Below, piece after piece: positions 1 to 64,000 of a stretch of 64,000 nucleotides of DNA. How positions within the stretch are numbered: the stretch's first letter is position 1; each line of letters opens with the position of its first letter. The DNA comes from Paramyrothecium sp. XJ0827. Its lineage: Eukaryota; Ascomycota; Sordariomycetes; Hypocreales; Stachybotryaceae. Under the pieces are notes generated by a model. It saw nothing but the letters and a program-made list of their open reading frames with translations, made no database searches and was not told the origin of the DNA. The stretch covers positions 62,001 through 126,000 of the forward strand of contig JAJFPB010000004.1 of NCBI GenBank assembly GCA_020881915.1, read 5' to 3'. The position numbers and the translations under genes are program-made.

Positions 1-1130
1 GAAGCATTCCGGCAATTCGGTATCTACAACGTGCCTCCAATCCATCGGCTAAGTCTCTGTCAGAAGATGAGCTTCCGCTCGGCACTCCGTCTGCCGATGC
101 CAGGGTCAGATTCGAAAGCAAACAGCATACCCACGCTCTCCGTAGGATCAAACAACCGAGTTCGCCGAATCGTTAAAGCAGCCCTGTGTTACGAATCCTT
201 ACGAACCCTGAGCCACACCCTTCCACGTGGCGCATGCGCATGCCTGCATTGCATCGGGTCCGTGCAGAAAGAGGCCGATGGGTGGGTTGCATCACCGAAA
301 TACCTTGATCTTCGGCCATATAAACCCACATTTTTTGCTAGCATTCAACCCTGCATACTTGTCGCCGACTGGCCTATGCGTTCCTAACGCACAGACGCTG
401 CAAGCCGTCTGCGGCTCGGTGGAGTATTGCGGTGAAAGTGGCTCGTCTTGTGATCGAAGCCCTTGCTTCCAGAAGATGCACCATGACGCGTATCTAGAAG
501 CGGCAACTCAGCTCGTGATTGGTGGTGTCGCCAGGTGAAGCTCGCATCAGGCCAATCGTCTATATGGCGATATTCTGTGACACCCCTTCGCTACTACCGC
601 TACCGTGTATCCGGGAAAAATGCTACCAGCCTTCCAGAAACCAGGGTCTAACCATGCATTGCCAGCAAGGAGTTAGCATACATCGCACTTTCTCGGAACC
701 GGTGGGTAACCAATCTGACCCGTGATTGATCACCGACCGAACTGCTCCACAAAACCTTTGGTCCCCAATGATAAGAGTTGCTGCTGGTAGAGCCGGTTTA
801 GCGAGATTCGGTTACAAAATTGTGTATATATGTACGCTCTATTCAACGAATCCAGGGGTTTAAAGCCGCAAAACTTTGATCATTCAAACATCGTAACTAA
901 TTTGCATCGCTAATACATAAGGAGAACCAAATGACGACTGTCCTAGCCTCTATTGTTACACACGACGAGTAAACTCGAAGCTACTTGCCGAGCCAAGGTA
1001 CGTGCTCATTGCCATACTGCATAGACTTCTCACTCTTTCCAGCACTCCAAGATGTCCCGGGAGCGGCTCATCCAGGCCGTGGCTGGCTGGACGAAAACCC
1101 CGGTGGTCCTTTTCGAACCTCGGTCACTGA
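1..1130. other. No supported gene at left edge
   Basis: Short open frames exist on the + strand, but none shows a recognisable domain, convincing splice sites or protein-like composition. The stretch probably contains the 3' flank of the regulator that ends at 1131. Confidence 0.5.
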
Positions 1131-2609
1131 TCAGACGCGAAGTGTTTGCAGTAGGCAAGCAATTCTATGTTGCACGTCCATCATCAACCGCGAGATGAAC
1201 TCCCGACTGGTGTCAATAGAAAGCTGTTGGCTCGAGTGCTGGGCGCTCGCGTGTTCGAATCCGTCTGTTGCAGGCGGCCAAGGCTGAGACGAGAGGTAAA
1301 GACTAACAGCTTGGTTTTGCCGATTGACCAGAAAGGAACATAATTGCACGACCATGACGGACCGAATGTCCGAAAGGCCATTGTTGTTGAATCCGTCAAC
1401 CTCCACGTGGCCTGGCGACAACACGGCGTTGAAAAGGTCTGCATCACGCTGCAAAGCCGTCAGCACGAAATCATATATTCTAAGCAGTTGTGTATGGCAC
1501 GCAATAAGCAAGTGACTAATGACAGTATTGGAATGTTGGCCGGACGCGCGTATGTGGCGCGGCCCCGGTGCCGCCTTTGACTCCGCAAAGATCATACCGT
1601 TAATCGAGTTCATTGACGGCGCCGAGGGGGGCTGGATGGAGTCCCACATGTCATGGCTCGGGTTGAGGTTGCGGAGAATGCCCAGGAGATCGCCGGAGGC
1701 TGAGAAGGCTCCACAGAGGACTCCACCGAGAGCGTTCGGCCCGGGTGGGGGACTCGAGAAGTCAACGCACGTCGGGGGCTTCATGTCGACCTGAGTTTCG
1801 ATGAGCCACGCCGCGACCATTTTGAAGACGTCGCCGTCCACGAGGAGACACGGTCTGCCCTGAGGGTCAACATTCAGCTGGTCTGACACCAAAACGGCCT
1901 CATGCAGAGCCTCGGTTGAGCGGTATAATTGACAAAGACGGATGCTTAGCTGGGACAGCTGGGCAATGCCCATGTCCGGGCAATGGCCTTGGTCAGAGGG
2001 GCGGCCGAAGTTGTGACATCCTTCACGCAAACCCCCATGGGTCTGGTGCATATCGGGAGCTCTGCTCAGCCCGTTGATGGGGTCGGCTGGAGGCTCGAGC
2101 AGGGTGTGAAGATCTGTGATGGATCGGTCGTGTTGCTGCCCATTCTCCACTGCCTGGGGTTCCAGCCACCCCGAAGGGGCCAGCCATGATGCCACGAAGT
2201 TGGATGAGAGCGGCAATGGCAGCGCATCGTTCATGATCGTGGCCTCTTCGCATAGCTGATTGTCCGGGTGCGTAAATGTTGTCTCCGCGGTCGAGTGCGA
2301 GCTGTTGTCGCTGTTACTAGAGTGGCAGACGCTACTGGAGCGACCAATGGAGGAGGAAGACGAGGACTCGGACGCCGTTGAGACCCTGGAGGTGACGGCG
2401 GTAGAGTTGTCGTCGAACCACCGAGTCAGGCTGGGCCGACCCTTAGGCAAGCTGAGGCTGTAGACGCACTGAGCGCCTTGGCGAAGGCATCGCATGCAAG
2501 CTCCAAGATCACTGTTGGCATCACGGACACATCGCAGTTTCTGGCCATGGCATCGATCGCAGGACTGACGCCTGGCAGGCATCGGCGTGATGCTTGGCAG
2601 CGAGGCCAT
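1131..2609 (-). CDS. AflR-like Zn2Cys6 transcription factor
   Basis: Single-exon gene of 492 aa. A nuclear fungal-type binuclear zinc cluster lies near the N terminus, with cysteines at about 17, 20, 27, 38, 41 and 48 (spacing 2-6-10-2-6), followed by a basic/Pro linker and a Ser-rich stretch. The C-terminal half has the helical segment typical of AflR-family pathway regulators (around the LLIACHTQLLRIYDF stretch). The loop between the third and fourth cysteine is longer than the usual six residues, as in AflR-type clusters. The first ATG gives a normal length for the family. No biosynthetic gene adjoins it here, so its targets may lie to the left of the window or be lost. The zinc cluster is directly visible; the AflR assignment is by family resemblance. 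Confidence 0.85.
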   Translation of the reverse strand: MASLPSITPMPARRQSCDRCHGQKLRCVRDANSDLGACMRCLRQGAQCVYSLSLPKGRPSLTRWFDDNSTAVTSRVSTASESSSSSSIGRSSSVCHSSNSDNSSHSTAETTFTHPDNQLCEEATIMNDALPLPLSSNFVASWLAPSGWLEPQAVENGQQHDRSITDLHTLLEPPADPINGLSRAPDMHQTHGGLREGCHNFGRPSDQGHCPDMGIAQLSQLSIRLCQLYRSTEALHEAVLVSDQLNVDPQGRPCLLVDGDVFKMVAAWLIETQVDMKPPTCVDFSSPPPGPNALGGVLCGAFSASGDLLGILRNLNPSHDMWDSIQPPSAPSMNSINGMIFAESKAAPGPRHIRASGQHSNTVISHLLIACHTQLLRIYDFVLTALQRDADLFNAVLSPGHVEVDGFNNNGLSDIRSVMVVQLCSFLVNRQNQAVSLYLSSQPWPPATDGFEHASAQHSSQQLSIDTSREFISRLMMDVQHRIACLLQTLRV

Positions 2610-4030
2610 AGGATCGTCGCAATTCTACCGGGGGTAATGGAACTAGTTATGTTGCCAAAGAAATATGTATGTATGTGGCTTTGGAGCGAAAGAAATGGCA
2701 CAAGAGAAAGCCAAGGTGATAATTTACTAGGTTTTGAGGCGGGGAGAGCTGGGACCTACGTATACCCCTTCAGATGAGGATGTGGGCGAGCACCTCAATA
2801 TGAATATACTGAACAGCTCCCCATCGGAGCCAGTCTCATTTTGGGTATTGATCTTCGGGGGTTTGAATGCCTCGATCGATTCTAGACGTTCTAGCGCATT
2901 GGCAACGTATGATCTTGCTAGGGTTACGGCCGTTCCCTAAATGGTTTATATGCGCACACGCTGCTTTAGGATGCATTTGAAGCCTCGTTCCTTAACCCGC
3001 CTCCCCTGTCTGAGTGGCGTCGCACGAGCGAACGAGCGACAAGCGAGTAGCGACCCATGTAGATCCAAACATCTGGAAATGAACAAGGATCCCCTAAGGC
3101 GGTAGTACGGCATCGTATTTCTCCATAGATGCATGGTTCTTTTCATGTATGAAAAGCTACTTAGCCATGTCATGTTGTGAATGGCAGCCGCAGGTTCTCC
3201 CAAGTAGATCGTCAGGACGAAGAGCAAGGGGTTTGGAACGCACTAGCCCATCTCATCCCTGGTTTGAATCCCTGGTTGCTTAGATCCATGGGCCCTGCAC
3301 ATTGCTAGTGATTTGCCAAAGTGACAGGGGCGGCCGTATCTCAGCCGTAGACCAAAGTGACAGGGGCGGCCCTACCTTAACCACGTACAACGTGCATAAA
3401 CAAATCCAACCATTTAGTCGCATCCGGCGAAAAGCTGGTGACCCTGAATTGCTGATGAATTGCTTGGGAACATAAGTTCCAACATGAGTACTTTTGCAAA
3501 TCCTGATTCGCAATTCTGCGACTTCGGGTGTCTAATAGCCTTTTGAAGGAATTTAATGTGCCGATTTTTTACTAAGATGGGTTGGGTATAAGCCGCTCTC
3601 TGGGACCGTTCTTGAATCAAGACGTGAGCCATCATAAATGCTGCGAATGATCCATTAGGCACAGCACGTTGCTTTGGTTGCGGCCCTTTTGGATCGACCA
3701 GGACACTCTCGGACTCCGGCTCCGAAACCCAAGCGAGTCGGACCCAAGGCTTATAAAATGATCTCGTGGCTCCTCGCTGCGCTGCTGGCGTAGCTTCAAG
3801 AAACACACACGATTAGATCTGATGATCAACAGTTGATTCAACGAGAAAGCTTCAGTAACTAAAAGCGTTGTATTATAGGACAGATGGGATCCTAGTATGG
3901 GACGCCAGGCAAGCCGGCGCTGAATCAACCTGCAGGGCGCAACTATTTAGCTGCACCTTCACACACATTAGATAGATTTCTCTGCCTTCCCCCTCATGCA
4001 GTTGAATATCACACTTATGGGCACCATCAG
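2610..4030. other. Intergenic, no supported gene
   Basis: Contains a short direct repeat (listed separately) and a minus-strand open frame at 3414-3806 without recognisable domain. A short phrase of that frame (SEPESESVLVD) loosely resembles part of another minus-strand frame at 7743-7979, so both could be scraps of one repeated sequence; this is weak. Confidence 0.4.
3316..3371. repeat. 20-bp direct repeat pair
   Basis: The 20-mer CCAAAGTGACAGGGGCGGCC occurs exactly at 3316-3335 and again at 3352-3371, separated by 16 bp. Function unknown; it could be a small tandem duplication. Confidence 0.8.
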
Positions 4031-4440
4031 GGGCCACTAGGTGCAACGCCATCACAGTTGAACCTAGATGACTCCCGCATCAGGTTGTCCAGCTTCTTCC
4101 ACTCGCCGAGATCGGTCAAAGGGAGTTCGCCATCTACTATTGTCTGCAATGTTTCTTCGTGGAGCTCATTAGCCGCTTTAGCGGGCGAGCAAGCTTAGCC
4201 ATGATGGAGTAGAGCGTCATCTCAAAAGCAATGGTGATATAGTCGCGCCGAGCCTGTCCGAGGTTGCGGCCCTCTGGTCGATGACTTGCTATCAGCCACT
4301 TCGTGAATTGTAAGCCATTGACTGCAGTCTTGTTGCTGAAACTAAACTTCTTCCTTGAAGGAGTAACGTCCATATCCTGGAGTTCCCCGTGAATTTTGAA
4401 ACAACCACTAAAGCCATCATTCACTAACCGTTTCATCTAT
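4030..4440 (-). pseudogene. Cytochrome P450 fragment (I to K helix)
   Basis: The minus strand encodes a stretch matching the region before and including the K helix of fungal P450s. A segment ending near LPLTDLGEWKKLDNLMRESS carries the ExxR motif (ESSR). The upstream part (around LQFTKWLIASHRPEG) resembles the segment leading into the I helix. The two parts sit in different frames, so at least one frameshift separates them. No heme-binding FxxGxRxCxG follows: a stop codon comes shortly after the ExxR. It is a remnant, not a working enzyme. An opposed + strand P450 scrap starts just beside it at about 4448. Confidence 0.6.
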
Positions 4441-4447
4441 CTACCAA

Positions 4448-4606
4448 GCTGTGTTGGCGGCATTGTGGCTTCTGTTAGACGTGATTGATCGCCCCGAGTT
4501 CATAACAGAGGTGAGGGACGAAATCATTCCGGTGAAAGCGCAACATGGCGTGCGGACCCGTCGAACACTACATGATCTTCTAAATAAATATCACGACTTG
4601 ACCTAA
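4448..4606 (+). pseudogene. Cytochrome P450 fragment (J helix region), opposite orientation
   Basis: A + strand frame reads LLLDVIDRPEFITEVRDEI and on to a TRRTLHDLL-like phrase, the usual stretch between the I and K helices of fungal P450s of the same broad type as the adjoining minus-strand scrap. It runs into the AT-rich block and stops at TAA. Either two related P450s were brought tail to tail by rearrangement or one gene was partly inverted. Confidence 0.55.
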
Positions 4607-4609
4607 GGT

Positions 4610-5080
4610 CATGACTAAGTTATACATAATTACATAATATATAGTTATGTAGCTAGATATATTAGCCCTACGTATATTAGTATCTAGTATAAGTAATATA
4701 CTAATTAAATAAAGAACTATTAGGCTAATATATAATAAAAAACTATATAATCTAGAAAAAGAAGTAAAAATAATAAATAGACTTATTAAAATATAATTAT
4801 ACTATAATTCTATAACCCTAAGAATAAACTTATATAAAAAGCTATATAAATAGGAGGTTCTATATATTATATCTAGATTAGAGCCTTTTAATTATTAATA
4901 CTATATAGTCCCTAAGATATCCTTTAATTAGCTTCTAGAGATAAGATCTTATAAATTAGTAATAAGTAATCCATTACTTCTAGAGGGAATTCTATTCCCT
5001 GCATTAGATAATAAACCGCAAACCTACCTACTCTATACTCCGGTCCAGGCCCGGTCATCATATGTAGCCATACAAGAACT
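4610..5080. repeat. AT-rich, TA-dense block (RIP-like)
   Basis: About 470 bp of strongly AT-rich sequence, full of TATA/TAAT strings and nearly free of CpA-rich coding texture. It contrasts sharply with the roughly 50% GC flanks. This is the usual look of a repeat mutated by RIP (repeat-induced point mutation, CpA to TpA) in ascomycetes. The original element cannot be identified by eye. It lies between the P450 scraps and the truncated 3' end of the OPT pseudogene, so it may mark the rearrangement that cut both. Confidence 0.65.
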
Positions 5081-5439
5081 TCAGCATTCCTTTATTTTTC
5101 AAGTCATAATTAATCCCTTTACCTCCACTAGACACATTTATGGCAATTCTTAACGGACGTAAAGATGGAAGATTTCAACAGTATAGGGGCCCGCTACTTG
5201 ACACTAATCATGTGTTTGAATCTAATACATACGCTAGCGAATCCGATTTTGCCTGCCGGCTTGCCGAGCATGCGTAGTCTAGGGAGTTTCACTCCACCAA
5301 CCAGCTTCAGTAACATTATTAACATCACTAAATGGTATGACTACAATACTAGAAAAAGCACTAGGCCCAGTATGGTGTGCCTAAACGATGCCATCCACTC
5401 AGACCCCAAAACGGGCTTATCTTGAGCATAGCGTGCAGC

Positions 5440-6839
5440 AGGTGTAGCGCAACGAGCCGAGGACTACCAGGGCGAGGGCCATCCGTGTCGTTCTTATACA
5501 CCCTGTTGGTAGCGTTTCCCAGTCCCTGCCAAGCAGCCACGGCCGAGTGGCGGAATATTTGGTGCTGGCAGAGCACCTCAACAATGGAGACAGAAATCAT
5601 CAGAAGGAGGCCGCTTTATAGATGTTAAGAAGATGCTGCAGCAAACGGGTGGATTAAAGGAAGGGAGCGGTCAACTTACGGCCATAACAACCAGTAACGA
5701 GGGCTGGGATTGTTTACGGGATCGCTCAACCTCATGCTGGCGTAGGTGGTCCAGTCCTTCCCTGGGCCCGTAGCATCATCGCCCATTATCTTGACACTAC
5801 TGGCCGCACCGTAGCGGACCAGGATAGGTCCGATGATGCCCCAGCTCATGATAGCGCCAGCAAAGATAGAAGTGGCCGTGTTAAGACCAACCATCATACC
5901 GGTGCCCATAACCGCTGGCGTCCATTGAATGTACCAGCCCCAATTCTCGACCCAGATGGCGAGATTGTTGTAGTTGCCCCAAATAAAGAACCAGGTGAAG
6001 ATGTGCCACTCTCATAGAATACCAGTGACAAACTGGGAAACAACGCGAAGCACAAAAGCTCCCACAAAGGCAATGAGAAGAATCTTAATCTTCTTCACCG
6101 TGCTCTGTTCACCGTTGCGGGCAATGTGCAGGGAGTGGATGGTGGTGGCTGCTGCAGTGGATGTAGGGAACACCAGAGACAGTCGCCTTGCAAGCTGCAC
6201 GATGAATAGATTTCTGAGAGGGTTAGCGAAGATGAAGCCGATGAAAGACACGCCCAGGGTAATGACCGCAATTCTGCTGTAGTCGCCCACAGGATTCTCC
6301 AACAGCGCCATTTGATACATGGCAGGCTCCGCACTGACAAATATATTGCTGAGACCGCCGGCCGCTGTTGCACTCGTTTGGAGAATAGTGTTCTCCTTGG
6401 GTCCGAACTTGCCGCCGAGGATAGGGAAGGTTTCGGGGAGCGCTGAGCTGATGGACTTGATGATCGCGAAGCCTATCAGGGAGCCAAAGAGGGTAGCAAC
6501 GAATGTCAGGCCGCTCTTGAGACCTGGAAAATATGTTAGCACAGCCCCGAGTTCCGATGCCAAATCATCGGCGCTGTTATAATTCAGGTGATACTTACCA
6601 AGGTAGACATTGGCGGCGTTGACGACGCCCCCGAGGATAGCCCCGACGAGAATGGCTCGGATGCGCAGGATGTTATCCTCATCTTCAGCGGCCTCGTGTT
6701 CAGGGTCGACAGGAAATGGCGCATATAGGTCGGTGACGAGGCGTTCATGCTCCGTATCGCCGTCTTGCATATTGACAACGGCGTGATCCTTCTCGCCTTC
6801 GCTCACCTCCTTGAGGGATCGCGTGTAAGGGGGCAGCAT
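5440..6839 (-). pseudogene. OPT-family oligopeptide transporter pseudogene, 3'-truncated
   Basis: The minus strand encodes the N-terminal half of an OPT (oligopeptide transporter) membrane protein. An acidic cytosolic N terminus is followed by membrane segments beginning ILRIRAILVGAILGG and NVYLG/LKSGLTF, and later the conserved PSPRYWLLWPG. Introns are readable at 6524-6598 (restores YLGLKSG) and 5614-5679 (restores WPGLLLMIS). An in-frame TGA at 6012-6014 replaces an expected Trp within GIL-W-EWHIFTWFF, a single C-to-T change on the + strand. After about 5450 the similarity ends in front of the AT-rich block, so the C-terminal half is missing. The apparent start codon (6837-6839) lies inside a solo LTR, so the native start is uncertain. 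This is a dead gene. Confidence 0.8.
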
Positions 6840-6996
6840 CCCGAGGGTCTCTGGATGCGGCCCTTGATGATGTTATTCAACTGCATAAGGAGAAGAAGAA
6901 GAAGACTAGCTAGGTCCCTGGGGGGTGGCCGTTATATAGCTGTTAGTGGGCCTTGTTCCGGCGCCATGATCCCAGGGTCTCAGTTACCCTGTAACA
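6824..6996. mobile_element. Solo LTR copy 1 (173 bp, TSD TCGCG)
   Basis: The 173-bp segment begins TGTAAGG and ends CTGTAACA (TG...CA), and is flanked on both sides by the same 5 bp, TCGCG (6819-6823 and 6997-7001). A copy about 97% identical and of exactly the same length, with its own 5-bp duplication, lies at 28069-28241 in the same orientation. TG/CA ends plus 5-bp target duplications are the signature of an LTR retrotransposon LTR; no internal region is present, so it is a solo LTR left by LTR-LTR recombination. It sits at the 5' end of the OPT pseudogene and supplies that frame's only ATG. Confidence 0.85.
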
Positions 6997-7001
6997 TCGC
7001 G

Positions 7002-8166
7002 AGTCATTATCACAGGTAGGTACATCGCAGCTGTTCTTGCCAGGTATGTCTTTTCCCACAGCATCATGTGGAGCCGTGGAGAGTGACGCCATCCTGAGTC
7101 TTGAATTGAAAGTAATTCTTATAAGATTTCAGGACCGTTGTCAAGTTGTGCTTTGCAACGAGTATTGGAAGAGTGCCACGTAAAAAATTGCTTCAAGGGG
7201 TAGACATAATTGGTGAGTCTGTGTAAAGACTTGATTCATGCTTCAGGGAAGGAGGCCATGAAGCTATTAAACAAAAGCGTTCCGGATCATTCTATATTAA
7301 GGCCCTCGTATCTTACTATTTGTGATACAGTACAGGCTACTGTTCGTGATACCATTTGGAGACCGACTAGGGTGCTTCAACATGATCACCAGAGAGAAAG
7401 GCTGGCAGACGATGGAGAACCAGTGATAAGAGCGTCTTTAGCTGGCGGTGGCTTTCTGGGCGTACCGTTTGGGAAGCCACCGGCCAGAATCTGAGGAACA
7501 AACCAGTATTGAGTTGAGAGCGTATCGCATGATACCCTTAACAGACAGGGTAAGCCTTATCAGCCAACTCAACCTCCTTAAGCTTCCACCAACGAGACTA
7601 CCAGCGCCAAGTGAGTGGAAGGCTCCACTTGTGTCAATCGCGAAGCCAGGGAATCGTCCAACATCCATACGCCGGTTTCTACCTTTACTCAATGTGGTAA
7701 TTTTTGGATTAGTGTGGGGGAGCTCGACTTGTTCTTGGCGTTTTACCAGAAGAGGTAGTCAAGAACGACACAAGCGCATGGTCCAGCCTGTTTGATAGAA
7801 AACGAACAACAGGCTATCATAAAATGATTCTGCCGAAACGATACCACTTCTGGTAAGGTGACATCGTAGATAGCCGACCCCACAGAGCTGTTTTGAAGAT
7901 CGCTTGCTTCGAATTGACACAAGGAATCGACCAGGACACAGTCAGGTTCCGAAGTACTGTTGGACACCTTGGTTGCCATGAACCATCACATCGAAGTTAT
8001 CTCATATACACAATGATTAACAAATATTTTGACTCGGCGACCTAGTCGTGTTGAAAAATGTGCGCTTTTATGAGATTTGTACATTGTTTGGCAATAGAAA
8101 GCCCATTTTCCAACCTCGCCTTTTGGGTCATTGACCGCACTCAAACTTCAGAAGCAGGCCATTGTC
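7002..8166. other. Intergenic, no supported gene
   Basis: Upstream regions of the OPT pseudogene (minus) and of the M28 protease gene (plus). Open frames at 7448-7795 (+) and 7743-7979 (-) show no recognisable domain. Confidence 0.4.
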
Positions 8167-11156
8167 ATGAATATCCTCAGATTAACTAGATTCAGGCCTC
8201 TTTCAGTGGCCTTCTGGACCAGTGTCATCTACTTTGTCCTCTTCATCCCTCGGGTGCTAGTTCATGAAACTGGTCCTACACCGAATCACGCCTCCTTCCC
8301 CAAAGTCAACCTGCCAGAGGCATAGGCAGACCTAGCGACATTGACACGAGCATACCATCCGTTCAACAGCCGAGCGAACGATGAGGCTCGCGAGTTTCTT
8401 TTGAGGAGAATCAAGGAAATTCTCCGCGAACATGGTGTTGCCGACTCTCAAGTCTCACTCTTTGACGGCAATGTTAGCAACTTGACAGCATGGCATGGGG
8501 TGCAATTTGGTGCAGACACTGTTAGGACTTACTATGAAGGCAATAACATATTGCTTTATATCCGAGGCAAGGAGGACCCGGAAGGTGACTGATGGCGAAA
8601 CCAGGCATCATGGAACGAGTCTAGTGCCCGGGGAGTTCTCGTCAGCGCCCATTTCGATTCTGTGTCCACTGGATATGGCGCCACCGATGCTGGAATGGGC
8701 TGCATCACTGTGATTCAACTGATCAGATACTTTACTGCCCCCGCCAATCAGCCAAACAAAGGAATCGTGATGCTGCTCAACAACAACGAGGAGGATTATG
8801 CATGGGGAGCTCGCGCCTTTGCCTTATCTCCTCTTATGCCTTTCTGTGAAAAATTCTTGAATCTCGAGGGAATGGGTGCTGGGGGCAGAGCGAACATTTT
8901 CCGAGCCACCGATGTCGACATCATGAGGGTGGTCATAGGAGCCCCTCACCCCTTCGCCAATGCCATTACTGAAAATCTATGGGACAATGGCGCTATTCGC
9001 AGCGGTACTGATTACTCGATACTTGCCTCGGTCCTCGGCATGCGGGGAATGGATATGGCATTCTACCGCCGGCGTGCCCGTTATCATACTAACCAAGATG
9101 ACGCACGACACGCGTCGCCGGGGGCTCTGTGGCACATGTTATCCAACTCAATCCACATTATCTCAAAGCTCACCAGTATCGAGAGTCGCTACAAATCGGA
9201 TGGCAACACACCGCCAATGAGCATGGTCAGGAAACATGGCAATAGTGGCGCCTGGTTTAATTTTTTTGGCTCAAGTTTCGTGGTCTGGGAAGCACAAACA
9301 CTTCGAGCTGTGTCGATCACACTTTTGGTGGCAACTCCGCTGCTGTTGCTGTTGTTTACCTGCACAATGGCTCATCGAAATAATTCCTACCTCTTCTGGA
9401 GCACACGAACAAGCCTGGCGAAGGAATTACTTCGAACTCCATGCTCACTGTTTCTAACAGGATTGTTCATATACGCGTGTTCTGCTTTACTGGTGACGTA
9501 CAACCCGTTCATCATCCACCATCATCAGTATACAGTGTTAGTGCGAAAAACAACCAAACAATCCTGCATCCTCCTAGCCGAATACACTGACGCAAACCTA
9601 GGTGGACCACGATGCTTTCAGGGGCGTACGTGAGCATCTGGCTGTTCACCTCGAGTATTAGCGGTGGCAGCCCGACTCTCCAGAGACACTTCACAATCCT
9701 CTGGATCTATGTGCTTGGATGGCTAAGTCTCGAATTCCTGGCATTTTGTAATATCGAGCACAACCTGTCATTCATCTCTCTTTTGATATTTCCGATGATC
9801 GCTGTATCTATATGTGCGATCATTTCCATCTTCGAGCTCCTCAGTCTTTCCAGCCGTCAGACAGATAGCTATCAGTACGTTTTTGGCCGCTTCATCAAAA
9901 CTGCAGGCTTTAAGAGTTACATTACTATCTGAGCAATATGTGTCTTAGACTAACAATCTGCTGGTGAATTCAGGGAGACGGTTGAACACAGATACGAAGT
10001 TCCACATTCAATACCGCCTAATATTCAGAATCAGCAGAGAAGCGATGATATCCCTGAGAGGCCAATCAATGAAAACAGCCCCCTCATAGGGTTATCTTCG
10101 AGACCTCAAGTTCGAACTGGAACTTCCGAGCATATCCGAAAAGTATGCTGCGCAATCATCGACTTCATTCAATCCGACGCTCCTACAAAGGCGTCGGGAT
10201 TTTATAAAGAGCTCATGGAGGCATTGTGGTTTGTCCAGATTATTCTCCTGGCGCCAATTAGTCTGGCCGTCTTCGGCCAAACGGCCCTCCTTCTAGCCTC
10301 TACAACTGCAGAGACTGGCGTGGAGGACGTTAGTCTTTGGACGCCATACAATTTGGTTGCGTTCTTTAGCGTCCTTTTGATGTCAACATTGAGCTCTTTC
10401 GTCTATCGGGTTGACCGTAGCATTGCTCTTTTCTTTTCTGTTGTTTTGATTGGTTCAACAATATTTAATCTCGGCGCATTCCCGTTCTCCGTTGGTGGTA
10501 GGTACAAGACATTCTTTCGACAGCAGGTTGACCTTGACACGGGGACGTCTACAGTATACTATAAGGGCTCACTGAGATACATACGCGACGTCATTACTCA
10601 ACTCCCATCCGCGATGGGCAAGAACGTGTCCTGCCAGGCGAGTGTTTCGGAACGACCCGATATGCTCCTATGTTCCTATGATGGTGTCGACGTATTTCCG
10701 AACGTGGTCAAGAACTCTCCTGATGGCGGCTCTAACAAAGTTGCATACACTGATTGGATATCTATCGAGGTTTCTTCGGAGTTAGGAGGCGGCAAAGCAA
10801 CTCTTCACATTGACGCAAAGGAAACGCGAGCTTGTGGATTGAAACTCTTGAACAACATCACCTCGTTCGAGGTTCACGATGGAACTGGCCGAAACAGCCA
10901 CTTTGGAGAGGCACCCGGGGCAGGCTTCAGCCAGATCCAGTTATACCGTCGAGATTGGAATAAGCCCTGGATTGTCGACATCGAATGGAATCGAGATGTT
11001 GCTAGTGAGATTGGTGGTCGCATTTTCTGTGACTGGGATGACGTGAACGACCCTGAGCCTATCCCAGCATATAGTGAGAGCCTGCAGTATAGCCCAGACT
11101 GGGTTGCAGTCACAAAGCTACAGAAGGGCCTAGTTCAAGGATACAAGTCCTTTTGA
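8167..11156 (+). pseudogene. Vacuolar membrane M28 metalloprotease (PFF1 family) with two nonsense codons
   Basis: Full-length PFF1-type gene: exons 8167-9536, 9602-9874 and 9974-11156 give 941 codons, normal for the family. An N-terminal membrane anchor is followed by an M28 peptidase domain with zinc/catalytic residues H162 and D174 (SVSTGYGATDAG), the EE pair at 208-209 (NNNEED) and a later RYHTNQDD motif. Then come a multi-pass membrane region and a lumenal C-terminal domain. Both introns have good donors (GTTAGT, GTACGT). Two in-frame stops interrupt it: TAG at codon 53 (8323-8325), where relatives have Trp, and TGA at codon 142 (8590-8592), also at a Trp position. All other parts look intact, so inactivation is recent, or the stops are assembly errors. 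Native role: degradation at the vacuolar membrane. Confidence 0.85.
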
Positions 11157-11263
11157 GCTTGCTCCAGTTCTACATTTTATCCTATCGCTGTTGTTATCTT
11201 GAATGTAGATTCCTTGACGAGAGCTACCGAGGTTATGCAGAAAGGAAATGCTTGTTGCTAGCT

Positions 11264-11284
11264 ACCCTATCATTAGGATAGGGT
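11264..11284. repeat. 8-bp inverted repeat hairpin in 3' flank
   Basis: ACCCTATC, five-base loop ATTAG, then GATAGGGT: a perfect 8-bp stem about 110 bp past the protease stop codon. It could form a small hairpin in a transcript 3' end; fungal terminators are not normally of this kind, so function is unproven. Confidence 0.5.
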
Positions 11285-11892
11285 GAGATCCAAAGGATAT
11301 CCATCAGGTATTGGTATTTATAACTGGGGTTGGCCCTTCTAGGGAGAAGGGGGCAAGGCAGACTGCTCAGACTTTTAATTTTTCAGAATTCAAGCATTAA
11401 TCTCGATCAAATGATTCAGCAAGGTCCCGTTCAGTTATCGTAACGTACTTTGTTATTATCCAATTGTCTTTAGGGTGGAGTGGGATTTTCTATCACAAAC
11501 TCACTACGTAACTTTGCAAATAGGCAGTACTTCAATCTGGGTTTTCGAGCAGACGATCAAAAAACCTCTGCTGCCTCGAGCAGGAGGCGACAAGAGTATT
11601 TTTATGCTTCTGTTCAACAGAACATCACGTGCGGCGAGAAAACTTTTAGCTGCGGTCTGAATTAATTTACCGCCTGCAGATGATTCCCATAGCGAGCTTG
11701 CTGACGAGCTCAAAGGCATCGGCTTTGACGTTGCTGCCGGTATTGCCACCTCGGTAATGTCGAGGTTCGTCGGACTCTGGTGTTGCAGCCATCTCGTAAT
11801 GGTCCATCGAGTTCATGATGAAACAGACGGCTAAGCAGTTTAAATGCATAATTACATAGTATATACATGGTTTATTTTCCACTAAATAAGCT
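11285..11892. other. Intergenic between convergent genes
   Basis: 3' flanks of the + strand protease and the - strand DUF7708 gene. Two short overlapping frames at 11475-11665 have no recognisable content. Confidence 0.5.
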
Positions 11893-13867
11893 CTAACCTT
11901 CCTCTTCATAAAAGTCCCCATACAGACGCTCTCCAGACTCACGATACGTGCGAATCACCAAAGAAGACTCTATCTTATTCCCTAACTCGTCCCAGTCCTC
12001 TTCAACACGCCAATCTGCTTGGTTAACCACCGCGAGAACCTTAACAGTGACCGATGCTCGTTCCACTAAATGTGCCATGACTCTGAGAAGAGACTTGGCA
12101 CCCTTGTGCTTCGCCCTGCGGTCCTCACCCGGCATTGGTTTGCATCTATCCACACGGTCCAAGATGATCCATATCGTCTTCTTGGTATCGAACATATCCA
12201 AAACTCTCATAGCAACGTCTTCTAGTGTATCCAACGTTTTCTTGGCCATCTTCCTCGCCTCTTCCGCAGGCACGGTTGAGAGCCGCTTTAGCTCGGCATA
12301 AGATTGAAGATCTCCCCATAGTCGCCTGCACTGTTCCTCGTTCCGCAAAGCTTTCTTATTTAGCTTTAGGAGTTGAAATATCAGGAAAGGAAGAATATCA
12401 ACGCAGCTGTCGTCTTGCTCTCGAAGCCCAATCAAGTAGAATACGCAAGCATGTGTATCGGATGAAGCTTCATCTTTTGTAAGATTGTTGATTAGGTTGA
12501 GTGCTACCGGTGACACCCAGCAATGACGGGCTCCGATGTTGTCATTGGCGCCTGATAACACAAGCACACTTGAATGTGTAGCGCCAAGCCAATTTCTGTA
12601 GGTGATGTCTCGCTCCACAGCATATGTAGGCTCGTCGTCTGTCGGACTTGAGTAATGGTTGTTCCTGTTAAATTCCGCGGCGACATTGCTTTGATGGCTG
12701 ACGCAATCCATATGTCGCGCATTATCTGGAAAAGGTGTGACTCCAAGAAATCTGCTAGCTTTATCAAGGTTGATCTTGTCGGTGTTGTCTTGTAACTCTG
12801 TGGTGTTGTGATGAATTGTCAGCCTTCACGCCTATAAGAAATCCCTGAAGATTCCAACGAACCTGATACTTGGTTTCTGAGGCCTGGGAGTGATATTGAA
12901 TTAGCTTCGCATCAGTGGGTCGATGGACACAGACTCGCCTTTTATTTCCTCCTCCAACTCTATCCCGTTAGGTTAGTGACAGTGGCAAGATAATACACGG
13001 GGAGAACCTACTGTTGTTAATGGCCTTGACTTCCTTAATCTCGTTCTTTACCGTGTCCACATTCTTGTTAAGTAGGTCCTCGCAGAGTAATCTTACGTCG
13101 CCAATAGCCTTTTGCACTTGCGCTGCCTTATCGTCAATATCTGTGTTGCTTTGTAACGTCTGTATCCATCGACCTGATCAAGAGTTCAGAATGAGAAACG
13201 GAGTTGAGATGTAGCATGGTACTGACGAAATGCTCCCCGAGTGTAGAAGTCAAACGCGGCCATGCAAAAGCGAGTGAAACTGTCATACGCATCCACAATC
13301 TTCGTTTGTAGCTCTCTGTCGAGCTCATGGTCGTCATTGTGGATGCGTTGGTACATCCTAATTCCCAGCAGTCGATCCTTGATGTTTGCAAAAGTGTTTG
13401 TAATCTCCTCTTCCATTCTCGTCCGGTTCTTTGCAATCTGTTTGCTGCGTGAGTTTTATTCGAGCCGGCCTATGTGTTGACATGGCCTAGAATCTTACCA
13501 GAAACACAAACGTGAGGGTACCAACGGCCAAGCCTCCGTATGGGGCTCCACAGTCCCTGACAACATCGAAGATGGGACTTAGGTCGCGCATTATGTCACT
13601 TGCAGATGCTGCCAGGTTTGACGCATTGTTCGCAAACCGCCTTGCACCTTTTTGTCGCTGCACATCGAATGAGGCTTTTGCACCCTGTGTCCTCATCCAA
13701 AAGCTTTCAAACTCATCCTTACTACGCACATCTAAGGCAGCTTGTTCGGCAGTGAACCTCTTGGCCTCCACAATTCTGTCCTTGAACTCCTTTTGTAGGC
13801 GATCAGACTCCTCCAGTCTCGCCCTACCAGCAATGTTAGAGAGTCCATCATTCCGAGTGTAATTCAT
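11893..13867 (-). CDS. DUF7708-type N-terminal domain plus NACHT/STAND-like protein
   Basis: Five exons (13867-13499, 13437-13227, 13173-13012, 12957-12863, 12795-11893) give 579 aa with every junction in frame. Residues about 1-200 match the helical domain found at the N terminus of many fungal STAND proteins (DUF7708; around YGGLAVGTLTFVF and IAKNRTRMEEEI). A short linker leads to RFLGVTPFP and a P-loop-like domain. In this domain the Walker A site is degenerate (LSGANDNIGARHCW, about 358-372, no GKT), while a Walker B-like TIWIILDRVDR is present near 486-496. There are no C-terminal repeats. The protein belongs to a common but uncharacterised fungal family, and an ATP-independent or pseudo-NTPase role is inferred. 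It probably belongs with the NLR-like genes to its right. No breaks are seen. Confidence 0.75.
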
Positions 13868-14550
13868 GTCTTACAAATTCTTCTCGTCAAACACCTTCGC
13901 CTTGTCAAAGCTCATGTTGTCGACACTTCCAGGCGTTCCGCCTAGGTGCTGTGGTAGTGACGAAGCGAAACAGCATGTTCAGAAATGCCGACGCGAGAAG
14001 CTAATTGGCAGGCTTTTCTTCAACAAGTCTTGGTGGGTGCTGGGGGGCTGAGCGGTGAACCAGGTCGCGGACAAGGATCAGGGAGCCGCCACCAATCTTG
14101 TTGCGCAGGAGAAACGGTCCGATGATATTACATTAATGGCTCGTACCACGTTTGCCGACTAAGAACTGGCGAGGCTGTGACGGAGGATGCAGGGGTGAAC
14201 CCCGGGTTCGTGCATTCGACCAATCCCCAACAGAATATTTGGCTGACTGCATGCTTTGCTGTATCAGCAGTGAGATTATGTTCTAAAATAGGAAGTCAGG
14301 AGCTAGCGTCACCGGGTTGAGCTGAACTTGAAGGGCGTGCGGATGGCAGGGTTCGGTAGCACACAATCGAGCATCTCAGGCTGTGCTGGATCGCTCGAGC
14401 AGAGCCTCATTTATGCTTAAAATTCGAGATGCGTTATTTTAATCTTTAAACCGTGCTGAATCTGTTTCATTACGTTCTATCACCCTGGGCAAAGCGACTT
14501 GCACTATTTTCGATTGTGTGCCCTAGGCTCTAAGGTAGGCTTTTACTACA
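13868..14550. promoter_or_regulatory. Shared upstream region of divergent genes
   Basis: About 680 bp between the divergent DUF7708 (minus) and AAA ATPase (plus) start codons; presumably holds both promoters. No distinct operator is recognisable by eye. Confidence 0.4.
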
Positions 14551-17496
14551 ATGGCGGCCCCGATGGAGGAGTCGCTGCAAAAGGTAAACTACTCGTCGTC
14601 CCTCTGAGTATTTTGCTTTTAACTCATAGTCTTTAGACCTTGGAGGCGAAGATTGCAGCTCTTGAGCAAAGACTCGTTGAGCTTGAGCTCCGAAGCAAGG
14701 CAACCCCGCTCACAGAGGCTGCCCTCGTCCTAAACGAAGCCATCGAGAAGAAGAAGAAAGAGGATGCGGAAGGATCCGTAAAGACCGTAAAGGATGACAA
14801 GGTAGCTATTCCTTGATTGCAAAGTTGGGTCAGTATCACTGACGCCGCCACAAAGAAGGCAGACGAAGGAGAACGTGAAGGTGACGGAACCGCGTCTCGC
14901 GTAAAGGTCATCATCATCAACAGGGATCCCGAAACGGGCGAGCCAATTGAGAAGGAAAAGAAGGTGTCCACATCAAAGGAAGTTGTTGATGCCGACAAGT
15001 TCGCCTTCGTTTTGAGAAAGAATGTCTACGAAAACAAGTTCCTGCCAGATCACCTAGCAAATGGATCCGAAATCGATATCCTCAACAAGGATCTTTGGGC
15101 ATTGCTTCGAAAGCACCTTGGTCATTTTCCCTACCACATTTTCCGCGAGGATCCTGTCACGATTCAGTCCCCCTACGACTATATCGTGTACCAGTTCGAT
15201 GAACTGCTCGCTGAAGCCAACAGAGCCGAAGAAGATGAGGAAAACAAGCAGGCACGCACTGATCTGGGATTGCTCCTCGAGACAATTCGCACGTCATCTG
15301 GAGACGAGAAGCTGGACAAGTACTTCAAGATGAGGCCTAACTACAAAAAGCCGGAACCAAACACAGTCCAATTTGAAGACTTGTGGACCGTCTTCCCACC
15401 TGGAACCCTCGTGTATGGACGGCCTTTCTTGGACGAGCCTCAGATTTTTGTGGTGAAGGACAACCAGCAATTTTGGCCATGGCGGAGTCGAACCAAGAAT
15501 GAGCCGATGCCCTGGAAGCTCGATGCATGGTCTTACGATTGGAAAGACGGGAACTTCAAACGTACTCTGTTCACCCTTGTTTTTGAGCCTTTTGAAGGCC
15601 ATCTTCCTCTCACATCACTTGCGTACTACCCTTTTGCGTTGGTTGCCAACCCCCAGAAGGTACAAGAGACTCTCATCAAGCGTGGTAAGGATTTTCGGCG
15701 CATCTGCGCGGCAGAGGATGGGAACAGGCTCTACGATTATCGCGGCAGCTCTGTCCTGGAATCCAAGGGTTTTTCGGGCATGAAGCATGATTCTGAAGTC
15801 AGTACTCTCGTCTCCGTTCTACATATGACATCCAGTTTTCCTAACAATCTGAGAAGGCTTCTGAGGACTTTGAACTTCGGACCAACAATTCATTCCATTG
15901 GACTGATTTGGCCATGATGTACCAGGGACGGCTAGAGGAAACCGAAGTCCCGACAGTAAAGTCTGTTGATGTAAGTTTTTGTGGATTCAACAATACCAAC
16001 TCCTCAGGGCTGACCACTATTATAGATTCAGAGTAGAGTAATGGTGGACTATGACTCATACTTCCAATACGGCAGAGCCGATGGACGTAATGGACCTTTA
16101 AAACCGAGTCAAGGGGGTTCGGGCTGCGCTTGCTCCGACTGCCAGGACAATGAAGGCCTGGCCACACGATATCGCATGCGCTTCGATGAATCCAAGTATT
16201 CGAATCCGAAAGAGGCTTGGGAGGACGAACAGTATATGCTGTGTCCACCTCGCGTGTTGGGCTATATCTTGCAGCAAAAGCAATGGGCACAACTGCGGGT
16301 TACAGAACTCCTTTCGCTTCAAACGGAACACGAGGAGCCGTACAAGTCCCGACTCAAACTTGCGGATGACGAGACCAGTACCAAAATTCCGAAATTCAAA
16401 CAAGGTTAGAAGTCCGCACCTTATGTTGATCAAGTTTTGTGAACTAACCAGCTCTTCCACAGCGGATGATAGGTCTACCAAGACGCTACTCTTGAACTTA
16501 GTCAGCACCCACGCATCGGTCAAAGAAGGCAAGGGTGGTGATCCCGACGAGGACGAAGAGAACAAACTCGAGGTAAACGACATCATCTCGGGTAAAGGCA
16601 AGGGCCTTATAATTCTACTTTACGGTAAGGACACACCTGGTTGTCTCATGTCCCAAACGCGGCCCCTATGAGTCTGACATGATCAAATTGATAGGCCCAC
16701 CGGGTGTCGGAAAGACGTCTACAGCCGAAACTATTGCAATCGCCACTCGAAAGCCGCTGTTTTCCATCAGCGTTGCTGATGTGGGGACAAACCCCAAGAA
16801 CGTGGAGGCCAACTTACAGAGAGTCTTTGACCTTGCAACGAAATGGCAAGCAATCCTCCTTATGTATGAATTCTTTCACAAACTCTTGATCTCCGTGTGA
16901 GGGGCTTGGCTGATGAGTTGCCAGTGACGAAGCCGACGTATTCCTCGAAAGCCGAGGTAGGGGCAATGCGATTCGCTCCACGGACAAGAATGCCTTGGTA
17001 TCAGGTATGTTCTCTTCTTCAGATAGAATTATTCAAGCATTGCTAATGTTTACAACACACAGTTTTCCTGCGGGTTCTGGAGTACTACCAGGGCATCATG
17101 TTTCTGACGACGAATCAAATCGCCGAGTTCGACATTGCCATACCGTCCCGAATCCACGTGGCCATCAAGTACGAGTTCTTGAAAGAAAAGCAGATGCAGG
17201 CTATATTCCACAACTTCTTGGACGAAGTGGACGCCAAAGGCTTGATCGACGATTACGACGACATCAAGGCCTGGCTCGAGGAGGACGTGTACGGGCAGAA
17301 CTTTGACGGGCGGCAGATTCGTAACATCGTCACCATAGCTCTCAGCTTGGCTCGCGCCGACAAGAAGAATGGGAGAGGTGGTACACTGAGGAAGATCCAC
17401 CTCAAGCGGGCGTTTGCCAACGTTGCTGCTTTCAAGAAGGACTTTGACGTCCAGATGCAGCGGTACATTGACAGTCAACACAAAATGATCAAATAG
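14551..17496 (+). CDS. Fungal AAA ATPase with DUF7025-type domain
   Basis: Nine exons (14551-14583, 14637-14801, 14856-15797, 15854-15970, 16026-16404, 16463-16624, 16695-16863, 16925-17004, 17063-17496) give 826 aa in frame throughout. A coiled-coil-like, charged N terminus is followed by the DUF7025-type region (around PPGTLVYGRPF and FKRTLFTLVFEPFEGHLPL) and a C-terminal AAA module: Walker A GPPGVGKT (600-607), Walker B LLIDEAD (654-660), a FLTTN sensor-1 phrase (696-700) and a helical lid. The Walker A and B motifs are each split by an intron, and splicing restores both, which confirms the junctions. Such proteins are abundant in filamentous ascomycetes and mostly uncharacterised; an unfoldase or remodelling role is only inferred. 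A 3-nt ambiguity remains at the exon 3 acceptor. Confidence 0.88.
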
Positions 17497-18773
17497 ACTG
17501 CGCCCTCTGAATGACGGCCTAAAGCAGTTTTCTTGGAACAATCATAATTTCAAAGGTCTTGATTGAACCTCTAGATATTGCGACATTACTTGGATCTTGT
17601 TGATTGCGTGCTTGCTTGCAGTTGTCATGAAACCACAAAGCTCCACCCGTACTTATTTAGTCCACGTTATTTGCATCATAACTGTCTAACTAGGTCATGA
17701 ATATAATTGTTCTTGGATGAGTTGGGGATAAAATGGGTCGCCCACGAAGACCAGACAATCAACTCGGTAAACCGCGCGTCCAGGATGAGCCATGGGAAGC
17801 AGCCTTCTTTTCCCCCGAAACAGCGGCGACCACTTTGCTCCATCAACAAGTATCTGAACATTTTGCAATAAAATATGAGTCATGGGAACAATTACCTCGG
17901 CGCAAATCAAAAAGATTCTTCATATTAAACTCAAAACTCACATTGAGCGGAATGTTACGACCAACACAAGTACCAACAGGGTGGTCTTGGCATCCAGGGT
18001 AGTCCTCTCGTAACACCCATGTCACATTGCTGCCTCCCCAACCGCAGATAACAAGGCTGTGTCTTCTACCCCCATCTTTCCCTCCGCACAGAGTTGCTAT
18101 ACCAGCAACGACACAATGTCGACATCAAAACTGGACGGTATTGCCGCAATCTTCGCCAAGATTGGTGCGGAAAATCTCCCTCGAAGCATTGATACCAACC
18201 TGAACGTTCACGTACTGAGTCGTCCCTATACTTCTACTAATATAAAACTATGGTCTTAGAAGTGAGGATCCCCCTACCCTAGAGCCTACAGTTGTCCCTA
18301 CTGGGACCGGACCGTTACATAAAAGTGAAGCGTTCAAGCAATGGCACGCTGGGAAGCCCGAAGAACGATTTCTTGCTACAGCTCAGCTTGAGAGAGCATG
18401 GTAAGGGCACCTGGAAGTTGCAAATGGGCGAGAGCAAGACTCGATTCCCTCTGGCCTCGGGATGGACATTGCATCCATGTTTTTGGCAGAGCCGACAACG
18501 GCCACGTAGAATTAAAAAATGTGCTAACGTCTGAGAGAATCCAAACTTTAGCTATGCTTTGCTTAATTGAAATAAACACATCCACCCGCCCAACCCAATC
18601 TCTAAACTAAATCCCTCCCCGATATCACGTTTACCAGCGGATGTAGAAACAAGATTCCTAGCTCATTGGAGTGTCACAGAATAAAAAACCACGTTTCCAT
18701 TTCGCAACAGAAGTTGAGAGACCTTGCAATTGAGTCACTAATACCTTATGTGTAGATGTGAGTTGCTGCTAGA
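17497..18773. other. Weak coding-like remnant, otherwise no supported gene
   Basis: On the minus strand, about 18060-17690 has protein-like composition (WVLREDYPGCQDHPVG and, in another frame, NVQILVDGAKWSPLF), separated by a frame change that no good intron resolves. I do not recognise a family. It may be a gene remnant. The rest (18060-18773) shows nothing convincing. Confidence 0.25.
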
Positions 18774-21756
18774 TTACTTTGTTCCAGGGTGCGTCTCTGC
18801 GTGGCCACCGGTAGGCTTTTCTAGTCTCTCTTCAAAAGTGTTCCAACCTAAGTTCATTACATTTCTTCGATTTCTTTGTTCCAATTCAAGCTCACTCCAT
18901 TTCTTCCAATTCCTTGGCCGCCGATGATTCTCAGACTCAAAATCAAAATCTTCCCCCGAAGCCCGAACGACCTGGTTATCACCGGCATGGACTTCCTGTT
19001 TCAAATCCAAGACTCGTTTGAACAGATCATTGGCTTTTGAATCATCTCCTTGGGCAAGAGTGATCATGGCGAGGTTATTCATTGAATCGAGAAAGCACGG
19101 GTCCGTGGTCCCGAGAACGTCCTCCCCCGTTTTCAACACTTTAACGGCCATGTCTGCGGCTTCTTCGAGTCTTGCTTGTCGAAATAAGTTTGCCACAACT
19201 CGGTTCATAGTCCGGAGTGTTTCTGCGTGTGCTACACCAAGGGCTCGCACTTGGATCTGCAGCATTCTCTGGAATATCGGTTCGGCCTCTCTGTATCTTT
19301 TTTCTTTATTAAGCCACGCCCCAGTTTGGCTCATGAGTGGCACCAAACTCAGTGTATCTTCGTCTTTCACGATTTTTGCTGAGTCCAATACTGACAAAAC
19401 GTGGGGATAATACCTTGTCCATGAGGCATTATTTTCATGGCTTAGGTTTGAGAGCAGATCTTCGAGACGCTGTATTGCCAGTTTGAACATATTGTCCCAC
19501 TCTCCACGCCTCCTTGCCCATCTTTGCGCAGCCTTCTTTACCAACCGGTGAAGGTCGAAGGAGTCATTATGCCTCTGACGGATGAATGAAAAAGCTCTTA
19601 GTCCACCAATTGCCTCTATTTGTCTGATCCGCGTTTCCTTGATCGGGAGTACACTGTACGGAATATCCCTCGTGTCCATAAAAGATATCAACTGCAAATA
19701 ATCAGCGGCAAGCGCATTGATGTGTCGAAGTTGGTCGAATGAGACAGTAAAGTCTGACGAAGACCGGTAACAATCTAAGTCAAATCGCGTGTAATCCTGA
19801 GAATTCTGTTTCAGAAGAACACCGTCTTCATCTTCCTCAAATAGCTGCAGATAATCACTTGTAGAAATCATGTTCTGGTTCATATAGGCGTTTGCTTGGC
19901 AAATGGCGAGGGGGTGGGATGCCAAGGTTTCGAGTATTTTTTTGGCGCTGTCATCATTCTCAAGTAACCCCGGAAACGAGCCCTTACTCAAAAGTCGGAG
20001 TGATTCTGAGTGTCCCATAGCCTCAACTTCGAAAGTTTGGGCCCTTAATCTCACAGTGTTGCCATAATTACGAGTGGTGAAGAGAATGGAGCCATTCCTG
20101 CTGAAGGGTAGGAGATGCAAAATGGATGGCGTCCAAGAGAAACAATCGGGATCATCTATCCCATCGACCACTAGCAACCATTTACCGATGAGTTCTTCTT
20201 TGCTAAAAGCTTCGTTAATGGACGATATCATGTCCGCCTCAGAGTCTCCTTGATCCAATATCCGAAGCGATTGGCTTATTTCTCGGTAGCTTTCTCTGAA
20301 TGCGTGATGATCGGTAGCTGAAACCCAGAAAACGGAGCAATCTGGGTCTTGGTATTGAATACGATAGACAGCCTCCAGAGCAATTTGAGTCTTTCCAATT
20401 CCCCCGAGACCTTGGAGTGCTGTGCTTTGACAGTTATCGGGGTAGGCATCTGGCCGTACTCTGTGTAAGAGTTTGTCAAGAACTTCCTCACGCCCAACGA
20501 AATTTTCATTTCGTCCAAACGGTACCATGAATTGTCGTCGATATAGTTCTAGCGGATTTGAGATATATATATTAGTCAGTTGTTCCACGAGACGATTGAA
20601 ACTAGGCATACTTACGTCTGCCCTCTCTCAGAATGGCCCTCCTCCTGTTGTACATATGAACAATCGCATCGGCCACAAGCAAGAAGGAACCATCCGTAGG
20701 ACTAGAAAATTTGTTCATATTCGCATGGCTCGCTGGAAGCCCCAGCCTCCTCCACCCTGGGAGGACGGCAGACTCCTCGGGCACGACCTAAAGGCGAAAG
20801 TTTCAGCTCCTAGGAAGTTGCTAACCTGCAAAATTCTGCGTGTACATACCAAAGATCTGAATAGTTTTGCCTTCGTTTTTTGTAATTCATAGAAACAAGT
20901 AATTTGGATACGTGTGCTTTGAGCAAATCTAGAGAACTCGTGCATTGTGTCTAGGAGCTCTTCGTTATCATATCTTAAGTTGGTTTTCGTTTCAAGACGA
21001 AGATTTGACATTATTCTTAGACGTAGTTTTGGCATCTTGCTCCCCCGGAAAGGGGTACCAAGAAAAATACAGCCAATAGTGGCGTTTGCAAGATATCGGA
21101 GCTCCTCATGTTGTGTGGCAAATATGAGGCCCTGCCCAGGTCTTGATTAATCGATTGAAAAGAGAAATATGGGTGGGCGGATTATAAAATGAAGCATCGT
21201 CGTACTTACATACTCAATAACGATGCCTCCAAGGCTGTGGCCAATGAAAATAATAGGACGATTCGTGCTTCTCTTTTCAAAATCGTGCATGCGGCGTATC
21301 ATATCTTCACCGCACCGTTGAAGAATTGTCCTAGGGGCGTTGGAAAGCCATGCTGGGTTATAATTATACACCAGTATCCTTGCATTTGGTACAAGCCGAG
21401 GCAACATGTCCGAGTCTCTTAACCAGTTGACCGTTCTACCATCAGGTTGATCTATCCAAGTCCAGGCCGACTCCACATCCGCACCTAGACCATGGATCGC
21501 GATGATACTAGTGACACCGTTCAGTCTTGCTTTACGTCGGTCAAGAACGCCTTGCTTACTCGATCTCCGTTTTGTCTTGATCGTCTAGCTCAGGGTTTGG
21601 ATACCATGTTTGCACCGGCGGTTTCGGGCTCCGCTCTTCTTCCCCCCGAACAATGCGGGGCTGCACACCGAACACGTGAGCCAGGATGACCAAGAGGAAG
21701 CGAAGTATTCTTCCTAACAAAAGGCTGATCTCTGCAACAAAATTATTCGCATCCAT
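18774..21756 (-). CDS. NLR-like protein: alpha/beta-hydrolase (SesB-like)-NB-ARC-TPR
   Basis: Five exons (21756-21560, 21507-21210, 21131-20850, 20787-20616, 20548-18774) give 907 aa with no breaks. A short N-terminal hydrophobic segment precedes an esterase/lipase-like domain with the nucleophile elbow GHSLGG (Ser about 157) and an oxyanion-type HGLG. The NB-ARC follows: FGRNENFVGRE, P-loop GLGGIGKT (about 363-370), kinase-2 WLLVVDGIDD, RNBS-B GSILFTTRN and an HPLA (GLPL-like) motif. TPR-type helices occupy about 740-850. The layout is that of fungal NLRs, which sense non-self and trigger cell death; the esterase domain would be the effector and the TPRs the sensor. The upstream start is ambiguous; 21756 is chosen because it places a membrane segment at the N terminus, as in the paralogue starting at 22126. 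Confidence 0.85.
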
Positions 21757-22125
21757 AATTAATTGGTATAAGATACGGTATCCGGCTAGAAAGAGTCTTT
21801 GAGTGCTGGCAATGTATCCATGAAGGAAGTTAGAAGCTGGCAGCTGACATGTGATCGACTTTACCTGGATACGGAACACAGTTTTTCCGGTCAGCGAGCC
21901 AGTGGTATGATTGAGCTTATTTGATGAGTCAGTGTCCGGTCCAATAGTTACCAAGAATCGATGTCGTTCAGCTACAGCCTTACCCCGCAAATAAGCTGAA
22001 CCAGACGCATCGTGCTCCATGAAATCAAAGGTTCCTGTACCTGCTGACCTTAACTTCGGCGAGTGACCTATTTACATCCTTCAATACTATGCCATTGCCC
22101 CAAGTATACTCCGACTAAAACGGCC
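21757..22125. promoter_or_regulatory. Bidirectional promoter region of the NLR pair
   Basis: About 370 bp between the two divergent NLR-like start codons, likely carrying both promoters. If the longer minus-strand frame (to 22020) is translated, the shared region shrinks to about 105 bp. Confidence 0.5.
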
Positions 22126-24660
22126 ATGGGCATGCTGCAACTGATTTTACCCAGTGTAGTTGTTATCATTCTTGCATTGCGATATTTGAGTCTCCGTTGC
22201 GGCCGACGCCTTGAACGCGCCCCGAATCGGCCTAGCCATCGTCACCCCATAGACGAAGTAATCATAAAATTGGATCAAGCTGTTGCACCAACACCAACGC
22301 ATGAGGCGGGCGCCATAGATGCAGATGGTCATTTGTCTCCCCAACCTGAGTACGAGCCTCTTGGAGAACCTGATATTGAGTAATTCTTTTACATACATCT
22401 TACAAGGTCAAGGGCTTACATTTATATAGCATCGTCGCTGTTCATGGACTTGGTTCTGATGCGGATTGGGCGTGGACTTGGCAAAAAGAAGGCCAAAAAC
22501 CTGTTGAGTGGTTGAAGGATTCAAACATGTTGCCTGGAAAGGTCAAGAACGCGAGAATCTTGCGTTATAACTATCATTCGATGTGGAACGTCAATGCTCC
22601 GGATACTTGCCTCGAAGAATGTGGCCGCACCCTCATTCGACGACTACACAGCTTCCGCGCTATGAATAAGAACCGCCCGTTAATATTTATTGGACACAGT
22701 TTAGGTGGTCTTGTCATAGAATACGTAAGTGGCAGACGCAGCTCCTTGGTAATTGCATATTCTAATCGAGACCCTATAGGGTCTGTTGTGGGCGGCTTCC
22801 CAGCCAGAATTCAGATATTTCAGCCAAAATACTATCGGCTGCGTCTTCCTAGGTTGCCATTTATGGGCTCGAAGATGCAAATTTTTGTCCGAATATTCGC
22901 TTTCTTTTTCTCCATAGCCGGATCGCAAATCGGAATCGTGGAGAAGATATCTTACGAAAACGAGGACCTATTTCATAAGCTGACGGACTTCTGCGATTTC
23001 ACAAGAAGAACATTGTTGCCAGTGTCTTGCTTCTATGAGAAATATAATACGGATTACGGGAAGAAGTTTGGAATACCATGGTTAATTAAGGGCAAAGTAG
23101 ATGCTATTCGTTCCCTACACTGGACCCTACTAAGAGTGATCCAGGTTGTGAACAAGCTCTCGGCATCTATTCTGACTGGCAAAATCTTTCCACTTGACAC
23201 AGACCATTTGACTCTTAACAAATACTGTGGCCCAAATGACCGTTCGTTTGTGGACGTTTCCGCGGAGATCGTGGAGATGTGTGAGAATAAAGAAAGACTG
23301 CTTAGAGGTCGTAAAGCGCGTGAGAATCCGCCCTCTTCATACAAGTTTGGGGAAGAATCTGACCCTGGCAATCATAGGATGGCATGAAAAGCACCTCATG
23401 GTACCATTTGGTAGAAATGAGGCTTTCGTTGGTCGCGATCGCATAATACAACAATTGCTCGACAGAATTCATCCCGACGCCAGGGAGAATACATGCCAAA
23501 GGACAGCCATTCAAGGGCTAGGTGGAGTCGGCAAAACTCAGATAGCCATTGAGACTATCTACAAACTCCATCATATAGACCCGCAATGCTCAGTCTTCTG
23601 GGTTGCAGCAGTTAATACTGAGACTTTTGAAGATGCTTATCGAGAAATTGGGCGTAAATTGGGACTACCAAATATCCACGATGACAACGAAGATATGAAG
23701 AAACTAGTACAGAAAGCCTTGGAAGAAGACGACGTCGGCAGGTGGGTTCTCGTGGTCGATAATGCTGATGACGAGCTCCTGTTTCAAGGCGTTTCGATGA
23801 CCAACTATCTTCCTTTCAATCGAAGTGGTTCCATTTTATTCACGACACGAAATCGCCATACGGCTCTCGATCTGCGGGCGGATATCTTTCAAGTTGAGCC
23901 AATGACTAATTCTGAGGCCTCAAGTCTCTTAAAATCAGGGGGTTTGGACGTGGCCTTGATTCAAGGGGATAATTCTGAGAGTACGGACAAGCTCCTCCGT
24001 CTACTCACTAACCTGCCGCTTGCTATTCGGCAGGCATCTGACTACTTGAACAAAAATCATATCCCCTCCACCGAATATGTGGATATCTACGAGTCTAGCG
24101 AAGAGGACATGATGTACCTGTTACGTTGGGCATTTGAGACGAATGGAAGATACGACGGTATTGAGAATCCGGTCATCACAACTTATTTCAGATCATTTCA
24201 ACAAATTCAGGGCCTTGACTCGTTGGCCGCTGATTGTCTTCGATTGATGTCTTTTCTTGGCGACAACCAAATCTATCGCGAACTGCTACCGCTCGAAAGC
24301 GGCCAAAGGAGGATTATAGAAGCTGTGGGTAGACTGACAGGATATGATTTTGTGACGCCTCGAAATATTGATCACTCTATCTATTACGACATCCACCGTC
24401 TCGTACAAGCATCTGCTCGAGCTTGGATGAAAGAGAATGACAAGGCTGGAAGAAATGAGTGGGATGAGTTTAGTGAGCAAGCTTTAAAAAGACTTGAAAA
24501 TGTGTTCTCAGCGTCTCACCCGAGACAAGGGGGTTGTTCGAACTGGCTTGTCCACGCAAATGCTGTATTGGCGTTTCAGCGGGAAACCAATCGAGAAAGA
24601 GCAGGCTCGCTTTTGCAGAAAATCGAGGAAAGCCAAAGAGAGGTGTCAGTTCAGAGGGCT
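22126..24660 (+). pseudogene. Paralogous alpha/beta-hydrolase-NB-ARC NLR, frameshifted and truncated
   Basis: Head-to-head paralogue of the gene on the minus strand, with the same introns. A membrane segment (MGMLQLILPSVVVIILALRY) is followed by HGLGSDADWAW, GHSLGG and, after the intron ending at 22779, a frame reading to TIGCVFLG. There the frame shifts by one base (about 22850-22856), and PF-GSK resumes in another frame. A second exon set leads to the NB-ARC with GLGGVGKT, WVLVVDNADD, GSILFTTRN and an LPLAI motif. The frame loses NLR similarity at about 24620-24660, before any complete TPR array, where the 3' end of a CAS1-like gene begins on the opposite strand. The frame remains open through that gene by chance up to 25161. 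The hydrolase frameshift and missing TPRs argue for a pseudogene. Confidence 0.8.
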
Positions 24661-24663
24661 CAT

Positions 24664-25461
24664 TTATGCGGAGAAGGCCTGGCGACGGGTGTTCTTCTTG
24701 CCACTATTGGAAGCAGCAGCGTTGTTGCTGCCGGCGCCGGCGGCCGGGGCGGCAGCACCTCCCTCACCGGCGATCTGGAAGGCAACGTTACCACCAAAGG
24801 GACCGGCACCGTTGTTGTTGGCGACCTTGAGGAGGCAGAAGTTGGTCATGCCGCTGGCAGCGTCGTTGCCAGTGCACTTGGTTCCAGCGGGGATGTCGAC
24901 CTTGAACTCGGCGTCGGCACCAACGTTGGTGGCACGCTTCTGGAAGCCAACGGCGTGCATGATGACGTCGACGGCTCGCTGGACGACGTTGCCCTTTCCA
25001 TTGCCGACCATGTTGGAGGTGGCAGTGGCCTTGATCCCCTGGGAGTAGGCGCCGGTGCCGGTGGGGTCGATGACGGCGAAGAGGTTGCCGTTGGCGTCGT
25101 TGGCAGTGCCGTCAGAGGTGACAGTGCGCCAAACACCGGTAATGGAGCCGCCGTTGGGTGAGACCTGGGGTAGGGTGTCGCCCATCAGCTTCATGCTCGC
25201 GCCAATGTCGGCAACCTTGAGCTGGCCGCTGGAGGTGGTCTTGCCGAGACCGTCGGTCATGGGCTTGTTGCGGTTGCCGCCAAAGACTGTGGTATCCGAT
25301 TCAGTGTCGTCGTTGGCACCGAAACGGGGGACGGCATCACCCTTGATGCCGAGAGCAGTACCGGAACCACCAGCGTCACCAGTGACGGACTGGATCTTGC
25401 CGTGGGCGCTGACAAGGCCGACAGTGGCGGCAAGAACGAGGAGGACAGACTGGGGATACAT
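24664..25461 (-). CDS. CAS1/GEgh16-like secreted appressorium-associated protein
   Basis: Single exon, 265 aa. A signal peptide (MYPQSVLLVLAATVGLVSA) is followed directly by HGKIQSVTGDAGG, so the mature protein probably starts with His. The body has the family phrases GTALGIKGDAVPR, TDGLGKTT, GDTLPQVS and GPFGGNV, and ends in an Ala/Ser/Asn-rich tail. The family (Egh16/GAS/CAS1) is expressed in infection structures of plant and insect pathogenic fungi and affects penetration; the biochemical activity is unsettled. The start at 25461 is chosen because it gives the signal peptide; the frame upstream is open but lacks other support. The promoter region has a TATA-like AAATATAGG near 25670. The 3' flank is NLR sequence, so its own terminator region was replaced by a rearrangement. 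Confidence 0.85.
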   Translation of the reverse strand: MYPQSVLLVLAATVGLVSAHGKIQSVTGDAGGSGTALGIKGDAVPRFGANDDTESDTTVFGGNRNKPMTDGLGKTTSSGQLKVADIGASMKLMGDTLPQVSPNGGSITGVWRTVTSDGTANDANGNLFAVIDPTGTGAYSQGIKATATSNMVGNGKGNVVQRAVDVIMHAVGFQKRATNVGADAEFKVDIPAGTKCTGNDAASGMTNFCLLKVANNNGAGPFGGNVAFQIAGEGGAAAPAAGAGSNNAAASNSGKKNTRRQAFSA

Positions 25462-27374
25462 GTTTAAAATATCGTCTTTTGATCGTAAAAACGGGTGGTT
25501 ATAGGGGGTGACAAGTGTGGAATTAGCGTTCGTATGATGGTAGAGAAGCGAATAAAGGGCAGATCGGATCAACCGACTGAAGAAGATTAGATGTTTTGGA
25601 GAGAGGATGAGAGACGAGCAGAACAGATGATACGTGATGCTAAGAGAAAAGAGAGCCAACGCCGGTAAATATAGGCTTTCTCGAGAAAACGTTAGCCCAT
25701 CCTCTGGAAGACGAGCGGCGGGTTTGGGAGGTGATGCCCACATGCCAGCGGGGCCCTCATGGGGCTAGGCAGGCTCAGGTAACAGTTGGGATGCCTGATG
25801 CGATAGGTTGGTCGAGGGGCCGGCGGGATTTGCTGAGGGGCTGCTGGGTTGAGCGACGCTTCAGAGCCGGACAACAGGGGACTGTGCTGTGGTGTTGATC
25901 CACTCGTCGCCGTCACTATGGTCTTGGGAGACCAGACATGTTTGAACATCGAAACGGACTCCTTCAATGGTACGTGCGGTCTGGCAGCAAGGCCCCTGAG
26001 CAGAGCGAAGAGAGGAGACCAATCAGACTAGCTTGAGCGAACGCAAGCAGAGGAACCCCGGCCTTGTCGTTTGCTTGGCAGCGTCGGCAAATGCTGTGGA
26101 GATCAGCCAGAGTTCGTTTCCATGTCTGTGCCAATTCTTTTGCCAACACGGGAAACAGGTGAATGCAGAAGCCATGCCGACAATGACACTTGAACTGGAC
26201 GTGACATGCCAAGGGACTGGACACAACACATAATGCTCCCGAGGTCGAGTTCATCACCAGTCTACATCGGCGGGCCTTGTGCGCTGGTCTCGCGACATGT
26301 CCCATCAAAGTCAACAATCTGGAAGAGGGAGATTGGCCCAGAGATACGGCGAGGGTACGGGTAAAGACGGGGGGGATTGATCTTGTCCACCAATAATAGC
26401 ACCCTAGCCTCTGCGATGAGTGGGGATCTGGGAGATCGACGGGGACCCCTCCTGAAGCACGATGCACGACTCGGAAGCTTCCGAAACACTAGCGCAGCAC
26501 GCGCCGCTTGTTTCAGCGCCGCATCGCGGCTAAGTCGGCAGTCGCTCTGTCCAAGCAAACAGAGCAGACATCCGAGTCCAGGGGCGGGCGCCAAGGGGCA
26601 AGGCATCTCAATGTTTCGCCCGCGGGCTCCGCGGGCCTGACCGAGCTTTTGTTGCCTGTGCCGATCCCGCCCTTGGCAGGCATCGCCGGGAACGACTGCC
26701 AAGTGCACAGCATGCTCGGCAACGTCGGCCTCTTCAGACGGGTGCCAAGGGCAGCCTAGAAAATCACCATGGTCAAGTCCCCCACAACCGCTCAATCAAG
26801 ACCGATCCAAGGGCAAGACAATGGCGGCTATGCTCCACAAGGTGATAACCCCCAGACACGCGGGTTTGATGTGCATGAGGATGAGTCCTCCCAGCTCCTT
26901 TGCATTGTTGGTTGCAAAACATAGCAGGACAAACCCTTCATCATCAGCAAACAACTCCCCCGGCTCCGACATATTCCACATTCCAGGTCCCGAGGCATCA
27001 CGCGTCTTGACAAACCAAAAGCTCGGGTCCTACTCGGCACACGAGACGCTCTGAAACCTGTTCCGTAAAGTGGAAGTCAGTTGGGCTCCTCCCTCGCTCG
27101 TCACCATCCCCACCAAAGCATAGCTGCTACACCGCGAGAGCACAGAGCGCGATGCACACTTTTTTCACTCTCAGACCGGTTTAGTTTCGCATGAAGCGTT
27201 TCTAATAGTAGCCGAACACACATTACCCAAGTCAGCCCATGTTATTATTGCGCCTTTGGTTCCTGGATAGCGCGGTGGAAGTGTAACGAAGCCTGGATTG
27301 GTGTATAGATTGTACCTGATCAGGTTCTGGTTGTTGTCCAGCTGGAATAGTAGCCACGCTCTATACACGACATC
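25462..27374. other. Long intergenic stretch, no supported gene
   Basis: Upstream region of the CAS1-like gene, then GC-moderate sequence with only chance open frames on both strands (for example 26262-26795 minus, rich in Gly/Ala/Arg without domain). Nothing recognisable. Confidence 0.45.
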
Positions 27375-30260
27375 TTAGTCACCGTCCTCTCCTTCATTTG
27401 ATGATGAATCCTTCTTGGTTCGGATCGTCTTCAGCATGCATGTGCTGATATCATTCACTGGAGGCTCTGGGATTAGCCACTTGTCTGGGTCTGTGATCTT
27501 CTCGATGTAGTGGTTCAGCTCTTCGTCCTTCCCAATTTGCGTGTCCCTCCACAAAACACCATCGAATTCAATGACTGCGTTTCGCTCACCAGCTATGGGC
27601 GTAATTTGGCGCGATATCAGTCGAACGTGCTGACAGGTAGTGTCATCTTCCAGCGGAGGGTCGAACACGACCGGTGGACAAGGCCCAAGCCAACAACAGA
27701 GCGACTTCACGTTCGGCAGATAGCCAAGCACCTTGTGCAAGACGGGTCTAGATCTCCAATACGTCTTGTTGGCATCGAGAATCCACAATCATAAGAGGGA
27801 GCTACTCCTGGCGACTCGGCTGAAGACGGCGTGCAGCAAATCAGGGCCGCCATGATTTTAAACGCAAACCACTTCCCTGGAAGCACTAAACCGAACAGCC
27901 AGTCATGAAGATCAATGGGTAGGGTCTTTCCCCCACGCAAGTCGCTATACGCCTCCTCAGAAAACTCCCGCGTCTCGTTGATGTAAAGCCACTTGATCAG
28001 TTCAGCAAAGAAGAGTAAGCTTACATCTGTTGCTCGTGGACTTTTGAGTGCATATCAATGTGTTTGAATGTAAGGGGGCGGCATCCCGAGGGTCTCTGGA
28101 TGCGGCCCTTGATGATGTCATACAACTGCATAAGGAGAAGAAGAAGAAGACTAGCTAGGTCCCTGGGGGGCGGCCGTTATATAGCTGTTAGTGGGCCTTA
28201 TTCCGGCGCCATGATCCCAGGGTCTCAGTTACCCTGTAACATTGAACATCAACAGAGAATCCCAATTCTGCGAAAGGTATTCTTTCCGCAGCTTATATTT
28301 CCTTGACTTTCCCTTCTCTTTGGCGATGGCTGATAAAACCGCGTCAATCGCTTCCTCGGCCTGTGACAGAACCCTTCTCTAGCACCTGTTTGTTCGTTCC
28401 AGTATGGAACTGACCCGCTCGCTGGTATCCCTCTTTTGCGTGCCTCTCACGCCTTGTTTCAAGCACGCAGCGCAGTGATTGCAGCAATATACAGCGTTTG
28501 TAGTGTCAATCTTGATGGAATTGTGTACAATTCAATGGCCTTGTCGAAGTCCTGATTTGCCATAGCATCATTTCCCTTGGTCTTGAAATCTTCGGCCTTT
28601 GACGCGTTTTCTGGGCTCCCTGTCTTCTTCAGATCAGCCGGCAGCAGCTTAGGATCCCCAAGGACAAGGCTGAGGTTATTGATTAAGACATCGGCAAGAA
28701 TACAGTAGCAAGGACCCGAGGCGTGAAACCAAAGGTGTAACCACCGTCCCTGTCTGTCTTGTTCTTCAGCCGCCGTCCAAGTTCATAACCTACAATAACC
28801 TGCCACAACATGTTCCAAAACGATTTCATGCCGTTGGAGCTCCATTCAAACCCAAAGCTCGATGTTTCAAGAATGTCAACAAAGATATCGCGCCGGTTGA
28901 GCCAGCCGAAGAACTTTGAAAGGTAAAATCTACTGTAATTTGGCGGACAGGGAATTCATTTTGCGTAGCTACTCCAGAGCTTTTAGTAAATCTAAAAAGG
29001 GCCCCATCAGATTCTTGTATATATCGTAGGGAGATTACCTTCTTTTTAGTTTAGCAGGCACGAATCTCATATCTTCTTTTCATCAAGTTCAGATTTAGGG
29101 TTGGTCGAATAATTCCTTGCACACCAGTGAAGTTAGGTAGTTGTGGTGTTTCCAAGTCAAATACTACCACCATCATATGTTCCCGTAGACCACATATCGC
29201 CACAGTAAAGGTATTAGCCAAAGTTTCAGCAACAGATTTCCCGGCCTCTTCTTGAAGTCTTAGACGGTCAGGATGAGAGACTCACCTGTCCATAAAATGA
29301 ATGAGATTCTCTTTTTCCTCCTCAGGTCCCCAGCCCCATTTGAACAGGATGATTTGTAACTCAGAAGTAAGAACTGCTTTCCCAGGATGGGACAGGGATC
29401 CGCATAGGCCACTATGATGGATTTATCACCTTTGGGATGATGATTCTCTTCAGAGGACCACGCCTCCAAACCAAAACCGTCAAGGGTGAGTGGGCCCCGA
29501 TGGATATGTGCGTACTTGGGGTAGCTCTCGCCGTCGAACAAGAAACTACCTTCCTCTGTAGGGTAGTCATAACTCAACTGATCTCGTTTTGCATACTCCA
29601 TGAACCGCTCTTTCTGATAGGCATCTAAGCTCACCGTTAGCTGGTGGATAGAACACCGTTGCTGCCAGTTAAAAACCAGCTTACCAAACGGAACGTGCTT
29701 GAAGACGACAAAGCCATGCTAGCGCTTAGCCCGGGGCCGATCCCGGCCATTGCTTTCACCCTCCCCACTACACGAAGCTGAGGCTATGGATGAACATGTG
29801 CTTGTCCTATGTAGAGATACTATTAGACAGCCCTTGCGCTTTGTATTGGCGTAACTGTCGAATTTGCTGGCCTGCTTATCCCATTCGGACGGTTCTGGGC
29901 GGTGGCGGTTGATTTCAGCGATTTCATAGTCATCTTTGTCCCTTTCATCATCATTTAAATCCTCCGTTGTTGCTTCATCTTGGTCGGGATCTCCTAAAGC
30001 GACAGTTTCGAGTTCAGCAGTCAACCATGCGTCATGGTCAGAACTTCAATCCACGCGCTGGCTTCATCTGAGAGATTTTGATGTTCCCCGGCCATGGATA
30101 CCTGGACAAGTCGTAACTCGACAGTATTGTTATTGTTGGTCATGTCCTGCAGCATTCGTCTCTCTGTATTTTCACGGACCCCACGGAGCATGGTCTCTCG
30201 GGAATCCTGAAACCTCGGATCTCCACGATCATCTCGCGGAGCTTCGTCTTATATTTGATA
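27375..30260 (-). pseudogene. Decayed TPR-containing gene, interrupted by a solo LTR
   Basis: Read from about 30260 down the minus strand, one damaged gene is traceable. It has a charged N-terminal part (DDERDKDDYEIAEINRHRP), a middle part (PKYAHIHRGPLTLDGFGLEAW), a segment KFFGWLNRRDIFVDILETSS, then a TPR-like phrase FKTKGNDAMANQDFDKAIEL. The C-terminal part contains GGKTLPIDLHDWLFGLVLPG and CCWLGPCPPV. Several in-frame stops and frame changes occur (for example the TAA just before VLINNLSLVLGDP). The LTR at 28069-28241 splits it; dropping the LTR and one TTGAA copy rejoins an open frame across the site (SLLMFKHIDMHSK), so the insertion hit coding sequence. I do not recognise the full-length family beyond the TPR; a co-chaperone-like protein is possible. 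Confidence 0.55.
28069..28241. mobile_element. Solo LTR copy 2 (173 bp, TSD TTGAA)
   Basis: Same family as the element at 6824-6996: 173 bp, TG...CA ends, five base differences by eye, same orientation. It is flanked by the perfect 5-bp duplication TTGAA (28064-28068 and 28242-28246). It lies inside the decayed TPR gene. No internal retrotransposon sequence is present. Confidence 0.87.
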
Positions 30261-31076
30261 GCTCATAATGTTCGCCGACCCAAAATTGCGGCTTTCTTTC
30301 AATCACACGCATGGGTGCGTAGCCGCTCATACGACACCTTGAAAATCGAGCCGAGGATGAGGCGAACCGGAGCTCATGTGTCCTCGTTCCTTTGCGTTAT
30401 GCAGGGCTCCAACCTATACCCCGTCTACAATAACTCTGTGCCCTCAAATGTGGATTGGATGTACCACAGCACGCGGGTCACTGTTTGCTGAACGTGCTTC
30501 TTGGAAAGATCAGGGTGCAGCGCTAGTCCTTGCGATCAATCGCATAGAGTCTCGTAGTCTATGCCATACTTCTGACTGATCAATGGTTTCAAAGATCTGG
30601 ACGCACGTCTTCTAGTGCGCAACTACCGAGAGGACGATACCAGCAGCTTCTGTCATGGGACTCTAAAATTCAACGGGTGAGGGCTAGTCTCAAAGAACTG
30701 GTTGCATCAAAGAATCAATGCAGATATGGACGGGTGATAATCGGGCTCGTATGGGACATGAGGTCTTATGCAAGCTGCTTGTAGCTACCGGGACCCTGGA
30801 ATGAGGCTAAAGATGTTTGACCAGGGTATCAATACGTGTCAATACGTGCAGAGTCGCCAGAGGCTGTGCTGCTGCCTAGCTCTGGCAGCTGTAGCAAGAT
30901 TCTCTCACGTCCTTGTCATCACCACATTTCGGGGTGGGTGTGTGGACGTGGCTGAATACGTGAAGCATTGAATGCAAGGGGTGGAGTAGGTGGGTAGGAG
31001 ACGCAGGAGCTGTGCAGAGAACGGCGAGATTAGCTTAGATGAATATAAGCGATGTTGCTGTCTTCCGTAACCTTGC
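30261..31076. other. Intergenic, no supported gene
   Basis: Only short frames without domain content lie between the decayed TPR gene and the acyltransferase fragment. Confidence 0.45.
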
Positions 31077-31189
31077 TTGCTGCACTGTCAAATGTTAAGC
31101 GTTGCCGAAATTTACCTCTCTTGGGGTGCAACTATAACTCATAACTTGTCAACTCATTGGCAACTGTATTTTCCATGCTTTACAGAGCT

Positions 31190-31580
31190 GCCGATCAATT
31201 TGGTACGTGGGTGCACAGATCTTGGTGATCTTGCGGTTAGGGTTAGACAGACAATCTTCGGTGCCCGAAACGAATCATTGTTGAAAGCTGTCATCGCGCT
31301 AGCTGCCACTCATCCAGACTGTCAAGCAATTAAGTACGCCAACGACAACCTGGGGCCTGATTTATATGTTACGACTTGGATTCATCTTTCGGTCTATAAG
31401 CTTGAATGGCGTCCACTTAAAGCCGAGTTTTTCCGCATTCCCGATCGACAATTTGAGAGTCTCTGTTGCATTTTGCTGCCGAAAGATGGGATTGTCCAGC
31501 TGATCACCTCGATGGAAGAAAGTTATAGCAAACGCCTTAGTAGTGCCGCAGAGTTTACTAGATTTGCAACTTTGGGATAG
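31190..31580 (+). pseudogene. Acyltransferase (trichothecene 3-O-acetyltransferase-like family) C-terminal fragment
   Basis: The + frame ending at 31580 reads DLAVRVRQTIF, DNLGPDLYVTTW, KAEFFRIPDRQFESLCC and LPKDGIVQLITSMEESYSKR, the C-terminal portion of fungal transferase-family (PF02458-type) O-acyltransferases. Only about 125 residues remain. The N-terminal half with the catalytic HxxxD motif is missing, and the DFG-type (DFGWG) segment is reduced to LEWRPL. It is therefore a non-functional fragment. It sits next to other decayed terpenoid-type genes and may come from the same former cluster. Transfer to the trichothecene subfamily is not claimed. Confidence 0.65.
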
Positions 31581-32137
31581 GATTGAACTCGGTACTGTTC
31601 TTGATAGGTCGTTTGTTGGCTGCTGAATTCATTCACGCATCGTTTTATTTAGGAACCGGGCCAAAACCAGATTTCAGTCATTCACTGTGTCTTGGATGGT
31701 CCTAATCTATTGACCTCACTGTATCTTGACTGTGCTGGCTAGGTGAAACCTGACATTGAGTGCAGACTTATCCCATATGACATGGACCCTTGCTTTGTCC
31801 TTCCCAGTCCAAAGTCTGATCCATCAACTCCATATCGTATTTCCAGCAAAGTTCCGAAAAAATCAAATTTAGTTCAATAAGCGCAAAAATGTATAGCCTG
31901 TCAGTTGCTTTGTGTCAACAGCTACCGATTGCCATGCAACCTACTTCCGTCCCAGACATCCCCGAGGACCCAGGCTGAAAGGCTGTGATGCTTCTTTGGT
32001 ATCGGCTGACTTATCGTTCAGCCATCAACTTGGATCGAAATTCATCGGGTCTCTGAAGATCTGGGGGGTATGCGTTACAGTCAATGCACTGGTATAAATC
32101 TCAGTCTAAGTTGCACCGGTTAACGTCGCTATGCTCG
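31581..32137. other. Intergenic, no supported gene
   Basis: Nothing recognisable between the acyltransferase fragment and the truncated P450. The heme-binding region expected downstream of that P450 was looked for and not found. Confidence 0.5.
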
Positions 32138-33487
32138 TCATTTGACAAGACACAAGGAGACACATACACCTTTAGGTATCCATTCGCCATAAACTGCGAA
32201 ACCTGGCGATAGCCTTGGAGATCCCTGTGAGCCAGGTGGGTAAACTCTCAGCCCCTCGTTAATGACTGCTTGTAGATATGGCAATTGCTGTGCTGAGATC
32301 GCATCGATTGACTGATAGTTAGGGGACCGATCTCTGGTTTCCTCACGCAAGGTTTGGTAAAATTTCGGGGTCTTAAGTAAGTAATACACAGTGGCTGCCA
32401 GAAAGGTTGCAACCGCTTCACCTCCAGCAATAATGAGAATAGATACATGAGCTGTCATTTCCTCACAATCAACTTCGCCGGACTCAACTGTCGAAACCAG
32501 AATTGGACATAAAGCCATTCCGAGTGTTTTTATTGGCCATGCGTTCCGCAACTTTCTTTTCTGGTGATTTAAGAGTGCTTATTTCGCACAGCGGTCAGAA
32601 CAGGCGCCATAAATCTCGCCATGGTGAGTGCATATGGTAGGCGCCGGAGGTTGTCCGCATCAGTGATGAAGTAAAGATGCCTGAAATTTATTACTTGCCA
32701 GAAGTGAGGCTCACCTCGGGCGATGCAATTGAAAGACTGTCCAGAGCCATCTCTCCGAGTATCTCAAAGGCCACCATTTCTGTCCATTTAGTCATGTTAA
32801 GGCCTTTTGTCTCAGGACCACCGTCGCCCAGTCGCATGATGAAAGCATCAATGGTTTGAGAGACAAGCGCTTCCTGTTCCAAAAGAGCTTTCGTGGAGAG
32901 TGCAGCAGAGAGGAATGACTTCATCTGCCGGTGTCTCTTCGGGACTCTCTCGCTTCCAATACAGAGCGTGTTGAAACCCGACCCGTACATATCATAGAAT
33001 TCGCTTTTCGTTGACTGCATACCCCCTAGATGGAGGCCGTATATTGACTTCCATGAGGAGACAGGCAAATGAGGACTCATTTGGAGAAACTTTGAAGACA
33101 GGTCCTTCTTGGAAAGTTCAGCAGCTTCTTGCGTCTATGAACGGAGAATCTGACCATATTTCTGGTGCCCAGCTTCTATAGATCGGTAGATTCTGCCTTG
33201 CAAAGTCTTCTGCATTCGCCATAGCTAATGAGATTAGTGAGACAGATGGGTTGTGTTTACAATTATCGCACCAAGGTTGACCTCGCCAGTGATGGTCCCG
33301 GAAACCGAGCCAGGGGATGGAACCAGAGGTTAAAGACTAAAAGCACGGCAGAAGAGCAGATGATCTGGTGAATTGTTAGCAAGCTAAAGAGCCTCGGAAC
33401 AGTATGAATGATTGATGTGTATGCCCATTGGCCAAGGCCAGGGAGCTTACCGCTGTAACGAAGAGGAAGAAGACCACATATATGCAT
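32138..33487 (-). pseudogene. Cytochrome P450 pseudogene lacking the heme-binding end
   Basis: Minus-strand pieces in order: an N-terminal hydrophobic segment with NLWFHPLARFPGPSLAR (proline-rich hinge); VSSWKSIYG, EFYDMYGSGFNTLCIGS and SFLSAALSTKAL (B-C region); an I-helix stretch ILIIAGGEAVATFLAA; and the K-helix ExxR in VINEGLRVYPPGS. Several pieces are out of frame or linked by stops, and the segment normally holding VVRIAPNEL is eroded. The reading frame ends at about 32138, before the Cys heme ligand motif, so no active enzyme can be made. It resembles secondary-metabolism P450s and lies in the decayed cluster region. Confidence 0.75.
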
Positions 33488-34147
33488 CTGCGTGTCAGAT
33501 GATGGATCGATGGAAGATCAGGCATGAGTAACATATGCATTTTAAGGAAGGAAAATTCTGTTGCAGATTAAGGCGGTTAGAGCCGAGAGCACTTTGATTT
33601 GCACAAATATACTGCGATCGGGTCATTGTCCAAGCTCTTTTATGAAGTTGTCTCGTTGCTTTAGACTGGGAGAAATAAATGTACACGGCTTCGCATCTTG
33701 ACTAATGCTGTTTTGGCTCGCACATATGCCTTAAAGGTTTCTCTCTGCCCACTACGTGCGCTCGCCGCTTGACCGCTTCCGGGGGCTGGGCGGATCGGTG
33801 CTAGTGCGGCGTAAAACCGATCAAGCGTCGAGCCCAGCCTTTCAGAACGCTTCAATACGTGCGTTGGTTGCCCAGCCTGCATGATAGCACAGAGCGAAGC
33901 GAACATGTTGGTCAGGAATCGCCAAGCTTGTTGGTTCCATTACTTGGTGGACAGGGATCCGATCCAATAAAAAGCAGATAAGGCTGCGACATTGACCAGC
34001 TAGTGAACTAGGTGACAATAGAAGTACCAACACAATAGGCATTTGTAGAGAGTTACGTAACTTTCGTTGTATGTCAGACAACCATACCTAATCCTAACCC
34101 TCCACTGCCCTCTAAGATCTAAGACCACTTACCCCTACTAGTCCAGA
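33488..34147. other. Intergenic between divergent genes
   Basis: Upstream regions of the P450 pseudogene (minus) and the AflR-like regulator (plus); no other gene recognised. Confidence 0.45.
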
Positions 34148-35483
34148 ATGTTTGGGACTCTGAGGATTGGGTCGGAGAAGAACTCGGTTGAGTTTATCGA
34201 GCATGCCAAAGGCGAGGCTGCAAGCCGATTAGGGGGATACGTCTTCTCACATTCTGCCTGTGACCGCTGCCGATTGAAAAAGGTAAAATCCCTCTCGTAC
34301 TGGCTTCGGTCTTCGGAGTGCACACTAACATTACTCTCCTGGTCAGCTGCGTTGCGACAAACACCAATCTGGCTGCGATCGCTGCGAAAGCCAGGCGCTG
34401 AAGTGCTCGTACCAATCGGCATCCGAAATCAACATCTCGCGGCCGAAGTCAAGATCGCATTCCCAACCCAGCTTCTCTAACACAGGCGGCACAGCTAGCA
34501 ACAACGACTCTCTGAGCCCCGCGAACAATAGTGGTGTCAATCAGGAGCTCGACTGGTGGGAAATGGCCGAAACCGATCCGACTAGCAGCGCAGCGACCAC
34601 TACCTCCGAAAATGAACTCAACGACCTTTTCAGCAGTATCGCCGGTCTTCAACCAGACGATATGCAGACAAACGTTTTCATGGGTGCGGCAAATCGGTCC
34701 CTCCTCGATGTCGAGTCCAATACATCAATGACCGAGACAGCGAATTCCGTGCTAGGTGACATGGGGGAAATCGCGGCTTCTCACCCTCCATCTGCCGATC
34801 CCCAGTCATCGTCCTCCGCCCGCCCGCGCGCCTCAACGTCCCCGCCGCCACGCCAAAATCCCGGTGCCACGACAAGTCACGACTTTGTCGCAAGAAACTT
34901 CGGTCGAACCGAGTCGAGGACGGACCCAACGAGTTGCCAATGTCAAAGATCCATCCTACACGTCCTTACCGAAATTGAGTCGAAAATTTTGTCCACCAAT
35001 CCTAGAAACATGTACGCTATTTTGTCATATCATCGCCAGGCAACGGCAGCAAGCAACGGCATCTTGACATCTCGCATCTGCAATTGCAGGGTGCTATTGT
35101 TCGGGATTCTTGGAATTGCTGGCGAGAAGATCACCAGTCTCTCAGAGGCAATCGTAACCGCATTTCTAGGCCGCATGAAGGAGCAAAATGACTACATGGA
35201 TCTTGATGAGTCGAACTCTCCTGACAAGCGCCTCAATCGCAAAAATGCAGTACAGTTAGGAGAATTTCAAATTCAGACGCTACAGGAATTCAAAGTCATA
35301 TCAGCTGCCATTATTAAGTTACAGTTGAAGCATTCGGTGACCTTCATCTTTCGCATTCGTGAGCTTGCGATATCAATGAGCCATCTCGCAGAAGCTCAAA
35401 ACCTTAAGCGACTTGAAACCAGACTGAAAGAGCTCTCCATGAAGATTCAAAAAATGGTCTGGGACGTAGAAACAGATTCTTGA
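34148..35483 (+). CDS. AflR-like Zn2Cys6 transcription factor
   Basis: Two exons, 34148-34282 and 34347-35483, giving 423 aa. The intron (GTAAAA...GGTCAG) falls inside the zinc cluster, between the second and third cysteine, and splicing yields ACDRCRLKK-LRCDKHQSGCDRC with cysteines at about 38, 41, 48, 55, 58 and 65 (2-6-6-2-6). A Ser/Pro-rich middle is followed by an AflR-type C-terminal region beginning TSCQCQRSILHVL. No breaks are seen. AflR-type proteins control adjoining biosynthetic genes, and here it stands between a P450 pseudogene, a BBE-type oxidase fragment and a terpene synthase pseudogene. It may have outlived its targets, apart from the intact SDR at 38.6 kb. The exact start is uncertain. 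Confidence 0.82.
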
Positions 35484-35639
35484 GGCACCTATGGCCGGTC
35501 TAATAGCCTACAAGAAATACAGGCTACAGTGAATGTGGACTGGGCGGATAACTTTGGATCTGCATTCAGATACGGAGCGGAGGAAGCGCCTGTGCAACAT
35601 AGATAGTCACTAGATATTTGCATTTATGTCAATCTTTAC

Positions 35640-36234
35640 GAGCACAGAATGACCACTTGTCGAGCTTTCAAAATACTAGCTACACAGATAATGACTGAGA
35701 TTAGCAGACTATCGTGTTTTAGGATAATAGTTCGGATGATACGCATGCCGTAATCATGAGAGGTATACCAGACTTCGTATCTGCAAGTCACCTTTCCATA
35801 TTCGGCATCTCTCCGTAACCATGAGCACACCATTGCTGATGTCGGCAGCTTCAGGAATAGGTATATGCTCTTGCGTACGAACAGTGAAGATCCGCTTAGC
35901 TTCACGTAGGATGGTCAGGCCTCCGGCTACTTTTTTGGCCGAGGACGGAGCAAAGATGCACTTGGGCGTTCTCTGACAGGTCTGAGAACATGACTCTATA
36001 CCATAATCAATCAGCCTACCAACCCTTGAGTGATTTGGTATGCACAGGTGAGAAAATGTTGTTGCCGATCACATGCTCGGCAAAGGCCGCAGATCCAGGA
36101 TGGATGGTACTATGGGGATAACTTTGCGAGAGCTCATTGCATGCATTGACGCGAGGTTGCAGGATGCTGGTCGCAAGCCCCTGACCAACGTGGAGAGATA
36201 GAACAACGGTCGGAAAACCCGGCAGAAGAAACAT
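35640..36234 (-). pseudogene. BBE-type FAD-linked oxidase N-terminal fragment
   Basis: A secretory-type hydrophobic start (MFLLPGFPTVVLSLHVG) is followed by NACNELSQSYPHSTIHPGS and then, in another frame and past stops, [18 protein letters not shown] and [18 protein letters not shown]. These match the beginning of fungal FAD-binding_4 (berberine-bridge-like) oxidases, including the stretch before the FAD-attachment histidine region. The frame is broken several times and the enzyme ends before the rest of the FAD domain and the BBE domain. It is a relic of a cluster oxidase. Confidence 0.6.
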
Positions 36235-37011
36235 AATGACCGTCTAGAAAGACACTAAAATTGAAATTAGAGCCAGTGATGTCAAGTAGAAAAGTGCTAC
36301 GAAACTGCCATGCCAGCATCTTTATATACCTACTGAACTATGGTCTCGCTTCCTCCCATTATTGTCGTTGGCAGCAACAGCTCCTTTATGTGGCATGTTA
36401 TTTCTTCCCACGAGCGCTGGGGCGGCGGCGAAATCAGATAGATTGGCCTAGAAGGCGCCTAATCCCAGTCCACAACCGCGCAATCAGATTCCAGGTTCAA
36501 GAAGGTAGAATTTCCCATGATTGCAATCGGTCTTGTCAAACCAGGGTGACGTATCTTAGTTAGGTCCTGGTTTGCGTCGGGTTGGAACAACCTTGTCGAG
36601 GCTCTAGGCTAATGCAAGTTATCACCCGTCATTTAGGCTTCTTTAGGATGGTGCTGCGCGAAATCTATAAGGTCTAGCCAGCAGCCGTGCCTACATAGGG
36701 CAGATGTTTCTGTTAGGGTTATTCCCGTTAACTCGCTCTGGCTGAGGTCGGGAATTAGCCTTTCTGGGGAATTTCCCACTTAGGTCTCAAGCTACATGGG
36801 GTTCTCGGCCTCACACACCGAATGGACCAAACACTAACTCGGACAGAACACCAAATGTGACAGATTGGACGAATTTCCGGGTTCTAAAATCTTCCGACAG
36901 TGTGTTATCTAAGGGAACCAGAAGATACTTCATCGCACTGACTGGCTAAACGTCATTACACGAGAGCAAAGTCAACCTTTCGAACTTGGTGAACTTTACC
37001 ACACATTCGAC
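36235..37011. other. Intergenic, no supported gene
   Basis: Divergent flank between the oxidase fragment (minus) and the terpene synthase pseudogene (plus); only chance frames seen. Confidence 0.5.
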
Positions 37012-38124
37012 ATGGATACCCAGACAGAGACCGTTTCTTTTCCCTCCCAATTGTTCGCGAATCAGCACCCACCGGTTGAAGGGACAACCAGGGCGATAGA
37101 TGATACCGCTGTCATTCCCCTGCCTACTCGGTGGTCGTATCTTTGCCACCCGCGAGTGAGGGTGGTCCAGGATGAAATTGATGAATATTTTCTAGAGAAT
37201 TGGTAATTTCCAAGCTTCAAGGCTGTTCGTACCTTCTTAGATGCCAAATTCTCAGAGGTTACTTGTTTTTACTTCCCTCTCGCACTGGACGATCGCATCC
37301 ACTTCGTCTGCCGACTACTGACCGTGCTCTTCCTTATTGACGGTGAATTTTCAAGACTGAGGCTTGTGTAGTCTTTACTGACGAAGTTAGATGTTCTTGA
37401 GCACATGATTTCGCGGATGGAGAAGCCTATAACAACAGGTTGATTACAATTATCACGTGGAGATGTTCTCCCCAGACCCAACTAAGCCATAAGAGTTTAT
37501 TCTTTATGATCTCTGGGAAAGCATGCGCACTCACGATAAAGAGCGGGCTGACGAAGTTCTGGAGCCGACCTTCGTGGTTATGCGTGCACAGACAGATCGA
37601 GCGCGTCTAACTATCCAAGAGTTAGGAATTGATCTCGAGTACCGTGAGAAAGATGTCCGCAAAGCGTACGTTCTAGCCTCAGGATTCAAGCTCACAATGC
37701 TAACTATGGAGCTACGTTGCTTTCGGCTCTAATGAGATTCTCAATGGGACTTAGACTCAGTGCAGACGAGCTTCGAGGTATGAAAGCACTTGAAGCCAAC
37801 TGTGCTTAGCAGCTCTCTGTAGTCAACGACATCTACAGTTACGATAAGAAGCAGAAGGCATCTCGCACTGGACACAAAGAGGGAGCCTCCCTTTGCTCAG
37901 CTGCAAAGGTTCTAGGGGAGGAGACTAAGCTTGGTATACCTGCAACAAAGCGCGTTCTTTGGTCCATGACTCGAGAGTGGGAGATTGTGCATGATAAAAT
38001 CGTTGCAGAAAAAACCACGTCTCCAGACGGCTGCTCCGAAGCAGCCAAGGCGTATATAAAGGGCTTGGAGTACCAGATGAGCGGCAATGAGCAGTGGAGT
38101 AAGACTACGGGTGGGTACAACTGA
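37012..38124 (+). pseudogene. Class I sesquiterpene synthase (aristolochene synthase-like) pseudogene
   Basis: From ATG 37012 the frame reads PLPTRWSYLCHPRVRVVQDEIDEYFLENW, then hits TAA where relatives continue into FP. Further on come FYFPLALDDRIHFVCRLL and, across an intron ending ...GTTAG, LID-DVLEHM, which carries the aspartate-rich DDxxE motif. YDLWESMRTHDKERADEV and LTIQELGIDLEYREKDV follow, and near the end VVNDIYSYDKK (NSE/DTE motif) and GLEYQMSGNEQWSKTT. A TAG interrupts the stretch before LSVVND, consistent with CAG-to-TAG, and a stop plus a frame change lies near 37485-37500. The metal-binding motifs survive but the gene cannot encode a full enzyme. Family membership is clear; the product is unknown. 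Confidence 0.8.
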
Positions 38125-38602
38125 ATGTATGGACGAAGCGAGAATGGATAGCAGAACAACAAGCGTTACAAAGAGCAAGCCTAGGCAAGAGGCCTAGATA
38201 AAAACTTGTGTGAGCGGGTACTGCCTGTATTGGGTCCAGCATAGTCTGCTCAGTCAAAAAATTGCAATTGTCTCAAGGGTTGGCGCACATTACATAAATG
38301 CTTACGCTACTTCTGGACGTGCTTGCGTTGGGCCACAGTAGTGTCGTTAAATAAAATAATAATAGTCGATGTTTGGAGGGATATAGATCTTGGCACTCCG
38401 GCATTTTGAGGCGGTAGGCTATCATTGCACAGGAAAGTCCGAGACTCTGTCTACGCAAAACAATGGGCTGAATAGTGGTCGGTCCATTCAAAATCAAAGT
38501 GCTGATAGCAGCACTGCTCGATTCACCATGTTTTGCTGCAAAGTATCTTCTTCCTATACCCTCTTGCAAAGTCCATTAACTTGACCAGCTATCATTATTA
38601 TC

Positions 38603-39675
38603 ATGGTCAATTCACTTCTAAGCAATCATTACAACAAAAATGGCAAATACACTCAGGCCTTCTTAGAGCAGAACGGGCCCGGTGACGCCCGACCTACAGC
38701 TCTTGACATTCTCAAGGATAACAACTGGATCGGTACTATGAAGGACAAAGTGAGTGTTGCTGCTCCTCAATTCCATAATGTTAACTTAACCACCGCCAGG
38801 TTTTCCTTCTCACCGGCTCCTCTGGGGGAATTGGCATTGAAACAGCCCGTGCACTCGCCGCAACTGGTTGCAAAGTGTATCTCGGCGTTCTTGACCTAGA
38901 GAAAGGAAAGCAAGCTCTGAAAGAGATCCTCGAACCAGGTCGAGTGGAACTGCTTAAGTTGGATCTTAGTTCAATGGAAAGCGTTCGTAACACGGCTGAG
39001 ACTTTTCTATCCCAATCGACCCAGCTTGACGTCTTGATTAACAATGCGGGCATCATGGCATGCCCAGAGACGAAGACAGTGGATGGCTTCGAGTCACAAC
39101 TCGCTGTCAATTATCTCGGCCACTTCCTTCTCTACAAACTGCTTGAACAGCCGCTCTTATCCAGTTCCACGGGCGAATTCCATTCCCGCGTCGTCAACGT
39201 CTCTTCCGCTGGCCATCATGTGAGCTCCGTTGTTCTCGATAACATTAACCTTGATGGTGAGTATGAGGCGTGGAAGGCATATGGTAATGCCAAGACGGCG
39301 TGTATTTGGATGACGAATGAGATTGAACGACGACACAGCGCTAGGGGTCTGCATGGCCTCTCATTAATGCCTGGCGGTATTGCTACAGGCCTCCAGCGCT
39401 ACGTCGACCCCGAGTTGTTGAAGCAGTGGGGTTCGAGCGAGTCGTCGATGAAATATAGTAAAAGCCCGGCTCAGGGCGCTGCTACAACTATAACAGCCGC
39501 TCTCGGGAAGGAATGGGAAGGCAAGGGTGGCGTCTATCTGGAGGATTGCCAGGAAGCTGGCCCGGTTCCCGAGGGTGGCACACTGGCGGTCGGATTTGCA
39601 CCGCACGCCTTCGATCCAGATGGGGAGAAGAAGTTATGGAATTTGTCCCTAAAGATATTGAACTTATCAGAGTAA
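38603..39675 (+). CDS. Short-chain dehydrogenase/reductase
   Basis: Two exons, 38603-38749 and 38800-39675, 340 aa, no breaks. After an N-terminal extension, the Rossmann fold shows TGSSGGIG (54-61), NNAG (130-133), the catalytic Ser in NVSSAGHH (about 184) and YGNAK (Y210, K214). The layout resembles retinol-dehydrogenase/WW-oxidoreductase-type SDRs that fungi use in secondary metabolism. The donor GTGAGT and acceptor CCGCCAG are canonical. It is the only intact catalytic gene among the decayed terpenoid-type genes, so it may have been a tailoring enzyme of that cluster and could now serve another purpose. The substrate cannot be told from sequence; NAD(P) specificity was not determined. Confidence 0.87.
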
Positions 39676-40698
39676 GGCTCAGGTAATACCTACTGAAGCT
39701 GTTCTAAGTTCGAATTAGGCACGTATGGGAAATTAATTGAAAGAATATCTGCCTTTCCTTCCAGGAAGGCTACTCCATATGTTCTGACCTATCTTGGACA
39801 GACGCTCCGTATTAACAACGTCCTCAAAGGGGGTACAGGCTTCCTGTAGCATCTCGACGGTGTCATTTTCCCACTTTGTCTTCCAGAAAGGTAGAATAAG
39901 AGCAGCCTGCACTGCTTGTGCCGCGAATTTGAAAAGATGTGTGACCGGACCCGTAGACCTCGCTGGGTGATCCTCCCGGACAGGTGTGTGGAGATGACGA
40001 AGATCGAATATAGCCACGCGTTCCACGTTTTCCGCAAGTCGACATGTCTCCGGGCTAATGGGCTTATTGTCGGGGGCAATCAGCTCTGCATCAGGTATTG
40101 CCATGTCTGCAGGTTTATGGAAAAGACCTACCTGTCGTACCTTTCAGTACTCACGACTAGAGGCATGCACTAACAAAATTAATATCTTAAAGGGAAATGG
40201 ATTATCCATAAGGTGCGGTAGGAGGGGATAAGGATCACTCACACGAAACCATTGAACATGAATAATAGGTTGCTCTAGATTATTGCTATAAATATTCACA
40301 TACCAGAAAATGTTGAAGATCCGCCTAGCTAGAAAACCTTAAGAGATAGGATGGACTCTTTTCCAGCTGCCTACGAAGCCGGACTTATTCTGACCTTCCT
40401 GATAGCTTTTGGAACGTGAGTCGCCCAGATTCCTCCATTGCTCGGTGTTGATTAAGTCGGGAAAATGGACTAAAATATAGCAACCCTTACGGCAGGGTGT
40501 ATCAGCATATCGAATTCGATGTTCTTAATGAGACCAGTAGCAGCGCCATTTTTCTGTTCAGGTCCGTGAGTATGTTAAAACGAGAGGTGGAAATTCATAT
40601 CCTCTAGCTAATATTCACCTCTACTTAGGAGAAATCAACATAGGTGTGAGCGAAGTGGTCTTTTTTTCAGGGGGGGGGTTTCTGCCCATAGGACGAGA
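39676..40698. other. Unassigned frames between SDR and GH115
   Basis: A minus-strand frame of 123 aa at 39733-40104 (ends GQNIWSSLPGRKGRYSFN) has protein-like composition but no recognised family. On the + strand from 40351, a start MDSFPAAYEAGLILTFLIAF followed by a canonical-looking intron and YGRVYQHIEFDVLNET suggests the first exons of a truncated gene. Neither can be named. Confidence 0.3.
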
Positions 40699-43600
40699 CT
40701 ATAGCTGAGCCTGGATCAGCTCTGATCTAATTAAATCTTGACCTGGGTACTCGGAGGCGGTCCCAGGTAACTCTCTCACACCTCCAAGATCTATAACAAT
40801 TTTCTCCAGAGCCAGATCAGGGCTCATAGTTCTATATCTAAGCACATGAGCTCCAGCGTCCAAGTTATGTAAGGCATGCTCGCGACGCCACGCGCCGTCT
40901 TTGACGGCAACAACCCAGCCAACAGGTAAACCACCCTTATTGGTGATTTCAAGTAGAGGCACTACTAGCTCAGCCGACTCATCGAGCTGAATTTCATACG
41001 CCTTTTCTTTCTCTTGGTTTTCCAGAACCAAGGTAAAGTAGAGCGTAACTGTGGCCATTTCAAGACTATTAAACGTATAGAACGGAACCTCAATATAAGG
41101 CACATTTGAGCCAGCTGCGGGGGATAACTCGATCGCACCAGTACGTGTGCGGCCCAAACGTGGGAGGAGGCGGTAATTCTTTTGCACTTCGTCTTTTAGC
41201 GCAATATGACCAGCGTTAATGCTAATAGTGCGGTCAGACTCCACAAAGCCTTCGAAAGACTCCAGCACATGGCGATTATCAACAGGGAGATGCACCTGCT
41301 CGTAGGCTCCATCTGTCGAGGATAGTTCGATTTGCACTATTTCGTTAAAGTTCTCTGGAACCTTGTTCCAATCGATTGTCACTACCACGCGCTGGTCTTC
41401 AGGATCATTGGGGTCAATATTGCCCGATGTGGCGGACAGCTTGACCCAACCATTCTTCGCGGCTGCGGACCAGTTCACCTTTTGAGCGCCACGACAATAA
41501 ATCTCAAAATATCTCTGAGGGACTGAGTAGGGACTGAGCTGAGGTAGGGTTAAACCGGGAACTAACTCGCCTCGAGAAGGGTGTGTACGTAGGTATTCTT
41601 CATTGCCTAAACCCGGCCAGATTCCCACGTGCCCTTCGACCGCGATACCCATTTGTCCTGCAACCGCGGACGAGTTCTGTCGCTTCTGAATAAAGCTTAG
41701 GCCAGTAATCATATCACGAGTAGGGTCGTGCCAAGTCTCCTGCGCATAGCCGAGATGTGGCTGCTTCATGATGTGGTTCCATTTCTTTCCGCTCCACGGG
41801 TTGTTGTGATACAATTCTTGTAATGTAAAGTCTTCATCAAATAGATTAAGAACTTTCTGCGCAAGTACATTTGTTGTATTTCGCCGCTGTCGACCATAGA
41901 TAATATTTCGTCCTTGAGAAACTCGGAGCTCTGTATTAATGCGTGAGGCCTTGATTGGGTGAAGGACTAGTTGGAAAAAGGCAGGTTTATATGGTGAATC
42001 CATAGTCTCGAATAGTGAGTCGGCTTGTTGTTCAAGTTGTATCCACTCGGACACTAGTGACTTGGCCTCAGAGTAGTTGATGATAGAAAATGTATCAGGC
42101 TCAATATGCTCATGACGGCGGAGAGCCATAAGAGAGTCGTGCTTAGCGATTAGATCTGCAACCTTTGGCCCTAGTAGCTTATTGCCAAACTCTCGTTCTG
42201 CGTATTGGTCGAAGAAGTGAGGAATTGTGCGCTCTTTGACGCTGCTGATATTCCAGGCAAGGGATAGCGCAAAAGATATAGCTGACTCCAGTGGTTTGAT
42301 ATCACCAACGTTGAAGACCCAGATCTTTCGTATGCCATTTCTGTATGCGGCAGTCAACTGTTGGTGGACTTTGCCCTGTTCACTGTTTAGTAGCACCCTT
42401 GAGATGGATAGGAGTGTGACCAACGGTGGAATTGCAGTTCATCCATTTGTAGCTTCGTGGGTGGCCGACATACTCCATATGGTAATATAACTGCATCGTT
42501 AGCGGCTCCGACTGAATGTATAGTAAGGCTTGACATACCCCAAAGCCGCCACTGCGTGGCCACTCGGACTCGGAAGGGAACCTTCGAATATTTCCAAAGT
42601 TGTCATCCGCGAATAAAAGCGTCACATCTTCAGGTATCTCCAAGCCCTCCTCGTACTGTTGTAAGACCTCCTTATACAGAGCCATGAGCTCTAATCGTAG
42701 GTAAGTAAATAGATCAACCTGGATAATGGAAATGACTCACGAGGAACTCCATCTGGGCAGCCGTATACGTCTTCTATTATTTCTCTTTGCGTAAGTAGCA
42801 CATCCTTCAGGGTAGCCTGTGGGTTATTGGATTGCATTCCAGTATCGCCTTCTCCACGCATTCCTAGAGTGATAAACGATTCATAAGGCTTTGCGCGTCT
42901 GGTACCCTCTTGGAAATGCTCCGCTAGTCTTTCCTTATTCTCATCCCATGCCCAAGGTCCCTTATTACCAACCCGCCACTCAGCCATACCTCTCTGCATA
43001 GGCTCGTGGTGCGAAGTTGATACAACAATGCCATAGGCATCGGCAAGGGATTGGTTAAGGGGGTCATCGGTAAAGAAAGAGTTTCCTGGCCAAGGGAATC
43101 CAGACCACATAGCCGGCCAGAGGAAGTTTCCCTAGCACTCGTCAGATTGATTAGATTCGTGCTATATTGGGCATACCTCACCTTCATACGCAAAATTAAC
43201 TCAAAGACAGTCTTATAAAATTCCGAATTATACACAGGGCCAAACTTATCCTTTACCCAGGCAGTAAGAGAAGGTGCCTCGTCATTGATAAAGATACCAC
43301 GGTACTGTATACTTGGCTCGCCATGCACAGTCTTAACCGGAAGGGCATAGATTTCATCGCGTGGCGTTATGGCTACATCGGCCCACCAGTACCAGCTGGT
43401 CATGGTTAAGACAGTGCAACGAGGTTGTATATCCTTACTTACGGTGAGACACCAATCTGTTCGGAGAGGGTATAGGCTCCGAAAATAGCAGCACGTTTGT
43501 CGCTGCCGGCAATGAGCAGCACACGCTTAGCGCAGGGCCAAGGGCTCTCAATGAGCTCCGTCAGAACCTCTCCCATTTTCCTTGGATGTGTCTGAAGTCG

Positions 43601-43878
43601 GCCTTGCCTACATCTGTGACCTGACGAAGAAGCCCCGACTTCTGCAAGCTTCCAACAACAATGGCGCATTCTGTCCGCGGTAACTCCAATGTCGTGAAAA
43701 TCCTTGAGTCGCGCCCAGTGACTTTTTTCAAGTCAGATGCCAGATTTGTAACAGCAATGCGCACGCCTTCGTACTCGTCGGGGTCGACAAGGATCGGCAC
43801 CCCGGCCAAAGGCAGGCTGCCGTCCGTGGGTGAGAAATCAATCAGCTTTTCCTCAAACATCATGCCGGAAATCAGCAT
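40699..43878 (-). pseudogene. GH115 xylan alpha-glucuronidase with a one-base frameshift
   Basis: Multi-exon GH115 gene on the minus strand. The N-terminal domain (GVPILVDPDEYEGVRIAV, IVVGSLQKSG) reads to QGKWERF. One base is missing there (about 43590), and the frame continues as LTELIESPWP and VLLIAGSDKRAAIFG. Then come GVSP-WYWWADVAITPR, YRGIFINDEAPSLTAW, FLWPAMWSGFPWPG and EPMQRGMAEW, followed by LLFADDNFGNIRR, WVFNVGDIKPLE and the C-terminal domains ending at 40699. Introns near 43395-43440, 43132-43180, 42688-42740, 42481-42530 and 42410-42440 all restore frame. The enzyme would release (4-O-methyl)glucuronic acid from xylan. Apart from the frameshift the gene looks healthy, so recent loss or an assembly error are both possible. 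The signal peptide is not clear. Confidence 0.78.
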
Positions 43879-45141
43879 GCGTTGAGAAGGACAGATGGCG
43901 ATAACAACAGCCTAAGAAGGGTCAACTTTGTGAGCGGCTTAAAAAGGGATGCATGTGAGGTGCCAAGGCTCGTCCTCTGCTTACTGAAATCTGGCAAGTT
44001 CGTCATCAGGCCTGCGCCTCTAGATTACCGCCCTTCGAGCTTCAATGGGCGTATAGACTAATGCCAATACCCACTTGGGTCGTCTCATATCTCTCGGGGA
44101 TGGTAACATTGAAAAGCGCCCCCACCATTGATCCGTTCCGATAGCCGATCCGAAGCTAGGGAGTGTCATCTTTCCGGGACGGATGTGGCGTTTCTCACTT
44201 CCTTCCCCAAAACCACGCCCCACTGCCAAGCTGGCATGCAGACAGGGAGGAAACCCCAAAGTGGCATAAGTACGGATACACACAAACCCACAGAGAGCTT
44301 GACCCAATTAAACCACCAGAGATCAACTTCGAACGTCCACTAATGCTCTGGTCTACTTTTACTAAGAGTGGAGTCAGTAAATCCAGCTAATTCTTAACCC
44401 CCGTCTCTGTTTTTACCCTTTCAACGGAACAAATGCCAAGCGGTCAAGCCTACGAAAGTCTATGGGGACTTTGATTAGGCAGTACGGTAAACACAATCAC
44501 GTCGTGGAGACCGACTACCCGGCTATTTGCACCACTGTAAACGATATAAGTGATAGAATAGCGCTGGAAGTCGGTGAAAAGACTTAGTCCGAATGGGTCA
44601 AAGGGGTTTTGCGCATGGTTAAGAGTTTGCCAAATGGACTGGGGAGAGGCGTTGGGTACCGGGAACCAGCCTATATAGCCGACAAAAAATTCGGAGGTCA
44701 AATGTCAGGATCTACTCTTGTTTGAGTTTAACCTGGCTGATATAGAGGCTCTGTACGGCGTCTCTAGGGGTAGCGTGGACATCTAATTGGAGTGATGAAT
44801 GGATAAGTGGATGGGATGATGTAGCTACTTGTTACACGTAGTATGTTGCTTTGAGATCCAAGTACTTGTCCCGAGGGGTCTTGGGTAAAGGACGGGAAAA
44901 GGTTGCACAGAGAAGACTGCCCAAGGGCGTCAACAGCAGAACGAGCTGGATTTTGTATGTGCTTGCACCCTGGAGGTCAGATCATCTACATGTCCTTGGG
45001 GACAGCGTAGGCAATTGCTAAATAGTCTCTTTCATGCAAGGCTCGAAGATTGGACTCAGAGAGTTCTGGTTCGGTGGCCGAAGTGAGAAAAGCTTGGCTC
45101 GGACTGGTGAATTTTTGTTAGTTCGAAGATATGACTCCCAT
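43879..45141. other. Intergenic, no supported gene
   Basis: Upstream flank of the GH115 gene and 3' flank of the next regulator. Short frames only. Confidence 0.5.
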
Positions 45142-47379
45142 TTATACCGCCCAATCGACGGAATGAAGGGCCTGACTGACCGACTGCTCGAATTGCGCCA
45201 AGGTGCCCCCGTCTGCGGCCGCGTCGACAAATTCAGTGTCACAGGCGGTTGGATACGGCACAGCGGCCCCCAGAATACTTGCGTACTCGGCTGCCACAGC
45301 GTTCAAATGGGCAACCATGCCCATGTTTTCTGGCCCAATTAGACTGGGGCTTGTTTCGCCATTGATCTGTTTAAGCGCCTCTAGTCGGAGGTCTTCTAAC
45401 ATGACACAATACCGGCTTATGAGGGAGCCATTCTCTATAAACTTTGACAGACCGGCTTGGCTCCGAGTAGCTGCGTCATAATAATCTTGGTATGTTTGAG
45501 CGGACGAAGCGTTCTGAATTGTATAAACGTAAAGTATGGCTGTTGCAGAAAATCCATAATAGAAAGTACCCTAAACTTTTTGTCAAATTCCCAGTTCCGA
45601 AGCATCAGTGCATCAGTCTACAAGTGTTGAGTGCACGTACCCAAAATGATTGGAGCAGTCGCCCTGTTTCAAGCATGACACCAATTCCCTGTACAATGCA
45701 CATGGCTGCGGTCAAACACTCACGAATGCCCTCATCTATGGCTGATTTGTTGGGGGTAAGACCAGGTCCGGTGCTGTTCTGTGATTGCTGAGAGAATGTA
45801 AAATTCTTGAGGAGCAGCGGGCGACTGGTGACGATTACGGCATGCCAGTAAGTAAAGTTCAGAACCTGCCTCTGTCGTTGGAAGATTGGAATCAGAGGAG
45901 GATCACGATTGCTGTCAAGTTGAAGGAAGGCAGGTATTTCCTTTCGCCACTGCTTCAGATTCCGTAGGTACTTGTGTGATAACTCGCACTGCTCATTTGT
46001 TGAGATCGGCCGGATAGAGTACAAGTCTCGAAGGATTAAACTCAAAATGCGGTGGAGTCTACTCAAGTCAGTAGCTTTTCCGATTTTATGCTCCCAGAGA
46101 GGTTGTAATTACTTGTAAAAAGCGGCAGGAGCTGCCATGACGGAACAGTCCAGGCTAGTCAGCGACTGGCTAGTATCGCTGTCGCTTGGCAGGTCTTGGT
46201 CGATGTCCTCATCATGAAATATTCTCGGACGTCCAAGAGTAAGACCGAGGTATGTATCTAGGCAGTACGCACTCCAGAATGTCCTTTGGCAACCCTCTTG
46301 CTCAACCTTGCTGAACTCTCCATTGTTGGTCAGGCTCGACCATTTCCGGTGGAGCCCAAGCGTGAGCGCCATCCTAGCAGTTGCTCCGAATAGCTCCCAG
46401 CAATGATTGACCCGAGATCTCGAGAGCAGCCAGAAGCACTGGTAAAGTCGGGACTGAATGCTTGCCAGACTGACCCTGGGCCCCTCCTTGGACAAGTGAT
46501 ATTCGGCCGCAAGGAAAAACCGAACCCTGCTCCTCAATCAGTCTGTGCTTTGTACGAAGTAGAGTTGGACTCACGCTTTGTCATCTACAGTGTCCTCAGA
46601 CGAGGCTGGTAGATATTCCTGGGCCATACCAAAAATAATCCAAAGAATGGCACGTCGGGTGGGTGCATTCTCAGGGTCTCTCATGGATCCCATTGTTTCG
46701 CAGAACTCCTGGACCCACCGGTCGATAGTCGGCCTGTCAAGTAATCGATCGATTGGTGTCGTGAAGTTGAAGAACTTATCCACCAAGTGGGTTGCCTCAC
46801 TAGCCGAGATCATGACTGAAGGTATAGCCTCCTTATCCGGAAGAGGAGCATCACCGAAGGTGAAATGTGCAGACGCATGGTGGCCATGATGAAACCGGTT
46901 TCTCGCTCGAGCTAGGAAGGACACGCCGGCCGCTGGGCCAACATAATGGTCTTGTAGGTCCGTTATCAATTCTGGGGAGCTCGTGTCAGGAACGGTTACG
47001 TTTGATGATGCGGAAGTTTCGGAGAGTGTTTGACGATCAACCGGTTCGCCTGTAACAGACTCTGCTCCGCCGTGAAACGCGACCCCAAAAGAACCCTGTG
47101 TGAACTCAGAGGAGCGCATATATGCACGTCGTCCTCGATTAGAGGGTGCCCCATACACGCAGCCCGCTCCATCACGAATGCAAGATTCGCATGGGTGTGT
47201 CCCCGTGCAACGGATTTTCCGCCTAGATGATCGTTTAGCCACGCGGATTCTGCATTCAACTTTGCTTACTAACATGGGCCCTGATCTTACTTCTTGCACC
47301 GATCACATGCCTGGGAGACTCGCAGTCTCTTGGACTGGATGTGACTATCCCGAGTTGGTCCTTGACCAGTGAACGACAT
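45142..47379 (-). CDS. Zn2Cys6 transcription factor with fungal_trans domain
   Basis: Multi-exon gene. The first exon runs 47379-47291, and splicing (donor GTAAGA, acceptor CATCTAG at 47223) joins ACDRCKK to RKIRCTGTHPCESC, giving cysteines at about 25, 28, 35, 41, 44 and 51 (2-6-5-2-6). The fungal_trans region follows: HLVDKFFNFTTPIDRLLDRP, ILWIIFGMAQEYLP, CFWLLSRSRVNHCWELFGATARMALTLGLHRK, FWSAYCLDTYLGLTLGRPR. C-terminal exons continue through QSFW/GTFYYGFSATAILYVYTIQ to the stop at 45142. All junctions read in frame. The intron inside the zinc cluster matches that of the regulator at 34.1 kb. It is a possible controller of the neighbouring GH115, but that is only positional. No damage is visible. 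Confidence 0.8.
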
Positions 47380-50300
47380 GTGCGACTTAGATTCAGCTCA
47401 ATCTCGAAGGATAATACCCGTCAACGCGTCGGATCTCCCTAGATGACTATTTTCCGCTGTTGGGTAAGCACGGAACGGAACCCGTGGAGATCTGTGTCGG
47501 AACGCAAAACGCGAATCTCGGAAAATCGGCGGAGGCGCGTTGGTCGGCTAGAAGGAAGCGGCCCCTCCAATTATGTGACGCCTCGGGGTAGATGCGCCCG
47601 TGTGGCTTGGCACGGCTGGGAGGGCCAGTCAGTTTGGGCAGCTTTCCGTAGGGATCTAGTCTTACCCGTCTGACATCCGTGTGTGGGGCACTTGTTGCGT
47701 TGAGCCCACTAGGACTTTGTTTTGTCCGAGCTTTTTTCTAATGTAGATGCAGCCTGTGTCGGAACGTGCGGGTATTCAGCTGGTCTACTTCATAAGCTAG
47801 AAAGCAACCTCCGTCGGTCATACGGCTGTGGCTTCTGATAAAGTCTATTGCATAAAGTCCAGAGGCCGGAAGCATGCATCGTAGCCAAGGGTCGGAGTGG
47901 ATGCTATTGGTTCCTTTGGCACCCACACCACGCACACGCCCGGTTGCAAGATCGCCCTCACCAAACCATTACCAACAACAATGTCGCCATTGAGCGCTCA
48001 GCGTTTGCAACAGATCATTTCCCACCAATCTCGACATGAAGCTTGTTTCAATCACGTAGCCAAGTGGCCATACGTTCTAGAGGGCGAAAATCGACGGGCG
48101 GTTTAGGGTTGTGTCAAGGATACCGACGTCGCTTTCGGTAGTATGCTCTAGAGAATGATGAAAACCAGCAACCCGTCAAGGTTGGCACGAAACTATACTT
48201 CACGGATTCAATGTATTCCATGATTTGTGATAAGCATAACCGCTTTACCCCTCCGCCAAGTTGCCACACTAAAATGACAAAAGCCTGAGCACAGTCGACA
48301 CTTTGCTAGTGGCACGTCTGAGGATGTGGCTCTTGCTGAATGGACGGAGCTTCATATCTCGGTCGTATGGCGGATTCTTGGACTGGAATTACCCGAGAAC
48401 ACCGTGACCCGTTTTGTATGGCGGTACAACCATTTACGAATGCCACCAAGCGGCCCACGGCATTCTTCGTGATGGGAAGCTTATACAATGGTACTGGCCA
48501 CAGATCGGTAACATCATCGTTGCCGAGAACGGAGGGTGGTTTTGATTACCTTCAGTGTGAAACCAGTCCAGTGTAATTGATAATTGATTCTATTATACAA
48601 GATGGAAATGAAAGATTGTCTAATCTCTGTGCTTGTCGTCGCGTAGCAAGACTGAGGAAGGTGCTGGGGGTCCGGATGAGGCCTTCAAGGTCCTACATGC
48701 GACCCAACACTTTGATCTTGGTTTTCGCTTGAAGTAGGTTACACCACCTGAATGGGTAAACACTGACCATTGCGAGAAAATGGTAATTCTCAGCCTGCTT
48801 TCGAGAGGCAGTTTGACATTCTTAGCGCTTCCTGTAGCCGTCGAAGAGGTGACTGGTACAATACATTTTCCAAGCTGTTCATCGGCCGAAACGAAAGTCT
48901 CACAATGCATCTAGTGGTTACACACTCCTTTTCTGAACCGCTTTCATTGAATTTCAGACCGACGAAATCTAAATGCGTGTATGAATGGGTTGAATAACTA
49001 ATCCTGAGATCAAGAGATTTGCGTTAAGTGATTTGCCTCAAGGCGGGAAAGCTCCGTTCTTGCCCCTCGCGCAATCATTGAACCGAACTTACGTCACCCA
49101 GGGTTGTTACAGGGTTATGGAAGAGCATTTCAAGAATGTTGGGCCATTCCCAGGTCCAGGGTTACGAACAGGTTAGCTTCGTGCTTACATATGCCCAACC
49201 AGGGCTGGACATCCTATTTTCACTTTAGTGAGCTTCGCGATGTGTCTGACCAAGGCAAGGCCAACAAAAGGGCTATTTCCTACGATGCGCATTGTACAAT
49301 ACTGCCTCTTCTAGGGGATTCGCAAATAGGAGAGTAGTGCTGAATATCTCCCCCCACTCAACATCCGCGTCCGGCGGCAGGAAAAGAGAATGAGTGCACG
49401 GAAGTACGTTCTGGTAGGACACTTTAGGGCCTAGCTGGCGCCGGGGTTGCTTCTTGTGATACCTTGTTATGACGTGGGACATGTATATATATACATCTGT
49501 ATGAATACTCTGCGTAAGAGTGGTCGAGTACACTCTTAAGCGATAATGGCCTGTTCTATGGGTTTATTGAAGGACTGAGCATACCTTCACATTCATAATT
49601 AGGATGCTCCCTTACGTTTTTGTTGGGTTGGCGGGAGTTAGCCTTGTGCGCGCTGGGGCCAATCGCAGCTGAAAATTCAACACACCTCATTATTGCCAAC
49701 AAGGGGCTGTTTGCTAGGGTCAAGAAGATGATTGCAGCCAGTACATCCTAGTATCTAGACGGAGAAGATGTACCTCAGGAAAGGATGAGTCTGTACCTAT
49801 TGGATCAACTAGCGGCCGGTGGTGGATAGGCAAATTACGGACGCCCAGAGCAACATGCAATGGGAATATGGACAATTGGACGATGTCTTCTGACCTAGAG
49901 AGTGGCGATCTTCAATAAAAAGCCAAGCAATATTCACGGTTACATTGGCTGGGGTAAAATTAGCCCCGGAGAAATGTGATGTGTTCAGTACATCACAGCC
50001 GCATGCAAACATCCAGTACACAGTCAATGTTAACAAGCACGACTGCGAACCATGGATTATTGATAAGAGATTACCGTTTCACCTGTTCAATGTTGCAGCT
50101 CGCTGACATATCCTAAGAAACTCACAAACCAGCTCGTGCGCCGTGTGATCTGCTGGGGTCGTAAGTCGCCTCTTTATGTTCCTTTTCTCAGAATATTCAT
50201 TCACCAACCAGTCCCTATTCTCATACGTTCTAATGATATCATGTGGAGCTGCATCTAAGATTTTAGTGAACAATGTTGAAACTCAAATGAATAATTCGGA

Positions 50301-51047
50301 TTTTTTACGTGCTATTTAAGAAAACTAAGAACGAGATTGTTCTGACCCTGCCGTATAACGTTACCAATTATGAGAACGTAGTCATGCCAACACGAATTTA
50401 CGTCTAGTACAATGCTGTAAGGCTCGAAGGTCGTTAAACCAAGGTGCTTTATCAGCGCTTTATAGTCATATTGTTTGCATTGAATATCATCGCAGCAAAT
50501 TTAATCTTGATGCAACATGCCCCAAGAGGTATTATGAACGTGACATATCCCCGTGAAATAAATACCACCATGAGAAGCACTGTTCTTGAACACATGTAAT
50601 AACCTCCTTCAGCTGCCAGATACTCTAGGAACTTTCTAGATCTCAGAGCTGCCCTTGCCGCTTGCTCAAATTCTGTGCATGGACAATCAAAATCGACTTT
50701 GTAAATTAGCCTCAATAAAACGTGAGTGGCAGAGGACTTATGCACATGTTGCTGCCGTCATCTTCTAGTCTCCTAAGTGTTTAGTTCAGGTCGATTTACA
50801 AACTAGATCATGACTAGGAAGCGACACCAGATTACTGTATCAAAGGTTATACTCAAGCTAGAGCTACAAATTCTCCTACCAGGTACCTCAGTTCAGTTTT
50901 GTCAGATCTGTGTTCGCGGTCATACTTCCCCCTTAGCTCCAGCTTTCATGCCTTGGAGGGTTTCCCATGGCTACGGCCAAGACATGGCTTCCAAAAAAAA
51001 ACGAATGCAGATCATTGGGAGTTACCCTATAACTCCCGATGAGCAAC
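47380..51047. other. 3.7 kb without supported gene
   Basis: Only short, domain-free frames on both strands. A minus-strand run at 50452-50745 and another at 50079-50273 have partly protein-like composition but no recognised family. The stretch may contain eroded genes. Confidence 0.4.
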
Positions 51048-51755
51048 CTACTCAAGCACGACAGTGAACTCGAAAGGCTTTGTCGCCAACGTATATTCCA
51101 AAAGAGGTGGAGGTCCTGAAATGTTGTTAGGAGCTACCATTTCACAGGACCAGGACCTATACTTACCACAACTTTCACTACCAAGGCCGTGGTGATCAAG
51201 GTCGAGTCGAACTATAAGCTCATCTTTCGCCAAATCTTTCAGCTCATGTGGATGCTTCGCCTTCTCTAGATCTGCAACAGTATAGTGGGATGCCTGGAAG
51301 TTGAAGCCTTGGCTCTGACGAGGAAAGGTCGCCTGTACACTGGCTCCTGTTTCTGAGGCAGAAAACTTCACCCAGCGCGTGTCGGTGCGGTTTCCATATT
51401 CCTGAGGTACCTCATAACCCGCAGAGATCTGGTCAATAGTCCGTGAGTAATTGCCAAATCTCTGTGCGTGCTTCTTGTCCCTGTAGCTCTCGCCAGGTCC
51501 ACGGCCAAACCAAGACACGGTGTCAAAGTCTGCCGCCAAAGCCAGTTCAAGACCAAGGCGAGGAAGAATCTTGGGAATGCTGCGACCTTGGGGCTTCCCT
51601 TGTACGTGGATGATTACCTTTGCAGACGTAAAAGTGTAGGTTGTTGTTGTATTGAGAGACCATTCAAGGCCTAGAGGTGCCACTCGCTGACAGTTCATTA
51701 TGTCCCCACTATTGGGTTCTTTGAGTTCAACTTCAGCAGAACATCGCTGGTTCAA
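51048..51755 (-). pseudogene. GH2 beta-galactosidase C-terminal fragment
   Basis: The minus frame encodes the C-terminal beta-sandwich (beta-galactosidase small-chain type) of a family 2 glycoside hydrolase: LPRLGLELALAADFDTVSWFGRGPGE, SYRDKKHAQRFGNYS, VPQEYGNRTDTRWV and a closing DLDHHGLGSESCG. The N-terminal sugar-binding, immunoglobulin-like and catalytic TIM-barrel domains are absent. Upstream of the frame the sequence changes abruptly to a + strand P450 pseudogene at about 51756. The piece is therefore the tail of a broken gene, with the break just before 51755. The stop codon at 51048 looks native. Confidence 0.78.
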
Positions 51756-52910
51756 GCACTACGTCTTGAACCATTCGTGACATTGGTTTGCTATGGTGCC
51801 TGGCGTGACATCTACAACATTTACTTTCATCCCCTTCGAAATTGCCCAGGGCACTTCCTCACATCAGTATCGGACTTCTCGAAGCCATGGGTTCTGAGCA
51901 CCGGGGAGAATCCAGATTCTCACCCATGCAGCACATGGAAAGTACGACTCAGTCATCCGCATCGCTCCCAATATCCTCTCAATCAATGATTCGTTGCTTC
52001 TCCCTGCCATCTACTATGACAAAACCAATAAGACCGATACCTACGCCACGGGTCTCCTGGGCGCTGCGCTACCACCATTCCAGACGCTCGACCGGAGGGA
52101 GCATGCTCTGGAGAGAAAGCGGGTTGCCAACTCTCTTTTGCTGTCTAACCTCATTAAGTTGAAAGGGCATGTTAAACAGCGCATAACGGAGTGTATGGCT
52201 ATTGTTGGTGAGAGATATGGTGCTACAGGGAAGAAGATGGACTTTTCGGAGTGGTTACAGCAAGTACTCAAAGGTCGTCCCTTAAACCGATGGGCAATTT
52301 TTACATGATTCACAAGATAATTTGCCTACGACACAGTGTGTCAACTTGCCTTTGACCACCCGGTTGGGTTTGTGCGCGGGGTCGTGACATATTGAATCCC
52401 ATCCAAAACTTCCACACTATGGCACCATTCGCCGCTGTAGTTGGCCTACTTCCTTGGCTGTGTGTCCCTTTTCTGCAGAGTCCTCTCATGCAGGACTACT
52501 TTATGCCAAACCTGGGGGAAACTGGCGTCGGAACGGTCATGGCTGTAGGCCTCTGCACATTTCTACCCGATATCACATGGGACTGACAGAAATTGCTCAA
52601 AGTTTCGAGATTCGCTCTCAAGGGAGTGGTATGAAGATCTCAGGCACATCACAAAAGGGGTTTTCTGGACAACATCTTGGCCTCTAAGAAAGGCGATGAA
52701 AGCCAGATAACCCTTGATGAAGGGAAGGTATCAGTACCCTCCTCAGGTGGACAAGATGAGTGTGCCATGCTTGCCCAACAATGTCATCTTGGGCCAACAT
52801 ATCCAACTGTTACACCACATCCTTGGCATTTTCGCGGCCGACAGTGGAGCAAGCATGGTTGATTCCATTGGCCGTCGCGCGAAACTCCGCTTCAGTCTCC
52901 ACCTGTGATA
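51756..52910 (+). pseudogene. Cytochrome P450 pseudogene, 5' and 3' truncated
   Basis: The + strand reads DIYNIYFHPLRNCPGHFLTSVSDF (proline-rich hinge region), then in shifted frames IAPNILSINDSLLLPAIYYDK, TDTYATGLLGAALPPFQTLDRREHALERKR and GKKMDFSEWLQQ, and later IQNFHTMAPFAAVVGLLPWLC. Frames change repeatedly, stops occur near 52312 and 52394, and no convincing I-helix, ExxR or heme motif follows. The start abuts the GH2 fragment, so the N-terminal anchor is also missing. It resembles P450s that oxidise polyketide or terpenoid intermediates, but no substrate can be inferred. Confidence 0.7.
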
Positions 52911-53652
52911 TACCCTCCCTTAGATGAAGCGGCCGCCGGTCTGGCCCCTTGCGTCTCGTTGAAACTCCAAGCCTCGCTTTCGTGGGGCCACGTTACCTCG
53001 CACACCCTGGCAAACACCATCGATTTGACCAGCTGCCAATATGGATCGAGCCTCTGAAGTCCCTACGGTTTCGAATGCTCTCAGTATGTTGCGTAAGGCT
53101 ATTTTGGAGAAGCCTAGACTAGGTGAAAACGACACTGTACACTGTTCCCATTGTAACCTTCCCACGCTCCAGTCCCTTCGAGCTTCACGTCTACGGGTAT
53201 GATCTTTCGGTCGAAACCCGAGCATGCCAATCGCCAGTTTATATAGTGTACAGCGATTCAGTGCACGCTATGGGATGACATTTGCCAATTACGAAAGAAG
53301 CGACAGTCATTACCGCTAATCAGGTGTCTTACTTGTGAAAGAGGTGAGTTGCTTTTGAGTACTTGAGGATGATTGAGATTAGTGAATGCCTTGCATTGTT
53401 TGTAGCTTCAAAAGATGTCTCAATTCTGATACAGGCTATCGGAACAGGTGAAGAATTTGCAGGAGAAAGCGAGTACCAGAGACTACACCATTCGCTTCCA
53501 CATCATATAACGCTTTCAGGTAAATTCATGCACTGCAATACTGATCAAGTCTGAGTATCAACAAATCGCCTGAGAGTTCAGGCAGTTAAGGGATACCGAA
53601 CAAACATGACGAACATAATTATGAACCGCCATGAAACAGCTAGAATTCTTGA
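52911..53652. other. Intergenic, no supported gene
   Basis: 3' flank of the flavoenzyme gene and end of the P450 remnant; only chance frames. Confidence 0.5.
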
Positions 53653-55605
53653 CTAAACTAGCTGAGCGGCCATGGGAGGATTCCAAACAATTTTGGCTTC
53701 TTCTTCAACGCGTTCCTTGCTGCAAGAATAACACTTCTTCCAATCGGGACGCAGGACAAACCATGACGCGCAGTGACTGCACTGCCTCATGAACCTGTCT
53801 CTTGAAGTTTTATCTTTGTTGTAGACAAGAGAGTTATCATGGGAGCGAAGTTTTCCAGCCCATCGAACGCTGCCCACGGGGTTCGAGCTGAGTGCGACCG
53901 CCTTCATGTTATCGGCGAATTCGATTAGTTCTTGCACAACAGTCTCTGGTACGGGTTCTTCCAGTGGGATGGGTCCAAGAAGCTCGATAACTTTACGGGC
54001 GACTGTATCATATTCTGGTACCAAAGAGCCCCACTTCCAATTCTTGGCGTAAACAATGAAATTTTGAGGCGTCAAGGTTAACGTTCCGTCCACATGAACG
54101 GGGTCATAGCCAGCGATGACACCGGCAAAATATTGCCACATACAGGCAATCTGAGCGCCGAGTCGTGGGTCGCGGAAGCAATGATAGTTGAAGCGATTCA
54201 TCTGGTCGAGTGCTGGAATCAGTCGTGTCACAAACTCGTCATATGGCGCGAATGTCTTGCGAATAAAGGACTCAACTGCTTCGGTTCTGTCTGCAGCTTC
54301 GGCGCCATTGAGTGCTTCATGAGTAAGTTCAGCGGCATATGTCGAAGAGGCCATGCCCACGTTGATTCCGGGTGAATAAAGTGGATTAGTAAAACCGCAA
54401 GCGTCTCCAATCGCGAGCCAACCGGGACCAGATATCACAGGGGATTGGTATGTAAGGGTCTTCCGAACGAACCAGGTTGTTCCAGGCCCATAGAGATTCT
54501 CAATAAGCTCATGGCTAGCCATGAACTCATTAATCAGAGGATACTTCCTAACGAAGTAGTTGAATTTGCGTTCCGCCTCGGTCGATCCATACGCGGACAT
54601 ATCGTCCGGGTACTTGACATCGTTACGTGCAGCAACCCCGATGCTCGTAACCCAACGATACTTGAGCCCAAACATTTTAGCGAGTTCTTCAGTGCTTGGT
54701 ACTTGATCACCAGGCACATCCGCCTCGGCGCAATCAAGCAAATAGGTCAGCATGTCCATCAAGTTGGCAATAGGATTGTCCTGCCATGAGAGTATACGAA
54801 TAACCCAAAACCATCCTTCTGGGAAACAAAGGTGGTTTGTATGCGATCCCTCATAAAGGCGGTAGTTGCTCTTGCTCTCATCTGGGTACGTAAAGTAGCC
54901 CCAAAAAGCATCTGTGTTGAATCCTTCGAAACGATGAAGTGAAGCATTCTTAGAAGCCAGTTGACGGAATCGCCCTGTCGCGTCAACCAAGAGGGATGTG
55001 CTGACCGTGTCTGTTGCTTCCCCCGCTGCCTTGCTTTGGCCAATGACGATTTTGCTATTTTGTACTCCGCCATCCACTTTTGAGGAAGCAAAGTCAATCT
55101 TTCGTCCATGATAAACATTGATTCCGTTCCTTTGAGCCATGAGGGTGAACAAAAGCTCACTCATTGGCCTCTCCAGCTGGTATCCGCTAAGATAATGACC
55201 AGGCGTGCCATTAATGAGGAAGTCGGAGTAATTCTTTTCATTTTCTCGGTCATGGAAGTAGAAAGCCAACCCATCCTTTACACCGAAGATGCGCAAGAGG
55301 TACTCTCCTGTGAGTCCATACATCTTGCACCACATTGCAAACACAGGAAGGGTGCTTTCCCCAATTTTATACCCTGGCTTGTTGCTCTTTTCGATGAGTG
55401 AGATTTTGAAGTTATTGGGCTTATGTTTGGCTGCGTGAATGGAGTAGATGAGTCCGTGGATGCCACCACCAGCAACAACTATATCGCTTTTGCTCGGAAT
55501 CTCGGACCCTGCTGCATTATTGGAGTTTAAGACCTGAGCATCACTCAAGTTGCCTGCAGCAGCTCTTTCAGAGAAGGTGTGCTTGGGGGTAGGCGTAGTT
55601 GCCAT
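53653..55605 (-). CDS. Flavin-dependent halogenase-like monooxygenase with C-terminal zinc ribbon
   Basis: Single exon, 650 aa from ATG 55605, chosen because relatives begin near the FAD fold; the frame is open further upstream. FAD-binding GGGIHG (46-51), GESTLP (82-87), DATGRF (208-213) and GDACGFTNPLYSPGIN (400-415) place it with the flavin-dependent halogenase/monooxygenase group. A GWFWVIRI stretch (264-271) keeps the W-x-W-x-I core of the halogenase signature but has Arg where Pro is usual. The C terminus has two CxxC pairs (CSHC 609-612, CYSC 625-628), a probable zinc ribbon not normal for halogenases. It could chlorinate or hydroxylate an aromatic ring, and the salicylate synthase 3.4 kb away suggests salicylate or a derivative as substrate (inference). 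The gene appears intact. Confidence 0.85.
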   Translation of the reverse strand: MATTPTPKHTFSERAAAGNLSDAQVLNSNNAAGSEIPSKSDIVVAGGGIHGLIYSIHAAKHKPNNFKISLIEKSNKPGYKIGESTLPVFAMWCKMYGLTGEYLLRIFGVKDGLAFYFHDRENEKNYSDFLINGTPGHYLSGYQLERPMSELLFTLMAQRNGINVYHGRKIDFASSKVDGGVQNSKIVIGQSKAAGEATDTVSTSLLVDATGRFRQLASKNASLHRFEGFNTDAFWGYFTYPDESKSNYRLYEGSHTNHLCFPEGWFWVIRILSWQDNPIANLMDMLTYLLDCAEADVPGDQVPSTEELAKMFGLKYRWVTSIGVAARNDVKYPDDMSAYGSTEAERKFNYFVRKYPLINEFMASHELIENLYGPGTTWFVRKTLTYQSPVISGPGWLAIGDACGFTNPLYSPGINVGMASSTYAAELTHEALNGAEAADRTEAVESFIRKTFAPYDEFVTRLIPALDQMNRFNYHCFRDPRLGAQIACMWQYFAGVIAGYDPVHVDGTLTLTPQNFIVYAKNWKWGSLVPEYDTVARKVIELLGPIPLEEPVPETVVQELIEFADNMKAVALSSNPVGSVRWAGKLRSHDNSLVYNKDKTSRDRFMRQCSHCASWFVLRPDWKKCYSCSKERVEEEAKIVWNPPMAAQLV

Positions 55606-57127
55606 AGTGTCAGTTGAAACAATGAATGAGTAGTCAAGGCTGGCGAGCGCTTTGATTAGGCTTTTAGCGGACTGTGATCCTGAGGTACTCTCAATGACCA
55701 TCAAATTATCTGGAAAGAGGTATGGTTTTATATGCACTGCCCAAGGAGAGGCAGAGTTATGTGTCGAGACTTTTACGGAGACGTAAACCAATGGTTCAAT
55801 CTATCAATTTCGGCATTCTGTTTCAAACATGATTGAAATCAGGTTGCTCCTTCCACTTACGTTTCGACAAGGCCAATCATACGAGCGGTTACATTTTGCC
55901 GATGCAATGCTAAAGCATACCACAATTTTTTTCCTCAAGGCGCCAATGTGATCGCATCGGCATTAATAATCTCCGGTGCCGTGTGTAGCGTAGCAATGTT
56001 CTCCCGGTTGCGTACCTACTACGCAAACAAAATGCCGGACGAAAAATCAACGCATCCGAATTTTAACCACCTTCCTTTCTATTATCAAGTTACTCCTTAC
56101 CTTTATACACCGGGTTACAATGAGCGGTGGTATGAATCAGCTGTTTCAAACAGTAAGGCGGCTCGAGGCGTTTGCAGCACCTCAAACTTATGACACTTCT
56201 ACATTCACATGATGCGGTGTCACAACCGATGGATTGTCTTGAGCGTTTATGTTATTATGGAGAAAGAGCATAGATAAGTGTCTCTTTGATATTTCTACTT
56301 GCTTACTAAACCATTGAATTGCTGGACATCTTTATACTCATAGGAATACACAAAACACTGTTCAAGGCGCAGTTGTCATTAATTTCAACGTACATAGGAG
56401 ACGCTATCTAAGGCTTCACTACCGCAAACTATGAAATGTTAGGACACGGAATTTCCAAATGCCCCTTAATCTTTCTCGGAGCCTGTTTCAGAGGGCCAAA
56501 CATGGTTCTTGCCAGAGCCAAGCCCACCAAAGACAGGGATTAGCCACATAAACATGCATGAACATTTAAAATATCTGCCTAGAGTGGTACGAAAGAGTAC
56601 TAAGCGGCGGTCTGATATGGGAGGCAATTATAGCCTTGAAAATAATAGAAGCCATCTAAGCTAGGGTTCATCTTCAAACGCAAGTTTACCCGATTATTCT
56701 TTGGGGGTTGCTTCATTCGGGTTGACTTTGAAACCAGGTTCGAACGGCATTGGCAAGTGGCCGAAATCCAGTCCCGCATGGTTTGGTCCAAACAATATGC
56801 TCTCTGTTTGTAAAACTGTTAAGTGTACGTAGTGAGGAGAATCCTCAAATGCATCCATGACAGGGTCAAGGGTCAAACACAAATGCGTCGAATAATCATT
56901 CAGCAGGTCTATAGGTGTACCGGATGTTCCAGAAATTTATGGTGGGCAGATTTGATCCCATGAATGTTGAATAAGCAGAAGGGGAGGGGAGGAGAAGAAA
57001 CATATAAGGGAGGTTGTGTTTCTCAAGGGGGCACATGACCCAGCTGCAAGATCAATCCCCGCAAGACTCAAGATATCAGAACCAACAAAGCTGACAATCC
57101 TGAGCATTTAAGCATTTACTCAACACC
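55606..57127. promoter_or_regulatory. Divergent region between flavoenzyme and DAHP synthase genes
   Basis: Holds the promoters of both divergent genes. A TATA-like ACATATAAGG lies near 57000, about 125 bp before the DAHP synthase ATG. A minus-strand open stretch at 56700-56915 (LTLDPVMDAFEDSPHYVHL) has protein-like composition but no clear start, so a small extra gene cannot be excluded. A + frame at 55948-56193 is unsupported. Confidence 0.35.
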
Positions 57128-58534
57128 ATGTCCGTAATTGTCGCGAGCTCTGTCAGCCAAAACTCTGGCGCAGAACAGTATATTGTCAGTATTTCGCTTG
57201 CATTAATGCCCGACTACCGATTAAAGAGACCTTGTGACTCTATGGTACCTAACCATGACCTAAGCTCACCTACTCACAGCGTAGAAACGAGAAGAATGAG
57301 GAAAAATGGTGTGGCACTGACGATTCGCGAAGTGAGTATATTTTGGGCTAATCTTCCTTGAGTGTTATGTCGCCCTAGCTGAGCATCCCAGTTCATGACT
57401 ACAGTCGTCTTCTCCCGCCCATCCTCTTACAAGAAAATATTCCGCTCAACCCAAGGGCGAAACAAGTTGTTGTCCGCTGTCGAGAAGAGATGGCAGAAAT
57501 TGTCCAGGGTAGCGACTCTAGAGGTCGAATGCTAGTTGTGGTTGGTCCCTGCTCAATACACGATCCCAAAGCAGCTCTCGACTACTGCAATCTTCTCATC
57601 AAAGCAAGAGAAAAGCATAAAGATGAACTTCTGATCATCATGCGGTGCTACCTCGAGAAGCCACGCACAACCACTGGCTGGAAGGGTCTTATCAATGACC
57701 CAGACATGGACGGTAGTTTCAGAATAAACAAGGGACTGGCTCTTGCACGGAAGTTACTGCTAGAGCTCACATCAAAGGGCATGCCTGTCGCTAGCGAAAT
57801 ACTTGACAACATCTCGCCGGAATTCTTTGCTGATCTATTGTCCGCTGGATTTATTGGTGCCCGGACAACCGAGAGTCAGATACATAGGGAGCTTGCCAGT
57901 GGCCTTGGCTTTCCAGTTGGCTTCAAAAACGGCACTGATGGCGCTTTGAGCGTTGCGATAAACGCAATCACTGCCTCTAAGCAGCCTCATCACTTTCTAT
58001 CGATCGATAAGCACGGGAGTGCCGTCATAGCCAGCTCAGTCGGCAATGAAGACTGCTTTGTTGTCCTACGTGGTGGCAGCAGTGGCACCAATTACGACGC
58101 AAAAAGCATTGATGACGCTCATGCAGCTCTCATCCGCACAAACCTTACTCCTAGGCTCGTGGTTGACTGCAGTCACGGGAACTCCAGTTATAATCACAAG
58201 AATCAGTTAAGAGTGGTAGCTGACTTAGCAAGGCAAGTGGGAAGCGGAAGTGAAGCGGTAATGGGCGTAATGTTAGAAAGCAATATAAACGAAGGTAAGC
58301 ATGTCTCCCACAACGAAGAAAAAAATCGTGCTTACTTTTCCAGGTAAGCAACAGTTGCGTCCTGAGGGGAGGCATAGCCTACAGTACGGGGTTAGTGTCA
58401 CGGATGCGTGTATCAACTGGGCAGATACGGAAGCCGTGCTCAGTCAGCTGGCAGAAGCGGTAACACAAAGGCGTGCAGTTCTTAGAGCGAGCGCCGCCAG
58501 TCTCAGTGAAACTCAAACGCTGGCAGTATGGTAA
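57128..58534 (+). CDS. Type I 3-deoxy-D-arabino-heptulosonate 7-phosphate (DAHP) synthase
   Basis: Three exons (57128-57331, 57379-58294, 58344-58534) give 436 aa. It condenses phosphoenolpyruvate and erythrose 4-phosphate, the first step of the shikimate pathway (cytosol). Motifs in order: VVGPCSIHD (metal Cys 126), EKPRTTTGWKGLINDP, IGARTTESQIHRELASGLG, GFKNGTDG, DCSHGN (His 334), LESN (Glu 368) and SVTDACINW (Asp 394), so all four metal ligands are present. The usual HVILRGG phrase reads FVVLRGG (Phe 295). The N-terminal 70 residues, which in Aro3/Aro4-type enzymes help bind Tyr or Phe, diverge (SIPVHDYSRLLPP in place of the normal GYDPLLPP-type start). This hints at altered feedback control. 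It is convergent with the salicylate synthase, 490 bp away. Confidence 0.92.
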
Positions 58535-59023
58535 CCTGATGAGCCAGGTAGAAATGATTTGAGGGACTTTTTGCGTGTGTTGATCTCACAGATGATGACC
58601 TTACTGCGTGATTGTACGGCATTACGAAGTCGATTATTCAAGTTCCTACGAGACCATTTTCAATTGAAAACATCAACTATATAATAGACAGTGGTATGAT
58701 TGTTCTCTCCACCTTGGTCTGGTCAACAGCGTAACGAATAAACCGAGCCACGACAGCACTAGTCACTTATGGACGGCAGTGGCGCGAGGACCAGAAAGAT
58801 TTGGGATATAATGAAGCCTCTGGGGCAAATTCTCTGGGCACATTGTATTCCAAAATGTCATCACATCCCGTATCGAATCTGCAACGCGGCTGAGCTTTGC
58901 ATTATATGATCGTTTCAAAGTTTTCGGAGAAGGCATGTGGCTCAGAGAATCACGGGAAGATGAATTTATGTGGCTCCAAAACAGGAGCTAAAAGGCTGGT
59001 GCTCGTCAGATAGTTCTGACACA
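58535..59023. other. Convergent 3' flanks
   Basis: About 490 bp between the stop codons of the DAHP synthase and salicylate synthase genes; no other gene seen. Confidence 0.6.
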
Positions 59024-60382
59024 TCAAATATCTGATCCATTCATCATCTGACCCTTTTCTTCCCTCACAACATACGGAGCGATGCTAGCTAGCTTTTCCT
59101 GCGTTTCCATAAATTCCCTTTGAGGGTCAGACTGCAGGACAATCCCGGCTCCTGCTTGAATCCACCGGCGAGATTTATCCTGGAAAGCGGTGCGAAGTAC
59201 CAATGCCGCTTCAAGAAAATCCTTTCCATCAATCAGAAGGATTGCGCCAGAGTATAGCTCTCGCGGTTGCGTTTCCAGTCGCTGGATTGCCTCCAATGCG
59301 AGCGGCTTGGGGACTCCAGAAGCAGTAATGGAGGGGAAAAGAACATTGAATGCATCCCATGCATCCTTCTCAGGGGCTAATTTGCCAGCCACACGGGAGC
59401 CGAGATGTTGGACGCTGCCTCGAGGCCGGATCGACATGAAATCCTCCACAACCACAGAGTCCTCCAGGCAGATCCGCTTTAACTCGTCGACAGCCTCTTG
59501 AACAGAAATGACGTGCTCGACAACTTCCTTTGGATCGTCAAAAAGATCTTTGCGCAGCTTCTCGACCTCAGCTTCTGTCCCTTCTCGAGAGCGCGTGCCT
59601 GCCAGAGGCTCTGTGACAACTCGTCCATGTTCATACAGCATTACCAGCTCCGGGCTAAAGCCGGTTGCTTGATGTCCTTCGTGGTTTATGGTAAATGTCC
59701 TTGCGGGGTTGTTTGAGCGCATTCCAAGATCCAGTGTTCCGAGCATATCAATGCTTTCGGCCAGCTCAACAGCACGTGAAGCAATAATCTTCTTGTACTG
59801 CCCAGCCGCGATCTCGGAGAGGGCTTTCTCAACGCGCTCAACGTAATTGTCGGCATGCTCCACCGTGTTGATGCCGATTGGAGGGGCGAAGTGTTTTGTT
59901 TTTTTATGCAGACGAATTGCGTCGCAAACGGCTCTAACTTCTTCATCATTGTCCCCTTTAACCACGACACGCTCGACTCCGAAGCTGATTTCGACACGAG
60001 GAACGCAAAGAGTTAATAGTGGCCACTTTCCTACATTGAAAGTCTGTCCTTGAGAGTGGGCTGCGTAATTGAAGCCCGCATAACCGAAAACCTTGCCATC
60101 CAGTAAGCTGTGATTCGCAAGGAACTTTCGGGCTACGTCGGCAATTTGGCCTTGAATCTCCTCCGTTATAATGCCCTCTGAGGAAGTCACAGTAGCTGAG
60201 CTGCCCGTAGAATGTACGACGAGCGAGGATCGATTGCCAAGGCCAACATGCCAATGAGAACCACGCTCATACGCGTAGTAGTCGCTGTGCCGGTGCGAAT
60301 TGAGCAGTAACACTACCGATTCCAAAAGGTCGGCTTGCCCAGGCTTCAGTTTAAAGCTTGTTTGGGTCTGATAGGTGGCCAT
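59024..60382 (-). CDS. Salicylate synthase (MbtI/Irp9/YbtS-like, chorismate-utilising)
   Basis: Single exon, 452 aa, near the length of bacterial salicylate synthases. The chorismate-binding fold shows YKKIIASR (general-base Lys about 198), GFSPELV (Glu 245), EPLAGTRSREG (258 on), PKEVVEHVISV (Glu 286, Glu 289), RGSVQHLGS (His 326), FPSITASGVPK, ELYSGAILLIDG and the metal pair in QREFMETQEKL (Glu 423, Glu 426). The HLGS, SGVPK and LYSGA contexts match the bifunctional enzymes that turn chorismate into isochorismate and then salicylate plus pyruvate. They match anthranilate or aminodeoxychorismate synthases less well; no glutamine amidotransferase partner is present. Such enzymes are typical of bacterial siderophore clusters, and a stand-alone intronless copy in a fungus suggests lateral origin. 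The gene is undamaged. Confidence 0.9.
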   Translation of the reverse strand: MATYQTQTSFKLKPGQADLLESVVLLLNSHRHSDYYAYERGSHWHVGLGNRSSLVVHSTGSSATVTSSEGIITEEIQGQIADVARKFLANHSLLDGKVFGYAGFNYAAHSQGQTFNVGKWPLLTLCVPRVEISFGVERVVVKGDNDEEVRAVCDAIRLHKKTKHFAPPIGINTVEHADNYVERVEKALSEIAAGQYKKIIASRAVELAESIDMLGTLDLGMRSNNPARTFTINHEGHQATGFSPELVMLYEHGRVVTEPLAGTRSREGTEAEVEKLRKDLFDDPKEVVEHVISVQEAVDELKRICLEDSVVVEDFMSIRPRGSVQHLGSRVAGKLAPEKDAWDAFNVLFPSITASGVPKPLALEAIQRLETQPRELYSGAILLIDGKDFLEAALVLRTAFQDKSRRWIQAGAGIVLQSDPQREFMETQEKLASIAPYVVREEKGQMMNGSDI

Positions 60383-61170
60383 CTTGTTGATGTATTGCCT
60401 AACGGTTGTAAAGACAGAAGTAGATCAAGTGCTCGTATAGTAGTCAAGGGTAGGAAGGTTATCACTTGGATTGTTGGCAACGCGTCGACAAGGTTAATAA
60501 CATCATGAATATGAGGGCATGGAACGTATAAGAACCGACGATGAACCTATGAGATTACAGAAAGGCTCAGGCTAGGGTCACTAGGGTGAACAATTGGTGA
60601 AGGGAGAATTATCAAACTCTTACTCTACTATCGCGACAAAGTAACGCGTCGTGCAGTAGAGTTCTGCGAACCTTGCACGTCCCACAGGACGTTAATTCTC
60701 AAACGCGATTAGCACGGCGAATTTTTCGATTTTTTCCCCAATGCCACCAAGGACAAAGCCTCTTGACCTCCCGAGCCGGCCACGGCGCCACACCGCACAT
60801 GGATGAGTAGCCCGGACTGAATTTTTTTCTGACAGGGATTCTCCAACTTCAACTCACTGCGAACATGACTTTAAATACCCCGTCCGAAGGAGAATCTTTT
60901 CCCCGACGTCCACAAGCAATTCGATGCGATGCCTTGGCAACAGACATGCCACAATCAAGTTTCTCACAGCACTCGTCACTTTGACACCCCCTCGCTACCT
61001 TTCTGCTTCGTCTACGCACGCCCTCCTTCACAAAATATTATGTTCAAAAATCCGGGACGGTGGTGAGCCGTGTAATGCTGGCACTTGCCGGGTAATAATT
61101 TTTTTGATTCTAGGCTAGGCTATGCATTCTCATGGAGTTCGGAAAAGGTGTCTTTGCGTCGTCCTTCCGT
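60383..61170. promoter_or_regulatory. Upstream region of salicylate synthase gene
   Basis: About 790 bp between the salicylate synthase start and the stop of the next regulator. It presumably carries the salicylate synthase promoter; no clear CGG-inverted-repeat operator could be singled out by eye. Confidence 0.35.
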
Positions 61171-63277
61171 TCAGCTTTGCAACCTTCCCAGGAAATCTCG
61201 GGCAGAGATGTGAATGTCTTCAAACTTTCTAAGTTGCAATAACAGCACATGAGCATTACTCTCTAGATCTTCTGTCCCCTCTATATGATCCATGTTGGTG
61301 TTTTTGGTCAAGAAGTTAACAGTGTGTGTAAGTATAGTTGGTACAAAAGGATGTATCTGTGACATTTATATTAGTCCTGTTTGAGCAGACTTTGTCGTTC
61401 ACGACCGTATACTGACCTTGAAGCAATTCACAAGAGGCATAGCACTCGTCAGGTCGACTATATCAGCGGCCGCTTCATATGCCCTTTGTTGACAGTTCTT
61501 TGTCATCGGAGTGGATTCAGGGGCTCGAGATGCCCATGAAGAAGCCGCATCGCTAAGATGAATGATGGCACTTAACCCGAGGAGGTGATTGAACATGCGC
61601 ATCGTATCAGGCCAGCCTTTTGAGTTTGCCGCCAAGGAGTCCAATCGGCTTTCCAGAGCTTCCATGAGCCAACTATGTCGTCTCCAAAACTCGACGGTCT
61701 CTTGGGTGCGGAGAAGCTTACTATCAAGAGCCGCTGCTGCTGCTAGTCGCTTATGAGTCAAACAACGGCCGTATATGGTGACGAATATAACATTTTCCGA
61801 AAAAGCGGGTAATGCAGTGGAGTTGGCGTCGTCGATTACTCTTGAAAGAAAGTGGACTTTGCATGTATCCGAGCCTTGGTATCTAGCCTCCACAGCCGGC
61901 AAGCGTACGTGAGCCTTAGCGCAATTAGAAACCAGAAATCTAAGTACTAGTTCGAAGAGATTTGCACGCGATGACTTACCAATTCTTCATGGAGCGTAAA
62001 GAACATGCTGCCGTGCGCATTGATAAGGCGGTCGAAGCAATATGCCACCCAGAATGTCCTTCTTTTCTCTTCTGCCAATACCCAGGTGCTGTCCGGGTCA
62101 GGTGAATCAGAAGTTTCAGGAAGAACAATCGTTTGTGTCGCAAGATCTGAAGCCTCAGACTCACTGAAGACATCCACCGTATGCAAGCGTGCCCGTTGAA
62201 CGAGTCTGAATATCCGGGCAGCAGTAAGATGTGCCTGTTGACAATCGATGCAGACGAACTCATAATAGGCTATGAGCAGCCATGCTTGTATTTGCTCCAG
62301 ATGCACTTCCCCCGTTGTCCAGAAAAGATCGTGATTGTCTCCGTCCATCATGTATAAGAGCTGTTTGGTGTGAGCGTATAGCTTCTCGCCTAAGCTGCGA
62401 AATTGAGCAGATAAAGCCGCAGAAAGGGTCCATGTAGCGAAGCGGAGGCACGCTCGTGCTGGAGGAAGATTCTCATGATTCGCCCAGGTGAAGAAATTCC
62501 TTTTATGAATCATGGGTATAAAGACATGAACCCTATCCAGGTATATAGCATCCCTGTAAATTATTCACCGTAAGCGAGGCACTTTGAGACACACTACACC
62601 TTTAACCTACAGGTCTGCCTTGGTCGTTTCTGATAAGACAAAGCCTTCCTTGGATAATTTTGAGGAAGGGTCGTAGTGAGGGCACCCGTTAATTCCGAAG
62701 GCCCCGTCAGGTGCAACAGTATTCTCTACATCATCGCATAGTTGAACCCCGGTGAAAATCGAGTAATCATCAAGCCAAGCAACTGAATCCGGGACTGTGT
62801 AGGGGTTCAAGCCTAGATCGCTTGCCATATCAGAGCCATGGGTCGGCTGAATGATCGCAGCTCCTTGGACGCTCCGAACAGAGTGATGTCTAGAATCTTC
62901 ATTCCTTTCGTTCCCAGGGCTCAGCCCGAAGTTTCTTATTTGAGTTGACTCTGTGCCTTGTTGATTGATCGTGGACAGATCTGAATTATGTTGTGAAGCA
63001 AGCTTTTGTTCGAGAGCCGCTAGAAGATATGAGTCGATATTCGCCATGGATGCTGTTGGAGCCTGGCTTGCTCACCGATCTGAGCTTTCAGCTGCTTGAT
63101 TTGCCCCTTTTTTGGGCCTCGCTTCGGTCTTTCATTAATAAAAACGCACGGGGACTCGCTTCCGACGCATCCTCCGCATCTCGGCCGAATACGATCACAC
63201 TTAGATTTGCGACGGCGGCACTGCTCGCAGGCTACCTCATTGTTCGATCTTCCAGTCGTTGCCATGACTGTCTGCAC
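61171..63277 (-). CDS. Zn2Cys6 transcription factor of the salicylate/halogenase-like group
   Basis: Multi-exon gene with all junctions in frame. Exon 1 holds the zinc cluster CEQCRRRKSKCDRIRPRCGG with cysteines at about 17, 20, 27, 34, 37 and 44 (2-6-6-2-6). A coiled-coil-like linker (KGQIKQLKAQI joined to AALEQKLASQ over the first intron) precedes a variable region and the fungal_trans domain (DAIYLDRVHVFIPMIHKRNFFTW, AWLLIAYYEFVCIDCQQAHL, EKRRTFWVAYCFDRLINAHG). The protein ends VLLLQLRKFEDIHISARDF. Introns are readable near 63016-63068, 62561-62611, 61917-61980 and 61349-61413. It stands at the right edge of the group on the same strand as the salicylate synthase, so it is the obvious candidate regulator (positional inference). 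Start 63277 or the in-frame Met four codons later (63265). Confidence 0.85.
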
Positions 63278-64000
63278 TTGAACAGGGAAGATTTAATAAA
63301 GCTCAAATCGATATATCATCCCAAAATCTCAGGAGTCACAGGGTTGGCATCTCCTTTAGCAGATCATAGCTACATAAGTTTGAGGCAAACGTAACCCCAT
63401 GGTGGCGCCCAGCCCAACCCGGCCGTCCATTCCATACTCTTGTACCTCTGACCTTCTCAACGAGAACGATATAAGTTACATTTTCCGGCGCAACTGTATG
63501 ACTTCGAAAATATGTTGCAGGTAGGACCATACAAATTGGAGAAATTAACCAATCATGCTTTTTTATAAACTGGAGGGTCAGCGATGCTAGGCAACTATGG
63601 GAAGTCCCGCCAGCAGCGAGTCCTTCGATATTACATGTACCGAACGGTAGACGGGAGATTGCCGTGGATCCCTGATAATTTATGGAGAAGGTCGCAAGGA
63701 TCGCTCGGAACGCCACACCAGTAAGTTCGAGAGACCCAAAGCACTTGGTTCTGCAGTATCTGTGCGTGTTCGGTGTATTTCCGCGAGGCCACCGTAGCCA
63801 TCGTCTACGCAACATGACAGTGGGTAGTACTGAGGTTCAGAGCTGCCTTGCCGAGCGGGATACTCCGAAACGCCCGCATTTTTATGCCAGGCCGTAAATG
63901 CACAGGGTATAGAACTGGGCCATCTTTTTACTGGCCGGGATGTTGAAGCGATGTGCCCTGCTTGCCCGGTGTGATCCCTGCCTACCGGTGAAGGGAGGCA
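63278..64000. other. Right edge, no supported gene
   Basis: Upstream flank of the regulator. A minus-strand frame at 63336-63815 has no recognisable domain. Confidence 0.5.

Follow-up and report, generated by a model that had tools for sequence, protein, structure and literature searches.

Does a compact set of intact genes in a partly decayed stretch of the Paramyrothecium sp. XJ0827 genome encode a pathway of its own, and what would that pathway make? The window analysed is a stretch of 64,000 nucleotides, within which positions 53,653–63,265 hold genes for a halogenase, a DAHP synthase, a salicylate synthase and a Zn2Cys6 regulator. A sequence-only reading of the window had taken these four genes to be intact, and all were found to be open and complete at essentially the same coordinates.

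Organisation of the gene group

The features of the group are as follows:

53653–55605, minus strand: putative MalA-type flavin-dependent halogenase, 650 aa, single exon, PF04820
55606–57127: upstream region common to the divergent halogenase and DAHP synthase genes, assigned from gene geometry
57128–58534, plus strand: putative class I DAHP synthase, 400 aa, four exons (57128–57184, 57280–57331, 57392–58294, 58344–58534), TIGR00034
59024–60382, minus strand: putative salicylate synthase of the MbtI/Irp9 type, 452 aa, single exon, TIGR03494
63265–61171, minus strand: putative Zn2Cys6 transcription regulator, five exons (63265–63076, 63019–62611, 62553–61980, 61914–61417, 61356–61171), PF00172 and PF04082

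In the regulator gene model, the introns run from GT to AG and a stop codon closes the reading frame. The regulator is assigned to the group by its position only; a search of the promoters for a common motif of the regulator, by comparing 9- and 10-base words and CGG-N-CCG pairs without a background control, gave nothing convincing. A small ORF at 56694–56936 matched no Pfam family at E 0.1 or below, and neither a flavin reductase nor a transporter gene lies within the group.

The genes all around had been described as decayed. This was correct in that broken genes are present on both flanks, but an M20 peptidase-type gene to the right (L005:818–2244), with Pfam matches on its main ORF, looks open by eye. 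The left flank carries a fragment of a beta-galactosidase small chain (51048–51758), corresponding to positions 87–228 of the 248-position Pfam model, and pieces that by eye resemble a P450 but gave no Pfam match. A gene for an adenylate-forming enzyme, in pieces, lies to the right of the regulator. Inspection by eye of the ORF lists for the window and the 20 kb to its right revealed no NRPS or prenyltransferase genes; in the malbrancheamide-type alkaloid cluster, genes of both kinds adjoin the halogenase.

The salicylate synthase

The salicylate synthase scored 543.7 bits against TIGR03494 (cut-off 325.15), with the next family at 222.4 bits, and 419 bits against Irp9. It was identical to MbtI at all 20 of the active-site positions checked. 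The score margin and these positions exclude an anthranilate, isochorismate or aminodeoxychorismate synthase. We also excluded a second salicylate synthase in the genome, as the three other chorismate-binding matches reached at most 99 bits against P0121, compared with 673 for the cluster copy. From the TIGR03494 match and the conserved residues, this one enzyme is predicted to convert chorismate to salicylate, the same conversion as that of Irp9/YbtS and MbtI in bacterial siderophore pathways.

The neighbouring genes differ from those of the bacterial systems. None of 80 bacterial loci with a salicylate synthase (the best 80 of 98, 8.5–21.3 kb each) contained a relative of the halogenase or the DAHP synthase detectable at E 1e-5, a comparison blind to class II DAHP synthases and to distant halogenases. 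Among fungi, the map of the subrubine (sub) cluster of Aspergillus terreus shows a salicylate synthase drawn beside the biosynthetic cluster; there, however, it is not counted among the conserved sub enzymes, and the section covering those enzymes names neither a halogenase nor a DAHP synthase (PMC13107220).

The halogenase

The flavin enzyme had been read as an oxidase or halogenase. It scored 44.7 bits against PF04820 (cut-off 21), and its nearest solved structures are the MalA′ entries 5wgr–5wgz (E 1e-281 to 1e-279), residues 69–713 of the ORF aligning to 5wgu. Identity is 90% to P0001 of Paramyrothecium foliicola (94% of the query covered) and 60% to P0052 (99% covered). By these matches, it is a halogenase of the type of MalA/MalA′ from malbrancheamide synthesis in Malbranchea aurantiaca. 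The equivalent of the catalytic Lys108 is present, as K, and the GWxWxIR stretch and C-terminal cysteines are likewise common to the query and MalA/MalA′. Flavin halogenases and monooxygenases have a common fold and halogenation is predicted here from sequence, both of which would fit an enzyme that has lost halogenation and now hydroxylates salicylate or a related compound. We consider this highly improbable, given that all nine sequences of alignment A2 retain the lysine, the GWxWxIR stretch and four C-terminal cysteines.

The substrate of MalA itself is an indole alkaloid, and MalA is paired with an alkaloid assembly line, whereas the query is paired with a salicylate synthase and a DAHP synthase. 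The query also falls in a different sub-clade and lacks MalA Glu494, a position that is followed by a two-residue insertion. Glu494 is described as necessary for efficient substrate binding by MalA (PMC9144378). The query has Ile at this position in alignment A2 and a gap in a second alignment, and so does not carry the residue that supports binding in a premalbrancheamide halogenase; the MalA′ structures have Glu (5wgr) or Asp (5wgu). Absence of Glu494 was rejected as a mark of the halogenase clade, because the residue is missing from most of the wider family as well; its loss therefore excludes MalA's own substrate, not all indoles. The motif G[YF]DP[VL]H, on the other hand, occurred in the query and in 7 of the 120 halogenases listed (the best 120 of 148), all within a clade of nine. 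The native substrate of this sub-clade of MalA-like halogenases is probably a simple phenol.

Kinship to MalA would also fit a halogenase acting on a MalA-like indole compound, with the DAHP synthase feeding tryptophan supply and salicylate as a separate product. This is improbable in our view, because the Glu494 position is non-acidic in 8/8 aligned clade members, within the limit just given, and because the halogenase clade goes with the salicylate synthase.

Two further halogenase copies in the genome, one 67% identical (C10:5366681–5368474) and one 44–49% identical with an in-frame stop (C9:684027–685971), lie outside the group.

Linkage in other fungi

Homologues scattered without linkage in related genomes had been named as the observation that would count against the group; instead, the three enzymes have close homologues that are linked in other genomes. 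In Monosporascus sp. 5C6A, the halogenase, DAHP synthase and salicylate synthase are DL771_003558, _003559 and _003560, in the same order, and this is the only genome besides the present one in which all three were found linked. The halogenase and salicylate synthase are paired on five further contigs, the same contig being judged from equal size. The lists compared were the best 120 of 148 halogenases and the best 120 of 1859 salicylate synthases; they have six contig sizes in common, the organism or source agrees in all six cases, and all six fall within the top 11 salicylate synthases. For the two Microdochium contigs (>3 Mb), equal size indicates the same contig and not closeness. One agreement in contig size (2389 bases, P0061/P0311) was set aside as a coincidence, because 2.4 kb is too short for both genes and the sources differ. 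In P. foliicola, the halogenase and DAHP synthase lie on contigs of equal size, while its salicylate synthase was absent among the matches listed (the best 120 of 1859). The DAHP synthase was seen on linked contigs in Monosporascus and P. foliicola only.

The halogenase clade of nine comprises the query, the six linked to a salicylate synthase, the P. foliicola enzyme and a ninth encoded on a contig of 2.7 kb. The linked salicylate synthases fall in a clade of 12 that includes unlinked members: two from Neonectria and one each from Fusarium albosuccineum, Colletotrichum and Microdochium nivale had no listed halogenase on an equal-sized contig, two of these five contigs being <12 kb. Across seven genomes, the halogenase and salicylate synthase distance matrices correlated with r 0.67, a value as high being reached in 38 of 5040 permutations.

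Linkage is thus conserved across species, as expected of a fungal biosynthetic gene cluster, and the occurrence of the three linked enzyme genes in other fungi indicates that the grouping is more than chance. With the window at 62–126 kb from the contig start and some broken genes around, the group might have been put down to chance proximity in a partly decayed region with few genes. That explanation is scarcely credible: it is already contradicted by the consecutive locus tags in Monosporascus, which has the same gene order and belongs to another fungal order, and the trees are concordant. With linked relatives in fungi that are only distantly related, the set has the appearance of a real but undescribed pathway.

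The DAHP synthase

The main exon ORF of the DAHP synthase scored 423.8 bits against TIGR00034 (cut-off 173.2), and the enzyme scored 254.7 bits against PF00793 (cut-off 25.5). The corrected exon model resembles Paramyrothecium P0241 from the start codon on; the query of the homologue search differed from this model at its amino end, which was incorrect there. The cluster copy is the third class I DAHP synthase found in the genome. A residue table made from the corrected model gave substitutions at the Aro4-equivalent positions 162, 166, 176, 195 and 228, which only suggest a feedback-relaxed enzyme. Its nearest homologue is annotated at source as AMT16; AMT16 belongs to the Alternaria AM-toxin cluster and so gives a precedent for a DAHP synthase inside a fungal cluster. 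However, this label is an automatic name that is also borne by ordinary DAHP synthases, and says nothing about the product here.

The cluster DAHP synthases form one clade (support 100/99). Constraining the Monosporascus enzyme with other Xylariales was rejected (p-AU 0.001), so that at least the DAHP synthase gene has crossed between fungal orders. Constraining all three cluster enzymes with Xylariales was not rejected (p-AU 0.202), making transfer compatible with either direction.

A proposed pathway

We judge it reasonably probable that the four genes form a biosynthetic group with DAHP input, salicylate formation, ring halogenation and local Zn2Cys6 control, the enzyme activities being those predicted from sequence. 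The route from DAHP through salicylate to a halogenase, with a regulator, that had been proposed earlier fits the family assignments. The extra DAHP synthase would increase flux into the shikimate pathway, and the salicylate synthase would convert chorismate via isochorismate to salicylate. The MalA-type halogenase would then halogenate the salicylate ring, using FADH2 from a general cellular reductase; this would most likely be chlorination at C5 and/or C3, because the phenol directs there. The adjacent Zn2Cys6 protein would switch the group on. Free salicylate as substrate, the halogen, the ring position and control by the regulator are what we infer from this scheme.

A weaker possibility is that salicylate from the group serves as a building block, the halogenase acting at a late stage on a larger salicyl-containing product assembled by enzymes encoded elsewhere, such as an adenylating enzyme or NRPS. 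Halogenation by MalA comes late in its pathway (PMC9144378), and the pieces of an adenylate-forming gene lie close by. That gene is broken, however, inspection by eye of the ORF lists revealed no assembly-line gene, and the contigs of 10,119 and 14,613 bases, on which both enzyme genes lie, have hardly any space for a large partner.

Returning to halogenation of free salicylate, we extend the proposal only tentatively: the group may be a self-contained pathway without PKS or NRPS, passed between Hypocreales and Xylariales and fed by a DAHP synthase with a changed allosteric site. Its chlorinated salicylate might be a natural version of the synthetic activators of plant salicylate signalling, and the fungus would produce a halogenated compound that mimics an immune hormone of plants. 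Among the papers searched, none was found to describe such a fungal cluster, in agreement with the earlier statement that no characterised cluster with this exact set was known.

The gene group marks a sub-clade of MalA-like halogenases with its own sequence signature, and with the DAHP synthase tree, a transfer of the group between orders can be put to the test. The four genes give a specific prediction, of a fungus that makes a halogenated salicylate directly from chorismate. If this is true, the product would be a relative of the plant immune hormone salicylic acid, and a natural fungal source of it would matter for plant–fungus interactions and for the enzymatic production of halogenated salicylates.

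Organization of the gene group

The 64,000-nt window corresponds to bases 62,001-126,000 of contig C10 in a source genome of 51.8 Mb and 15 contigs. The gene group occupies 9.6 kb (window 53,653-63,265), in this order:

Halogenase, minus strand
DAHP synthase, plus strand
Salicylate synthase, minus strand
Zn2Cys6 regulator, minus strand

The sequence-only reading of four intact genes in 9.6 kb was confirmed: all four reading frames are open, and both intron-bearing genes have ordinary GT..AG introns. An 80-aa open stretch between halogenase and DAHP synthase (56694-56936, minus strand) looks protein-like by eye, and a Pfam search with it gave no match. To the right of the regulator (L005:3453-5540), an adenylate-forming enzyme gene is spread across several frames with intervening stops and looks broken. 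Elsewhere the window holds two NB-ARC (STAND/NLR-like) ORFs (18774-20627, with TPR repeats, and 23212-25161), an Egh16-like family ORF (24664-25764, minus strand) whose span overlaps the end of that second ORF, and a glycoside hydrolase family 115 match over two ORFs (40699-43526; model positions 1-52 and 244-335), possibly with introns.

Enzyme assignments

Against TIGR03494 (cut-off 325.15) the salicylate synthase reached 543.7 bits, and no other family gave more than 222.4 bits; at all 20 positions checked it is identical to the reference enzyme MbtI.

The halogenase carries PF04820; among solved structures, the MalA' entries of the malbrancheamide halogenase are its best matches by a wide margin. 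The Lys108-equivalent lysine, the GWxWxIR stretch and four near-C-terminal cysteines are conserved in all nine rows of the alignment. MalA Glu494 is reported to enable efficient substrate binding (PMC9144378). The opposite residue is non-acidic in all eight aligned members of the clade described below (P0001, the Paramyrothecium foliicola halogenase, lies outside the alignment), which speaks against MalA's own substrate for the group enzyme. This absence is no clade marker, because most of the wider family also lacks the Glu.

P0001 (Hypocreales, Stachybotryaceae) is 90% identical to the group halogenase. This identity, like that of an ordinary DAHP synthase described below, points to a fungal source probably near the Stachybotryaceae. 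P0001 is annotated at 1009 aa, with the halogenase joined to an acyltransferase domain (PF01757), probably through a gene-model fusion with a neighbouring gene; no match to such an acyltransferase was found beside the group in the source genome. That genome also holds a second MalA-type halogenase (C10:5366681-5368474), 67% identical to P0001 and grouping with Stachybotrys elegans P0029 in a sister clade, and a third, more distant halogenase-like locus (C9:684027-685971, 44-49% identity) whose first part contains a single in-frame TAA, where an intron is possible.

Linkage in other fungi

The co-occurrence search in fungal genomes found the enzyme families linked. In Monosporascus sp. 5C6A (Xylariales), three consecutive locus tags on a 339,052-base contig encode halogenase (DL771_003558), DAHP synthase (_003559) and salicylate synthase (_003560), ranking second, third and first among the respective matches listed. 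Contigs were compared over 120 listed matches each (of 148 halogenase, 1859 salicylate synthase and 8000 DAHP synthase matches), those of equal size being taken as one. Halogenase and salicylate synthase share six contigs:

Monosporascus
Microdochium trichocladiopsis
Microdochium bolleyi
Contigs of 46,055, 14,613 and 10,119 bases

Organism or source agreed for all six, and all six salicylate synthases are among the top 11 listed. The two Microdochium contigs exceed 3 Mb and show the pair on the same contig, not its proximity. The listed halogenases and DAHP synthases share the P. foliicola and Monosporascus contigs; a further coincidence of contig size, at 2389 bases, was discarded as a chance agreement. 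No P. foliicola enzyme appeared among the 120 listed salicylate synthases of 1859; its gene may be missing, wrongly annotated or beyond the length limits. Among the best 80 of 98 bacterial salicylate synthase loci, no relative of the group halogenase or DAHP synthase was detected.

Gene history

The halogenase tree (61 rows: 59 of the first 60 matches, P0056 being excluded, the query and one source-genome paralogue) grouped nine sequences with SH-aLRT 99: the query, the six linked ones, P0001 and P0046 (2.7-kb contig). The motif G[YF]DP[VL]H marks this clade, occurring in the query and 7 of 120 listed halogenases, every one inside it; one member, P0024, lacks the motif. In the tree of 121 salicylate synthases, a clade of eight (SH-aLRT 85) unites the query with the six linked enzymes and that of Microdochium nivale; it lies within a clade of 12 (99) that adds two Neonectria, Fusarium albosuccineum and Colletotrichum. 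For these five additional sequences, M. nivale included, no same-contig halogenase was among the matches listed. Distances for the two enzymes across seven genomes correlated with r 0.67, a value reached in 38 of 5040 permutations.

The DAHP synthase tree used 40 hand-chosen sequences (13 Xylariales, 12 Hypocreales, 12 others and the three cluster copies, from the query, P. foliicola and Monosporascus groups), with order labels taken from organism names. The cluster copies, which have long branches, form one clade (100/99) joined with Hypocreales (97/99). Constraining the Monosporascus copy alone to Xylariales was rejected (p-AU 0.001); constraining all three was not (p-AU 0.202). The clade and the rejected placement together indicate, on phylogenetic grounds, that the Monosporascus gene did not arise by local duplication and has a cluster ancestor in common with the Hypocreales copies.

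Possible altered regulation of the DAHP synthase

Three class I DAHP synthases were found in the source genome, the group enzyme included; one of the ordinary copies is 86% identical to the Stachybotrys elegans enzyme. In yeast Aro4, the substitutions Q166K and K229L give feedback resistance, and positions 162 and 195 may also have a role. At the equivalents of Aro4 T162, Q166, A176, S195 and T228, the group enzyme is unlike all 120 other aligned sequences (118 matches and two from the source genome), and the P. foliicola cluster copy shares the five changes. The K229 equivalent is conserved, and position 226 is Ser, which is also the residue of the 1og0 chain. Q166K and K229L are named as engineered variants in production strains (PMC9614166). 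Allostery may be altered in the cluster enzyme; we offer this only as a hypothesis because the Monosporascus copy retains T, Q and S at 162, 166 and 195 and is changed only at 176 and 228.

Novelty and proposed product

The claim that no characterised fungal cluster has exactly this composition stands within the literature searched. Full-text searches pairing a fungal salicylate synthase with a halogenase cluster, an NRPS cluster or a DAHP synthase, or chlorosalicyl with a halogenase, returned no description of the group, most subscription journals lying outside their range. The map legend of the subrubine cluster mentions a salicylate synthase (PMC13107220), and a review put the number of MalA analogues across fungal genomes at 277, terming the remainder undiscovered (PMC9144378). 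The fungal gene group is real and, for its three enzyme genes, conserved; its enzyme families are known, and the novelty lies in their combination, undescribed in the literature searched. In the pathway judged most likely, the DAHP synthase would feed the shikimate route with erythrose-4-phosphate and PEP, the salicylate synthase would convert chorismate to salicylate, and the halogenase would modify the salicylate ring, the likely product being a halogenated salicylate.
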